Both the position numbers and the translations under genes were made by a program. DNA of 64,000 nt, from assembly GCF_000165425.1 (NCBI RefSeq), contig NW_001799233.1, forward strand, positions 65,256-129,255. Reading direction: 5' to 3'. The stretch is from Paramecium tetraurelia (Eukaryota > Ciliophora > Oligohymenophorea > Peniculida > Parameciidae). The notes beneath the pieces were generated by a model, which ran no database searches, was not told the origin of the DNA, and was given only the letters and a program-made list of their open reading frames with translations. Of this stretch, positions 1 through 64,000 are shown piece by piece (position 1 is the stretch's first letter; every line of letters starts with the position of its first letter).

Positions 1-192
1 GTGTGATTTTTGTAAAAGTTCTTCTATTTGACTAATGAAAAATGTAACAATTTGTGCTGGTAATGAAGAAGGGCAATTGTTGGTTTGACATGTTTAATTA
101 TAAACTAAATTATCTTCATTTTATTATTGATTAATAAATATAACAACAGAAAAAAAACTAATAAATTAAAAGAACAAAGAATTTGAGAATGA

Positions 193-687
193 TTTAAATA
201 GTTGAAGAGAGGAGTGGTATTCAATCTATTAATTTTAGAGTAATAATAATAATAATAATATGAAATTGATGGAGTTTCACAAAGAATATGGGAAGAAGGT
301 AATAAAGCTTTTAATTTTTAGTTGCTAATTAATATAGATAAGAAATATAGGTATATAATACAAAATATAGTAAATGTAGTCGTTACAACTCTAATTGTGG
401 CAGAATAGTGTTGATAAGATGTTTTAAAAGTCGAATGGAGTTCCGAAGAAATTTTTACAAAAATTAAAGATGATGAAAATGGGTAAATCAAACAGACAAT
501 GCAGTATATGCTGTAATTAATTCTAAAAAGGTATAAACTTTGTATTTAAATAGATGAGCTAATTATATAGCTGCCATGCAAACATATATATCATAAATGT
601 TGTGTTGATTCTTGGCTTCAAAGTAGTACGAAATGTCCTAATTGTCGATCAGACGTCTTAGAGGCCCTAAAGAATTAGGAGAAATGA
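193..687 (+). CDS. RING-H2 finger protein (5' end unresolved, probably partial)
   Basis: C-terminal RING-H2 finger, probably an E3 ubiquitin ligase module. The translation shows CSICCNQF, then [15 protein letters not shown] and CPNC, i.e. C-x2-C...C-x-H-x2-H-x2-C...C-x2-C, the full set of zinc ligands. It ends with a TGA at 685-687. A 23-nt intron (GTATAAAC...AAATAG) splits the finger between the first and second cysteine pairs. Two more introns (23 and 29 nt, starting near 299 and 351) join upstream exons in frame. Upstream the frame is open to about 193, where TGA closes it, with no clear start codon. The true 5' exon lies further left, possibly beyond the window edge. A run of TAA codons near 240 would encode a short poly-Gln. 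Substrate unknown. Confidence 0.7.
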
Positions 688-730
688 TTTACATTTCTAT
701 GGACAAGATTATATAAAAACAAAAAAATTA

Positions 731-1063
731 ATGCATACAAATACTGATTGCTTTGGAAAACTTTACAATATTCGCTTTGACTCTGTCCTCTAAAATAATT
801 GGAAGCAACAAAGTAATTCTATACCATTACAAAAATTCAAATTATTTTCTTTAAATGAGTTACTTCAAAATATTCAGTTTTTTTATATTAATTAATTTGG
901 AGGGTGGATCTAAATATATTAATAAATCATTATTTTAATAATCATTTTAGCTCTATGTTACTGGCCTAGATATAATTTATCTCCACTATTAAAATTATGT
1001 AGATTTATTGCAATATTTACAAAAAATTAAGAATTAATTTTGATTTATATGTGGTACACATGA
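731..1063 (+). CDS. Hypothetical small protein with one possible membrane segment
   Basis: ATG to TGA with no intron, 110 codons in the ciliate code. Around residue 75 there is a very hydrophobic stretch (IIILIIILALCYW) that could span a membrane. I recognise no family. The next in-frame ATG (1127) starts another open stretch running into the ARMC9 gene, so this ORF could instead belong to a longer unresolved gene. An AT-rich chance ORF is possible because TGA is the only stop. Confidence 0.3.
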
Positions 1064-1585
1064 TTGTTCACTAAAATATTTGAATTAAATCAGATAACTG
1101 AAGGTTCCTTATGTGTTTTAATTTAGATGTTCTGGATACAACCACGTAAGTTATTTTCCGAATAAATTAATTCTCCATATACTTTTAAATAATTTAAGAT
1201 AAGGAATTAGATTCTAATTAATTATGCCCAAAAGTTAAAGTTTTCAGAATTATTTCTCCCCCCCTAAGGAATCTAATAATAACTATCTCTTTTTCTCAAA
1301 TTACATAATAACGGAAAAAACAAGATATCTGCGTTTAGATCCAGGAACTTCATATTGCCTTAGTCAGTCTCCATCTTATTAATTATATTCGGCCCAACAC
1401 TTAATCGAATAGAGCACTTGATAATTTATTTAAATAGCTTTATAAATGAGTTGTGCATTTATAATTAAGTAGATGGGGTTTCTTTTATTATGTTATCATA
1501 ATTGAATTTCTTTGTGATTATTAATTTCTGCATAAACTAAGGTCAAAGAAATAAATATTTTCATAAATTTTTTAATAATATCGTT

Positions 1586-4035
1586 ATGATGAATAATAAC
1601 AATAAGAAACCTTAATCTTAGAAAGAGGTTAGAGCAAAAGTAGATTCTGGATTAAATCGTAAAAACGATGTCCTACAAAAACGAGTTTAATCTGCAATAT
1701 AGTTGGTATAGTATTATATTAATTTAGGTTGATAAATTAGCCGATTCGAATGGAACATTGACAGATCAATTAAATAATATAGTTTAAGATTATCTGGTGA
1801 GAAGCAATTGTTTCAAATCATTGGAGTAGTTCAGAGTAGAATCTTAATTTGCAACAGAATAAAGTAATGAAACAGAAAATATAATTTTGGGTCATTTTGA
1901 TAGAGGTGAAAGAGAGAAGTTTCTGGAATCGTGGAGTCGATACATTCCAATTCAATAGAGACAAGATCATGAATCTTGGAAGCTAGAATTTTTTGTTTAA
2001 ATTTATTTCCTTATATACCCGATTCACCCTGTCTTTAAGAAGAAAGGTGTGATGGATAAAAACTCGGTTAATCAATTCAAGCAATATCTCGATAGTAAAG
2101 GAGGTGATTTATCAAAGACAAATGAAGTGTTGCCTTTTTATGCCTTACCTTATGTCAAGAATCCTGAAATACATCCGAGCTTTTAGCATCTATTTACTCA
2201 TGAATGGATAGGTGAGTTGAGATTCAGATTGAAGGAATTCATCCAATCCATTTATGGCCAAGATTAAAATGGGAGCATTTTGAAAAGATTATTTTTGTCA
2301 AAGGAAGGATCACAAAACATCTAGTAATAAGAGTTCTAAAAAAAGATTGCAGACAACATCAGGTAGTTGCAATTGGAGAATAACGAATTGAAGAAGAAAA
2401 ATAATTAGCAAGCTTAGGCTCTATAGGATATTAATTAAACTGCATAATAAAATCTATTTGAAGCCTAGAAAAAATGGTTTTAATTTACAGGGGAGATGTT
2501 GAAGATGGAGAAGGAGATGATCAAATATATAGAGAATAGCAAGAAGAATCCAGATTAATTATAATAATTTAAAAAGAAAATTGGTCAATGTGATAGATTC
2601 TTAAGTCAGAACTTAGATGAACTCATAAATAAATCATAGGATATCTCCTTGTTTGATAGAATCACTTAGCCAGATCATGATCTATCGGATCTCACCAATT
2701 AATAATGTATTTATAATTTAAATTATAGAAATGATGCCAATCCAATAATCAATTGAAGAGTATATCCCATTGAATTATGAGAAGATCATATAGTTATTTA
2801 CAAAAAATAATAATCCAGTTCTTGTTGCAACAGTTCTATAGGCTTTGCGATGGAGAATCACCAGGGCAAGGAGTGCATTGGAAAGAAGATCAGTAGTTGT
2901 TGCATATTAAACACATGATCTAATTGGAACTCATTAAAGAAACATTGCCTTGGCTTAATATTTGATGATGAAATCTCCTTAAGTAATTTAATGCTAGACT
3001 TTGAAATTGATGAATGCTTTGGCATCTGATTATGATGGTAGAACATATTTGACAGGCAATTCATAATTAATTAAACTGTTAATTGAATTGATCAAAAAGG
3101 ATTAAACTGATTCAATCAAAAGAAAGAATGCAATTGGCACTTTATAAAAATTGTCATTGAGAAGACAAAGCCAAATTTGGATGCTTGACAATGACATTAT
3201 CTAGGTAGCCTTGAACATTCTAAAGAGAGTAATAATTTAATATTAAAGTATAGGAAAAATTTAATCTAAGTGAATACACCTATGAATACATCACAGCTTT
3301 GATTATGAATTTATCATTGAGTTCAAGAGGTCGAGATGCTCTATCCGTTCATAAAGAATTAGCATTTGAAGTGCTATTCGAATTAATTGAATTTCCTAAT
3401 GATCAGATTAGAACATTTACCAATGGAACATTCTATTCCATGTTTAGTAGAAGAGATCTAAGAGAATATGCATATTAACTTAATATACCTCAAGAACTAC
3501 CGAAACTACTGTCCATCAGTGATGAAAGATTCAAGAAATAAATTTAATATATGATAGAATAGTTAGAAAATGATGATGATGACTATGACCAATCTTAATT
3601 GGAAGAAGATAATGATGTGGATGACTTAGAAGATGATGAAGAATGTCCAGTTGATGACGAAGATGAAGATGATCTAGAGAATAATGATATGATTGTTGGA
3701 GAGGAATTATTAAAGAATGAATTTGCTTTAGACAGTGAGTAAGCAGAATAACAAAGATAGTTGATGGAATCAATCATGCAAAAAGAACTATAATAGAGAA
3801 GTGCATATTAAGAATAATTAAGAGAGTCTTAGTTGGAAAAAATGCCTGTTGGATGTAATTACATATATTATCAATAGAAGGACCATTCATAGCAGACAGT
3901 CTACTTCCAAATGTGAACATTAACAACAAACTTTCTAATGGAAATCCAAAGAATCCTCAATAGTCAGCTTAAGCCTTTGCCTCTAGACCAAAGATTCCCA
4001 GAACTCCTCCGGTTTAATAAAATTACCAGCATTGA
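1586..4035 (+). CDS. ARMC9: LisH domain-containing protein ARMC9
   Basis: Homologue of ARMC9, a LisH and armadillo-like protein of basal bodies and ciliary tips linked in humans to Joubert syndrome. After four introns (22, 22, 25 and 23 nt) the length closes to 785 aa. A LisH-like helix pair lies at about residues 50-85. The family signature KTNEVLPFYALPYVKNPEIH corresponds to the vertebrate segment with FLPFYALPFVPNPMVHPSF. A coiled coil follows at about 260-310, then armadillo-like helices, a strongly acidic stretch (residues ~650-700) and a C-terminal SRPKIPRTPP tail. The start is the first of two adjacent ATGs (1586, 1589). The same frame is open back to an ATG at 1127, so a longer N-terminus cannot be excluded. 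A ciliary role fits a heavily ciliated cell but is inference. Confidence 0.9.
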
Positions 4036-4090
4036 TTAGTGATTTTATATTCATTAATCATTTACTATAAATTTTAAATAATAAGCATTT

Positions 4091-4492
4091 ATGAAAGCTG
4101 AAGAATAAGCAGAAGAGTTAATACTATGTCCTTAAGGTTGTGGAAGGAAATTCAATAAGGATAGTTTACTTAAACATTATAAAGTTTGCAAAGATGTCTT
4201 CTAATAAAAGCGAAGTGCATTCAATTCTTAATTAAAAAGAGTGGGATTCGATTATTTTGTTGAAAATAAAAAGAATCTGCCTCAATTCTCTCCACCAAAA
4301 ACTAATAAGTTAAAAACAGAGATTCTTCCTTACAGAAGTCCTTAAGTTCCATCAAAATATAATTAGGTTTTAAATGCAAAAAAATTCTGCAAAGGATGCT
4401 TGAGAGAATTCGATTCAAGAATAGCTGATGAACATATTTAAAAATGTGTAAAGAAGAACTAATAGAACAATCCATTCGCAAAAATTATTTGA
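4091..4492 (+). CDS. Small C2HC zinc-finger protein (ZC2HC1-like)
   Basis: Single-exon gene of 133 aa, 55 bp downstream of ARMC9 on the same strand. Two zinc-finger motifs are visible: CPQGCGRKFNKDSLLKHYKVC near the N-terminus and FCKGCLREFDSRIADEHIQKC near the C-terminus, both of the zf-C2HC type of ZC2HC1 proteins. The linker is rich in Lys and Pro. These fingers are common in ciliary and cytoskeletal proteins of protists, but the function is not known. Glutamines are mostly TAA/TAG. Confidence 0.75.
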
Positions 4493-4559
4493 TAAAAATT
4501 AAATTTCCTAATATTATAAGATTAATTTATGTATTTTACAAAAAATAGGTTAAAATGTT

Positions 4560-6357
4560 TCATTTCTTAAAGAAGTTAAAACTCTTCTAAGCCTTGCTAT
4601 CAATTTTTGAAGGAACTTTGATTTTTGAACCTGAAAAATTTCTATTTGACTCATCTGATTATTCTACTATGACATTTTATTAAGTTATGCATCTGTCTAT
4701 ATGCTTATTTAACACAGTATTATTTCCTTTGCAATCAATTTCTTTATTACAAATTGGACAACGGAAGGACTTCGGCTACGCTTACTATTTTTACTAATAT
4801 TATTATTGCTGTTATTGGGATTAATGACTTTTACTATTAACTCCAGATAAGATCTAATTACTAATACTACTAGCCTCATCGTCACTTAGGATATCAGGTT
4901 TAGATTGCTCCTGCTATTGAAGTGACATTTTATTGAATGAGTCATTTTCCTCAGTAATTTGATGAGACTTTGAACCTTTAATGGACGGCACTAAATTTTC
5001 TTAGCCACTTGATTTATCAATTTGTCTTTTGAAATAGGTAGATATGGATTATTTTTGAATTTATTTTTCATTTGCAAGTGAACTCATTTTTAACCCAAGT
5101 AATCTAATTGGTTCATCTAATTACATAATTTTGAGTAATTGTTTTCCATATATAGCAATTTATTTAGCTTGATTTGTATATTAATTAAGTTACAATGATT
5201 TACTCCGAATTTCAAATTTGGATGTTTTGATAATCAAAGTCAGATGATTTCCTACTTTTTCTTCTGATTACATTTCTTCTGCTAGTTTTTCAGCAATATA
5301 ATCAACTTTATCTTCGAATTCTCTTTAAGTACTTATGCTAGAAAATGTTCGCTGACAACTTATACTATGTTAATCTTCAAATTCTACATGATAGTTCCTA
5401 GCCACTCCCCAACAAGAGTAAAAAATGTATTCAAATGTTTTAGGAGTAAAGATAACATAGAGTTCATCAGCTCTGTCCCTGACATCCTTACAAGTATTAA
5501 AGTTTAAGCCACTTAATATTTACTCAGTGATATTTCCAATTCCAGGAATCTTTCTTATAGGCAATTTTTCTAAGAAATTGAGAACTGCTGTAGCAGATTA
5601 TTCAACAACATGCAACCCATTGGGTTTATTAATTTCAGAGGCAAGTTTAGCAATCATTTTATTTGGGCCAACTCCACAACTGGCTGTGAGTTGTGTTGCT
5701 AAGAGGATATCCTTTCTGATGTTTTCACATAATATTGCTGGATCTTCTTGGGAATTATTTATATATTCTGTAAGATCTAAATTAGCCTCATCCAACCCCA
5801 TAGATTCTAGATTATCGTCATATTTTTTAAGGATAGTCATAAAAATCTAGTGTAATGCAATTGAATACATTTGAAACACTCTTATATTTCTCGAAATGAC
5901 AAGGAATGAAGATGATTTCAGGACATAGCTTCTTTGCAACAAAACCTGGCATAGCAGATCTAACACCAAATTTTCTAGCCACATAATTTGCAGTGGAAAC
6001 GATAGTTTAGCCTACAGCAACAGGTTTGTCTTTAAGTTCTGGCTTGTCCAATAGTTCACAAGCTACGTAAAACATATCCATATCAAAATGCGCCCAAATT
6101 CTATCTGTGTTAATTTAAAATTCTTTCACTTTATTCTAAATAATCTCTTTGGTTTCCTTGATTTTTTGTTCATTATTTTTATAGCTGTCCAATTCCATCT
6201 ACATCTTATTCACTTTTTACAGAACTTATTATCGTTTCTCCTATTATCTTTTGTAATATTCAGATCCTCGAGTGGCATCATCTATCACTTATTTAATTTA
6301 ATCTGCTCCTTCCACACCTGCTTTGTTGCCATAGTAATGAAAAATAGGTTCATTCAT
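4560..6357 (-). CDS. POLK: DNA polymerase kappa (Y-family translesion polymerase)
   Basis: Y-family (DinB/Pol kappa) translesion polymerase, 591 aa after one 22-nt intron. The N-terminus has the kappa-specific NKAGVEGADQ (human NDNKAGMEG). The palm shows AHFDMDMFYVACE with the first metal-binding Asp and an aromatic steric-gate position, then ARKFGVRSAMPGF. The second acidic motif is SMGLDEANLDL, followed by TASCGVGPNKMIAKLASE and the helix-hairpin-helix LPIRKIPGIGNI. The C-terminus carries a UBZ-type zinc finger (CPICNKEI...LNKHIDRC), a ubiquitin binder that recruits such enzymes to modified PCNA, and ends in QKSFNFFKK, a PIP-box-like PCNA-binding motif. An in-frame ATG also occurs 15 nt upstream at 6372. 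Confidence 0.95.
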
Positions 6358-6456
6358 AATAAATAAATATATTCATTATTATTCAACATTCTGTTTTGAC
6401 TATTTTAGATGAAATTCCATACCAATCAGGTATTAATTGAATCATTTCTTATTACG

Positions 6457-7881
6457 TCATTCTACACATCTCTTCTAAAGAGCATTATCACAATAAGTAC
6501 CATTAGAGAAGTTGAAAAGTTCTGGAATGCTAATCTTCATCTAATTTTATAGGCTTTTTAACTAACCAATGTCTCTCAGTTCATCAAAATAAGGATGAGC
6601 TAAAGACTAAAATGGTGTAAGCCTAGTCTTTGGACAGAAAGTGAGTAATTTTGAAACTAAATCGATGGCCTTGGTATCTTTTGTTTTTAGGACCTGAATA
6701 AAACCAACTTTATACTTTATTCCATTTTCTTTGTTTGATTTTAGCAAACTAATTTGATAATACATCATAATCCCTATTCATACTTAGTATTTATTCTTTT
6801 GTGGGAGTTCCAAGTACCTTAACAATCTCAACCATTTAATCAACAGCAGAGTCTCCCAAAAAAAGTGGTTCTCCATTAATTAATTCTGCTATAACACAAC
6901 CTACTGACCAAACATCAACCTGAGTGTCATAATCTGTTGCTCCGAAAATCAATTCAGGAGCTCTATAACATCGAGAGCATATATAAGCTATATTAGGTTC
7001 TCCTTTAATTAATTTTTTTGCACTTCCAAAATCGCATAACTATAATTTATTGGACTCTGGGTTAACTAAAACATTATGTGGTTTGATATCTCGATGACAT
7101 ATACCCAATAATGAAATATATCTAAGAATATAAATTGATGTACGCAATCGATCTTAACAATTAGTAACTAAATAACTTGACTAGAACATCAGGCATCTTT
7201 TTAAAATCCTTTATAAACGATTTGTTGAAGGAGTAAAGAGTATCAGGAAAGTACTCCATTACAACATGAAGGTAGCTTTCATCTTTGTTTTCAGCAGGAG
7301 TGTAGAATGCATGTTTCATTTTGAGAACATTGACATGATCTAATTCTTACAATATCTGCAACTCCCTATTTTTATATCTTCGATCCTGTAAGACCTTTTT
7401 TATTGCCACAAATTCCCCTGTCTCATTTACTTTAGCCTTTTATTTATTATTTATTTACTTTGTGTACAACACCAAAGGATCCGCTTCCAACAACTTTCAG
7501 ATTTGTGTATGTGAAATTGGTATAATCATGTCTCTCAGTGGATGTTGGCATCAACACTGATTTAGCACTGTTCTTTTCAATCGAGAGTGGTTTGCGTATC
7601 TACTATTTGATAGTCTATTGTTGTATTTATTTTAGTTGATTCTCAAATTTTGCAACTTAAAAGGATGTAATAGGTTCATCTTTATTTTTCCTGAAGGGTT
7701 ATTTCACAATCTGATTCATCTTCAAATGAGCTTTTAGATTTGAGATGTCTTGCAAGGTTTTCATCTCTTGATCCATCTCCTCCATCTCTGTTACGACTCT
7801 TCGATTCATATCTTCCGACTTTTATTGATGAACTGACCCTACTTATTTCTTCATTTGCTGATTTAACATTTTCTGAAACAT
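6457..7881 (-). CDS. GSK3: Glycogen synthase kinase 3 family protein kinase
   Basis: Serine/threonine kinase of the GSK3/shaggy family, 452 aa after three 22-nt introns. Seen: glycine loop [14 protein letters not shown] lysine, catalytic loop [20 protein letters not shown], and the GSK3 activation segment [11 protein letters not shown] ending in [12 protein letters not shown]. The family activation-loop tyrosine is present. The segment [19 protein letters not shown] is nearly identical to animal GSK3 and its Gln is TAA, good evidence for the genetic code. An N-terminal extension of about 130 aa is predicted coiled coil (many Met, Gln, Glu) and is not part of typical GSK3. One intron ends AAAAG rather than TAG. 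Substrates are unknown here. Confidence 0.94.
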
Positions 7882-8002
7882 TCCCTTTAACGTAATTTTT
7901 AATATATATAAATTATTCAACTGTTTGTCATGATTTTATTTATCACCAATACACATATACTTTTAGGTATTTCTGCATGCAATAATAATATACATTATAA
8001 TA

Positions 8003-8418
8003 TCAGTTCCATTTAATTCTTCTTATGAAATGTCTTTCTATTATTATCTTCCCCTCTTTGTATTTCTCCGACTCTCGATATGCTTTAATCTAATTGAAGA
8101 ATCAACACAATCCTTAATACATATTTCCATCCAATCACTTTATTACAACCATTACAAATCACATCTTATACTGTGTGCTTTCCAGTCATCAAATCCTTAA
8201 CTTCAGATTGCCCAACATGATAATTGATACTTATTATTTATAATCAAGTACCCTTTCTCAAATAAAAATGCTTGTCCAAATCCGCCCCTAAAATTCTAAA
8301 ATCATCTTCTTATTCTTACCTTCGATATTCTACTCTTGTAATTTGAAATATGTATATGGCATTTTGAGCAGACATAAATTCGATCTCCATCAAAATACTC
8401 TAAAATTATTTTACCCAT
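8003..8418 (-). CDS. YPEL: Yippee-like zinc-binding protein
   Basis: 112 aa after three introns (24, 22 and 31 nt). The Yippee fold is shown by two CxxC pairs 50-odd residues apart: VCSKCHIHI near the N-terminus and VICNGCNKVIGWKY in the middle. Between them are GGFGQAFLFEK and LMTGKHTVQDV, matching the family GxxGxAYLF and LxTGxHxVxDIxC motifs. It ends YKEGKIIIERHFI, like the YKEGKxILE tail of YPEL proteins. Yippee proteins are conserved eukaryotic zinc proteins associated with spindle, centrosome or ubiquitin complexes; the role here is unknown. Confidence 0.92.
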
Positions 8419-9388
8419 CTTTAAACTTACGATTATTTATTAAATTATATTAAATTCATACTAAATAACTAATTAACAAATTCTCATAAATTAAAACTAA
8501 ACTCTATCAATTTTCTCATTCTTCTATAATATTAAGATAATAAAAATTACAAAATTCTACATATTTAGATATTCAATAGATTTGTATTTCTGAATTTATA
8601 TTGAAAAAGAAATTAACCCTTACTTTTTAAATATTAGATGTTGAGGTGATGAAAAAAAATGCCAAACATATCTTAATGAAAATTATCATTTATCAAATCA
8701 TTTTTACTTTTTACAAAAGATTTATTTTACATTAGTTGGATGACTTATTTATTGTATTTATTGTGAACAAAAATATTTAGAAACAGCTTATCATCTTGAA
8801 AATTCTTCAATTGATTTATTGATTCTAATTATATTAATTAAAAATAAATTTATCAAAATGCTACTTTATTTATATATAAAACCGAATAATTGAATTTATT
8901 TCTTTCATATCCTATATTGTTTATTTAAATTTTGTTTTCCAATTATGGAAGATTTAGAGCTTTAACACAAACTTGTCTTTACAAATTTGAAATTTTTCAA
9001 TGATTGATAAAATAATTCCTTAATTTGCTCAACATTTTATTAATAAATGCAAATTTAGAACAAATAGGAGAGGAGGCCTGATAAACAGTAATAAACTTAA
9101 AAAACTAATTTAATGACTAATAATCCTTTATTAGTTTTAATTATTAAATTAACTTATGATTTCTAGCTTTATATATATAAAGAATAATTTGTTACTTTGG
9201 ATTGTAAGTATTATTGGTGATATTATAATTATTTTTATAAAGATAGTATGATTGTAAATCACAACAGCCTTACTTTATTTAATCAATAGAGCATAGCTAT
9301 AAAAACGAAAAGAATTGATAAAAATTCTAAAGGATGAGTTCAATAAACATCTAATACAAATTATATATTTATCAAAATATCTTGGGAA
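8419..9388. other. AT-rich intergenic region without recognisable gene
   Basis: About 970 bp of very AT-rich DNA between the Yippee gene and the MGC small-protein gene. Only short frames are open (a 20-codon ORF near 8945). I see no tRNA-like or GC-rich structured element. It would hold the upstream region of the Yippee gene. Confidence 0.5.
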
Positions 9389-9624
9389 TCATAAACCTGG
9401 GGTCAGTTAATTACTTCTTCGTTTCATTATATTGCTTTTTGATGCAGGTACAAGAATTGGAACTTAGACAAGCTTTCCAAGGGTTGGATTATAAACTTCC
9501 AAACTTTATTTTTGATCAGGGGATACTATAAAAAATCAAAAAAGAAGATACAAATATTTGCATTTGTCGAATAACGCTTGCTGATTGTTTCGAATTTTTT
9601 TGTTTTTTATAATGAACACCCCAT
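9389..9624 (-). CDS. Small protein beginning MGCSL, probable N-terminal acylation
   Basis: Gene too short to stand out in the standard code: 69 aa after one 26-nt intron (GTATCTTC...TTATAG), length closing exactly. The N-terminus MGCSLQKTKKFETISKR has Gly2 and Cys3, the pattern for N-myristoylation with palmitoylation, followed by basic residues; this suggests a membrane-attached peripheral protein (inference). The rest (VYNPTLGKLVQVPILVPASK, then IMKRRSNQ) has no family I recognise. Its composition is clearly protein-like, unlike the surrounding AT-rich DNA. Confidence 0.6.
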
Positions 9625-9740
9625 TTTATTTAAGTTTTTAATTAATTTATATGAATTAAGGGAAAATTGGTAAGTATATATCCATTAAAGTCAAATCAGT
9701 ACATTAATCAGTACATGTTTTAAAACATAAATAATTACAA

Positions 9741-11158
9741 TCATTATTCTTCATCATTATCATCTGGATATTGTTCTTCATCTTAGAATTCCTCTTCGTT
9801 TTATTTGTTTTATTCTTAATTTTCATCTTGTTATTTACCTTAATCTTATGAAGGAGTCTAATTATCATCCTCATACTCATCATAATCCTAATCATTATTG
9901 TAGTTCTCTTATTCATCATCATCTTGCTATTGATTTTCTTTATAAGATTCTTCCATCTGCTATTGATCTTTAGGACTAGAGATGCTATCAGATTACTAAT
10001 TTTATTATAGATCCTAATTTGTATTCAATTTACTGGAACTTTTCCTTTGAGTACCCAAATTAGTATTTTACTTTTTAATCTGTTAAAATTTATTTTTTTT
10101 GGTTTTACTAGCTTCTGTATCAAATTTAGATGAATTCTCTTTGGTATATGTTCTATCAGAAAGTTAAGTATTGAAATGAGTTTAGTTATTTTTCTTGTTT
10201 AACCTTTCAGTTGTTTATTATTGATCTTTGAAAGAAGGCTTCAATAATTTTTAAAGTAGATTCAATTTATCCACATTTCTAGCTAAATCACACATTAATA
10301 TACTTTTGATTTAATATGGAGGGTATCTATGCATAAGGACTAGTGAAAATGACTTTTTTGATCTTGGATTAATCTAAAGGCTGTTTGATAAAAGCTTGAT
10401 TTGATGCAGAATTAGTATAGTCTCGTATGGATATCTTTTGAGCTAAATCAAGATCATCTTTAAGTGCTTAGAATCTAAATTAAGAGAATGATAATTTTCT
10501 ATATTCAAATGACTTCATACTTTAATAACTATTATTCTTCTTCGATTTTTTACTAATACTCTTATTACTATAAATCAAATTTAGCTGAAAGTTCTGCTTT
10601 CTTTTTTATTTAAGAATTTCTAACATTTTCAATTTTTTCAATTCGTTGCATATCTAATTTTTATTTCATTCTAAATTTCTCCTCTTATATCTACAAGACT
10701 ATGCAAGGCTTAAATTTACCTTTTAGAACCGCTACTATTTAAGTTAAAGCTCTTCATTTTAACTATGTTTATATTGCAATTGATAGAGCATTTATCGTTC
10801 TTTCATTACTTCTTATTCAAGTCGTTTTTCCTCATCTATGTCTCTTTTTCTTCTCATGGAATCTTCCTCTTGTAATTTTTTCAATAACTTAATTTTACTG
10901 TTCCTGTTTTCTTATTCTTCGTTCAGATTTTCAATTCTTCTACTATGCTAGGTAAATAAATACAGATTATACATCAGACTAATCCTTGAATGTATTCTTT
11001 TTAGTTTCTAAAATTTTATTAACCTTGAATTCAATGATGTGATTGTTAGATTCTTATAATTATAATTACTATTTTAATTAAGAAATCCTAGAATCAATCA
11101 ACCCTAACTCCTATTATTTCTAAATCAGAGATCTTGTCTATTATGATATTGATTTCAT
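9741..11158 (-). CDS. Coiled-coil protein with acidic Gln/Asp/Glu-rich C-terminus
   Basis: Unrecognised 438-aa protein after four introns (25, 29, 22 and 25 nt); the length closes. The 25-nt intron near 10.3 kb contains an in-frame TGA and could be mistaken for a gene end. Residues ~1-250 are long charged helices rich in Glu, Lys and Gln, typical of a coiled coil. A short segment FTSPYAQIPSILNQK follows, then a low-complexity Ser/Thr/Asn region. The last ~60 residues are dominated by Asp, Glu and Gln. It starts at an ATG at 11158, but coding-like sequence lies just upstream (see 11159-11600), so the true N-terminus may be missing. A cytoskeletal or basal-body role would be a guess. Confidence 0.6.
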
Positions 11159-11600
11159 TGAAATAAAAAAAATATATTAATTATTATTTTTTCATCCTGT
11201 CAATAAAGTCAGAAAGTCTTAAATTAACATCAGTAAATGTTTTCGATATTATCCTCTTAAATTGCCATCAATTGACTTCTTAAGTCTTAATTACTTTTTA
11301 TTATAGCACTCATATAAATTTCACATTCCCTTAATATCTATGATTATAATGCAATCTTCAGTCATAAAGTTAACTCAAATCTATCATTTATTTAAACTAG
11401 TTGTCTAACTTAAGAATACATCATCAAAATAATTGCAATTAGATTTGGTCATTTATCTCAACCAGAGAAATGCCTTTAAATTTTGGATTAAAACCTCTGA
11501 AATAATTAGTAAACTTAGTGCTTGACTATCTAATACTCTAAAAGCCATTCTTCATCTCAATAATATTAATTATATTAAACCCATAAAATAACATTTTTAT
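11159..11600 (-). pseudogene. Coding-like upstream stretch broken by TGA and a frame change
   Basis: Upstream of the coiled-coil gene the minus strand shows protein-like helices (VRQLVQINDRFELTL, then LKIALQSQILRECEIYMSAI, then SQLMAIQEDNIENIY). They are interrupted by an in-frame TGA after FELTL, and by a further TGA after NIENIY where the +1 frame continues as DVNLRLSDFIDRMKK. I found no GTA...TAG intron that repairs either break. It may be the decayed or mis-assembled N-terminal part of the gene starting at 11158, or a gene with introns I failed to place. Confidence 0.35.
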
Positions 11601-11636
11601 TATAAATATATAAGTAAATTTTTAACTTCCTTTAAT

Positions 11637-11790
11637 TCACTTACCTGGCGAGCACTGCTGATGATCATGCAGATTAGCAGTGTGGGGTTAAGCTGGCCAT
11701 CGCACAACCGGCGTCAGTGAGGCTCCAAAACTTTCCGTTTGGAAAGGCTTTATCGCTCAATTTCTGCTAGTGAGGGGAAACCCTCGCACC
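11637..11790 (+). ncRNA. U1: U1 spliceosomal snRNA
   Basis: The only clearly GC-rich island of the region. The 5' end contains ACTTACCTGGC, the U1 sequence that pairs with 5' splice sites. Stem-loop I is formed by CACTGCT and AGCAGTG around a loop with GATCATGCAG, resembling the U1-70K binding loop. Stem-loop II has GCTGG and CCGGC around CATCGCACAA, close to the U1A site AUUGCAC. Stem-loop III is CTTTCC-GTTT-GGAAAG. An Sm site AATTTCTG follows, then a terminal hairpin GAGGG-GAAA-CCCTC. All parts occur in canonical order. The exact ends are estimated to within a few bases. It sits between divergent protein genes; no promoter element was assigned. Confidence 0.95.
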
Positions 11791-11988
11791 TTCCTTTTAA
11801 ATTAAACAAACGAAATTATATATAAATATAACATAAAATGAATGAAGAATCTATTCTTAAATCTGTCATCTTAATATTTATTTGATCTGATATGCTTTGG
11901 GTTAATCAAATAATCTTATTGAGAACACTTTTTTTTTAATTGAAAAATATATGTCTTCAACTGAAATATAAATATTTATTTAATTTAA

Positions 11989-14900
11989 ATGGACCATTAA
12001 AGTATGATTAATGAAATTCAGCAATGCTTTTAATCTTCAGAAGCTTATGCAAAAGTAAAAAAATACAAAGACACATTCCGTGAATAACAAAGGTATTTTG
12101 TATTTTTATTTGAGTCAAATATCGCCAATTATTTGTGAGGCAATATGTGCAACGATGACTGAAGGCACTCCAATGAGCAAATTACTAGCCTTGAGAGTAT
12201 AACATTATCCTCTAATTCTAGCTTTGTAAAGAGATGATGGATTTAAAATCAGATACATTTAGCAAACAAGTCAATGATAAAATTCTTTCGAAAATGAAAT
12301 AAATTGCAATATTTAAAAAACATGATCAAAGCGATATCAGAGGTAAATATTTATTCTCTGACAATCCATGTATATATTTATTAATAAGCAAGCCAAGGAA
12401 ATAGCATCAATTGGAAATAGCTTAATGAAATTATGTCTAGATTGCATTAAAGTTTGGGCATTTTGGTATCCTTAGAGCAATTTCAAAGTTGTCTATGATG
12501 ATTTAATTACATAAGGAGTTGCATTTCCAGTAAAATACACTTACTTCAAAGAATACAATGACAATCCATCATCTTTGAATTAATCATTTATTCTATCTTC
12601 TCACTCATCTAAAGAATAGCCATTAAAATAATCAATACCTAATTAAAAAACCTATTAAGATGGACAATAATTGTTATAACAAATTAACGTTTAAATTGAA
12701 AATCTAGTTAAAATAGTATAAGATTAAGAATCGAATGAGACTATCAATAACCTAAATCAAATACTCAAAAATAATTTAGAACAATACAATGGATAAATAG
12801 AATAGGTTTTAATCCAGATTATTGATTCTGGTGAAGAGAATTTAATTAATGATTTAATTTCTAAATAGGAAATGGTTCGTGAAATCAAACAAGATTACGA
12901 TGATTATCTGATAAAAAAACTTGATTGGAATAAACTTAATTAAAAATTCAGAAGATTCACTTAATCACCTATAACTCCTGAACCCGCTTAAGCAATCATA
13001 CCTACATAATAAAAATAGCAATAGAATCAATAATAAATCTAATCTATTAAATAACCTGTAACCACAAAAGCAGATCAAACTCTATCTGTCATTCGAGAAG
13101 AAACTGTTTAGGATGCCGATCAAATAGATAAATCAAATATTCTATAGGAGGACAATAAAGTAATAATAATTCAGAATATTAGATATCAATGAAATATTAG
13201 TCTCTAGTATTAAATTAGACTGAAAATATTAAACCAGGTGCTTAAACCCTTCAATCAGAATTACATAAAAAAGATAAATTACAATAAGATAATAAAAAAT
13301 AGATCCATAAATCTTTATCTGTAGAAGTCAATGATGATATTAATTTAAATGAATTTTAAGCTAAAATAAATAAATAAACTGACTATGCTAGTACTAAATA
13401 AACGAAATAAACATCATAGCCCCTTACTAAAAGTATTGAATAATAGTCTCCAAAAGCAATAGTTAATTAAGTATTAAGTAACGTATAAGCAAACCAATAA
13501 AATTTAAATTCAACCCTACTCTATAGCACAATTAATAATCAGTTGTAAACCAATCAAAAAGAGCAATAATAAAATTAAGAAGAAAAAGAATTGAATAATT
13601 AAAAAAATAATTTTAATAATAAGGAATAATAAAAAGATCAAATATAGTAAAATGAGAAGGAAATAATTGAATAATAATAAAAGTAGTAGTAATAGTAGTT
13701 AGAATAATAATAGTAGTAATAATAATAATAGTAATAATAACAATAATAATAGTAATAGTAACAGTAATAATAACAACAATAATAACAGTAATAATAACAA
13801 CAATAATAACAATAATAATAATAATAGTAATAATAACAACAATAATAATTATAATAACAACAATAATAATAATAATAATAACAACAACAACAACAACCAT
13901 AATAGTAATAATAACAACTATTGCAATAATAGTAATAGTAATAATATTTTAATTCGAATGCAAAAAAAAATAATTTTGATGAATAAGTTAGTCAGTTGAA
14001 ATAAGGATTAAAAATAGAAGGATTTGATTAAATTTATAGCTTTTCTTAAAGATAATCAAACCTGAATGAAAAAAAAAATATGAATTTAAAGTAAATTGAT
14101 ACTTAAGTCAAATTAGAAGGTTAGATTAATTAAATTTAGGACACTTATATTAAGTAAAAGCAAATGTAAAATTTCAAATAGGACTAAGCAAATAACAGTT
14201 CAAGGATTTCTTAGCCTTCATTAAGTTTAAGTTAGGTATCGTAAAGAAAACTAGAACACTCTTAATAATAGCATCGAAGCTCATCATAAAAACGAGAAAA
14301 TTATAGTGTGAATGACAAAATAGAGTTGGAACTTTTAAAGGAGGAAAATCAAAAATTGAAATAATAAGTGAATTAGATTATTGAAAAATATGAAATCAAA
14401 TAACAATAATATTCCTAAGAATTATAAGACAAAATTAACGAGATTTCTAGCTTAAAATAGGTAGTCTATGCTAAGACTGATAAAATAGATAGTAATAATT
14501 AGTTGATGAAATAATTATAAGATTTCTAAAAACTTTAATTGGATTACTAAACTCTTGACTACAAACACAACCAATTATAAAAACAATATGACAATCTGAA
14601 TGAATAACATGAACAAATTTAGAAAGAAATGTAATTAAAATCAAAATAAATTGCATTATAAAATAAAGAAATTTATGAATTAAAACAAATTAAATAATAA
14701 GAGTTGGAAATTAAGAAGAGAAGTGAATCTGTAGGTTAATACTCAAAAACTGCTTAGCAATTTCATCCATAGAATTCGATTCTTAGATAAAGTATCTGTG
14801 ACGAGCCTATTTTGACAGAAAGCCAGAAAAGGATTATTTTTCCATTCACAAATCCATTTGAATACTATAGGGACCGTTTGAAGAATAATTAGAAAGGTCA

Positions 14901-15663
14901 GGTCTCTTCAGCTTATTCTGAATGGAAAAACTTAAATTTAGACAATTAAAATATCGAAAATTTAAAATAATCAATTTTATCTAATTAATCAATACTTTTT
15001 GCATGCAAATAATTAGAAATTGGATGTAAACTAGATAAATTGAATGAAAGAAAAATGATATTGCATCTTTTTTTTTTGAATTCCAATAAGCTTTCTGGTT
15101 ATAAAATGGATTTAAATTTTTAATTTGTTAATGAAATATCAACTGGAATTCTAAAGAGATAATCAATATAATTATATTAGGATTCTTCTGAAGATTTAGT
15201 AATTGAATTCAATATTAATTAATTGCCTTTTTCTATTTCTTCTGTAAACATAAAGCTTTAAACAACAAAGACAATCAATTATATATGTTATTTGCCAATT
15301 TCGTTGTTTAGTTGCTTTCAATTTTTTAATTTATCTTTAAAAGAATATCAATCATATTGGCAAATAGCAAAAAACTGTGTGATCAGAAGCCAAGAATTCG
15401 AATACAATTTCAATTACGTAAGCAATGTGTTCAGAAAGAACATTGTAGTGATAGAATTAAATAGCCATAAAAAAAAGGAGTTTTTTGCTGGGATTGATGA
15501 AATAAAATATGGATCCATCATATAGTGTGAAAACTCAAATTATTTGGTAAGATACATATTATAGCCAAATAATAAAATGCTAATTTAGATATGCCACTTG
15601 AATGGAAGATAGAACATATCAGATTCTATCTTAAACATTTTAGTTTTTCTACTTTCTAGTTGA
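11989..15663 (+). CDS. Clathrin-adaptor-like protein: VHS-like domain, long poly-Q linker, adaptin-ear-like domain
   Basis: Large protein of about 1,184 aa after four introns (22, 25, ~50 and 23 nt). Residues ~1-150 look like a VHS/ENTH-type helical solenoid (MINEIQQCF; IICEAICATMTEGTPMSKLL; NSLMKLCLDCIKVWAFWYP). Next come coiled-coil segments and a Gln tract written almost entirely as TAA/TAG (about 13,660-13,950), then more coiled coil. The C-terminal ~220 aa resemble an adaptin appendage/GAE ear (MDLNFQFVNEISTGILKR; YWQIAKNCVIRSQEFEY). This order (VHS, disordered linker, ear) is that of GGA/Tom1-type sorting adaptors at Golgi and endosomes. GAT and clathrin-box motifs were not identified, so the call is by architecture only. 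Confidence 0.6.
13660..13950 (+). repeat. Trinucleotide (TAA/TAG/CAA)n tract encoding poly-glutamine
   Basis: Almost uninterrupted TAA, TAG, CAA and CAG triplets inside the VHS/ear adaptor frame, giving well over 70 consecutive or nearly consecutive glutamines. In a standard-code reading this stretch would be all stops, or poly-Asn/Ser in another frame. Confidence 0.9.
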
Positions 15664-15715
15664 AATAGATATCATAATATATTAATTCAAATTATAATTA
15701 ATTCTTAATCTTAAA

Positions 15716-16747
15716 ATGCAAAAATATATATCAATAATCTCTAAGACTCAAAAAGAAGATGATGATTTACAAAATTCCATAAATGAGGCATAATAGATCG
15801 TTTAGATAATCGTAATTTTCTAATCCATAGAGAAATCGCCTTAAAGAAATGAAGAGGGTGAATAATATGATATGTTGTAAACTTCAAAGTTTTGGATTAG
15901 TTAGGGAAACAGTATTAAAAGACTGTTTGGCTTATAGTAGTAAAATCAATGCTACACAAAATAAACATTGCCCTCTAAATTTTGATAAAGCAATGATTTG
16001 AGGTTGCCAAATTTAATAAAAGAGAATATGAGAAGTTCTAAAAGGAGGAGGGAAAATGATGGGCTGTGCAATATTATGATTAAGAAGAATAGTATAAATT
16101 TTAAAAAGCTGAAAATGTAATTCTTAGACTTAAACAATTTCAGTAAATAAGTAAAGTTTCCATAGTTATGATTGGGAAATGGAAAAGATCACTACCTTGA
16201 AATGACTGATTATTAAGAGCAAATAAAACTGTTATCCAAACCTTAATAACCATTGAGCAATTACTTGGTTATAAAATCAAAAATAATTTTGAAAACAATA
16301 TAAAATTGAACAAAGAGTGTAAAAATACGTTATAAGGCTAATCAAATCAAATTTTAAGACATAATTAAAATTAAGATTAAAGTTACCAATTCAGTCAATT
16401 ATGATTTATTGTGAAGCTAGTAATCCAACCTATCCGTCTATAAAATGTGTTTATTGCATAATTATGAAGATGTTAGAGCAGTTTAATCTAAAAGGGTTGA
16501 TTATGAAATACATCTCTAATCTCTTTCAAATATTATTTTATAGAAAGATTAAATTATTAATGAGGAAGGAAGTGCAACTTCAAAAAAAGATGATGCTGCA
16601 GTTTTGATTTTCTATAATATTAAGAATTTGAGTATTAAAGAAGATGTCAATAATTTTAACAAAAAGTAGAGTGATTAGTCACAAAAGTTATCGGTCGGAT
16701 AAATTGTAAATTTGAAGGGTCTTCGAGAGTAAGGGTTTCTAAAATGA
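15716..16747 (+). pseudogene. Probably degenerate gene (several coding-like pieces in different frames)
   Basis: Starting from ATG 15716, a frame with a possible 19-nt intron runs to TGA 15999-16001 (…CPLNFDKAMI). Exactly at that TGA the +1 frame continues as EVAKFNKREYEKFQKEEGK, then meets another TGA and reads on in the same frame (WAVQYYDQEEQYKFQKAEN). A further good piece (SKKDDAAVLIFYNIKNLSIK) ends at TGA 16745-16747. I could not join the pieces with introns of normal size. Composition is protein-like throughout. Either a decaying gene copy, as expected after genome duplication, or errors in the sequence. Family not recognised. Confidence 0.4.
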
Positions 16748-16786
16748 TTATTAATTCTAATTATATTATTATCGTATTATATTATT

Positions 16787-17880
16787 ATGAGAGACACTGC
16801 ATTTAGTTCATCACCATTTGAAAAACCAAACAAATTAACTAGTGGTTTATTTAGAGATTGTCAGAGGTTTATACCTAGACGTAAGTTTACTGAAGAAAAT
16901 CAAGAAAATGCAACTGTATTTGCAAAATTAAGAAGGGCTGGTTTAGAAAAGAAAAAGGCTCTTAAATATTGTTAAGCCTAGCATTGCAAATTGGATGCTA
17001 CTTAAGGTGACTTTGGCCCACCTGGTTTCAAAATATTCAAATAAAATTATGATCCAATAAAACAATATAAAGGATGGTAATTAGATGGGAAAATCAAATT
17101 AAAAGATTAATGTGAATATGAAAGAATAAGTAAAGATATTAATTTAGGCTTGAGATAATAACCCAATGAAGATTTGTACTAATTGTATAATAGACTAGCA
17201 GAGACTCATCGTAACACAGAAGAAAGATGCAATTTTACTGATCTTTCAAGATAAGAGTTAATAATGAAATTGAGATCATTGACAAGAGATGACAATAGGA
17301 AATACAACACTCCAATTTACTAATTGAGAAGACATAATGAAATTTATTATGAATTAGCAGATTATTTTGAAAAATAATAGCCTCCTTAAATTAAATCTTT
17401 AGTTACAGAATTAGAAGCGTTTGATGACATTGTTCCTAGAAAATAATTAAAGTAATTTTATTTGGAATAAAAATCTACTGGAAACAAAAAAAAGAACTTA
17501 GGTCAAGAGGTTAGTGAGAAAATGTAACGACGTTCAAGAATTCTCATGGAGTTGACTGCCTTATTTTCTCCTGTAAAGTCTGATAGTTTGGTATCAAATT
17601 AAATAATTTATATAAGAATAGAAGATCTTTCTTTACTAAATAGGATTAAATGTGGTAAGTTCAGAATGATTCAGCAATTACGAGTCTATTAGATATGGAT
17701 GAATGCAATATTAGTAGAAATGCTGAAAGAAATAGCATTTTCTTCTATCGTTTTGCCAAAGTCAAATAATCAGAGGAACAAGAAAAAATAAATCAATTCT
17801 AAGACTCTTTAAAGAAAGTAATTAAAAAAAATATTGAAAACATCAATTACTCCAAAAAAAAAAATAGATTCTTCGATTGA
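16787..17880 (+). CDS. Conserved-looking hypothetical protein
   Basis: 355 aa after one 26-nt intron (GTATCAAA...TATAAG, near 17,590); the length closes. It begins MRDTAFSSSPFEKPNKLTSG and has an even, structured-looking composition with few low-complexity stretches (for example FGPPGFKIFKQNYDPIKQYK and LRSLTRDDNRKYNTPIYQLR). No domain recognised. The C-terminus is Lys-rich and ends KNRFFD. Without splicing the frame also stays open into unrelated sequence, but the spliced version has much better composition. Confidence 0.65.
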
Positions 17881-17985
17881 CTTTTATATTTCATATAATG
17901 TTCTATTTAAATTTCAATCATCTGTATTTTAATCATTGCTTTCCAAATTAGAATGTAAGTATATTAAAATATTATATTATTTTTG

Positions 17986-18429
17986 ATGAATAAATATAGG
18001 GTAAGTACTCATCCTTTATTAAATTAATTTTAATGGAAAATATCAAAAAGACTTGAATAAAATATTGACTTATCCAAATATTCAAACTAGTTTTGTACAT
18101 TATTGAGATGTAATAATGAGGAGCTGGATTTCAAAATTCCCTAACTTATTGGAATTATCAAATTGGGCTAATTATCTCGATTGGCAGTATTAGAATTTAA
18201 ACTTCTGATGCAATAATCTATTATTGAAGCTTAAATAAATGGATCATTTTAAAATGATCTTGATTTCATTCGAGATATCATAATTTTTATTGAATTGAAT
18301 TATTTGTAATCTGAGGATGAGAAATTCTTACCAGAGTCTATACCATCTTCGCTCTCTCCTTTGAAAGCTAAACTAATGACAACTAAATGCTCATATTAAA
18401 AGGATGGTTGGAGAAAGATTAATATTTGA
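17986..18429 (+). CDS. Hypothetical protein
   Basis: Single-exon frame of 147 codons from ATG (MNKYRVSTHPLLNQFQWKIS) to TGA at 18427-18429. Mid-region LDFIRDIIIFIELNYLQSE and LPESIPSSLSPLKAKLMTTK look like genuine protein. After the TGA the +1 frame continues as DLVYIYNTFHIKTTILLISN, so it may continue into the unresolved coding region downstream. No family recognised. Confidence 0.4.
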
Positions 18430-20071
18430 TCTCGTATATATATATAATACATTCCATATTAAAACAACTATTCTATTAATTAGCAATTTGGCTACTGAAT
18501 CTGGATGCCTATATATCAATAATTAATCAAATGGGAAGCGGATAATCTATTATATAAAGATCATTACTAAATTGTTGAAAATTTCTAATAGAAGACATTG
18601 AACTATATTCAGATATGAAATTGTTGAACACCTTAGGAGATTCTGACATAAATTTTTATTGTGATGATGAAAAAGAGGGTAAATTGAGTATAGAATAGAT
18701 TTTTAGATAGAAAATGATAAAAATTATTTGGAGATGTATTCCACTTTAAATTATATAATCTGAGGATGTCTTACTCAAAATATTGTCTACAAATCTAATA
18801 AAATATAGATAATTCGAAAATTATAAATTAGATTCAGATTTTGTCAGAAACTTTAGATTTAATGAATTTTAATAAGTTGAAGTTGAAATATGATTGATAT
18901 GAATATTGATGCTGCAAATTTATAATGGATTGGAAGTAGTGGCTTTTAATTTTCAGATTAACTTAAAGATATTATCTAATTGATTAAAAAAGATTCATAA
19001 GAGTTAATGAATAATTACTATTTTTAATCAAATGGTGATTTATTAGAATTTTTTAAAATGGAAAAAGGATAACATTTTACTTAAATCTTCCATACCTTAA
19101 TGGATTTGCGAAAATTATTTTTTTAGCCATTTCTTTGAATTTTATGAAGAAAAATAAAAGAGAATTTCAAATTGCATTCGAAAGTTGAATAATAATTATA
19201 GAGAAATACTCCTATTAAGATACCAGGCCTGATGTAAATGTGTATTGAACAAGATTATTAATTACCACTTAATTCAAACCATTTTTAATACGATGATTAC
19301 TTATATTAAAATATGGAAAAAATCTTAAATAAAATGATAAATTGGTTAAAAGGAGAAAGTAGTTTAGTAATATAATTTTAATAAATGAAACCACTTAATA
19401 AGGAGGAAGTGCTGTAATTAATTATTAAGATACTCCTAATTTATATATTTGAGGAAAATTAATAATAAGTTTAAGGAAAATGAAAAATTGAACTTTAAAG
19501 TATGTTTATTAGCATCCAGAATCAAATATTATGAGTGAATAAATAAGAGGATAGGATATTAAGAATATGTAAAAAATTAATTTAATCAAGAATTGAATTT
19601 TATCTAATATTGATTATTGATTATAGAGATCAAAATGTTTAATCTAGAAACAGGGGAATGAATTCTATCTCAAATAAGTTACTTGACTATTTCAGCTTTA
19701 CTAAGCCAGTCTATGAAATTTTTGCATAGAAATCATTAATTTTCTCGAAAATTCAAAATTTAAAGATAAATCATTAGCAAATGGTGCTTTTTAAAATGCC
19801 AATATTATTAGAAATTCGTAGTCACAGTATTGCTATCTTTCAATAAATGAAAAAAAAAATAATATAACCTTTTTGTACTTCATTACAATTAACAATATAT
19901 AGACAATATATAAAAATTTATTACTATTAAGTCTTTATTATTGAAATTCATTTACATGAATTACAAATATATTATAAAAGAATGATGATAATTTAGAAAT
20001 TTTAAATGATAAAATATAATGCTAACTATCACTATAAATATTATTACATGACTGCAAAATTCAAATTCTGA
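18430..20071 (+). other. Coding-like region, gene model unresolved
   Basis: Several stretches with good protein composition on the plus strand but in changing frames: DIELYSDMKLLNTLGDSDIN (~18,595), MNIDAANLQWIGSSGFQFSD (~18,900), MEKILNKMINWLKGESSLVI (~19,310), and a long final piece SNKLLDYFSFTKPVYEIFAQ running to TGA 20069-20071. I could not connect them all with 20-35-nt introns. It may be one multi-exon gene, or an N-terminal part of the TRANK1-like gene that follows. Some frame changes may be real breaks. Confidence 0.4.
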
Positions 20072-20167
20072 TTTTATCTACAACGCTTGCGAAATATAAT
20101 TATAAAGTTAAGGACTTTATGAAATTAAACACAAATTCTTTTTTTATTTTATTATTAAAGAATAAAC

Positions 20168-23100
20168 ATGAAATAAAACATTCAAAAACCCAAGTTTAGT
20201 CAGGTCATAATGAATTAATATTTTAAAGAGAAAGCAGAGCTTGATAATTCTTTTAAGTAAATTTAAAAAAGCATTCTTCAAAAATTTGAGGAAAAATTAA
20301 ATGCCAAAAACATTTTTTTATTGTACTTTTAAACTTTAACTAATCTAAATGAATATCGATATATGGGATAAACATTACATGTAGAAGATGAAATAAGGGA
20401 GTATTTATAAAGTCTGCCTCTTCATACCTTTTTCCCTTAAAGGATTTGGGATTTTAGTTTTACAAGTAAAATACGTTATTAATTTAGAATAATTTCTATA
20501 AAAGTTTTAATCTCTCAAAGAAGATGAAGTAATTAGAGTTGTTTTTTTAATTAGGAGCATACTTTAAGGAAGATTTAATAAATAAAATTATTAATGGATT
20601 AATGTGAATCAGATCTAGGTTGGTAGTATCAAATTTCCATTTTAACATGACTTTGAATTAGACTTTGCTGTTGAAGGCCGAATTACAATGATGTTTTAAG
20701 TGTTTCCCAAAAAATATCCTCTTATGGATAATTCAGATCATCCAACTTAATTTGATTTTGTTCATGAATTGATATTTGTCGAGTTGAATGAAGGTACGCA
20801 TTAGAAAAACCCATAACCATATGAAAAATACCTTAAAGCTCAATAAAGCAAACCAAACTTTTTTACCGATATGAAATTTATTTAAGAAAATGGAGATAAA
20901 AAAAAAATTAAGTACTTAAGGGTTGGGGAAGCCAGTGAAAATCAATGCTTATTGTTGGGACCAAGAATATTTAGACCGTTATTATGTTAGGGGAGATAAT
21001 TTAATTATAATTATAAGTTAAACCTATGGATGACGATAGAAGATGAAGAAAAATATTATAAGAAATTAAAATAGATAGAAGAAATAAGATAAAATAATTA
21101 GATTATAAGAAATTATTGTTTTTTGCCTTCTTCATAATAATTATTAACAATCATAAAAAACATCCCAAATTTTAGAGTAAAATTAACTGAAGAGTAAAAA
21201 AATGTGATTTCATATGGAGGGGATGCTTTAGTAATTGGTAGAAGTGGAACAGGTAAGACAACATGTGCACTTTTAAAATTATTCTCTACAGACATTTTGT
21301 ACAAATTGAGAATCAAATTAAATTAGATAAAATCATCATCTACAGATATTATATTATCTTAATAAGATTAAAATTCTTAATTAAAGACAATCTTTGTAAC
21401 TGCAAGTCCATTATTGGCCTGTTAAGTCAAAAGATTATATGATTAATTAGTCAATAATATCCAAAATGCAATTAATACTAAAAGACAGAGGACAAAATAG
21501 GATTAATAAATGAATCCTTAATCCTAAAATATTGATTTAGAATAGAGTACTTTCTAAATAATTGAAGCACTTTAATAAAATGATGAAGATATTGATGGTA
21601 ATAATCAATAAGAAACTTAGAACGATAATGAAATAGAAGATGAGGAGATCAATGAGTTTGAAAAAGAGATGGGAAAATTTAATAAATTTAGTGAAATTCA
21701 ATAATTCCCAGTTTTCTTAACACTACGTAAATTATTGGCTCTTATTGATTCCTCCCTTCTCCATTCTTTTTTTAAGGTCTTTGGGGGATATTAAAATAAA
21801 TTATCTTAATGGCATAATGAATCTTCTGGTCTTATGACACTGGATAAAAACTAAACTGCTTAGCCATTTAATGAAGATCTTCTATATAAACATATTAGTC
21901 TAATTGACAATCAAGAATTTATTGAAACCAATTTACAAGAAGTCACATTGGAGGTTTTCGAGAGAGTGTTTTGGCCTAAGATAGTAAAAGATTTGAAGTA
22001 GGAATATTATGATGTATCAACTTTTGATCCAACTTTGGTTTGGAGTGAAATTTGCACAAAAATCAAGGGTCATGAAACCTCACATGAATATCCCGATAAA
22101 TACATGAATTTTGAAAATTATTCTTATTATCATAGAGTATTATCAGAGGTATAGACAAAATTACTTTATAAAGCATTTGAGACTTATGAGAGATTAAGAC
22201 AAAGTTATGGATATTATGATTTGTTAGATATAGTAAATCATATTAACTATGAATTATCTTAAGGGAATGATGTGATTGAGAGTGTTCATTATTTAATGTT
22301 GGATGAACTTCAAGATGTTCCAAGAGCTGTTCTGGTTTTATTGGATAGAATGGCAGAATTTGGTTTATTTTGTTGTGGGGACAATGCTTAGAACATAGCC
22401 AAAGGAATAGGGTTTAAGTTTTTTGAAGTATAAGATTGCATCCTAAATTACAGAGGTAATCAAAGGAGAAGATAATCAAATCTAACATTATTTGATTTAA
22501 ATATTAATTTTAGATCGCACAATTAAATTCTTTAGATTGGCCAACTCCGTTATCAGAGTCTTAGAGATTTGTTTCCCATACAAAATTGATAGATTAAAGA
22601 AGGAAACATCTGATTTAACTGGACCAAGACCTGTTGTCTTATAAACAGACTCACCATAAGACCTGTTGTCTTACATTTAAGAATTTTTCACAAATGACCG
22701 CAAAACAGTTGAGTTTGGATGTAATTAAGCTATCATCGTTAAGGATCAAGAATCAAAGGAAAAATTACCTTAAGAACTGTAAAATGCCTTGGTTCTTACT
22801 ATTTATGAAGCAAAAGGATTAGAATTTGATGATGTAATTCTGTATAACTTCTTTAATGATTGCACTACTTCTGTAGATGATTGGAAAATCTTGAATGAAT
22901 TCGAGGTTAATTCAGTCTATATGTCTGAGGAAGGATTTAAAAATTTCTAAACAGGTATTCTATATTAAATATTTATAGTCCATCAATCTGAAATTGTAAC
23001 ATCTGATTACAATGCTTAGAACAAATTGATCGAAATTAAATAGCTTAAGTTAAAAGAAAGGGACTAAAAAAAAGCAAAATCCTAGGATGCCTTTTCGGAA

Positions 23101-26100
23101 TATATTTCTTTATGTTAAGACTTGAAATAACTGTATGTGGCTATAACCAGACCAAAGAAAAGGTTAATAATATTTGATTAGTCTATTAAAAAACGAATTA
23201 TAATGCAATCTATCTGGGAGAAATTGGATGTGGTAAATATTGTTTAGAAAAAGGATATCTAGGTTTCTGACACTCAATTCATCCTTGAACATACTGTAGA
23301 TAATTAAGCTAATTGGAAAAAATAAGGATACAAAATGTTTAGACTCAACAATTATGATTAAGCAGCGAAGTGCTTTAAGTTTTCTGGTGATGAGGAACTA
23401 GCGAAGAAATCCAAAGCCTATTTTTTGGCCACTTAAGGTAATATTTTTAACGAGAATAAGGAGAATTATATTGCAGCAGCAAAATTATTTGAACTAGATT
23501 AACTTCCCTTTAAGAGCAGCATAATGTTATTTTTCAGGTAAAGAATATATCAAAGCTTATGAATAATATAAAAAAACAGATTGTAAAAGTGAAACAGCTG
23601 AGTCTGCATATTTTGCTGGCTATTTTGAAGAGGGTTGCAAACTTATTTTTTTAAATTAATGATATTAGAAGAGCATTAGATTGCTATAAGAAAGCCAATA
23701 ATTGGCAGAGAATTATTGAATTGTTAAATTTGCATAAAAATGAATTTCCAATTGAAGAAAGAATGGCTTTCTTGAATAAATTCTTTCCTAGTTTTCTTTA
23801 AGAAATGACAGATTAGATTGAGTAATAAGAAAAAGAAATGGAGGAGTAGTTTTTAAACGAAGAGCCATGCATAATCTAAGAGGATGTTATAGATTAATCT
23901 TAAAGTTTCTAAATTGAGAATTCTTTGGTAAATGAATCGCAATAAGTGGAGAATGCTGAAAATAATCTTGAAACACCCTAAGTGAGCATAGTAAAATAAG
24001 ACAAATAAGATCTAATCGAAATTGATGACTCAGAGTCTTTTTAAGTTCAAAATGAGGAATCCTTTGATCATCTCTCAATATTTGATCCAGAAGATGAATG
24101 GTTGAAAAATAACTAAAAATCCTTAATCAGATCCATTGCTACTTCAAGTGTTGAATCACAGTTTTCAAATGTTCTTTTATTGAATTAACCATCAAATGTT
24201 TCACTCTTAAAATCCAGATCTAATATCTTTATTAAGAATAATGTTTTACAATAATTGGTGTAAAAATTTTAATTCTTTTCTGATGAATTCAAGACTCACA
24301 TTGAAAAGCAGACACATAAGGCTACTCTATTGTCAAACAGAACTGGGGATGAGAAAGAGTTTGATCATATGATCAATTTCCTATATGATTTAGATAATAT
24401 AGATATTGATACCATCTACTTGATTCTAGATCTATTAGAATAATTCAAAAGTTATAAATTATGCATTTATGTTTGCAATTAATTCAAATTGGCCTAGTAT
24501 ATAGGTAGATACTTAGTATCATTGGCTTCACTCTACACTCCATTAACAAGGACCCTCTTGAAAGATAACTATTAGATTATTATAAATAAACTCTATAGAA
24601 AACAAATATTATAGTAAGCAGCAGTTTCCTAATTGGCTATTAATAATATATTAGAATCTATAAATCCTTTGTTCTTGTAATTTAAATTTGAAGAACAACT
24701 CAATTTATCAAATAGTTTCGGAATTACTTGTTACAAAGAATTGATTGGCTTAGGCTATTGGAAGACTGTCATTTATCAACTAAATTATGAACACGCATTC
24801 AATTTGTGCAAATCATTTAATAGTTATTCAGATATTGTTAATGTAATAGAGAAAGTCAAGGAAAATAGAAAAAATAAATTGCTTAGTGAATAGGAATAGT
24901 TTAACTAGAATAAATATTAATATTTTATAGACATTTAAGATGCTCTTTAAAAAAAACATTCAAATTTCAACCCAATATTTTCAACTTCTATTAAATATTT
25001 TGATAATAAACGATAATTAACCTAGGATATTATAGAAGATATTATTAAAAATAGTCAACTATAAGATGGTTCAAATCTAAATTACACTTAATAATTGAAG
25101 TAAATAGAATCAATAATTCTATCTCATTTAATCTTAGAAATAAGTGCTACATAAGAGAAAAAAAAAGTAGATCTATCCTAACTTGTTGAAATTAAGATTT
25201 ACTTTTTAAATCAGATCCAATTATTTTGTTAAAATTCAAATATTATTGATTCTTTCTCATTCCTGTATCAGTTTTCATTACCTTAAGGAGAAATCATGGA
25301 TCATTATTCTTAATATACCCTCGTATATTTAACTTCTGGTTTAATTTCATTTTTACACTCATCATAAAAAGAAGTATAAAAGGATTAAATTTAAATATCA
25401 TAATAGGAATTAAAATTTATTGATATTGGATTTGAATATGTTTTGACTCCTTATCATGTGGTTCTGAAGGCTATTTATAAATCCTTTATACAGAGTCTCT
25501 CTGATCAATTCTTCCAATTATCGGAGTCAATTAAAACTTATTACCTTATTTATGAGAAAATTGGTGAAAAATAGTAATTCCCTTAAATTGTATATAGAAA
25601 TCACTTTTTGCCAGTCTTTTAACAATTGTATCACTTAGAATAAAAACAAAAAAATGTATTACCTATTATTTTTCTTCCTAAAACAGTCAACCCCTAAAAA
25701 TTCAAAAATTTCAATGATTAACCAATTAGAAATTTGGAAATTGAAAGACATTCATCTTCAATTTTAAATTAAATAAAATCCCTTCATTTATTAGATTTTA
25801 CTAAAATATTAATCAAGACTAATATTAGAAATCCAAATCTACCCTCTTAAATTAAATAATTCCTTATAAATGAAAGCATTGCACTACTTCAAAAGTCATA
25901 AGATAAATTGAGCCATCAGAAAGTAATTTTAGCTATAAATATGTTAAATTATGTCAACGAATTACCTTTGGCTATTTTTACGCTCTAATAAATGAAGAAG
26001 ACTATCTTGACTAATCCTTATATTAAATATATGGAATTCCTAGAATGCTAAGAATACAACATTACTGATGATCTGTTTAATTGCTTTGCAGAATTCAGTG

Positions 26101-27252
26101 CTGATCTTTAGAATTAATTATTCTTAGATGAATGGCTCTATCACTTAATAAGGGTTGGATTAACAATTCTGATTTCAATTCTAGAAGAGAAGAAGTTATA
26201 AATATATATACCTTATATCTACGTTGAATTTGTAAAAGAGGTTGAAGATCATAAAATTCAAGCTCCTATATTTAAGATTTAAAATGAAGAATTACTTGTA
26301 GAGTATTTATATCTTTTAGGATAATTCCTAGATAATTGCAATTCTGAACATTACGAATATCACGCTAATTTATTGCTTATCATTTTCATTATCAATTTAC
26401 CTGTTTTAACAAATGAAGTTATCGAATAAATAGCTAAAATGATAGAATTTGATTCAAAATATAAGTTTTATTAAAGACTTAAGGTGATAATATTGAAAGA
26501 CCTATAAGTGAGGTAAAATGAGTATATTAAACAAAACCACTCATTATATATAAACCATTACTTAGACTTGCCAATTACTAATCTCTAGATAGTCAATAAG
26601 TATCAATAAAATTAGCTTGAATAACTTTATAATACTTGTTTATAAAATTGGGAACAATATTAAAATACATCTGAATCTATAAAATAGAATGGATAAAACT
26701 TAATTAGAAAATGGTTATAGCATAAATAATTTATAGCCAAATAAAAATTTTTACAGCAGTCTATCCCCAAATTTTAATTATAAACTTATATTGTTAAATT
26801 TTAACAGTTTTACTCATTGAATCTTAAATAACTTTATAAAAATTTGAATAACAAAGATATCAAAATAGAAAATAACATTAAAGAAGCTTTTGCCATTTAA
26901 GAGTAAGACTTATTTATATTTTAGGGACATCTTAAACCAAAGACATGGAGCAGTTGATTCTATAGACCTTCATTTTTGTAATTCATTAATAGAAAAGCTT
27001 TCTTAATTGAATCTTTAAATTCTGAAGGGAGTTAATGTGAGTTAATAATTAATTGAATTATCAAATGAATTAGTTGGTTGGAAAGAGAATATCAAATTGA
27101 ATTAAGACCTATAAGATGAATTATTGGCTAGAAATAAAGAGTTATTAGCAATAAAATGGAAAAACTTGAAATCAGGTATAAAATTAAAGAAGAGAGTTGT
27201 AAAAAAAGTAGAAATGCAAACTATTTAAGAAGAGGAAGAGGAATAATAATGA
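20168..27252 (+). CDS. TRANK1-like UvrD-type helicase protein (with apparent frame breaks)
   Basis: Large protein (~2,340 aa) of the TRANK1/lupus brain antigen type: a UvrD/superfamily-1 helicase core in a long helical scaffold. Seen: Walker A VIGRSGTGKTTCALL (~21,225), Walker B region LMLDELQDVPRAVLVLLDRM, GDNAQNIAKGIGFKF, NFRSHNQIL, TIYEAKGLEFDDVILYNFF and YVAITRPKKRLIIF. TPR-like repeats follow (RAAQCYFSGKEYIKAYEQYK). Two 22-nt introns were placed (20,471 and 26,916); a 24-nt one near 22,953 is optional. At about 22,530, 23,510 and 23,650 the homologous frame changes by one extra base with no plausible intron; the three shifts sum to zero. Either sequence errors or a decaying copy. Function of the family is poorly known. 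Confidence 0.8.
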
Positions 27253-27423
27253 GTTTATTAATATTTAAAATAAAATGATATTATTATTTCTTAAATTTAA
27301 TGGTAGCAGAGTATGGTTTAATAATTAGTAATGACAAATAATTGATAGTATGATTTTCGGCTATGATAATGTAATGATAATTCATTTTGTTTTAGATTTC
27401 TTCACTTCGCTTTTTTCTCATCT

Positions 27424-28325
27424 TCATTATTAGATAAGGTCTTATGTAGATATTTTAAAGCGAGTATAGAAAATGTCTATTTATAAATTGATTAATACTG
27501 TTCCAACAATTGCTAAGAGTATTCCTACGAATTTTAAAAAGTATTAGTCAGCTTCAAAATATTCAATAATTTATTCCTTGCTGACACCAAAATATTTAGG
27601 AGCATTTATTATAAAAGTATTTTACACTTTATCCCAAACAACGTTGCCATAAACACAAATAAAAGTTCCTTCACATAAGATGTCTTCTTCAATAACAACT
27701 CCAATTTTTGAAATAGTTGTTAAAAACTTTTTTAACTTTCCTTCTTTAAATTCAGCCTTTTCTACATCTCTAATATTATTACATGTCTTACGTTTAAGGC
27801 TCTCTCGTTATTGTTCTAATTTCAGGAGGATTTAAAATTTGATCTGTTTATTGATGCTTTAACACTTTAGGCAAGACTATTGTGCCAGAAAAATTGTTTA
27901 TCAGCAAGTTTTCATCCGTTTTTAGATGCGATTGTAAAATAAAAGAATCTGTTGTGTTTATTGTTTTGCTGGTTTATCTTCTTTATTATGATTTCCTTCC
28001 ATTGTTTTCTACAGCCTCTAATTCATAGCTCGATCTCTGTATATAAACACCTGTATATTTGCTATTTGCACTTTTTAACATCTCTGTGTTTTAGGCAACT
28101 TCTCCTTCAACAAACAAACTTACTTAATTATCATCTGTTAACAAAAAGGAATTCCTTTAAAAATTAAATGTTATACTTTAGTAGGGAAACAGTAACACTC
28201 CTCTAATTTTTAAGAGTGTCTAATTCAATTTGATTTTTATTAACTTTTGCCTTATTTAATTTATATATGAGGCCTACAATAGCTCCACCTAAAGCGCATA
28301 GAACAAATTTAGTGAAATCTTTCAT
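27424..28325 (-). CDS. GIDE/MUL1-like membrane protein lacking the RING finger
   Basis: 285 aa after two 22-nt introns. An N-terminal membrane segment (FTKFVLCALGGAIVGLIYKL) and a second near the C-terminus (FLKFVGILLAIVGTVLINL) flank a globular loop. The loop has the GIDE/BAM-domain marks of MUL1/MAPL mitochondrial E3 ligases: LFVEGEVAQN, KYTGVYIQRSSYELE and VVIEEDILCEGTFICVYGNV. MUL1 ends in a RING finger after the second membrane segment. Here the protein stops about 20 residues after it, with no cysteine pairs. So ligase activity is not expected; a structural or regulatory role is inferred. ATG at 28325 chosen because it directly precedes the membrane segment; another in-frame ATG lies upstream. 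Confidence 0.75.
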
Positions 28326-28952
28326 TTTATATAAAATTATATTATAATATAAATTAATATAAAAATAATGATCTATTATTGTAAGTCTCAAAATATTGAT
28401 TTAATTGGAATACTTGATTACATTGATTGAAAAATTGATAAACAATTGTTATTATTCAATTCATAGAACATTTTTAATACTATTATAAAAGTAATTAAAC
28501 ATCAAAATATGACTATAATAATGTTACATTACATAGTTTGCATATGGCTATTTATTAATAATTTTGGATATTTAAATTAATAAAAAACATTTAAATTCCC
28601 TAAATTTGTAAGTTAATAAACATATCAAAATATTTTCGATCTCAAGCTGACCATGGCTGAACTATTTAGTAGAAAAAATATTCTAAAATACAAAAATTTT
28701 ATAATTTCTATTATAAACCATAAAATATGACTTTTTTGTTCGCTTAATCCTTTTACTAAAATTCAGTAGAATGATATAATGATTATAATTATCAAAACCA
28801 TTTTTATCTTTAGTAAAATATTACTAAAAGATTTATTTTTGATTGTTTTCAATTTGTATTTTGATAACAAAAATAGATTAGAAATAAAAATAATAATCCG
28901 TCTACTTTTAAAATTTTTAGAATCTTTACAATTTAAAATAGGTGATCATTTT
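28326..28952. other. AT-rich intergenic region
   Basis: About 630 bp between two minus-strand genes. One open frame of 62 codons on the plus strand (28,779) is highly biased to Ile/Leu/Lys and looks like chance. A slightly GC-richer patch near 28,640 (CTCAAGCTGACCATGGCTGA) stands out but I cannot assign it to any RNA class. Confidence 0.4.
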
Positions 28953-31654
28953 TCATTTCTTACTTAAAGGCAGCTTAATGGATACTGTGTTAGGGTAAGT
29001 CATGAGCTTAACTTTTCCTATTAAGGCCTCTCTTATTAAATCAGTAATTTATTATATTTTAGCAACATTATATTTCTGCAAGAGATTTAATTCAATATCT
29101 AAATTAATAGCAGGTTATCCTATAATGGATAGCCTAAATTTTATATTAAATATTATACCAACTCTTTCCAAGAGGAGTGGGTACAAAACACAATCTAATC
29201 CTACTAGCAAAATTAGTAACTGTAATCTTGATTTCAATAGGCACTTAATATTCCTTAGGCCATGTAACGAGGAAAATTGTACTTAAGACAATTAAGACTT
29301 TCCCTCTAAAAGATAAGTCTAAGTCACATAGAAACTGAAATTTATGAAAAAATAATACTTCATTAGCATCCTATCTTAGTGCTTATATATCAGATAATGA
29401 TGGAGGATCACCAATAATCTTTAAATCAGATACATTAATCTCTGATAGCATTGCAGCTCTCTTTTTATTTAAAGTCTTATGCAAAATCTTTTTAATCTTC
29501 CCTTTAAAAAATTGACTTTCCTTCCAGTCGTTGACTAATACTTTTAATAGTTTTTAAAGCAATAATGATGTTGTACTTACATAAACATCTTCTACCATTT
29601 CTTCATTTTGACAAATAGTCACTTCTTTTTCATTTTATATTACTTGCTCCTTACTTTCATTTTATAAGATTTCTCTTTATTACATAATCTAAATATTTTC
29701 AGTAGCTAAATTTAATAATAAGTTTACTTTCATCAACTATCATTCTTAGATTAGTAAATATTTAAATAGCAAATCTCCCCAAATCTTCAATTAATGTTTT
29801 TTTCATTTTAGCTACTTATTTATTGTGTTTATTGAGAATATCTTCAATTTTCTTTAAAGTATACCCTTACAATGAAATAAGAGTTTTTTTATCTTCTATT
29901 AATTTTACCTACTACTCTCTAAGATCATCCTCTTTCAAATTACTCATCTTTTGAACTTTAGATACAGTTTAACCGATAGTTGCATAAAATTTACCGAAAT
30001 TTAAGGATTTCACATCTGACATATTTTATTTCATCTCATTAAAAAAATGTTAAGCTGCCTTCTTTGTTTTGGATTTATCGACTTAATCATTTTGATACTA
30101 TTCAAGTGCTTTTTCATCAGTGCTAAGACTTTGCAACTTTTTTAGATCTCTTAATGCACAAGTTTCAAGTTCTTTGCCAATAGACATCTCTAATCTACAT
30201 TTAGCAATATCTTATCTTTTTCTTTCTATTTAGTCAACAAGTTGTTTATTTGAATCTTTAATTATTTGAATAACACCCACTAAACTTGAAAATAGAACAT
30301 TGAAAATATCTGCAACTTCTTGTTTTTCTAATTCAATTTGTAATTTCACTAATGTAAAATCTTTATCTATTAATTTTTGATTAAAAATTTATATAGTATC
30401 TCTGAAGAAGTACTCTAATTCTTCATTATACTTTTACACTATTTACCATTATTAAAGTAAATAAGTAGTTTGTCTTTAACATTCCTTTATTTATTCATTG
30501 ATATCAAATTCAGCTATTTAATTTTATTATTAATCCTCCTACACTTGCTTTTGAGGGGATTTTGGACTCCTGTGTTATCTCGAGGGGTATATTTAATCTA
30601 ATATATAAATGGGAGATATCATTACAATAATCTTCATCCATAATTACTATTAAAGTGGAGATCTAAGTCTAAAATTAACTGGCATAATTCTCAGATGTAA
30701 TTAAAAATGCTTGGAAACCTTGTTTTACAAATACAACTCTCGACTCTTCATAATTAAGTTAGAATAGGTGCATCTTTTGATTAAATTCATTGATTTCTAT
30801 TTAATTCTCTTTGATTTTATCTCTGGCATCTGTTAATTTCAATCTTATGGTATCAGATTGCTGCATTTGCAATTTGACTTTCATTTCGCTTTTAATGATT
30901 TAAGTTGGATCATCCTTTCTTTTTAGCATTTCTTGATGAGCCAAAGTAAAGGATTACAAATCTTTTTCAATTTAATTGAATTCATTTAGAATCTTATTAT
31001 AATGTTGATAGCATTCGACCGTTTGATATTTTAATTTCTTTCTTTGTTTTCTGATTTCCTCCACTTCTTTCGTGTAGGTTCTCCTGAGTGATACTAATTG
31101 AATACTCACTTTGTTTATATCTGAGGCGATTTCAATATGGCTTTGACTAATTTATTTTAACACTTTCTTAAAGTCTTTCCATTAAGGTAAGTACAAAAAT
31201 AATTTAGAACTCAACTAGATTCCAGTAAGTTGTTGGATAATTTCGTTTCTTTCTTCAGAATATTTATCTATGCTATTAATTTCATTTTCAGAAAGTAATT
31301 TACTATCTAACTCGTTTAATTGTGATCCGAATTATTGTTCAGATTCCTTATATTTTGATAATTAATACCTTGATCCCTTCCAAAAAGTCCATATAGACAT
31401 CAAGTTTCTTTAAGAATTTTTTTCTATATAATTTTTAGACAGAAATTTGTTAGGATATTTAAGTATCCTCTTATTTAGGTTATGGATTTTCAATTTGCAA
31501 TTCGGTATTGAATTTATTTATATAATGTTTTCTCTTCTATTTAACTGGATGCAAATATTCTTCGAAGTTTTATTTAACTTATAAATGACATGAATATTTT
31601 ACAGCTGGTGATTGTAATCTTATAATTCTAATGCTGTTTTTTAAGATAATCCAT
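28953..31654 (-). CDS. SMP-domain lipid-transfer protein with N-terminal BAR-like coiled coil
   Basis: 842 aa after six introns (25, 22, 50, 29, 22 and 25 nt); the length closes. The N-terminal ~570 residues are long charged helices with the look of a BAR/F-BAR dimerisation domain (for example KFLKKLDVYMDFLEGIK and LNEFNQIEKDLQSFTLAHQE). The C-terminal ~200 residues are an SMP (TULIP) domain like that of TEX2, E-Syts and PDZD8: LVNDWKESQFFKGKIKKIL, then EINVSDLKIIGDPPSLSDI, LCDLDLSFRGKVLIVLST, FVPTPLGKSWLSIIGQPAIN and a final YPNTVSIKLPLSKK. SMP domains move lipids at membrane contact sites. No transmembrane helix was found. The coiled-coil plus SMP order is unusual. Confidence 0.75.
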
Positions 31655-31792
31655 TATGTAGTTATATTGAACACCAAGGATAGTAAAACATCCAATTATA
31701 AAGCCAATAAAAAAGGAATAATTGTACCATTGAAGAAATGAAGCAATAATTACTCCAAAAAGTATTTTATTTGTTAATTACATTAATTATTA

Positions 31793-32946
31793 ATGGAAGA
31801 AAAAATTGAATAACAAAAATAATTAATAATTAAAGCTAAATTAACCATCGATAAGTTAAGAGCAGAATTAGCAGAGAAAATTCAATAATTATAGGAAGAA
31901 AAACAAAAAAACGAAAATCTAGAATAGATTGTCAATAAATATTTGGGAGATGAAAAGAAAATTGTGTGTGAAAGGGTTTTGGCCAAAGTCAAAGTAGAGG
32001 AGATAGAATGGATATGTATTAAAAATAATGGAATTGAATGGGTAAGGGAAAGCGAATTCAATAAACAACTAAACTCTTAATTACATGAAGATATTAAATT
32101 ACTAGATTATTCTAAATCCAAAGACGATATTTTGGTTGTTGCGTAATAATACGATTAGAGAATGAAAATATTGTAATAAGAATGTTTTTAGAGTGAGAAG
32201 AAAAAATAAGAAATTCTTACTTTATACAATGATTTGTAAAACGAATTTGACAAATATAAATAGGAAATCATGCAAAATATTAACGAAGTAGTTAACTAAT
32301 CAGAATAAATCAGAGAAACTACTTTAACCTTAGTCGATTAAAGTGCAGATTGTGAGGCAAAAATTAAATTGTTATTGTTGCAATTGCTGAAAGTAAATTA
32401 ATATATAAGCTAAGTCTTGTAGTCCATAATTACATTTCCTTAAATAACACTTAATTACCTTGAATTAAACAATTTATGAGTTGATCCAATAATAATAGGA
32501 GCAAAGTAATTTGATAGAGTAAGAAGGAAAGGAGCATAAATAAAGATTACTTGAAATAGAGGAAGAACGAAAGATGGAGCGAGAACAAAGTATTTTTTAT
32601 ATAATTTAAAACAGAAATCTAGCATTTTGAAAATGGTAGATAGTAAATCTAATTATTAGAAAATACAATTGATTAAATTACAAAGGAATTGAGAGAAAAG
32701 AATATTAAAATTGATAGATTATGTCAAGAGAATTAAAAGAATGCAAATATTTAATATATTAAGAATGTTATCATACGATTTTTTACAGAGGAATATTCAG
32801 TAATTATATCAATTAATCATAAGGTGAAACAAAAAACAATTCCTGTGATTGCTACTGTATTATAATTTACAGAAGCAGAACATGCAATTGTTCAATAGGC
32901 ATGGGAAAGAGATTCGAAGTCTTTTTTGAGTAGAATTTTCAAATGA
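31793..32946 (+). CDS. GRIP-domain golgin-like coiled-coil protein
   Basis: 368 aa after two introns (22 nt at ~32,392 and 25 nt at ~32,591); the length closes. Almost all of it is coiled coil rich in Glu, Lys and Gln. The C-terminus has a GRIP-like domain: ANIQYIKNVIIRFFTEEYSV, then TIPVIATVLQFTEAEHAIVQ. It keeps the tyrosine that in animal golgins contacts Arl1, plus the following KNV and the hydrophobic second helix. GRIP golgins tether vesicles at the trans-Golgi. The protein is short for a golgin. It diverges from the SMP gene, with about 140 bp between starts. Confidence 0.75.
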
Positions 32947-33005
32947 GAATAGTAATTAATTATTATCTATTTGTCTTATTATTATGATGAACAATAACAT
33001 TAATT

Positions 33006-33674
33006 TCAGAAGAAATACTTTACATATGAATTTTTTAATTTTAGAGAAGTTAATTCAAAAAGTCTCTGAAAATTATCGCTCTTTTCTTTCTCATTTGCCA
33101 TGAATCCTTTATATGTTGTTTATTATAATTTTTTAGCATCTTTTAATTATTCTAATTCCTTGTGTATCCATTCCTATAACTTGAGATTAGACAGTTCAGT
33201 AATTCGAGGTTTGTTTATTTTTTTTGGCTCCTCCAATAATTATGGGTGAGGCATTTGAGGTTCTTAATCTATGCTTTTACTTTTGTATTATCTTATAGGT
33301 ATTCGAGCAGTCGGTTGTTTACTCATGTCTACAACAGACTTATGTACTAGAGAACTTTCATTAAGTTTGTAATAGCCTATTGGAGGTCGTTCTACTTTAA
33401 TCAATTAATAGGGAATCAATCTTTTAGTTTTGCTTCTTTCGATAGATTTGATTTATTGTTTAGGATTAAGTACGAAAAATTTCTGAAGTTTCTATTCTCT
33501 TCTCATTAATCTGGGCAATTTTTAATTACTATTCTTCTTGACTTCTGGCAATTCAACAGGTACATTGACAAGGATGCCTTTTTCAAAATCATATTGAGAT
33601 GATACTCCTAAAGCTTAATTTACATTATGATTGATATTTGATAAACTGGATTAACGAGACAAAATGCCTTTCAT
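33006..33674 (-). CDS. Hypothetical basic protein
   Basis: Intronless, 222 aa, starting MKGILSRQSSLSNINHNVNQ. Basic, with several proline motifs (VERPPIGYYKLNESS, KQPTARIPIRQYKSK, PHPQLLEEPKKINKPRITEL) and a short C-terminal helix (LKLQEWIHKELEQLKDAKKL). The PPIGYY pattern recalls proline-rich repeats of ciliary microtubule-associated proteins, but this is weak. Convergent with the golgin gene, stops 60 bp apart. Confidence 0.65.
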
Positions 33675-33848
33675 TAATTATTAGATTTTTATTATGTATA
33701 ATAAAATTAACTATATATTTAATGCTCATTTTATGAGTTTAATATTCAAATATCTGATATATTGAAAGTTTTAGGTTTGGATTATAAAAAAGAATATCCT
33801 AATTTAAAATTATAATCGATATAATTAATAATATTCTATGAATAATAT

Positions 33849-34085
33849 ATGACAGCGTTTGAATTGAATTAAGTAGATAAAAGATGTCTATTGTTAATAA
33901 TTTAAATCTTTCTATTCTCTTGCCAAAATGTACTCATTAAATTGTTTGTATCTGGCATTGACCTTGTCAAAATATCTGATGAAGATATTAAGATTACATT
34001 ATAACAATGTTGCTTTTGTTTGTATGTATTAGTTAATGTTTTAAGGAATTAAAAAATATAGAAATGGACCTTAAGATTAAGATGA
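33849..34085 (+). CDS. Small ORF, uncertain
   Basis: 78 codons (MTAFELNQVDKRCLLLIIQI…), hydrophobic, overlapping the next ORF by 22 bp in another frame. Contains KLFVSGIDLVKISDEDIKI, which looks protein-like. Could be the first part of the gene at 34064, joined by an intron I could not define. Confidence 0.3.
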
Positions 34086-34396
34086 TTATTTAAATGAAAA
34101 TTGATGATAATCAACATTAAAAAGGTTCAACTATAGAGATTATCCAAGCTATTGCATTACATAAAAAAAGGAGTAGTCTAATTCTAGATCACGATATTTT
34201 TGATTTATTGATTGTATAGATATTGAGGATCAAAACCTAGGTCTCATTCTTATTTATCAAATCATTTTCTGACTACAAGTAGTAAAGATTCTAAAAACTA
34301 AATAATCTAGTAGAAGAATTAGAAGTTATATTAGAGATTAGGAGAGTAAGAAAGTACCAGCCACAAGTGATGATTAATACAAATTCAAGGTCATGA
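34064..34396 (+). CDS. Small hypothetical protein, 3' end uncertain
   Basis: 110 codons starting MDLKIKMIIQMKIDDNQHQK, with helical protein-like content (GSTIEIIQAIALHKKRSSLI; NLVEELEVILEIRRVRKYQP). It stops at TGA 34394-34396. If a GTGATGAT...TTCAAG segment just before the stop were an intron, the frame would continue as MIVSQQYIEIITQMINLTKE to near 34,600. Family unknown. Confidence 0.35.
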
Positions 34397-34642
34397 TCGT
34401 CAGTTAGTAGTATATTGAGATAATTACACAAATGATTAATCTTACGAAGGAGAAAGTATAAAAATAAATAGAAGAAATTGATAATCTGATTTATATTCCC
34501 TTTGCCATGATCTTTGAAATTTATTTGTTAATTTATAAGAATAGATTAATATGTTAAATTCTTAAGCAATCGAAATAATAAATAAATTTTGTATTTTAAA
34601 TATATTTTTTCAGACATTTTACTATTATTAATTCATAGAAAA

Positions 34643-35206
34643 ATGAATGAAAAATTTGAGTAAAATCTATAGGAGATACTTTAGAAGGATTGTCTAACTC
34701 TAAACAAAAATCTACTGCTCAAAGGATAAATTGAGTTATTGAAATTGCAGATCAGAGATCAAAGATTAATTAAACAATAGCAAGATTAAGAAATAAAAGA
34801 AATAGAAAAGAAATAAGTTATGCAAAATATAAAAGAAGAATAATAGAAGTAGATTGAGGAGAAAGAGACCTAATTGATCAAATAAAAAAAGGAGCTGCAT
34901 CTAAGATAAGATGCATGTGAAGACTTATAATTTGAAATTGAATAATAATATTAACATCTTAAAATACAATAGGAAAATCAAAGAATTTTAGATGAATCAA
35001 TCAAAAGACTCATGGATTGTATATAAAAATCCAAAAAATCACCACTCAAAAATCAGCAATTTCATAATAGAGTAGCTACTTCTCATTCATTCGATGATAG
35101 GCCCAATTCTTTTGGAATAATGGGAATGCTAAAGTCTAAAAATAATGTCGATGATTATATATAGAAAGTGGAAAAAATTAATACTTCCAGACTATATGAT
35201 CATTGA
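34643..35206 (+). CDS. Coiled-coil protein
   Basis: Single exon, 187 aa. Residues 1-125 are a continuous charged coiled coil (MNEKFEQNLQEILQKDCLTL; KELHLRQDACEDLQFEIEQQ). The C-terminal third is Ser/Asn/Lys-rich with VATSHSFDDRPNSFGIMGML. No family recognised. Gln is mostly TAA/TAG. Possibly cytoskeletal, by composition only. Confidence 0.6.
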
Positions 35207-36320
35207 TTAAACAAACTATTATATGTATGTATATTTAATTTTCATCTCTAATTAATATTTACTTAAAATAATAAAATCATCATTGAAAATATGTGCAAAA
35301 ATATGTTTAGCATTTTCAAATAAGAATTCAAGTTTATAAAATTGGAGTATAAGATTATTAGATTAACAATTCTAATAATAAATTAGATTTAATTTTATTG
35401 AATAAAATGATAAAGGACTTATTTTTTATGAAGTTCCACTTTGGATCTGCATTTTTAATAAATTTTAACCAGACTATTATTTTATTAGATCTGGATTATG
35501 ATTTATATCTTTCTATATTATTAAATGTTTAGAATATGGTCGTTGATAATTTTTGTACAAACTTTTGTCTACCTATTTGTTAGTATATTCTTAGAAGTTA
35601 TTCACAGTACTATATCATGATCATATAAAATAACAAGGTAATATAGGTAAATTTATTAGGAGAAAAGACTTAAAAAATGGGATTGAATATTTTACATGAT
35701 TATATTTTTTTCTTATGAAAAAATAAAAATAAAAAATTTCTTCTCTATCACTTGTTAAATCTTGAAATTATAATTTGATATCTTACAAACTTATTACGAT
35801 TTACATGCATTCTTATTATAATGAAAAACAATAAAATAGTATCTTAATTTCGAATCGATTCAATTGTTTATATACAATATAAATAAAAATAATTTTATAG
35901 TGAGTATTAATAGTGAGATACAGTATTTATAATTACTAATCAGTTAAGCTTATGTCACTAAAATAGATAGCAATATTAAATAATACTTGGTTTAATTTGT
36001 TCAATTTAATCAAAGAATATATCGAATTTTTTGCAAGTATAAAATGTTATGGAAAATAATTAAAAATAGCATTTTTATTAAACAAAACACATTGACTTAT
36101 TCCTTAATCCAACTTACTTATTCAATTAATTATATAAACTCTAATATTATTGAGTTGGGTGATATAAAAATGAATTTAATAATTCTATTAAAATAAAATA
36201 GATAGTAATCTGGATATTAGGAACTAACAAAGAATACTTAATTATATTTTTAACTTATGATAGAATCGTTTTTGAATAATTGAAAACAACTCCTACACCT
36301 TTTTAACTCCACATATTTTA
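35207..36320. other. Long AT-rich intergenic region
   Basis: About 1.1 kb with no convincing gene. Only short frames are open, such as one of 37 codons starting MNLIILLKQNR near 36,170. No RNA gene or repeat recognised. Confidence 0.45.
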
Positions 36321-36530
36321 ATGCCTGTTTATTTAATTTATAATTCACATGGAGCCATATCATTGTTATTTAAATTAGAAATAAAGGTAAATTAAGTAGG
36401 AAAAATAACGATTTATAATCAGGTGAAAGTTGTATTTAGGGAATAACATTGTAGTTGGAGTTTTGAATAAGATACTTATGGCTTTAATTTTATAAATAAA
36501 TCCATTTAATTTGTCAATCATCAAATATGA
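36321..36530 (+). CDS. Small ORF, possible first part of the following gene
   Basis: 69 codons starting MPVYLIYNSHGAISLLFKLE, ending at TGA 36528-36530 that overlaps the ATG of the next ORF (ATGA). The opening resembles the first beta strands of small longin-like trafficking proteins (xxxxIYNxxG), but this is only a resemblance. The two ORFs may be one gene interrupted by an intron that I did not find. Confidence 0.35.
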
Positions 36531-36916
36531 TAATACTTAATAGTTCACCAAATCCAAATTTATAAGGTCAATATGGATTAGATCACAGCTCAAGGTTAGA
36601 GAAGTATATTAAATAATATTATGATAGAGCTGAACAGAACCAATTAAAATACTATGTGAATGCTTATGATTGTGAATACTTCATTTAATTGAGCATTATA
36701 AGCAATTTGGTTCCAGTCATTTTATAGAAACTTAAGGATGATAGCTGGAAAATCGAATTGATTCATATTGGATATATACCCCCTCCCTCTAAAGACTATG
36801 ATCCAGACGCGCTCTTGCAATAGGTTTTATGTGAGATCCTAAATCCAAAGGAAGAGAGTAAGAAACTCGATATATCTCAGGAGATAACCATTACTTATTA
36901 CTAAGAGGATTTGTGA
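36527..36916 (+). CDS. Hypothetical protein
   Basis: 129 codons, starting MIILNSSPNPNLQGQYGLDH. Good protein composition: LEKYIKQYYDRAEQNQLKYY, ELIHIGYIPPPSKDYDPDAL and SKKLDISQEITITYYQEDL. It stops at TGA 36914-36916. Downstream pieces to ~37,420 (SFDQFIELYDNIKQIIQTRC; KMRMAILPQQAQTIHDYIYH) are also protein-like and could be further exons. Not recognised. Confidence 0.45.
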
Positions 36917-38356
36917 TATTATTTAAGGGGCATTTTGATTAAGAATTGCTTATTTTTCTAATAATTGCTCCAATAAGTATTGGTTTGAGAGTCTTACGAT
37001 TGAATTTAATATAAACCTATATCCATTAGAATGGATTAATGGGTAGCCTTGTTTTTAGTAAACTTATCTACCAAATTTTGTAGCCATTTGAAAAATTATA
37101 TACAAGTTAAAATATTTGATATCCTCAGGTTTCTTTTGATCAATTCATTGAGTTATACGATAATATTAAATAGATAATTTAAACTAGATGTTAGATTATC
37201 TAGTCTAAGAATCAAATGTATAATAATTCCTTCCTCTGTATTAAAAAGATGAGAATGGCAATTCTCCCATAGCAGGCCCAGACGATTCATGATTATATTT
37301 ATCATAATGCATAAACTATCTTATTTAAAATTTTCATTGAATTAATAATTTATATAATATATAAGATTATATTTTTAAGTTATTTATATATAGTCATAAA
37401 TAGCTCTTTTTGGCTATTTAAAGTCAAAATTTAATTATCTTAACTTCAAGGTATATATTAAGATGAGTTTTTGATGTTTTAAGCAACCAACCTAAAAGGC
37501 TATAGAATATCAGTGAATTGACGCTTAATTTTATAAATAGATTTCTTATCATCAAACTTTTCATTTAATTTAAGAATTGAACCTTTGAGGTTATCTGTGA
37601 TAACTTGAATTAAGTTGAAACTTAAAGGAATGTATATTTTAAGATAAATTTACTAAAATAATCCAAATAATATGGTTGTATGTGTTCAATATTATCATAT
37701 TAGTATATTTAATAATAGGAAATTTAAGTTAAATTTAATATTTTGGTTAATATATATCAAACATTCAAATAATAAATAATAATAAATGACATACTTTTAC
37801 TATTTAATAATAGAAGCTAACTTGTAGAGATAAGACAAACAGAATAACTTTCACACAAAATTTTGTAAAAAATAATTGCTTTAGAATAAAATTTAATTAC
37901 AACATATTTTTAATGGTTTTAATTAACAATTTTTCAATAATAAAATTTTTTGTAATTTGAGGAATAAAGAAGAAGTAATCATTAAATCTATTTTCTTCAA
38001 TAATACCCAAACTCATTTCTTATTCAAAAATAATAATCTAAGGGTGTTAAATTTTTGAAACAATAAAAGGTAAAATCATAAGGAAGATTGAAATTGCTTT
38101 GTTTTTAATAAGTGTGATATTGAATACCTTCGGAGATTGAATCTTATTATTTATATTTAATTATAATTTTTGAAGAGAAGTGGAAAAATTTCTAAAATAG
38201 AAAAACAAGTATATTGTTGATATTAGAGTAGTAGATTCTATTAGAAGGGCAATAAAAATAATAATAATAATAAGATCATCACATTTAGGTATATTTCAAA
38301 TATGGATATGATTAATTAAAATATTCAAATAATTTTATAATATAAATAATAATAAA
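36917..38356. other. Region with possible terminal exon, then AT-rich DNA
   Basis: From 36,917 to ~37,420 there are coding-like pieces probably belonging to the gene starting at 36527. The remaining ~900 bp up to the stop of the giant gene is very AT-rich with only short frames; nothing recognised. Confidence 0.4.
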
Positions 38357-41300
38357 TCATATTCTTCTTGATTGAATGACTTTAACAGCCTTTTTGACAA
38401 CATCTAAAATTACTGTTAAGTTTAAGGATTTCAATTTCTCTTCTGCTGCTTATTTATTCAATCCCAATCCTCCAATCATAGGTAAGGCAGCATTAACAAT
38501 TGCTGCAAAAGTACCTGGTATAGCAAATGCTTAAACTCCGATCAGTATGAATGCCAATACAATGACTAAGTATACTATTAAAACAATAAGTCCTTTGATT
38601 AACATTGGTTTAGAAATTCCTAAATATTCTAAGCTTAGGAACATAGTTTAGACTGAAATTTCTTGCATGATTTCTTTAAATTCATAGAAATCTATCATGC
38701 AAGTCGAGATGTTTACTTAATCACCCTTGATAGTAACTAACACCTCTCTAAATTTATGCTCTGTAATTTCTATGTTAATTCTTCTTAAAAATTCAATCAC
38801 ATCATTAGCTTTAACTTGTCTCTAACCATTCTTATCCAAAACTCTAAACATATCTTCATATTATAATTCTCGGTTGTCATTTAATTTACTCATAACTGAA
38901 TTCATGTATTGCATAGTTCTAACTGTATTTGGATTGACTAAAGAGGCCATCTTCTCTTTAATCAATTATTGAGGTGATTACAAACCTACTTAAAAGTCTT
39001 TCATTAAGTTAATTAGAAGCTAACTATTTGACTGAGATATTTTCATGACTTAAAAGAACTCTGATGTAACTTCATTGAATTTCTTATATTTAATGGCAAT
39101 GATGGCTTCGATGCACTTAACCAATATTTGTAAATCCTTTTCTTATTTTTGTCCAAACATAGGTTCTAAGACTGGCTTAACAGCTTTTAGCAATTCTCTC
39201 TCATTCATTTCTTTTGCATCATCCAATGACTTAATCATTTTTTATGCATTGGATGCAATCAAAAACAATTAGGCCAATGGGATATTATCAAACTTCTTAT
39301 CATATAACTGTTGATTGCTGAAACACCCTTTCTAGATTTACTATGGCAACTCTTTCAATTTTTCGATGTCTTCAGTTTAATAAAATAGGAATATCATTTT
39401 AATGATCTCTCCAATTTCTTTGTAATTAGACAATAAGGTGGATATAGCTTTAAGGAACTTTTCTCCTTTAATATCTTTTGGATCTGATAAACCACTGAAC
39501 ATAATAATGGTACCCTCGATAACTTCTTTTTAATCTTTCAAAGCTTCAATCTTAGTGATTTCAGATATAAATTATTTCAAAATCTTTTGTTCTGGGTCTG
39601 CATGAATTTTGTTATTATATAATAATTCAAGTAAACTTTGAATTATTATTTATTGAGGAGGTGGAAGTTATGAAATATCAAACACTTTCCCTTTTAAGAA
39701 TTCAAAGAATTATTAGAGTTGACTTTCTTAATTTTGTCTGCACCACGCCAAGAATGCCTCCTTATAAAAACCGATATTCTTTTCTGTAATGGCTGATTCG
39801 GAATTGTTATCTTTGCTGCTAACCTCATAAAATTTGTTTAACATAGATGAAAAGTCTTCTAGATTAGCTGCTTCAATAAAATTTGAAGAGAAATTAGTGA
39901 ATTAAGTGAATGGTTCTTTGTTCTTTTCTATAATTGAACCTAGCCATAATATTGGATACAATAACACATTCATAAGTTTGACATTATCAACATCGCTAAT
40001 AGTAGGAAGATTTGATACATGAGCAATTGAACTCAAGGATACTAGAATGTTTGAGTATTTTGAGAATTATCCTAAGTTATTTTTCTCCATAATTTGATAA
40101 GATTTTGAAATTAAGACATTTATGTTTTTAGAATGATCTACTTCGATGATAGCTTTGGCAAGATTCCATGCACTTTTATTTCTTTCATCTTATAAAACGT
40201 CAATTTTATCTTCAAATTTTGCAAAGTTAGCATTTGATTTATCACCTTTAAATAACAATTACAAAATAAATTGGATAACAAATATTAATTATTCTTGTCC
40301 TTTTCTATCTATATTGAATACTTTAATTAATATTTCTAAGAATCCACTTTATTAATTATCTGCTAATACTTCAGTCTTTCCTTCGAATACAAAATTTAGA
40401 TATTGAATCAGTTTATTGGTACTCTCCTCTGGAAACTCTTCTTTATCCTTGATGAAAGTATTCATGAGTGCAGTTTCAATAAACTTAATCAAGTTCTAAT
40501 TCATCTAAGTCTTGAGTATTTATTGGAATGATTAAGATGATACTTGTTATCTGTCTAACAAAGGACTTCTTAATCCAAAGTTCTTGAATTAAAGCAATAG
40601 CTCAATAATAAAAGTGCTAATCATTCTTTCAGATAACAATCCAGTCTCTACACGTTCTTATTCTCTACTGAATGCAATCAGTGCGTACCATGCTTCCACA
40701 TCACCCAAGAAGCATCTTATCATCAATTTTAATGGTGATTTAATTGATGACTAGATTTCATTACAACCTTATATTAATTCATCAATTCCTAAATTCAAGA
40801 GATGACTATTGTTTTTAAATTAAACTTGATCTTCCTAGCTTAAATTTTCATATTAATCTCCTATTGAATAATACAAATAACATGCTGGTACTCTGGTAGC
40901 TAATGATGAGAATTTTCCAGAAGCTTTTGAGTTTTCTAATTGAACTCTGACTAACATTAACATAACTGCATCCATTATTATAAAATCATTTCCCCAAGTT
41001 TTAGTAATAAATTAAGTGTTCATAGCTTTTGGATTATAAAATAGATCTACTAAAGGCTTTAACTCTTTTCTCTCTGTTTCATTTAAAGTTAAACCCAATA
41101 AGTTATCGATCAACTAATTTAAATTTACAGGCATTTTTTGTTTAGTTCCTCTAAATTTAGGTTAAGCTCTTTATTTGCTATCAACAAGAGAAAGTGCATC
41201 AAAGAATTTAAAGGCTGTTTCTTTGTTTTATTAATTCTATTACTATGGAGGGTTTTCATTTTCCTTTGAAGCAACAGTGTATTGTCCAGCATAGTATTGG

Positions 41301-44300
41301 ATTAATGAAATCATGATTTGCTGAATTTATTCTGAAGATTAATCACTCTCCAAAACTTCAATTTCACTTTGTTTAAATATTTACTTTTTAATCAATTCTA
41401 AAGATTTGTCCCAATATTTAGACCTTACGTATCCATATTGGGAGATATTCAACTGGGTCAATTTATTAATCAAGGAATATTGCAGTTATAATTTCTATAA
41501 TTCTTTTGGTAAGCTTTTAGCCATTTCTTCAAAGTATTCTTTTTGATTAGTTTTGTTGGATTTGCTATTGATATAGATCATTGAAATTGCTGGAATAATT
41601 CCTCTTTCATCATTTTTAAACAATGAAGTCCAAAACTAATTGTAATTTTCGAATTCAAGTTTATTGTCTATTTATCCATTATTATCTGGTAAAACTCTGT
41701 AAAATACTTAGCAATATTCTTCATATTATTTGTTGAAGTATTCAGAAAGATCATTAAAACTATCACTTTTTTAATTAGTGTAATTAGACTTTGTACCTCT
41801 TATTTCTAATAGAGGATCACTGATTCCAGGATATAATATTCCTTCCATTTTAACAAAGTCAATTTGTTTTTGAGATCTTAATTTTGTAGTATCGAATATT
41901 CCTAAAGTTAATAATTTCACCAGTGCTGGTTTGTTCAAATTAGCAAGATTTTTGTTATCATAAAAGTATAAATATTTTTCAAAGACAGTAAAGGCCATAT
42001 TGATGCAAAATTAACCTTTTACATATTAAGATAGAGCTGAATCCTTTCTCTTTTTTATTTATCTCATTTATTTTAATTAATAAATCAGAATAATTGATGA
42101 TAACGGGAAATAGTATTGCACTTTACCTTTTGCACTTCCTTTTATAAAGGCTTCAATCACATTATACTAACTCAAAGTTAATTTAAGGTTATTCAGTAAA
42201 CTTTCAATCAATTCAGGAGTCAGTCTTTCATTTTATGAATTCTTTAAAGTTTCAAATTCAATTATTTTTATTAAACTTAATGCATCATATTCAAAATTAT
42301 TGAATTTATTCATGAAATCCTTGATCACCTATTAGTTACGAGTTGACTCTGATTACAGTATCTATTATAAGCATGGATTAGAATTTTGATTCTCATTAAA
42401 TATTGCAGTAACTAATACTGGATTAATGCCAGCTGCCAATTATAATAGACTGAAAGCTTCTTAAACATCTTAGTCGCTAGTTTAAGCTACTTAAAGTAAG
42501 GCTTTTTCAACAGATTTTTAAGATAATCTCTCGAGAGTGTCGGATCTATTTCTAATTTATTCTGGTTATTTGTCTTTATACCAATCAAATTTATCATATT
42601 TACCAATTCCTGCAATAGCTGCTGCAAATATTGCTGCTGGTTCTTATTGATCAAGTATTTGAATTCTGTTTAATAAATATAAGAAATTGGTTGGTCTAGG
42701 ATGAGAGAACCAATGTAAGACTTCTAGAACTTCTGTTTGTCCAAGATCATTTTATTATCCTTATTGTTTCTTATTCTCTTTATCTTGTTTGAATACTTCC
42801 GCTCTTTACTCAGCCAAAGAATTAAAATTATCTTACAATTCTTTCCAAGATTCTCTTTTTACTAGCTGTCTCTTAAATGCAAAGAAGACTTTGAATAATC
42901 TTGAAGCAGTGGGATTTTGTTCCATTTTTAATTTGATTGTCAATGACTTCGAATCCATAGAATTTGACTCTAGAATACCAGACAAATCAATCAAAGGACT
43001 TACTTCCTTGATTCCGAATTTCTTTTCTATTAATTAATGAACTTTTGGATCTGATAACAATTTTTATTTATTTTCTGACACTAAGGCAGATACTAAAAAT
43101 TATGCAAATTTGATTGCTTCTTCATCTAAGTCAAAGATATTCACCAAGACATCATAATCTGGTTTTGGAGTCATCAAACTGAATAATCCTTAGATAGCAT
43201 TTTGATTGGGTTTCTCCGAACTCAAAACAGTACTAAAATAGGTTTAAAGGAGTTCCATGAAACAATCCAAATCTGAGCTAATGAAATATTTCAATTATTA
43301 AGTCGCCCAAATTAATTATTTGTAAGAACTATCATTTTCATTGACTGCTTATTGAGTAACAAAGCCTCTAACAATAGCCAATACTTTCTTGAAAAACTTT
43401 CTAAATTTATTTTCTTTGATGAAATCGCAATATTTAGTTAAGAAGGCCAACACATTTTCATAATTCTTATCCATTAATCCAGATATGAATTTCTAGAGAT
43501 CATCGGTCTAGTTTTGATATCGATCAGCAAATTAAGTTCCTTAGGGTTTTGGATATAATTAAAATAAGATATCTTTAATTGCTTTATCTCTAATTGAAGT
43601 ATTCTGATTAAACATCATTTTAACAAACTTCTCAGAAAATGGTATTAAATCTTAAAGACTTTTCACCTATTCATAGTTCAATTTTGAATTTTAGTTAACT
43701 ACAACTGGAGAAAACTCAAACTTTTTTTTGTCACTATTCTCTATTTTAAATTTATCTAATTCGTATTTAATGTAATTGAATATGTCGCTATATAGAGAGG
43801 TGCTTATTGCTTGTCTTGTTTGGAAAATTTAGTTAATAAATAAGTTCTGCAATTTCTAGAATTAGTAGGGTATAGTATTAGGCAATTGGAAGGATGCAAT
43901 ATTTTATTCAACATCGATTACTTTTTGAAGTTCTATTTATATTTTGTTAAGATCAATGCTCTCATATGATTTGGGATGATAACTAATAAAGTATTTAATA
44001 GCTTTTGATATGCTAGATGCATCCTTGAATGAAAGAAGTACTAGCAAATTCTTGAATGGCTCAACCTTCAATCCATTAAGTAAAGGGGAATTTAAAGTGT
44101 TATTAGATAGAACACCTTACTACTATTCTAAAATCATGTATAAGTATTCTAATTTCAGAGGTATTTGGTTGGATAATTCAGCTAAGAAATCTGCCTTTTA
44201 TTGTTTATTTGATTTTTCATCTCTTAGGGATTTCTTGAGGAAAGTAAAGAATGTAACTTTTTCAGTTTTATAGTAATTTACTAATTGATCCTCATTATCA

Positions 44301-47300
44301 TCTGGTTATTGATTAACATAAAGTTGAAGCTTCTAATCATTATCCCATATTTTATTAATTTCCTCCTTCAATCCTTTTGGATCTCTATTCATTTCATCAT
44401 AGAATTATTTACCAAACATTTACTTTTTTGCCATTGCCAAATAGAGTTTAAATTTTGAGTCATCAGTAACATAGTCCTTCAAACTTTTATCTAATATTTT
44501 TTCAATTGCTAAAAATCCATTGAATACTCTAAACATTCCTTTGGAAGAAAAGATTATTTCCAATAGTTTATCAACTAATCCTTTGTACACGTATTTATAT
44601 TAGCATAAGAATATCAAGATATCTTCGAAATTAGTTTTTGAAAGCAATTCAAAAATGAATTTGACTTGGAACATATGGCTCTCTAAACTTTTTGATGTAA
44701 TTTTAACTAATTCATAGTAAATAGCATCATGATAAATGGTATCTTAAATTTCATTTCTTATGGTTAAAATTAATCCGATCACAGCATTTTCAGAGATCTA
44801 GAATGCTAATGAGATTAATTCAATTATGTCTCTATTATTTAATTTGTCTTTTCTTTATATAATCTAGGTGGCAGGTTTAGAGAAGATCTAATCACTCCAT
44901 GCGTCCGCCTAATTTTAAGCAGATTTACTTTCACTTTCACTATTATTTTTGTCTAAAATGCTTGATGACCATAAAAATCTACTGGATACAAACAAGATGT
45001 CAAATATTAATTCATGAGACTTACCTTGTAAATTGATAGGTAACTCTTATTTCCAATTTTTAGTACATAATTACAAAGCCGAAAATCCAACATTTAATAA
45101 ACCATTATGTTATTCCAATAATTTCTCGAAATACTCTTCATTTTCTCCATCATCTCCTGGATAAATTTATGAAAATAGTTTCACTAAATCTGAAAGAGGT
45201 GGTTTATCATTCTTTAGGAATTTGACAGCAAAGAGTATGAATATTTCAAATTTGGTTTTTAGTGTTTGATCCATATTGTCCTTTAAGAAATATTTATCAC
45301 ATAGTCTAATAATGACTCCTGCTTATTCAGTGGGAGTCAATTACATCTCTTTATCAATAAATAAGGATTATTGCTTAGAAAATAGGAGTTGATAAACTGC
45401 AGCTAAATCTTGATCAATGTTAAATAAGGATAGTAATTATTTAATTAATCCTTATTTTGCTTCTTCAACATTGTTATTTTCACTTAAGGATTGAGCATAT
45501 TAAAATATCATTTCTAAAGCTTACAAAGGAATTGGAGAAATGGCAACAAAGTCTTTGAGGTTTTCAAATAGTTTTTTAACCTAAACTAATATATTTTTAG
45601 GTGTGCTATCCATCATTAAATTAAATAGGGAAAGCATTACACTTTTGAATGCCTATTGACTTGCTCCTTTGTCTTCTATCTATGTTTATAACATCATGCC
45701 ATCAACAACAGCATCAAGTAAAAACACACTAATCATAGGTAAGTGAACTTGTAATTCCCTTCTCTACTCTTCTGGAGTCTTTTTAGAAAATACCCGACTC
45801 AATTTAACAGATGTTGCATAAATCCATTTAACAATTCCAGCTGGTATTTTGTTTTAACTTTAAATTTATATTTGATTCGCCAATGGGTCGATAATTTCCT
45901 CAAACTTTACAAAGTTAACCTTAACTAATTATTCAGCTATGATTTCAGGTACTTCGAATTAATCCTTTGCGATTCTTATAAACTTCTCACAAGCCTTTTG
46001 AATAAATTTATCCTTAATTTGTTTGAAATTGATTTAATCCTAATTTAAATCAGTAGATCCCGCATTATCGATCATCCCTTAAGTTAGAATACACAATTCA
46101 TTGAGTTCTTCACCAAAACCTAGGTTTTCAGCCATCTCTTTAGCTGAATCCATATTGGTTGAATTAATGATAGTAGTTGATAAATCTGATAACTTTTAGA
46201 TTTCTTTTATTATAGCTGCAGCCAACGATCCAAAAGTCCTCAAGTAGATATCATTAATTATTTTCTTGATTTCATTGCAAGCTTATTCATAGGTTGACTT
46301 GATCTAAGATATCTAAGCAGCAACAAAAGCAACTAAGGACAAGGCAGATGATGAGTACACGAGATAAAAATTAGGATTGATTATTGCTCCCAACAGTAAC
46401 CATACGATAATTAATCCAAAATAAAAGAATACACTGAATGCCAATATTAAGAATTGTATCCATTAAAACCAATTGAAATATTTCATTAATTTGTTCTAGT
46501 ACAACTTAAACTCCCACATATAACCAACTTCATCTGGGAAATATGATAATAAGTATTTAACACTCTAGAATAAGAATGTAATGATCGCATAATAAGCCAA
46601 TAACACACCTAAGGCTAAGACCCAATAATCCAAAATGCCGAAGTAGTTAGTTATAGTCCATGGTCTACTTAAAGCATCATCCATGAATAGTAAATTCTTT
46701 GGATCATAAATGGAGAAGGGTGAGTAGGATGTGTTGATGATGATGATGAAATAAAGCAATGGGACAATTGTAATTGCAGTAACCAAAAAGTTGCCTAACA
46801 CCACAGTTATGTCTGATAATATCCAACCATTCATGTAAAGGGCATCAAAATAATCCATCAAGACATTTTCATCTACTTCTTCTCTATATGAATACTCTCT
46901 ATTGAAGATTCTGGTTTTGTAGTTAAAAATCAAGCTTTGAATAAACATGAAGGGATAGTTGTAATAAAATACGTTATTATTTAATTTTCTAGAACCCATA
47001 GTTTTAATTGGGTTTTATTAGAATCTATTTATTTCTGTGCTTCTTCTCAATAGAAATACTGGTTATTCAAGATAATAATCTTCAATAAATGGAATGTAAT
47101 GAGTGCATCTACCCAAAAACCTAATGTACCATGATTATCTTTATTGGATTCCAGTTTTGACTTTCCTTAATTCAAATGCCTTGAGATCTGAAATCAAGAG
47201 ACCATAATCATTTGAGATATCTTTAATATTGAATTGTTCAACCCTTAAAGTCTTTCCGCAGAATTTAATATATGCCTTTTCAAGTTTATCAGATGGAACA

Positions 47301-49773
47301 ATATCTGCAGGAATTCCTGTTAATAAACATTAGGTAGCCATAAAGAGTTCTAATGAATTTCCAGATGTTTTTTCTTCATCACTAAGTTCTTAATAAGATT
47401 TAGCATTAGGATTCAATTTGATTTTCGACAATATAAGCACATCCTCTTTCTCTGCAAATTCGAAGCCATATTATTCCAACAACTGTTCTTATTAAGATAA
47501 TGGTTCAATTGTAAGTTTGTTAAGGAAACAGAATTGTTCATATTGTTCTTTAACTTCTTCCTCATCTATATATAAATAGGATTTGTCCAAAGTTTGTTTA
47601 TAATATTATTCTGTTTATAATTAATTACTCTTTTTGAATAAAGTCTTGCAAAACATTTTTGGAGCACTTTTGAAGGATGATTATCCAAAGACATAAAATA
47701 CGTATGATAATACACCTAATAAAATAGGTGGATCCTTTTTAGAAGCGAGTTAATCTAATTTTTAGATCATTCTTTTTGCAATAGCTGCTAAATTATCTTT
47801 TGTACTTTGAGTGGTTGTTGCGCTATAATTTTAAAACTATGAAGAGGTTTCCAAAACATAAGTTTCTAGTCCTTGTAATGAAACAATCAATACAAATATA
47901 CAAACAATACCAAATATTAATGAGGACAACAATGATAAGGCGATTGCTGCTATGAAAAATGGATCATAGCTTAATGGTTAATAAACAATGTTATTAGCAA
48001 TATTTTGAATAGTTGACCAATTCTCATACTTTCCTCTTTGCTTTTCTTCCAATGGATCAAAACCAGGATAAGTAAGATTTTCATTTAGTGTTTCATTTTA
48101 CTTGACAAAATTATCTTTTTAAATGAATATAGCCTCTCCATAAGTAGTATTAAAAGTTCTCTTGATTAATTCTTAAATTTTTAATGTTTATCTTGCATTC
48201 AAAGCTGGATTCCAGGGACACATTCCTGGATCTGTGCTTACTTAGAAATGAGTAAATGTAGGATTCAAGAAAGTAGCTGAAAATGCAGATAACCACCATG
48301 GTTAAGAGGCTGCATATGATGGGTTACTGAAAAAGGACCAAAATGTACTATAAGTGTGTTGTAGTAAGTAGTGACCACCAACATCAAGTCTTACGGCAAC
48401 ATCTGCAGATCCACTATTATTCATAAATTGTTGTATTTTAAGGTGGGATTCTTAATCAAAATTTAAATTTCCAGACTTAAAAGGATAAGTCTCAAACCAT
48501 TCAAACTCATCAACTCCATCGATTAAGGGTTTACCTATACCAAAGAGGATGTTGGCATATATTGAACTTGAATTACCAATTACATTAATCTTTTGTTATG
48601 TATTGCAGGAGTCTTTTTCGCATAAATCCATTTAGCCAACACATGTCTTGGTAAGCATTTCCTGTTAATTTGCTTCTAAATAACAATTTTCTTAGGCCGT
48701 GTTTAAAATTTAATATGCGGTTGTACAAATAGCTTGTGATTATGATGAATAATTCAAAAAGTATGATTTAGTTGATTAAATGATGATATCTCCACTTAGC
48801 ATTCTGATGTTAGCCTCTGTGACTATGAAATGATTCAAAAACAAATTTCCTGTTGATTCTGAATGAAATATAAAATTTTGTGTTTTTATATTTCTCATAT
48901 TGATCTGCATTTTTGCCTTGGGCTCTGATGTCGCGTTGAACAATGTATTAACTGCTAATTCATCTTATCCAAATGCCATTACACATTCCGTTTCATATTT
49001 GCACAGTATTTTTAAATTATCAATTTATTTTGGCAGTTACAAATCAATTATACAAGTCCTTTGCTAAACGTATTTAAATATAGATACATCAGGATTTGGA
49101 TCATAAAATGTGAGATTAGCAACACCTGTGTCTAATATTTCACCCATAATTCGGAAATCATCTGAGCCATTCACTTACTGGCTCATACTTCCTTTTGCTT
49201 TAAATGAAAACTAACATATGTTTTTGTTAATATACCTTTAAATAGTCATCAGACTGGCTCACATTCAAAAAACAATTTCCAACATAGATATCAATATTGC
49301 TAGTATCCTTCAATGCACTCCAAGATGAGTTTTTCACTGTTACAAAATATCCCCATGCAAAAAATCCTACAACAAGACCTATAAATAAAATTTATAGTAT
49401 CAGTCTTGTCAATCTTCGAAGTAAAATCATTCCAGAATATATACTAGAATAGTGATCAATTTATACCTTTCTAAGCGACTCTCATTCTCTGCTTTGTTTG
49501 TTTTATTGCCTTCGCCTTATTTTTGTTGCTTGAATTGAATCATCCATTAATTCAATTAATTCTTGCTGCCTACAAGTTAGGCTTTTATTTTTTAATCGTC
49601 TTTCTATAAGTATATATTAAATCTCTTACTCCTATTTCCCCATAATTTATAAGTTCAAGGTCTTCTCTAGGGGTTGGCTTTTCTTTGTAACTTAATAATT
49701 CGTATTCAGCATATCCGCTTGGATATACCTTTACGGAAGTACCAGGAGTCTAGTTTTGTTCTGTGTTATTCAT
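38357..49773 (-). CDS. Giant multi-pass membrane protein with alpha-helical scaffold
   Basis: One reading frame of 11.4 kb, ~3,780 aa, with only three introns found (26, 23 and 25 nt), all in the first ~550 bp; the length then closes. The ATG is 49773 (MNNTEQNQTPGTSVKVYPSG). Membrane segments: ~residue 105 (ILQILFIGLVVGFFAWGYFV), ~595 (FFIAAIALSLLSSLIFGIVC), ~975-1110 (IVPLLYFIIIINT; YWVLALGVLLAYYAIITFLF; FLILAFSVFFYFGLIIVWLL) and ~3,710 (LIVLIVYLVIVLAFILIGVQ). Between the first two lies a probable lumenal/extracellular domain with conserved-looking Cys (CFLNVSQSDDY; TCVGQMDLCEKDSC). From ~1,110 to ~3,690 is a Leu/Phe/Lys-rich helical array resembling HEAT/ARM-type solenoids. No known family; function unknown. 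Confidence 0.75.
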
Positions 49774-51278
49774 ATCTTGTCTAATATTTATTAAAATAAT
49801 TGAAAAAGAAGGGTTAATGATGGTTGGTTATATAATATAAATAATTTTTAGCGTTACAAACTTCTTATTTTATATTAATTAAATTATGTATAATTAAAGC
49901 TGTTGAATTATAATTATATAAATGGTCATAATTTTGATATTTTTGATCAACACTTACTTAAGTATTATAAGGGTAACAAATCTTATGACCTCATACCACA
50001 AATAATAATATATTACACTAATTAATGAAATTCCATTTTAATTCCACTTCTTAGGTCAATCATACATACCTTTGATCAAACCGATCATTATTAGAATTAA
50101 AATATATAGCTCAATATCATAAAGGATTTCATGATTTTTTTTAATTTGAATAATGGCCTCTCCATTATTGATAAATGTTGATTGCTATTAAGTCAAAAGT
50201 TTTTTGAACTAATCCTTAATATCTTCGGAAAACAATAAAATATTCTATTATTACTATATTATTTATCATTGATTGGCGAATTAGAATAAAATTTTGACTC
50301 AATACTTAGTATAATTTTCATAAAATGGATTTTGTTATTATTTCTCAAAATAGCTTTCAGATTATATCTGTATATCATTTCTAATTAATTTAGATCAGTT
50401 GCTTGTTAACTATGTAATAAAATTATAAAAAATAATTATTAGTTAAAAAATATTATTAGGATCGTTAAGCATAAGTTATACTGTCTATGCTCATTTCTAT
50501 TTCATACATTGATTAGATCGATTATTCAGCATAAACAATCACTTAGTGGTAAATTTAAGAGCATTCATTTATTTTTATTGAAATCAAAAAATTTTTGCTA
50601 CACTTTATTACCTAAATATATTTAAATATCATTCAATTACTTACAACAATACTCAAACTAATGTATTCAATAATAGACCACTTTGATGTACATTTCTAAT
50701 TTATTATAATTATAATGGAAAAGTACGAATATTATATAATACGGTTTCATAATAATTTATATACTTTATTCTTAAAATTTATCCTTTTTTCCATAGCCAA
50801 AAATTAGAATTCGAAACTCGTATAATTAGTTCTGAAAAAAAAACTACTTAAATGTGAGTTTACATTCTTTTATATTGTTATATGTCATCAAAAATTAATA
50901 ATAAATTATATACTTTCCGTTATTTAAAAAATAATGTATTTATAAAAGTTGTCTTATCTACTTTTAAATAGCTTGAAATCAATGTTTTTGCATTCATTTT
51001 ATGTAAAATTAGAGAATGTATACATATAATATTGGTATATATATATTTTATTTCATTTAAATAATTTTTATGGATGCTATATATATTATAATTCAAATAT
51101 ATTAGTAACACCCACCTGATGATGATTAGGTATCTGTATATCATATATATATAATTAAATGAATATTAATTGTTTCTTTAATATTAATTATTAACGATGT
51201 TTACCTTTAATATATAGATATAAATTTTAAATAAATTACATTATATGTCATTTATTATTAGTTTAAATAAAATTAAAA
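49774..51278. other. Long intergenic region between divergent genes
   Basis: About 1.5 kb of very AT-rich DNA between the divergent starts of the giant membrane protein and casein kinase 1 genes. It must hold both promoters. Frames on either strand are short and Ile/Tyr/Asn-rich. No RNA gene recognised. Confidence 0.45.
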
Positions 51279-52538
51279 ATGCTACAATTTGATTAAGAAA
51301 AACCAATAGGGAATTTATATAAAATTACTAATAAGCTTGGAAGTGGATCATTTGGTGAAGTGTTCAAAGGAGTCAACATGGAGACTAATGAGCTGGTGGC
51401 TATTAAATTGGTAAAATTTGAATTTGATTAACCTTAAATAGGAAAGTTAAGAAGCTCAGATGCCTCAAATTAAACATGAATTTTAAATATTATCTGCAAT
51501 TTAAGGAAATGGTATATTATATTTTCTTTTCTTAGGTATTCCTAAAGTACATTGGTTTGGGCAATGGGAAGATAAAACTGTGATGGTTATGGAATTACTA
51601 GGCTACAACTTAGAGTAACTCTTCAATTTAGTGAACAGAAGATTCGAATTAAAGACGATGTTAATGCTTATAGATTAAATGGTATACTAATGAAAAAGAT
51701 CAATTAGTTTTTAGATAGATATCATATCTCTCCTCCATTCAAGAGGATATTTATATCGTGATATAAAGCCAGAAAATTTCCTGATGGGAATCAACAAAAA
51801 ATATAGCATAATCTACATAATTGATTTTGGTTTATCAAAGAAATACAAGGATAAAAAAACTGGTGAACACATTCCTTACAAAGAAAACAAAGGGTTGATT
51901 GGAACTGCCAGATATGTTAGTCTCAACACTCATCTTGGAATAGGTATGCTAATTCATTTAAACGAAGAATAAAGCAGAAGAGATGATATGGAATCTCTGG
52001 GGTATTTGTGGTTATACTGCCTAAAGGGATCACTGCCTTGGCAAGGACTGGATGTAAATAATAGAGAAGAGAAATATGAATTAATTAAGACAATCAAACA
52101 AACTATTTCAATTGAAGATCTATGTCATGGATTACCGAATGAATTTGTTAAATACTTTCAACATTGTAGACAGCTCAAATTCGATGAAGAACCTGATTAC
52201 AAGAGGTTTAAAATGTTATTTAGGGACTTATTTTTTAAATTAGATTTCATTTGGGATTATTAATTCGACTGGATAGAATCACTCTAGCAAGAATAAATCT
52301 AATCTATCATGCACACAAAATATAGTAAGAACTCGTTATCCAGTCTTAAAGGAGGAAGTAATTAATTATCAACTATTCAGGTTAAATTCTGAAGACTGAT
52401 GAGGAAGATGAGGTCTAAGAAAAAATTGAATTCAAAATTGGAGGGGATTCTTAAATAAATTAAAAGAATGTTAAACCGATGTTAAATTTAGATAAACTAA
52501 TAAGCAAGCCGAATTTATTTGAAAGTATCTTCAAATGA
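51279..52538 (+). CDS. CK1: Casein kinase 1 family protein kinase
   Basis: 374 aa after five introns (31, 24, 33, 24 and 23 nt); the length closes. Seen: glycine loop [18 protein letters not shown] lysine, catalytic loop [26 protein letters not shown], and the CK1 signature [14 protein letters not shown], then [11 protein letters not shown] and [11 protein letters not shown]1 family members use SIN in place of the usual APE motif; here it is SLN. Ends with a ~95-aa Ser/Asn/Lys-rich tail. CK1 kinases act on acidic or pre-phosphorylated sites; ciliates have many copies. Confidence 0.93.
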
Positions 52539-53119
52539 TTATAATATTAAATTGATAAGTTATATGTTAAAGACAAAGGATAAGTAATATAAATCTATTT
52601 TTAAATTTCTATATTTCATTATTTTAATTCAATAAACAAAAGTGTTCCTTGAATTATGAAACATAAAACATTCAATAAAATGTATTTCTTAAAATTCCTC
52701 ATTAATGTAATCAGTATCATAATGATATAAAAGCTAAATGATATTTTGATAATAAGTTAATTGACTATAATAACTTTTTTATTTTTACTATATTTTTACA
52801 ACTTTCAGCTTAAAGAAGCGAAATAATTTGATATTATTCCAATTTTATAACAATATCAAGTACACCTTTAATTTCTTTAGATAATTGTTATTAATTAAGT
52901 TAATTTGTATTCATACACAAGACTTAAAGTTATCTTATTAAACAATAAACCTTACAATTTTAATAACTACAATCAAAATATTTATTGAACAATCTATATA
53001 AAAAAAGGATCATTTTAGAAATAATATCTGTTGTTCAACAAAATAATAAGTTTAGTTTTTATTTATAGAATACAAGGGTTTATTAATTTGCATTTTATAT
53101 ATTAATATACTAATAAACT
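52539..53119. other. AT-rich intergenic region between convergent genes
   Basis: About 580 bp between the stops of casein kinase 1 and the YTH gene. Nothing recognised; only very short frames. Confidence 0.5.
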
Positions 53120-53259
53120 TCATTATTATTTTTTTGGACTCTATTAAATATTATTTTTATTATTTAATTATTTCTTTTGTTAAAATTTATTGTTTTGATG
53201 ATTTTAAGTCTGGGGCCTATTGTAATTAGAAGTTTGATAAAAACCAGGATTGTTTAAAG

Positions 53260-53292
<33 letters not shown>

Positions 53293-54275
53293 GTTATTAT
53301 TATTATTATTATTATTATTGTTATTATTGTTATTATTGTTATTATTGTTATTATTATTATTATTACTAGTATTGTTATTATATGGGCTATTATTAGAGTT
53401 GCTGTTATTAATTCCAAAATGAAGGTTAGGCTATAATTATAGTAAAATATACCAACTCCAAACCAAGGGCTTTAGTAATAATATTAATATTATTAATAAC
53501 ATTGATTTTGTATCTATTGCTATTTTCTTCTTTAATAAGAAGCTACGGAAAAAGTAAATGGCATAGATTCAAAGACACTTATATATTCTTAAAACTAGAT
53601 TGCGAAATTTGGATTGGAATCTCTTTCATTTCTCTTTCTTTTCTAAGATAATATAAATTAATAATTACCTCTGAATTGTCCAATTCCTTAAAGGTCTTCA
53701 ACATGCAGCTTTTCTATGGTTAATTTTAGAAGGCAGAATAGATCAAATCGCCATTTTCAATTTAAGTGCAATCAATTAATTCATGAATGCATTTTCCTCC
53801 AGATTATTAAATTGAACTTAATTCGCTATATGGTAAATCTCTTACAAAGACCTTTTGTTTATAGGATTATTACCCATTCAATCTGGAAAGACCCAAACCA
53901 TTTATTCTCCTCTGCCCAATACATAAAATGCATGTTTTCTCTGAAATTACTGACAATTTTAGCCAATCCAATAAAGTGGGATGTCTGGGTAACATTAAAT
54001 AATAGGTAAACTGGACGTGTGGCATCATTTAATTTCTAATTATTACGACTCGAACTAAAGATTTTATAGTATAGCTACCTAGTCCAGATGCCGTATTTAA
54101 TAGCCCGATGAACATTATCTTTAGTTGGAGCACGTATCAAAAAATAAGTTGCTTCTTGTTCAAGAGGTTAATGAATTTTTTGGAGACAATTAAATGTTGT
54201 GGTTACTTCTTCGAAATTTTCATAATTATCTAAATATTTTGCCTCAGGTTATTGGCATGGAGGACTTGTTTGCAT
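53120..54275 (-). CDS. YTH-domain (m6A reader) protein with poly-Q tail
   Basis: 361 aa after three introns (22, 26 and 22 nt). The YTH domain spans about residues 40-190: YFLIRAPTKDNVHRAIKYGI followed by WTR, YLLFNVTQTSHFIGLAKI, MYWAEENKWFGSFQIEW and VFVRDLPYSEL. The tryptophans at IKYGIW and in the MYWAEENKW segment fall where the aromatic cage for N6-methyladenine lies. The C-terminal part is Gln/Asn/Tyr-rich, with a tract of over 30 Gln encoded by TAA/CAA triplets, then NNPGFYQTSNYNRPQTQ. YTH proteins bind m6A in RNA; the Q-rich tail suggests condensate formation (inference). Confidence 0.92.
53262..53366 (-). repeat. (TAA/CAA)n trinucleotide tract encoding poly-Gln
   Basis: On the plus strand a run of ATT with GTT interruptions; on the coding strand TAA and CAA triplets in frame with the YTH protein. 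In standard code the tract appears as poly-Ile/Thr in another frame. Confidence 0.9.
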
Positions 54276-54306
54276 ATTAATATATTTTTTATTTAAATAT
54301 TAATTC

Positions 54307-54632
54307 ATGGATGTATATATATCATTTTATTTCGTTTAGACTGTTTCAGATATCAATCCAAGACCATTTCTTGAGGAAATCACAAGAAAACAGATCATAG
54401 TCAGATTAAAATGGGGATGGGAATTACGAGGTAATAATAATAATAATCTAATTGTAGGGGTTTTAAAAAGTTCTGACTAATACATGAACTTGCATGTAAG
54501 TTTATTAATATGAATCTATAGATGTTGAATACAGAAGAGTATGTCGATGGAAAGAGCAGAGGAATATTAGGAGAAGTGTTGGTTAGATGTAATAATGTTT
54601 TGTACATCAGACAATGTCCTGACGAAAAATGA
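54307..54632 (+). CDS. SNRPF: Small nuclear ribonucleoprotein SmF
   Basis: 81 aa after three introns (27, 27 and 26 nt), nearly a quarter of the gene. The Sm fold of SmF is clear: [60 protein letters not shown] and CNNVLYIR, matching animal SmF almost residue by residue. It lacks the acidic C-terminal tail of the human protein. SmF is one of seven Sm proteins ringing the U-rich site of U1, U2, U4 and U5 snRNAs; a U1 gene with such a site lies at 11.6 kb. The first intron follows only two codons (Met-Asp). Confidence 0.95.
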
Positions 54633-54864
54633 TCCTAAATTTATATAAAAATGCATTAAATTTTAGATATCACAGGCATTTTGATGTAGGTTTTTTCATT
54701 TAAAATATTTGATTTTTTCGAAGTTCTGTGAGGTTTATAGAAGCAAAATTAAATAATAATCACCAAATAATCTATCCTGAGGATAACCTAGAGATCAACT
54801 CAGTATTTATACCTATTGTTTGATACAATATAATATTTTATAAATATTATAATTCTGACTTGCG

Positions 54865-56837
54865 ATGAGCAAACCAATTTTGATCATCTCTAAAATTGAT
54901 TCTCATTCTGGAGAATTTTATCTAATGGAAGAAAAATAATATGAGACCACTGAATAGTATTTTGCTCTTTTTTTATCAAACAACTATAAAAAGGAATATT
55001 TGCTGGATGAGAGAGAATAAAAAGATAATATCTAAAAGGTTAGGTAGATTCGGCATTTTTTAAAGATGATTGAAATCAACTAATAGTATTATTATCTTTT
55101 TAGATACGTTAAAGGAGAGAGAATATAGGATTTTATAGTTAAAATGAGGTGTCAACTAAAAACAATAAACTAAGATATTATTGATTCATTTGTTATTTAA
55201 ATATTAGAAGCATTATTTTAACTACATAAACTAAACATACTAGGTAGAATATTTTCAGCTGAAAATATAATAAATAATTATGGGACTTTAGTTTTAATGG
55301 ATTTTGGTTTTGGACCTGACATAAAATAGGATCACCTAGATATTTTAGCATCACCAGAATAAATAAGAGAATTACTTGACTAAAATTCTCAAATATAAAA
55401 AATTAATTATAGTGCCCTTAAAATTGATTCATGGTTATTAGGTGCATTTTTATATCATCTTGTGAAATTGAGACCTATCAATTCTGTCTAAAATAAAAAT
55501 GTTCCTAATAAAATGCAAATCTTTAAATACACAGATCTCGTCTACTATAACAGCTACATTTAAGAGCAATGTAAAAGCAGTGATTACATAAATGCTTAGA
55601 CTAATAGATATAAATAAACTCTGATAGATTTTATTCATGGTTTATTGACTTATAATACTTAGAAAAGATTGTCGTTCTTAGAGATACATCAAAGTGAATA
55701 CATCAAAAGCTTAAAATTAAATAAATCGGACGAATACATAAATTTCTATACAAATTTTTAAGAAGTAGAGATAATTGAAAAACTAATTATTAGAGGAGGA
55801 ATTTCTTAATCTTTCGTATTGAACTCAGGTCTTTTGCAAGGATAATATGATCTTTTAATAAGTTCACCAGTCAAAATTAATGGTAAGTAAGACACACCGA
55901 ATGAAAAGGAATTAGAATCGTTACATATCACACTTCCTTATACCGCCTCCTTCATATAAGTAGATTCATTTAATAATAATAGGACTCCAAATATTATGAT
56001 ATCTGGAAATAAATCAACTTGGAATAGTTTCGTTATTTTATACTGAATGATACAGCTGATTAAATTAAAGCTGAATATCCGGAAGGGTGTTATAAACTTT
56101 CATTAGTAGCTTAATATGCTTTAAGAAAGCAAAGTTATATTATATTATAAGATCTCATTTAAAAAATACAATCATCTGATTATCCTTGGTAAGGAAGCTT
56201 AGTGACTAACTGGCAAAATTTCAAATAGGAAAATAAGTTTTAATTTTTAAAACATGCCTTATTAAACGCTAGTACTATTACTATTTAGAGCATGGCTTAA
56301 TTATAAGAAGAATTACATAAAAATCCTAAACTAATTGAGAATTTTATTGTTACACAAAAATCTAATGAATTAAATGAGGTTTTTAATAATATTCTCAATG
56401 AGAAAATTATTATTGCTTAAGCTAAAGAGCAAACTTCATTGGATATATACTCAATTTATTAAAGTGTAAGTACTCGAGAGTGTTCTTAAAATCCCGCTGA
56501 AAATTTGAAGTAGTCAGTTCGAGATACTTAATAAGCTGAATGGTTTAAAGGTTTTAAGGAAGTTATCAATCATCTTTTCAAATATTTCAATGAAAATGTT
56601 ACTGATCCAAACTTTAGATAAAAGTACAGTCAAATACTGTTAAAGATTTTGTATTGCAGGCTTATCAATATTATATTTTCTTTTGAAGGTGTAAAAAATC
56701 ATTTTAAAAACATCAATCGTCTTGAAAAAGAAGCAGTTACTCCAGATGAGATTTATTGCTATATAGAATCTAAAGATAACTATGAATTAAAATATATAGA
56801 AATTTAAGACCTTCTGAATAAATATTTTAGACAGTGA
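54865..56837 (+). CDS. Protein-kinase-fold protein, probably pseudokinase
   Basis: About 647 aa if a 29-nt segment at ~56,031 (GTTTCG...ATACAG) is an intron; its GTT start is atypical. An N-terminal kinase fold is recognisable: KEYLLDEREQK, FRYVKGERIQDFI, catalytic region LNILGRIFSAENIINN where HRD is replaced by GRIFSAENI, LVLMDFGFGPD (DFG kept), ASPEQIREL in place of APE, and KIDSWLLGAFLYHLV like the DxWxxG helix. The catalytic Asp is absent and no clear glycine loop was found, so it is probably inactive. The C-terminal half (LLQGQYDLLISSPVKING and beyond) is not recognised. Confidence 0.6.
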
Positions 56838-57971
56838 GCAGTAGTATTCATTATTGATATATCTATCTACATAATTATAATTAATTTGTCTTAGTTAAAC
56901 AACAATATAAAAATTAAAAGCTGTGCTCTTTTTAGATGCTCTAAATATTCAGGAAAAGGGATAATCATATTTTTAGAACGCTCATTTCGTGAAGATATTA
57001 TATCTTTAAATAGTGCAATAACCACTAATCCAAAGTAGATATTTGAGTCTCTATAGCTTTGAAATTGGAAAAGTGCAAATATCAATACATTCACTTAATT
57101 CTCGTCAACTCAACGATTTCAAAGAGCAATATAATTAAAAACCTAAATATAGAGAAAAACTGAATATTTAATTAGCTAGTATTTAATATTCTTAATGAAA
57201 TTTAATGCATAATAGCAATGCATTCTGATAAGAAAACACATATGGTTATTATAATTCAGACCTAATGAAATAAATGAATATGTTTATAATTATAATGTGA
57301 ATTATCGTTCTTTTATTAACAAATGTTATTAGGGATAGTTTAGTAAGGAGTCTATGTTACTGAACGATGAAAAACATCATACTAGATATTTTGAACTTGC
57401 TTTGAGGAATACAATTTCTTTATAAATATGTTTTCATTTTATAGAATCTTAATAATAAAGAATAAAAGCATTGAAAATATAAATAGAAATTTTGTGATTG
57501 AGGAGAAATAATATAAGAATCAAAGTAAATGTATGAGGAGAGCAGAGGAATATAATATATTTTTATTACTCTAAGAAGAGTTTAAGATTTATATATTATA
57601 TAATCAGATGAGATTTCAGTAAATCTCATTGGGGGGATGTTCAATCTAAAGAGTTCAAGAACTCTTCAAGGTCTTGTTGATATTCAACTGGAGAATCAAC
57701 TTAATCGAAATTCTTTATCATAGGGTTTTAAGCTTCTGCCCTTATGGATTCAATAAAGCAAACATCCTCTTCAACCGAACTCTCTGATTTAGCGAATTCA
57801 TTTTTTTAGCATATTGGGTATATCATTTTAACCAGTGTGGGTCTTAAGAGGGATGACATAAATAATTAATTATTTTAATATTTTATTACAACTTATTCAT
57901 TAGATAAGAGTGCAAGAATAATGAATTCGTTTCATCTCTACAAATAATATAATAATGATTTTATTTATTGA
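56838..57971. other. Unresolved region with short coding-like frames on both strands
   Basis: Minus strand 56,891-57,094 starts MNVLIFALFQFQSYRDSNIY and stays open as far as ~56,850; it includes SSRNERSKNMIIPFPEYLEH. Plus strand 57,354-57,497 reads MLLNDEKHHTRYFELALRNT, then 57,500-57,790 has IEEKQYKNQSKCMRRAEEYN in another frame. None could be built into a full gene. Possibly remnants or multi-exon small genes. Confidence 0.3.
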
Positions 57972-58885
<914 letters not shown>

Positions 58886-58948
58886 CTAATATATATTATT
58901 TATTATTTAAATCAAGTTAATAGCATAAATATTACATGATAATACAAT

Positions 58949-60643
58949 TCAAATATTACATTAACAGAGATTAAAAGATATCTATGGATTTGTTTGTAAT
59001 ACTATCATTTATTGATTTTGAGCATTCTAAATATATTTTTGGTTATGCAATTATTCAATACTTATTTTTTTATTCAATTGAGGAACGGTTTATATTTTCT
59101 CATCCGTTTCCAGAATCATTTTTTTACTTGAATTAATTGTGAATAATTCATCATTGTGGATCATTTACAAACATTTTTTGAATTCTTCAAACTAAATTTC
59201 ACCATCATCATTTTCATCAAACACACTTATTATAGTTTCAATGTCTTCTAATTATAATTGATTATTTAGGTCTATTTTCTTTAATAATGCAAATAACTCT
59301 TGCTTATCTAATGCATTGTTGTTTGAAGTATCATATTTTCGAAATAATTACCTTGGACTCATATTGTACTATTATATTAAATTTGATAACTCTTATAATA
59401 TTATCATATGTTTTTTTTGCAAAGACCTTTAAAGCTTTGCTTTTTTTGGTGGTGAAGGATATAAATATTGTTTGAATTCTTCGAAATCAACATATCCATT
59501 TCCATCTTTATCAAATTCATCAAAAATGTATTTCACATCATCATCATTGAAGCTATTGTCAAGATATTAGATGAAGCACTTGAATTCATCCAAATTTAAC
59601 TATTGATCTCCAGATGTATCTACCTTCTAAAATATTTGAGTCAAAGTATCAACATTTGGAATTTTCTATTTCAGATAATTTTAAATGTAAAATAATTTCT
59701 TTTAACAATTGGTTCGTTGCATCTAGAATTTTATAAAATATTCGCTTATATATGGATGACGATATAACGTATCCCAAGAAAACCTGTTTTCTTCCTTTAT
59801 TTATAGACAATTCAAAATAAAGTCCTTACATAACTCATTCACAATAGGCTAATCCGGGAACTTCAAGTTTTAATGAACTATATTGTAAAGGAGTTCACTT
59901 TCAGACCTACCTAACCATGGAGCTTAAACATACTAGATAGTACTTACTTTTTTGATATATTATTTGATATAACATTAATCCTATACTCCAAATATCACTT
60001 TTGCTCGTGTATTATTGACCATTCAATATTTGAGGACTCATATAATATGGAGTTCCAACTTTACTCTCCATTATTTGGTTTTTATAATTACTGATCTGTC
60101 TAGCAAAACCAAAATCGCCTAATTTAAATATTTTCCTATTGTTCTCTATATGAACCAATATATTCGCTGGTTTAAGATCTCGATGCATGATTCCTTACTT
60201 TATTAGTGTAGTGAACGCAGTCAAAATGTCGATTAAAAATTGAAAATGGTCCTCATGTGTTATCTAATGAGTTTTATAAATTAATGATTCCAAATCACCA
60301 TGATTGCAATATTCTAAAATTATATAATAATTATTCTCTGTTTGTAGAACGTCAATGATCTCAATTATATTCGGATTCTTTAGACTCTTTAAAATTTAAA
60401 TTTCATTTAAAAGTTATTTTTCATCATCTACATTTGATTACATACATTACCCACATCCTTCATATCACTTTTTCTAACGAGCTTTATGGCTACATTTTAT
60501 CGAGTGTGAATGTTCATTCCTTTATAGACAGTTCCATAAGCGCCTTTGCCTAATTTTCCTTTTTTAAAATTGTATCTATATGATTCAATTTATTTTTCAT
60601 CAGTCTTGAGTTTACCCAAAGGAGGCTAATTCATTATTTGCAT
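58949..60643 (-). CDS. CDPK: Calcium-dependent protein kinase-like (kinase plus four EF-hands)
   Basis: 548 aa after two introns (23 and 25 nt); the length closes. Kinase domain (~25-290): GKLGKGAYGTVYKG, VAIKLV, IMHRDLKPANILV, LGDFGFARQI, GTPYYMSPQIL, KSDIWSIGLMLYQI. Then a linker and four EF-hands: VDTSGDQQLNLDEF, FDKDGNGYVDFEEF, YDTSNNNALDKQEL and FDENDDGEIQFEEF. Loops 2 and 4 have full calcium ligands; loops 1 and 3 have weaker ones (Gln and Asn replace the usual Gly). This is the plant/alveolate CDPK arrangement. The activation-segment GTPYYMSP recalls ULK/NEK-type kinases more than CaMK. It shares strand with the preceding kinase, with only 64 bp between them. Confidence 0.9.
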
Positions 60644-60987
60644 GCTTATTAATTATAAAATAATGTAATTAATAATAGGTAACAAAAATCAAAAATATAT
60701 ATTATAATTTATGATATTATTGTTCATCATAATCCCTGTTAATTCATAATAATAGATTGCAATAATAAGACTTATATAATATATTCTCGTCATCATTACA
60801 ACAACTATACAAAACTACTCGACTTTAAGAGTTCTGGTAAACACTTCCTTACAATTACATAATTTTAGTTTAACTATCTACTTCTCAAGAGATTTAACTA
60901 ATGTATTCACATAATTCTTTCTTTCTAAAATCATTTTTTTAATGATAAAAATATATTAATACAATTTTTATTTCTTCTACATAATTT

Positions 60988-62979
60988 ATGAAGAGACAAA
61001 GATCACAGTCATGGGAACCTTAAAGTTTTGAAAATAGCGAATTAATGCGTTAGCAATCAGAAAGGCCAATTAATGATCAAAATGTATGAAAAAATCAGAT
61101 ATAGAGCATATTTTCTATGATTGTGAATCATAATTTAATAAAGGATATTTCAATTATTGATACGTACAAGGAGGTTGATAACATATCGATGCACAAAAAG
61201 CATTTTGTTAATTACGTAATAAAAATTAAGACCGATTACTTTGATTATACAGTAGCGAAAAGATATTCAGAATTTGAAAAACTTTATGATTAGGTAAATT
61301 TAATGAATGTTATTTTAGATTTCGAATATTTTACACAAACTGCCTAAATTTCCAGAAAAGAAGTTAATTAAATCGAATTCAAAAAAAAATATTGCCGAAA
61401 GAAGAGAAATGTTAGAATGTAATTCTATAATCAAATCTTATACTAGAGCTACTGAAATACATTTTAAGAAATCTAAACAATCAAATGCACTACTTTTTAA
61501 ACTTTTTAAATATATAATGTGAGCTATATTTATTTATGTAGAACAATTTTTAAAAGGAGGATTTGGTTAAAATGTGAGACTTCATGAAATGAGCAAAGAT
61601 GAATTTGGATTAAGTGACCTAAAAGAAGAAACTAAACTAGTAGCTTCTAATGAATAAGAAAAAATGGTTTTTCATTATATAGCAAAATTAAATGAAAGAA
61701 ATGATGAAAGAAGCAAAACCTTTTAGTATTTTTATATTCATTAAACAGAAAAATGGAAAAATACTTTTTTGGAAAAACACAACACTTGGGATCATAAGTC
61801 TTAAAATTTATGTTGATTGGTGATGACCAAAGACAAAAAGGAGTTATTGAATTATTAAAAAACACTTCAAAAGATTTTCAATCACATATATCTTGTGTTA
61901 GTGGAATGCAATTCTTAAGAAAAATGTTAGAATATGACTATAATCCCTGTAATAAATAGAGTTATGTATTTAGATGCTGATTTCTTTTTAAAAGTATTTG
62001 CTGAAGTAAGTATTAAACAACTTAAAAAAATGGGTGTTTCATTCCATGTCTGTGGAACCAACAAATAACTTTGCAAATAGGATACTCTACTCCTTATTTA
62101 TAAATATGTTAAAGTGAATGATTTAAAACCAGAATTCATATCCTTTTTAGTATTATTAGCATGAGTAATTTAGTTAGAAGATTAGGAAACATTAACTGAA
62201 TTCCAGCAATTTAAAGAGGCTTACCAACAAAAAAAGGAAGAAGGCTTTTAAATCATAATGGACAGCGCAGAAAACCTGCAGAAGGAAACTAACCCTATAA
62301 AATCAAATTCAAAGGAAAAACTCAGTATTCTAGATTAAGAACCATCGATAGAGTAATTGAAGGAAATTGAAAGTAACCAAAGTATAATTTGGAAATAAGT
62401 GCAAGGTTTTTATTGGGTCAATATTAGAATTTGATAATCATCGAATTTAACATGTTTAAGGTCAGATTGTTAAGACTGTACATCCCCTTAAATGTAGTTT
62501 AAATAGGGCAATTGAATTATTAACTACATAAAAACATAAGTGGGTCGAAACAATGATTGTGAGATAGATTATAAAACAAATAGAGAATAATAAATAAATA
62601 GTTGCAGAGACCTACTTATGGTAAGATAAACAACTCTTTAAAAAAGTAGTCTTCTTTTCTGAAGAAACCTTGATCCTTAATGTATTCTATTATTATTACT
62701 TAAGGATGATAATTTCGAAATTTAAATGAGGCCTGTTTTTGATTATCAATCTTATGAACAATATCAAAAGTGCGACGAAAAAAGTATAAAACATCAAATA
62801 ATAAAGGTTAAAAATTATAAGTGACTTATGGAGTCTACAAGAATAATATCACAACCGTAACAATAATCTAAAATTTGTTTGATAAAGTATAACAACTTCA
62901 ATATACTCCTGTGCTTTTAAAAGAAGTAGATTACTTTGAAAAAACAGTTCAATAGCTAAAACTTTTATAAACTGAGTGA
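60988..62979 (+). CDS. PX-domain (phosphoinositide-binding) protein
   Basis: 584 aa after ten introns (21-28 nt), by far the most intron-rich gene here; the length closes only with all ten. The PX domain lies at about residues 45-145: VNYVIKIKTDYFDYTVAKRY SEFEKLYDQ, then LPKFPEKKLIKSN (a PxxP-like element) and ERREMLEQLLKYIL, followed by HYFLNFLNIQQQFL. PX domains bind phosphatidylinositol 3-phosphate on endosomes. The rest has unrecognised folded regions (VLKFMLIGDDQRQKGVIELL; GQIVKTVHPLKCSLNRAIEL; ETYLWQDKQLFKKVVFFSEE), the last possibly START-like. Likely an endosomal or lipid-handling protein. Confidence 0.8.
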
Positions 62980-63124
62980 ATATTTATTATAATAAATAAC
63001 ATCATAATAATCTTCTCATCTAAAGTTTCTTAGCATATTAAATTTGCTCTTGCACTTCATCACTTGGTTTAAAGCTAAACAAAAATATTCGAAGTTCCTT
63101 TATAAATAATTAAAATAAAATAAA

Positions 63125-63535
63125 ATGATTATCAATACTAAAGAGCCATTCGTAATTGTTAAAAATTATAGACAACGTTAATAAGAAGCGAAAAAGGAAT
63201 AAGCAAAATCAAAGTCAATACCTAAACCAAAGGAACTATCAAAAAAGATTGTGAAACCTAAAAAGGTTAATTAAACACAATAACCCACCCCACCAGTGTA
63301 ACCAATTGGCTAAAAGTTAGATCCAACTCTCTTTTCTCAACTTTTTTAATAACATTAACAACAATAACTATTGTTTTAATAATTTATCCAAAATACTTAA
63401 ATCAATTAAATCACTTTGTAAGATGATGATTTAGATTAATATTCTCCTGTATATTTGTATGGTATTCCAAAAACTCCTTAAAATATAGCCATATCAAGAG
63501 GTTCAACTAGAGATGATGATGACTTCAAAATTTGA
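63125..63535 (+). CDS. Small Lys/Gln/Pro-rich hypothetical protein
   Basis: Intronless, 136 aa. Begins MIINTKEPFVIVKNYRQRQQ, then a strongly basic Lys/Pro segment (SKSIPKPKELSKKIVKPKKV), a Gln-rich middle and a C-terminus with DDDLDQYSPVYLYGIPKTP and STRDDDDFKI. Looks mostly disordered. The basic part could bind nucleic acid or microtubules; no family recognised. Starts 145 bp after the PX gene on the same strand. Confidence 0.6.
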
Positions 63536-64000
63536 TTATTTTACATTCATTTAGTTTAAATTAACTATTTGTTATAATTTTAAGTTAAATCCAAATGATT
63601 TTTTATTAGATGAAAGATATTTTAACAAATAAGAATTCCTTAAATAAAACTTAATCTCTCTAAGAGATTTAGTAATTTAAAATCTAATTATTTTATAGTT
63701 TAATTGAATGCATTATTAAAAAATAATGATAAACTTTGCTAATATTTTAGTTTGTTTATGTAAATTAGTATATATTTCAAGTTATTCAGAAATAACTTTG
63801 ATTTCAATTTTATATTCCTTCAAAATAATGATTGAATATTAAAAAGATAAGGAGACCTTAATAAATTATCTAAGAATTGAATTGAAATTATTGAGTTATA
63901 GTCATTAGATATATATTCTTTTTTATTTAAATTTACATTTCAGTAATTTAATATAGATTTATAATAAAGTATAAAATTCTAAATTATAGCATCATAATAT
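63536..64000. other. AT-rich intergenic DNA to the window end
   Basis: About 465 bp with only short frames. No telomeric C4A2/C3A3-type repeat is present, so the window does not end at a chromosome end. Confidence 0.5.

Follow-up and report, generated by a model that had tools for sequence, protein, structure and literature searches.

What kind of protein does Paramecium tetraurelia make from a gene that reads almost entirely as one giant frame, and are the two ends of that protein held on a membrane? The locus lies within what we call the window, the whole stretch of 64,000 nucleotides that was analysed. Long frames appear in the window under the ciliate code only: table 11 yields no frame of 200 codons, and with TAA and TAG read as glutamine (table 6) there are 135 frames of at least 150 codons. 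The longest of these occupies 38357-49258 on the minus strand and runs for 3,633 codons; on base composition alone, the chance of such an open run at a given place is ~10^-28. Once three GT-AG introns are spliced out, the frame extends to an ATG at 49773 and encodes 3,780 amino acids, so the single-frame protein of about that size proposed in the preliminary description is borne out. Identical ends and an identical number of introns came from a crude gene finder that had learned its codon table from the giant gene's own frame. The gene model is as follows.

38357..49773, minus strand: whole gene, ATG from 49773, TGA at 38357-38359, 3,780 amino acids when spliced (C161:103612-115028 in the contigs of the organism's own genome)
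49604..49629, minus strand: intron 1, 26 nt, phase 0
49444..49466, minus strand: intron 2, 23 nt, phase 2, shortly before the first membrane segment; a distant relative has a phase-2 intron similarly placed
49211..49235, minus strand: intron 3, 25 nt, phase 0, after the first membrane segment; the relative has a phase-0 intron similarly placed

Hydropathy peaks fall in the N-terminal part at residues 112-130, 588-606, 970-988, 1026-1044, 1084-1102 and, more weakly, ~1113-1131. At the C-terminal end they fall at 3704-3722, 58 residues from the end, with a weaker one at 3727-3745. Membrane segments thus lie near both termini, as had been described. The predicted layout is as follows.

49335..49391, minus strand: TM1, residues 112-130, preceded by LLRRLTR; N-terminus predicted cytosolic
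47945..49334, minus strand: predicted extracytosolic domain, residues 131-585, interrupted by intron 3, with 10 Cys and 12 N-glycosylation sequons (6.2 expected)
47882..47938, minus strand: TM2, residues 588-606, from hydropathy
46805..47878, minus strand: predicted cytosolic domain, residues 608-965, with the conserved block 715-734 inside
46295..46804, minus strand: membrane cluster TM3 to TM6, residues 966-1135, with a conserved block around VWLLLGAIINP (1096-1115)
38882..46294, minus strand: middle region, residues 1136-3606, with helical periodicity; no convincing similarity to the relative beyond ~1250
38660..38881, minus strand: EF-hand-like pair, residues 3607-3680, first loop presumably degenerate
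38534..38590, minus strand: C-terminal TM helix, residues 3704-3722, from hydropathy
38474..38533, minus strand: conserved motif QAFAxxGTFxAxVNxxLPM, residues 3723-3742, overlapping the weaker hydrophobic stretch

Composition is consistent with an extracytosolic domain between TM1 and TM2. Sequons occur there at about twice the expected number (12 vs 6.2 in the window protein, 17 vs 8.1 in the relative) and close to expectation in the middle region (16 vs 19.1 and 18 vs 19.9, respectively). Cysteine makes up 2.20% of this ectodomain vs 0.69% of the middle in the window protein, and 1.42% vs 0.82% in the relative. Against this reading, the N-terminal 108 residues, predicted to be cytosolic, carry 4 sequons where 1.1 are expected, and cysteine also reaches 1.40% and 2.30% in the predicted cytosolic domains of the two proteins. 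The predicted topology is uncertain in that TM6 and the last hydrophobic stretch are weak. It is also unsettled because an extra hydrophobic segment at ~927-952 of the relative lies above threshold and its counterpart at ~657-676 of the window protein does not. An odd number of crossings would place the middle region on the opposite side of the membrane, and five marginal hydropathy peaks within that region (1.42 to 1.74) could themselves be membrane segments.

The distant relative came from a search of the organism's own genome (69.07 Mb in 231 contigs), in which two parts of the main frame served as queries, the N-terminal 1,176 residues and the C-terminal 2,441; counts from such searches are lower bounds. 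Besides the giant gene, the two queries recovered a single further locus, which lies on contig C37 (best E 6e-16 and 6e-13). Queries made from two parts of the relative led back to the same two genes; its C-terminal piece gave four further matches, over the EF-hand part, with E of 0.05 to 0.4. We modelled the relative as a protein of 4,602 residues from a gene with seven introns and one exon of ~10.6 kb. Its membrane segments follow the same order by hydropathy, and in both genes introns of phases 2 and 0 flank TM1 at similar places. No relatives were found in viral contigs or in bacterial and archaeal genomes; other ciliates probably have orthologues among their unnamed proteins.

Comparison of these two members, which are the whole of the family compared here, places conservation at the ends. 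BLAST against the first model of the relative (a later model differs at the very C-terminus only) aligned residues 371-1195 with 615-1432 of the relative (22%, E 8e-39) and residues 3615-3741 with 4437-4563 (31%, E 9e-16). Identical residues number 208 of 815 aligned for 371-1247 and 54 of 181 for 3599-3780. Across the ~2,300 residues between these zones no convincing similarity to the relative was found. When 25 windows of the protein were each compared with the relative against 12 shuffles, seven (starting at 151, 301, 451, 601, 901, 1051 and 3601) gave z of 9.7 to 36 and the other 18 gave z of -1.0 to 3.9. The low group includes residues 1-200, which hold TM1 and show no similarity to the relative above shuffles (z -0.4), residues 751-950 (z 2.0 only), and middle windows with z of 3 to 3.9 whose alignments are far out of register. 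Because of these scores we consider ~1250-3600 to have changed past recognition and large parts of both ends to remain recognisable. The best-conserved 20-residue blocks, with 13 of 20 residues identical in each, are 3723-3742 (QAFAIPGTFAAIVNAALPMI) and 1096-1115 (LIIVWLLLGAIINPNFYLVY); each falls within or next to a membrane segment, and 2,600 residues separate the two.

The preliminary description had placed a helical solenoid between the membrane segments. This proved partly right, the evidence being helical amphipathic periodicity in all six 410-residue blocks of the middle (z 1.6 to 4.4; 1.0 in the ectodomain) and a very poor all-helix model. Single-sequence structure models cover residues 640-1190 (pLDDT 40.7) and 3180-3780 (all-helix, pLDDT 36.5), and both are too poor for a fold search. 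In the relative, periodicity over six middle blocks gives z of 0.3 to 6.8, with 0.4 for the ectodomain. Proline and glycine together make up 4.6 to 6.3% of the window protein's middle vs 8.1% of its ectodomain; the relative's middle, at 6.0 to 9.2%, is not clearly below its ectodomain at 9.0%. We regard a helical solenoid as likely. The window protein resembles HEAT/ARM-type alpha-solenoid scaffolds in its long middle, helical periodicity and low proline and glycine content. Unlike them, it has no HEAT or ARM match in Pfam at E up to 1 (also none in three pieces of the relative) and no clear internal repeats, self-alignment reaching z of at most 4.3 over 20 windows.

Next to the last TM helix, on its N-terminal side, is an EF-hand-like pair that had gone unmentioned. 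Pfam EF-hand_7 matches it in the window protein at E 9e-4, with 20 bits vs a cut-off of 30, and in the better of the two members at E 1e-5. A profile built from the two sequences found a calmodulin-related protein as its best match among PDB sequences (E 2e-8), and EF-hand proteins only among the best 60 of 332 matches; all six matches in the PDB sequence search were likewise EF-hand proteins. Judging from the residues, we take the first loop to be degenerate in the window protein (DKNGQRQVKAND) and competent in appearance in the relative (DEDGTKTISKSE), and the second presumably non-canonical in both. Residues 3607-3680 thus resemble a calmodulin-type EF-hand pair; they differ from one in that the window protein's Pfam scores stay under curated cut-offs and in that they account for little of a membrane protein 3,780 residues long.

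With the exception of this pair, Pfam, NCBIfam and PDB sequences bear out the earlier statement that the protein belongs to no known family. A clear match to a known channel or solenoid family had been named beforehand as counting against the preliminary description, and none was found in these libraries. The 3,633-residue frame, scanned with Pfam at E up to 1, contains no Pfam or NCBIfam model at its cut-off, and three pieces of the relative contain no Pfam model at its cut-off. Scans of the window protein began after residues 1-163, with a few intron or other-frame residues at their start, and Pfam scans of the relative began after its first ~290 residues. Other frames in the window are recognised by Pfam (two kinases, a Y-family polymerase and a UvrD helicase), so the empty result does not stem from a failure of the code or the tool. 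Weak matches lie under curated cut-offs in the window frame (Fur_reg_FbpB 0.019, TPR_ZFYVE26 0.2, Macscav_rec 0.75) and in pieces of the relative (DUF7688 0.045, Col_cuticle_N 0.6, Astro_capsid_p 5e-4, DUF3307 0.12, CDC45 0.81). EMC3_TMCO1 appears at 0.005 in the relative's C-terminal piece, and the single NCBIfam match, at 0.053, is far under its cut-off. We treated the weak Pfam and NCBIfam matches as chance or low complexity. Among the titles and abstract openings listed in literature searches, none describes the giant protein, and PMC3710099 is not about it; we call the protein uncharacterised with respect to these libraries and this literature only.

On this evidence we favour, tentatively, a single giant polytopic membrane protein that acts as a membrane-anchored scaffold. 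Attachment to a membrane at both ends, as had been suggested, would agree with the pattern of conservation between the two sequences. The two conserved ends probably act jointly, separated by a cytosolic spacer that changes fast. If each membrane block were instead kept by a separate partner of its own, both would stay conserved as well. In the scaffold, TM1 and TM2 would carry the extracytosolic domain, and TM3 to TM6 would pack together in one membrane with the C-terminal helix and its conserved QAFA...GTF...LPM. The ~2,400-residue middle would form a cytosolic solenoid, a long closed handle that may space or gather partners. In the relative, the EF-hand pair at the foot of this handle could link Ca2+ to the membrane part; in the window protein such coupling has probably been lost. 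A more specific form, which we regard as unlikely, would be a new family of membrane machine in ciliates. In it the N-terminal TM cluster and a C-terminal helical hairpin, distant by 2,600 residues in sequence, would join within the membrane as a single Ca2+-tuned pore or mechanical gate, closed by a solenoid loop of ~2,400 residues with little sequence conservation.

If the scaffold reading is right, a classic model ciliate has an uncharacterised family of giant membrane proteins of unusual design, in which selection has kept the membrane ends around a huge spacer that drifted past recognition. It would be a candidate for studying what spaces the cortical membranes of ciliates or what keeps a split membrane unit together. 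Should it be merely one of many uncharacterised ciliate membrane proteins, its interest would be modest.

The alternative that survives best, still rather improbable, is a tether between two membranes. The N-terminal membrane module would be embedded in, say, the plasma membrane and the C-terminal helix in a different membrane, such as that of an alveolar sac, and the middle would bridge or regulate the space between them. Two conserved, membrane-type ends around a middle free to change would suit such a tether, as would an EF-hand-like pair adjoining one of the anchors. A solenoid of ~2,400 residues, however, would exceed the length needed for a narrow gap, and the EF loop of the window protein is, we presume, degenerate.

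Somewhat less probable again is a channel or transporter regulated by a giant cytosolic part. It would work in the manner of a ryanodine/IP3 receptor outside that family, with the conserved membrane blocks of the two ends as pore or path. In favour of this, the two best-conserved blocks belong to the membrane parts and combine many small residues with polar residues and prolines. Solenoid, EF-hand and membrane segments also make up the general plan of ryanodine/IP3 receptors, and in the animal receptors the solenoid is combined with EF-hands near the membrane part. Against the proposal, Pfam at E up to 1 matched no channel family in the 3,633-residue frame, and a profile of the TM cluster matched no PDB sequence at E up to 10. 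Membership of the receptor family itself is ruled out by Pfam, with an in-genome positive control, and by layout. RIH_assoc (PF08454) has 34 matches in the organism's own genome, two of them overlapping, and none in the giant gene or in the relative on C37. That count is close to the 34 calcium-release-channel genes reported for Paramecium in PMC3213138. The same source mentions members of 2,589 to 3,127 amino acids and predicts six TM regions in the C-terminal domain. The window protein is likewise a giant membrane protein, but its membrane segments sit towards both ends, an ectodomain is predicted for it, and at its C-terminus hydropathy gives one strong segment (3704-3722) and one weaker (3727-3745) in place of six.

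Two genes, or an assembly artefact that merely resembles one frame, we consider ruled out for practical purposes, given the open frame of 3,633 codons and a relative whose gene model joins the matching ends through an uninterrupted exon of ~10.6 kb; because both ends occur in one gene twice over, an accidental join is strongly argued against.

All three introns fall within the first 563 bp, in line with the confinement of introns to the gene start noted before. No hidden introns turned up in the main frame when it was searched for GTA...TAG stretches of 18 to 36 nt with A+T >80% and a length that is a multiple of three. Intron lengths across the giant gene and the relative's gene model are 23 to 29 nt. 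The sharp contrast in intron density with neighbouring genes that had been reported did not hold up. The remaining crude gene models of the window, many of them doubtful, span 0 to 3.55 introns/kb, and the giant gene, at 0.26 introns/kb, is like the two other long models, crude as they are, at 12368-15663 and 23763-27252 (0.30 and 0.29 introns/kb).

A genome-wide domain search of the P. tetraurelia assembly from which the window derives identified 34 matches to RIH_assoc (PF08454), a ryanodine/IP3-receptor-type domain, at 34 places (33 if an overlapping pair on contig C108 is taken as one), all of them outside the giant gene and its relative. These matches point to an expanded family whose members are likely calcium-release channels.

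Several other frames of the window have Pfam matches. In the minus-strand frame 58952-60022, a kinase domain is represented by its C-terminal part (E 5e-4) and is accompanied by four stretches of EF-hand type (E 6e-26 for EF-hand_7), an arrangement resembling a calcium-dependent protein kinase. The plus-strand frame at 12982-15663 (893 codons) is very Gln-rich because 155 of its codons are TAA or TAG, read as Gln; no Pfam match was found for it at E values up to 0.01. Overlapping plus-strand frames at 20214-23559 match AAA/DEAD models weakly and the C-terminal region of UvrD helicases at E 9e-10; they are perhaps a single helicase gene split by one or more introns. Within 1593-6125, a plus-strand frame encodes an Armc9 CTLH domain (E 1e-41), and beyond it lies a Y-family DNA polymerase (IMS domains) on the minus strand.
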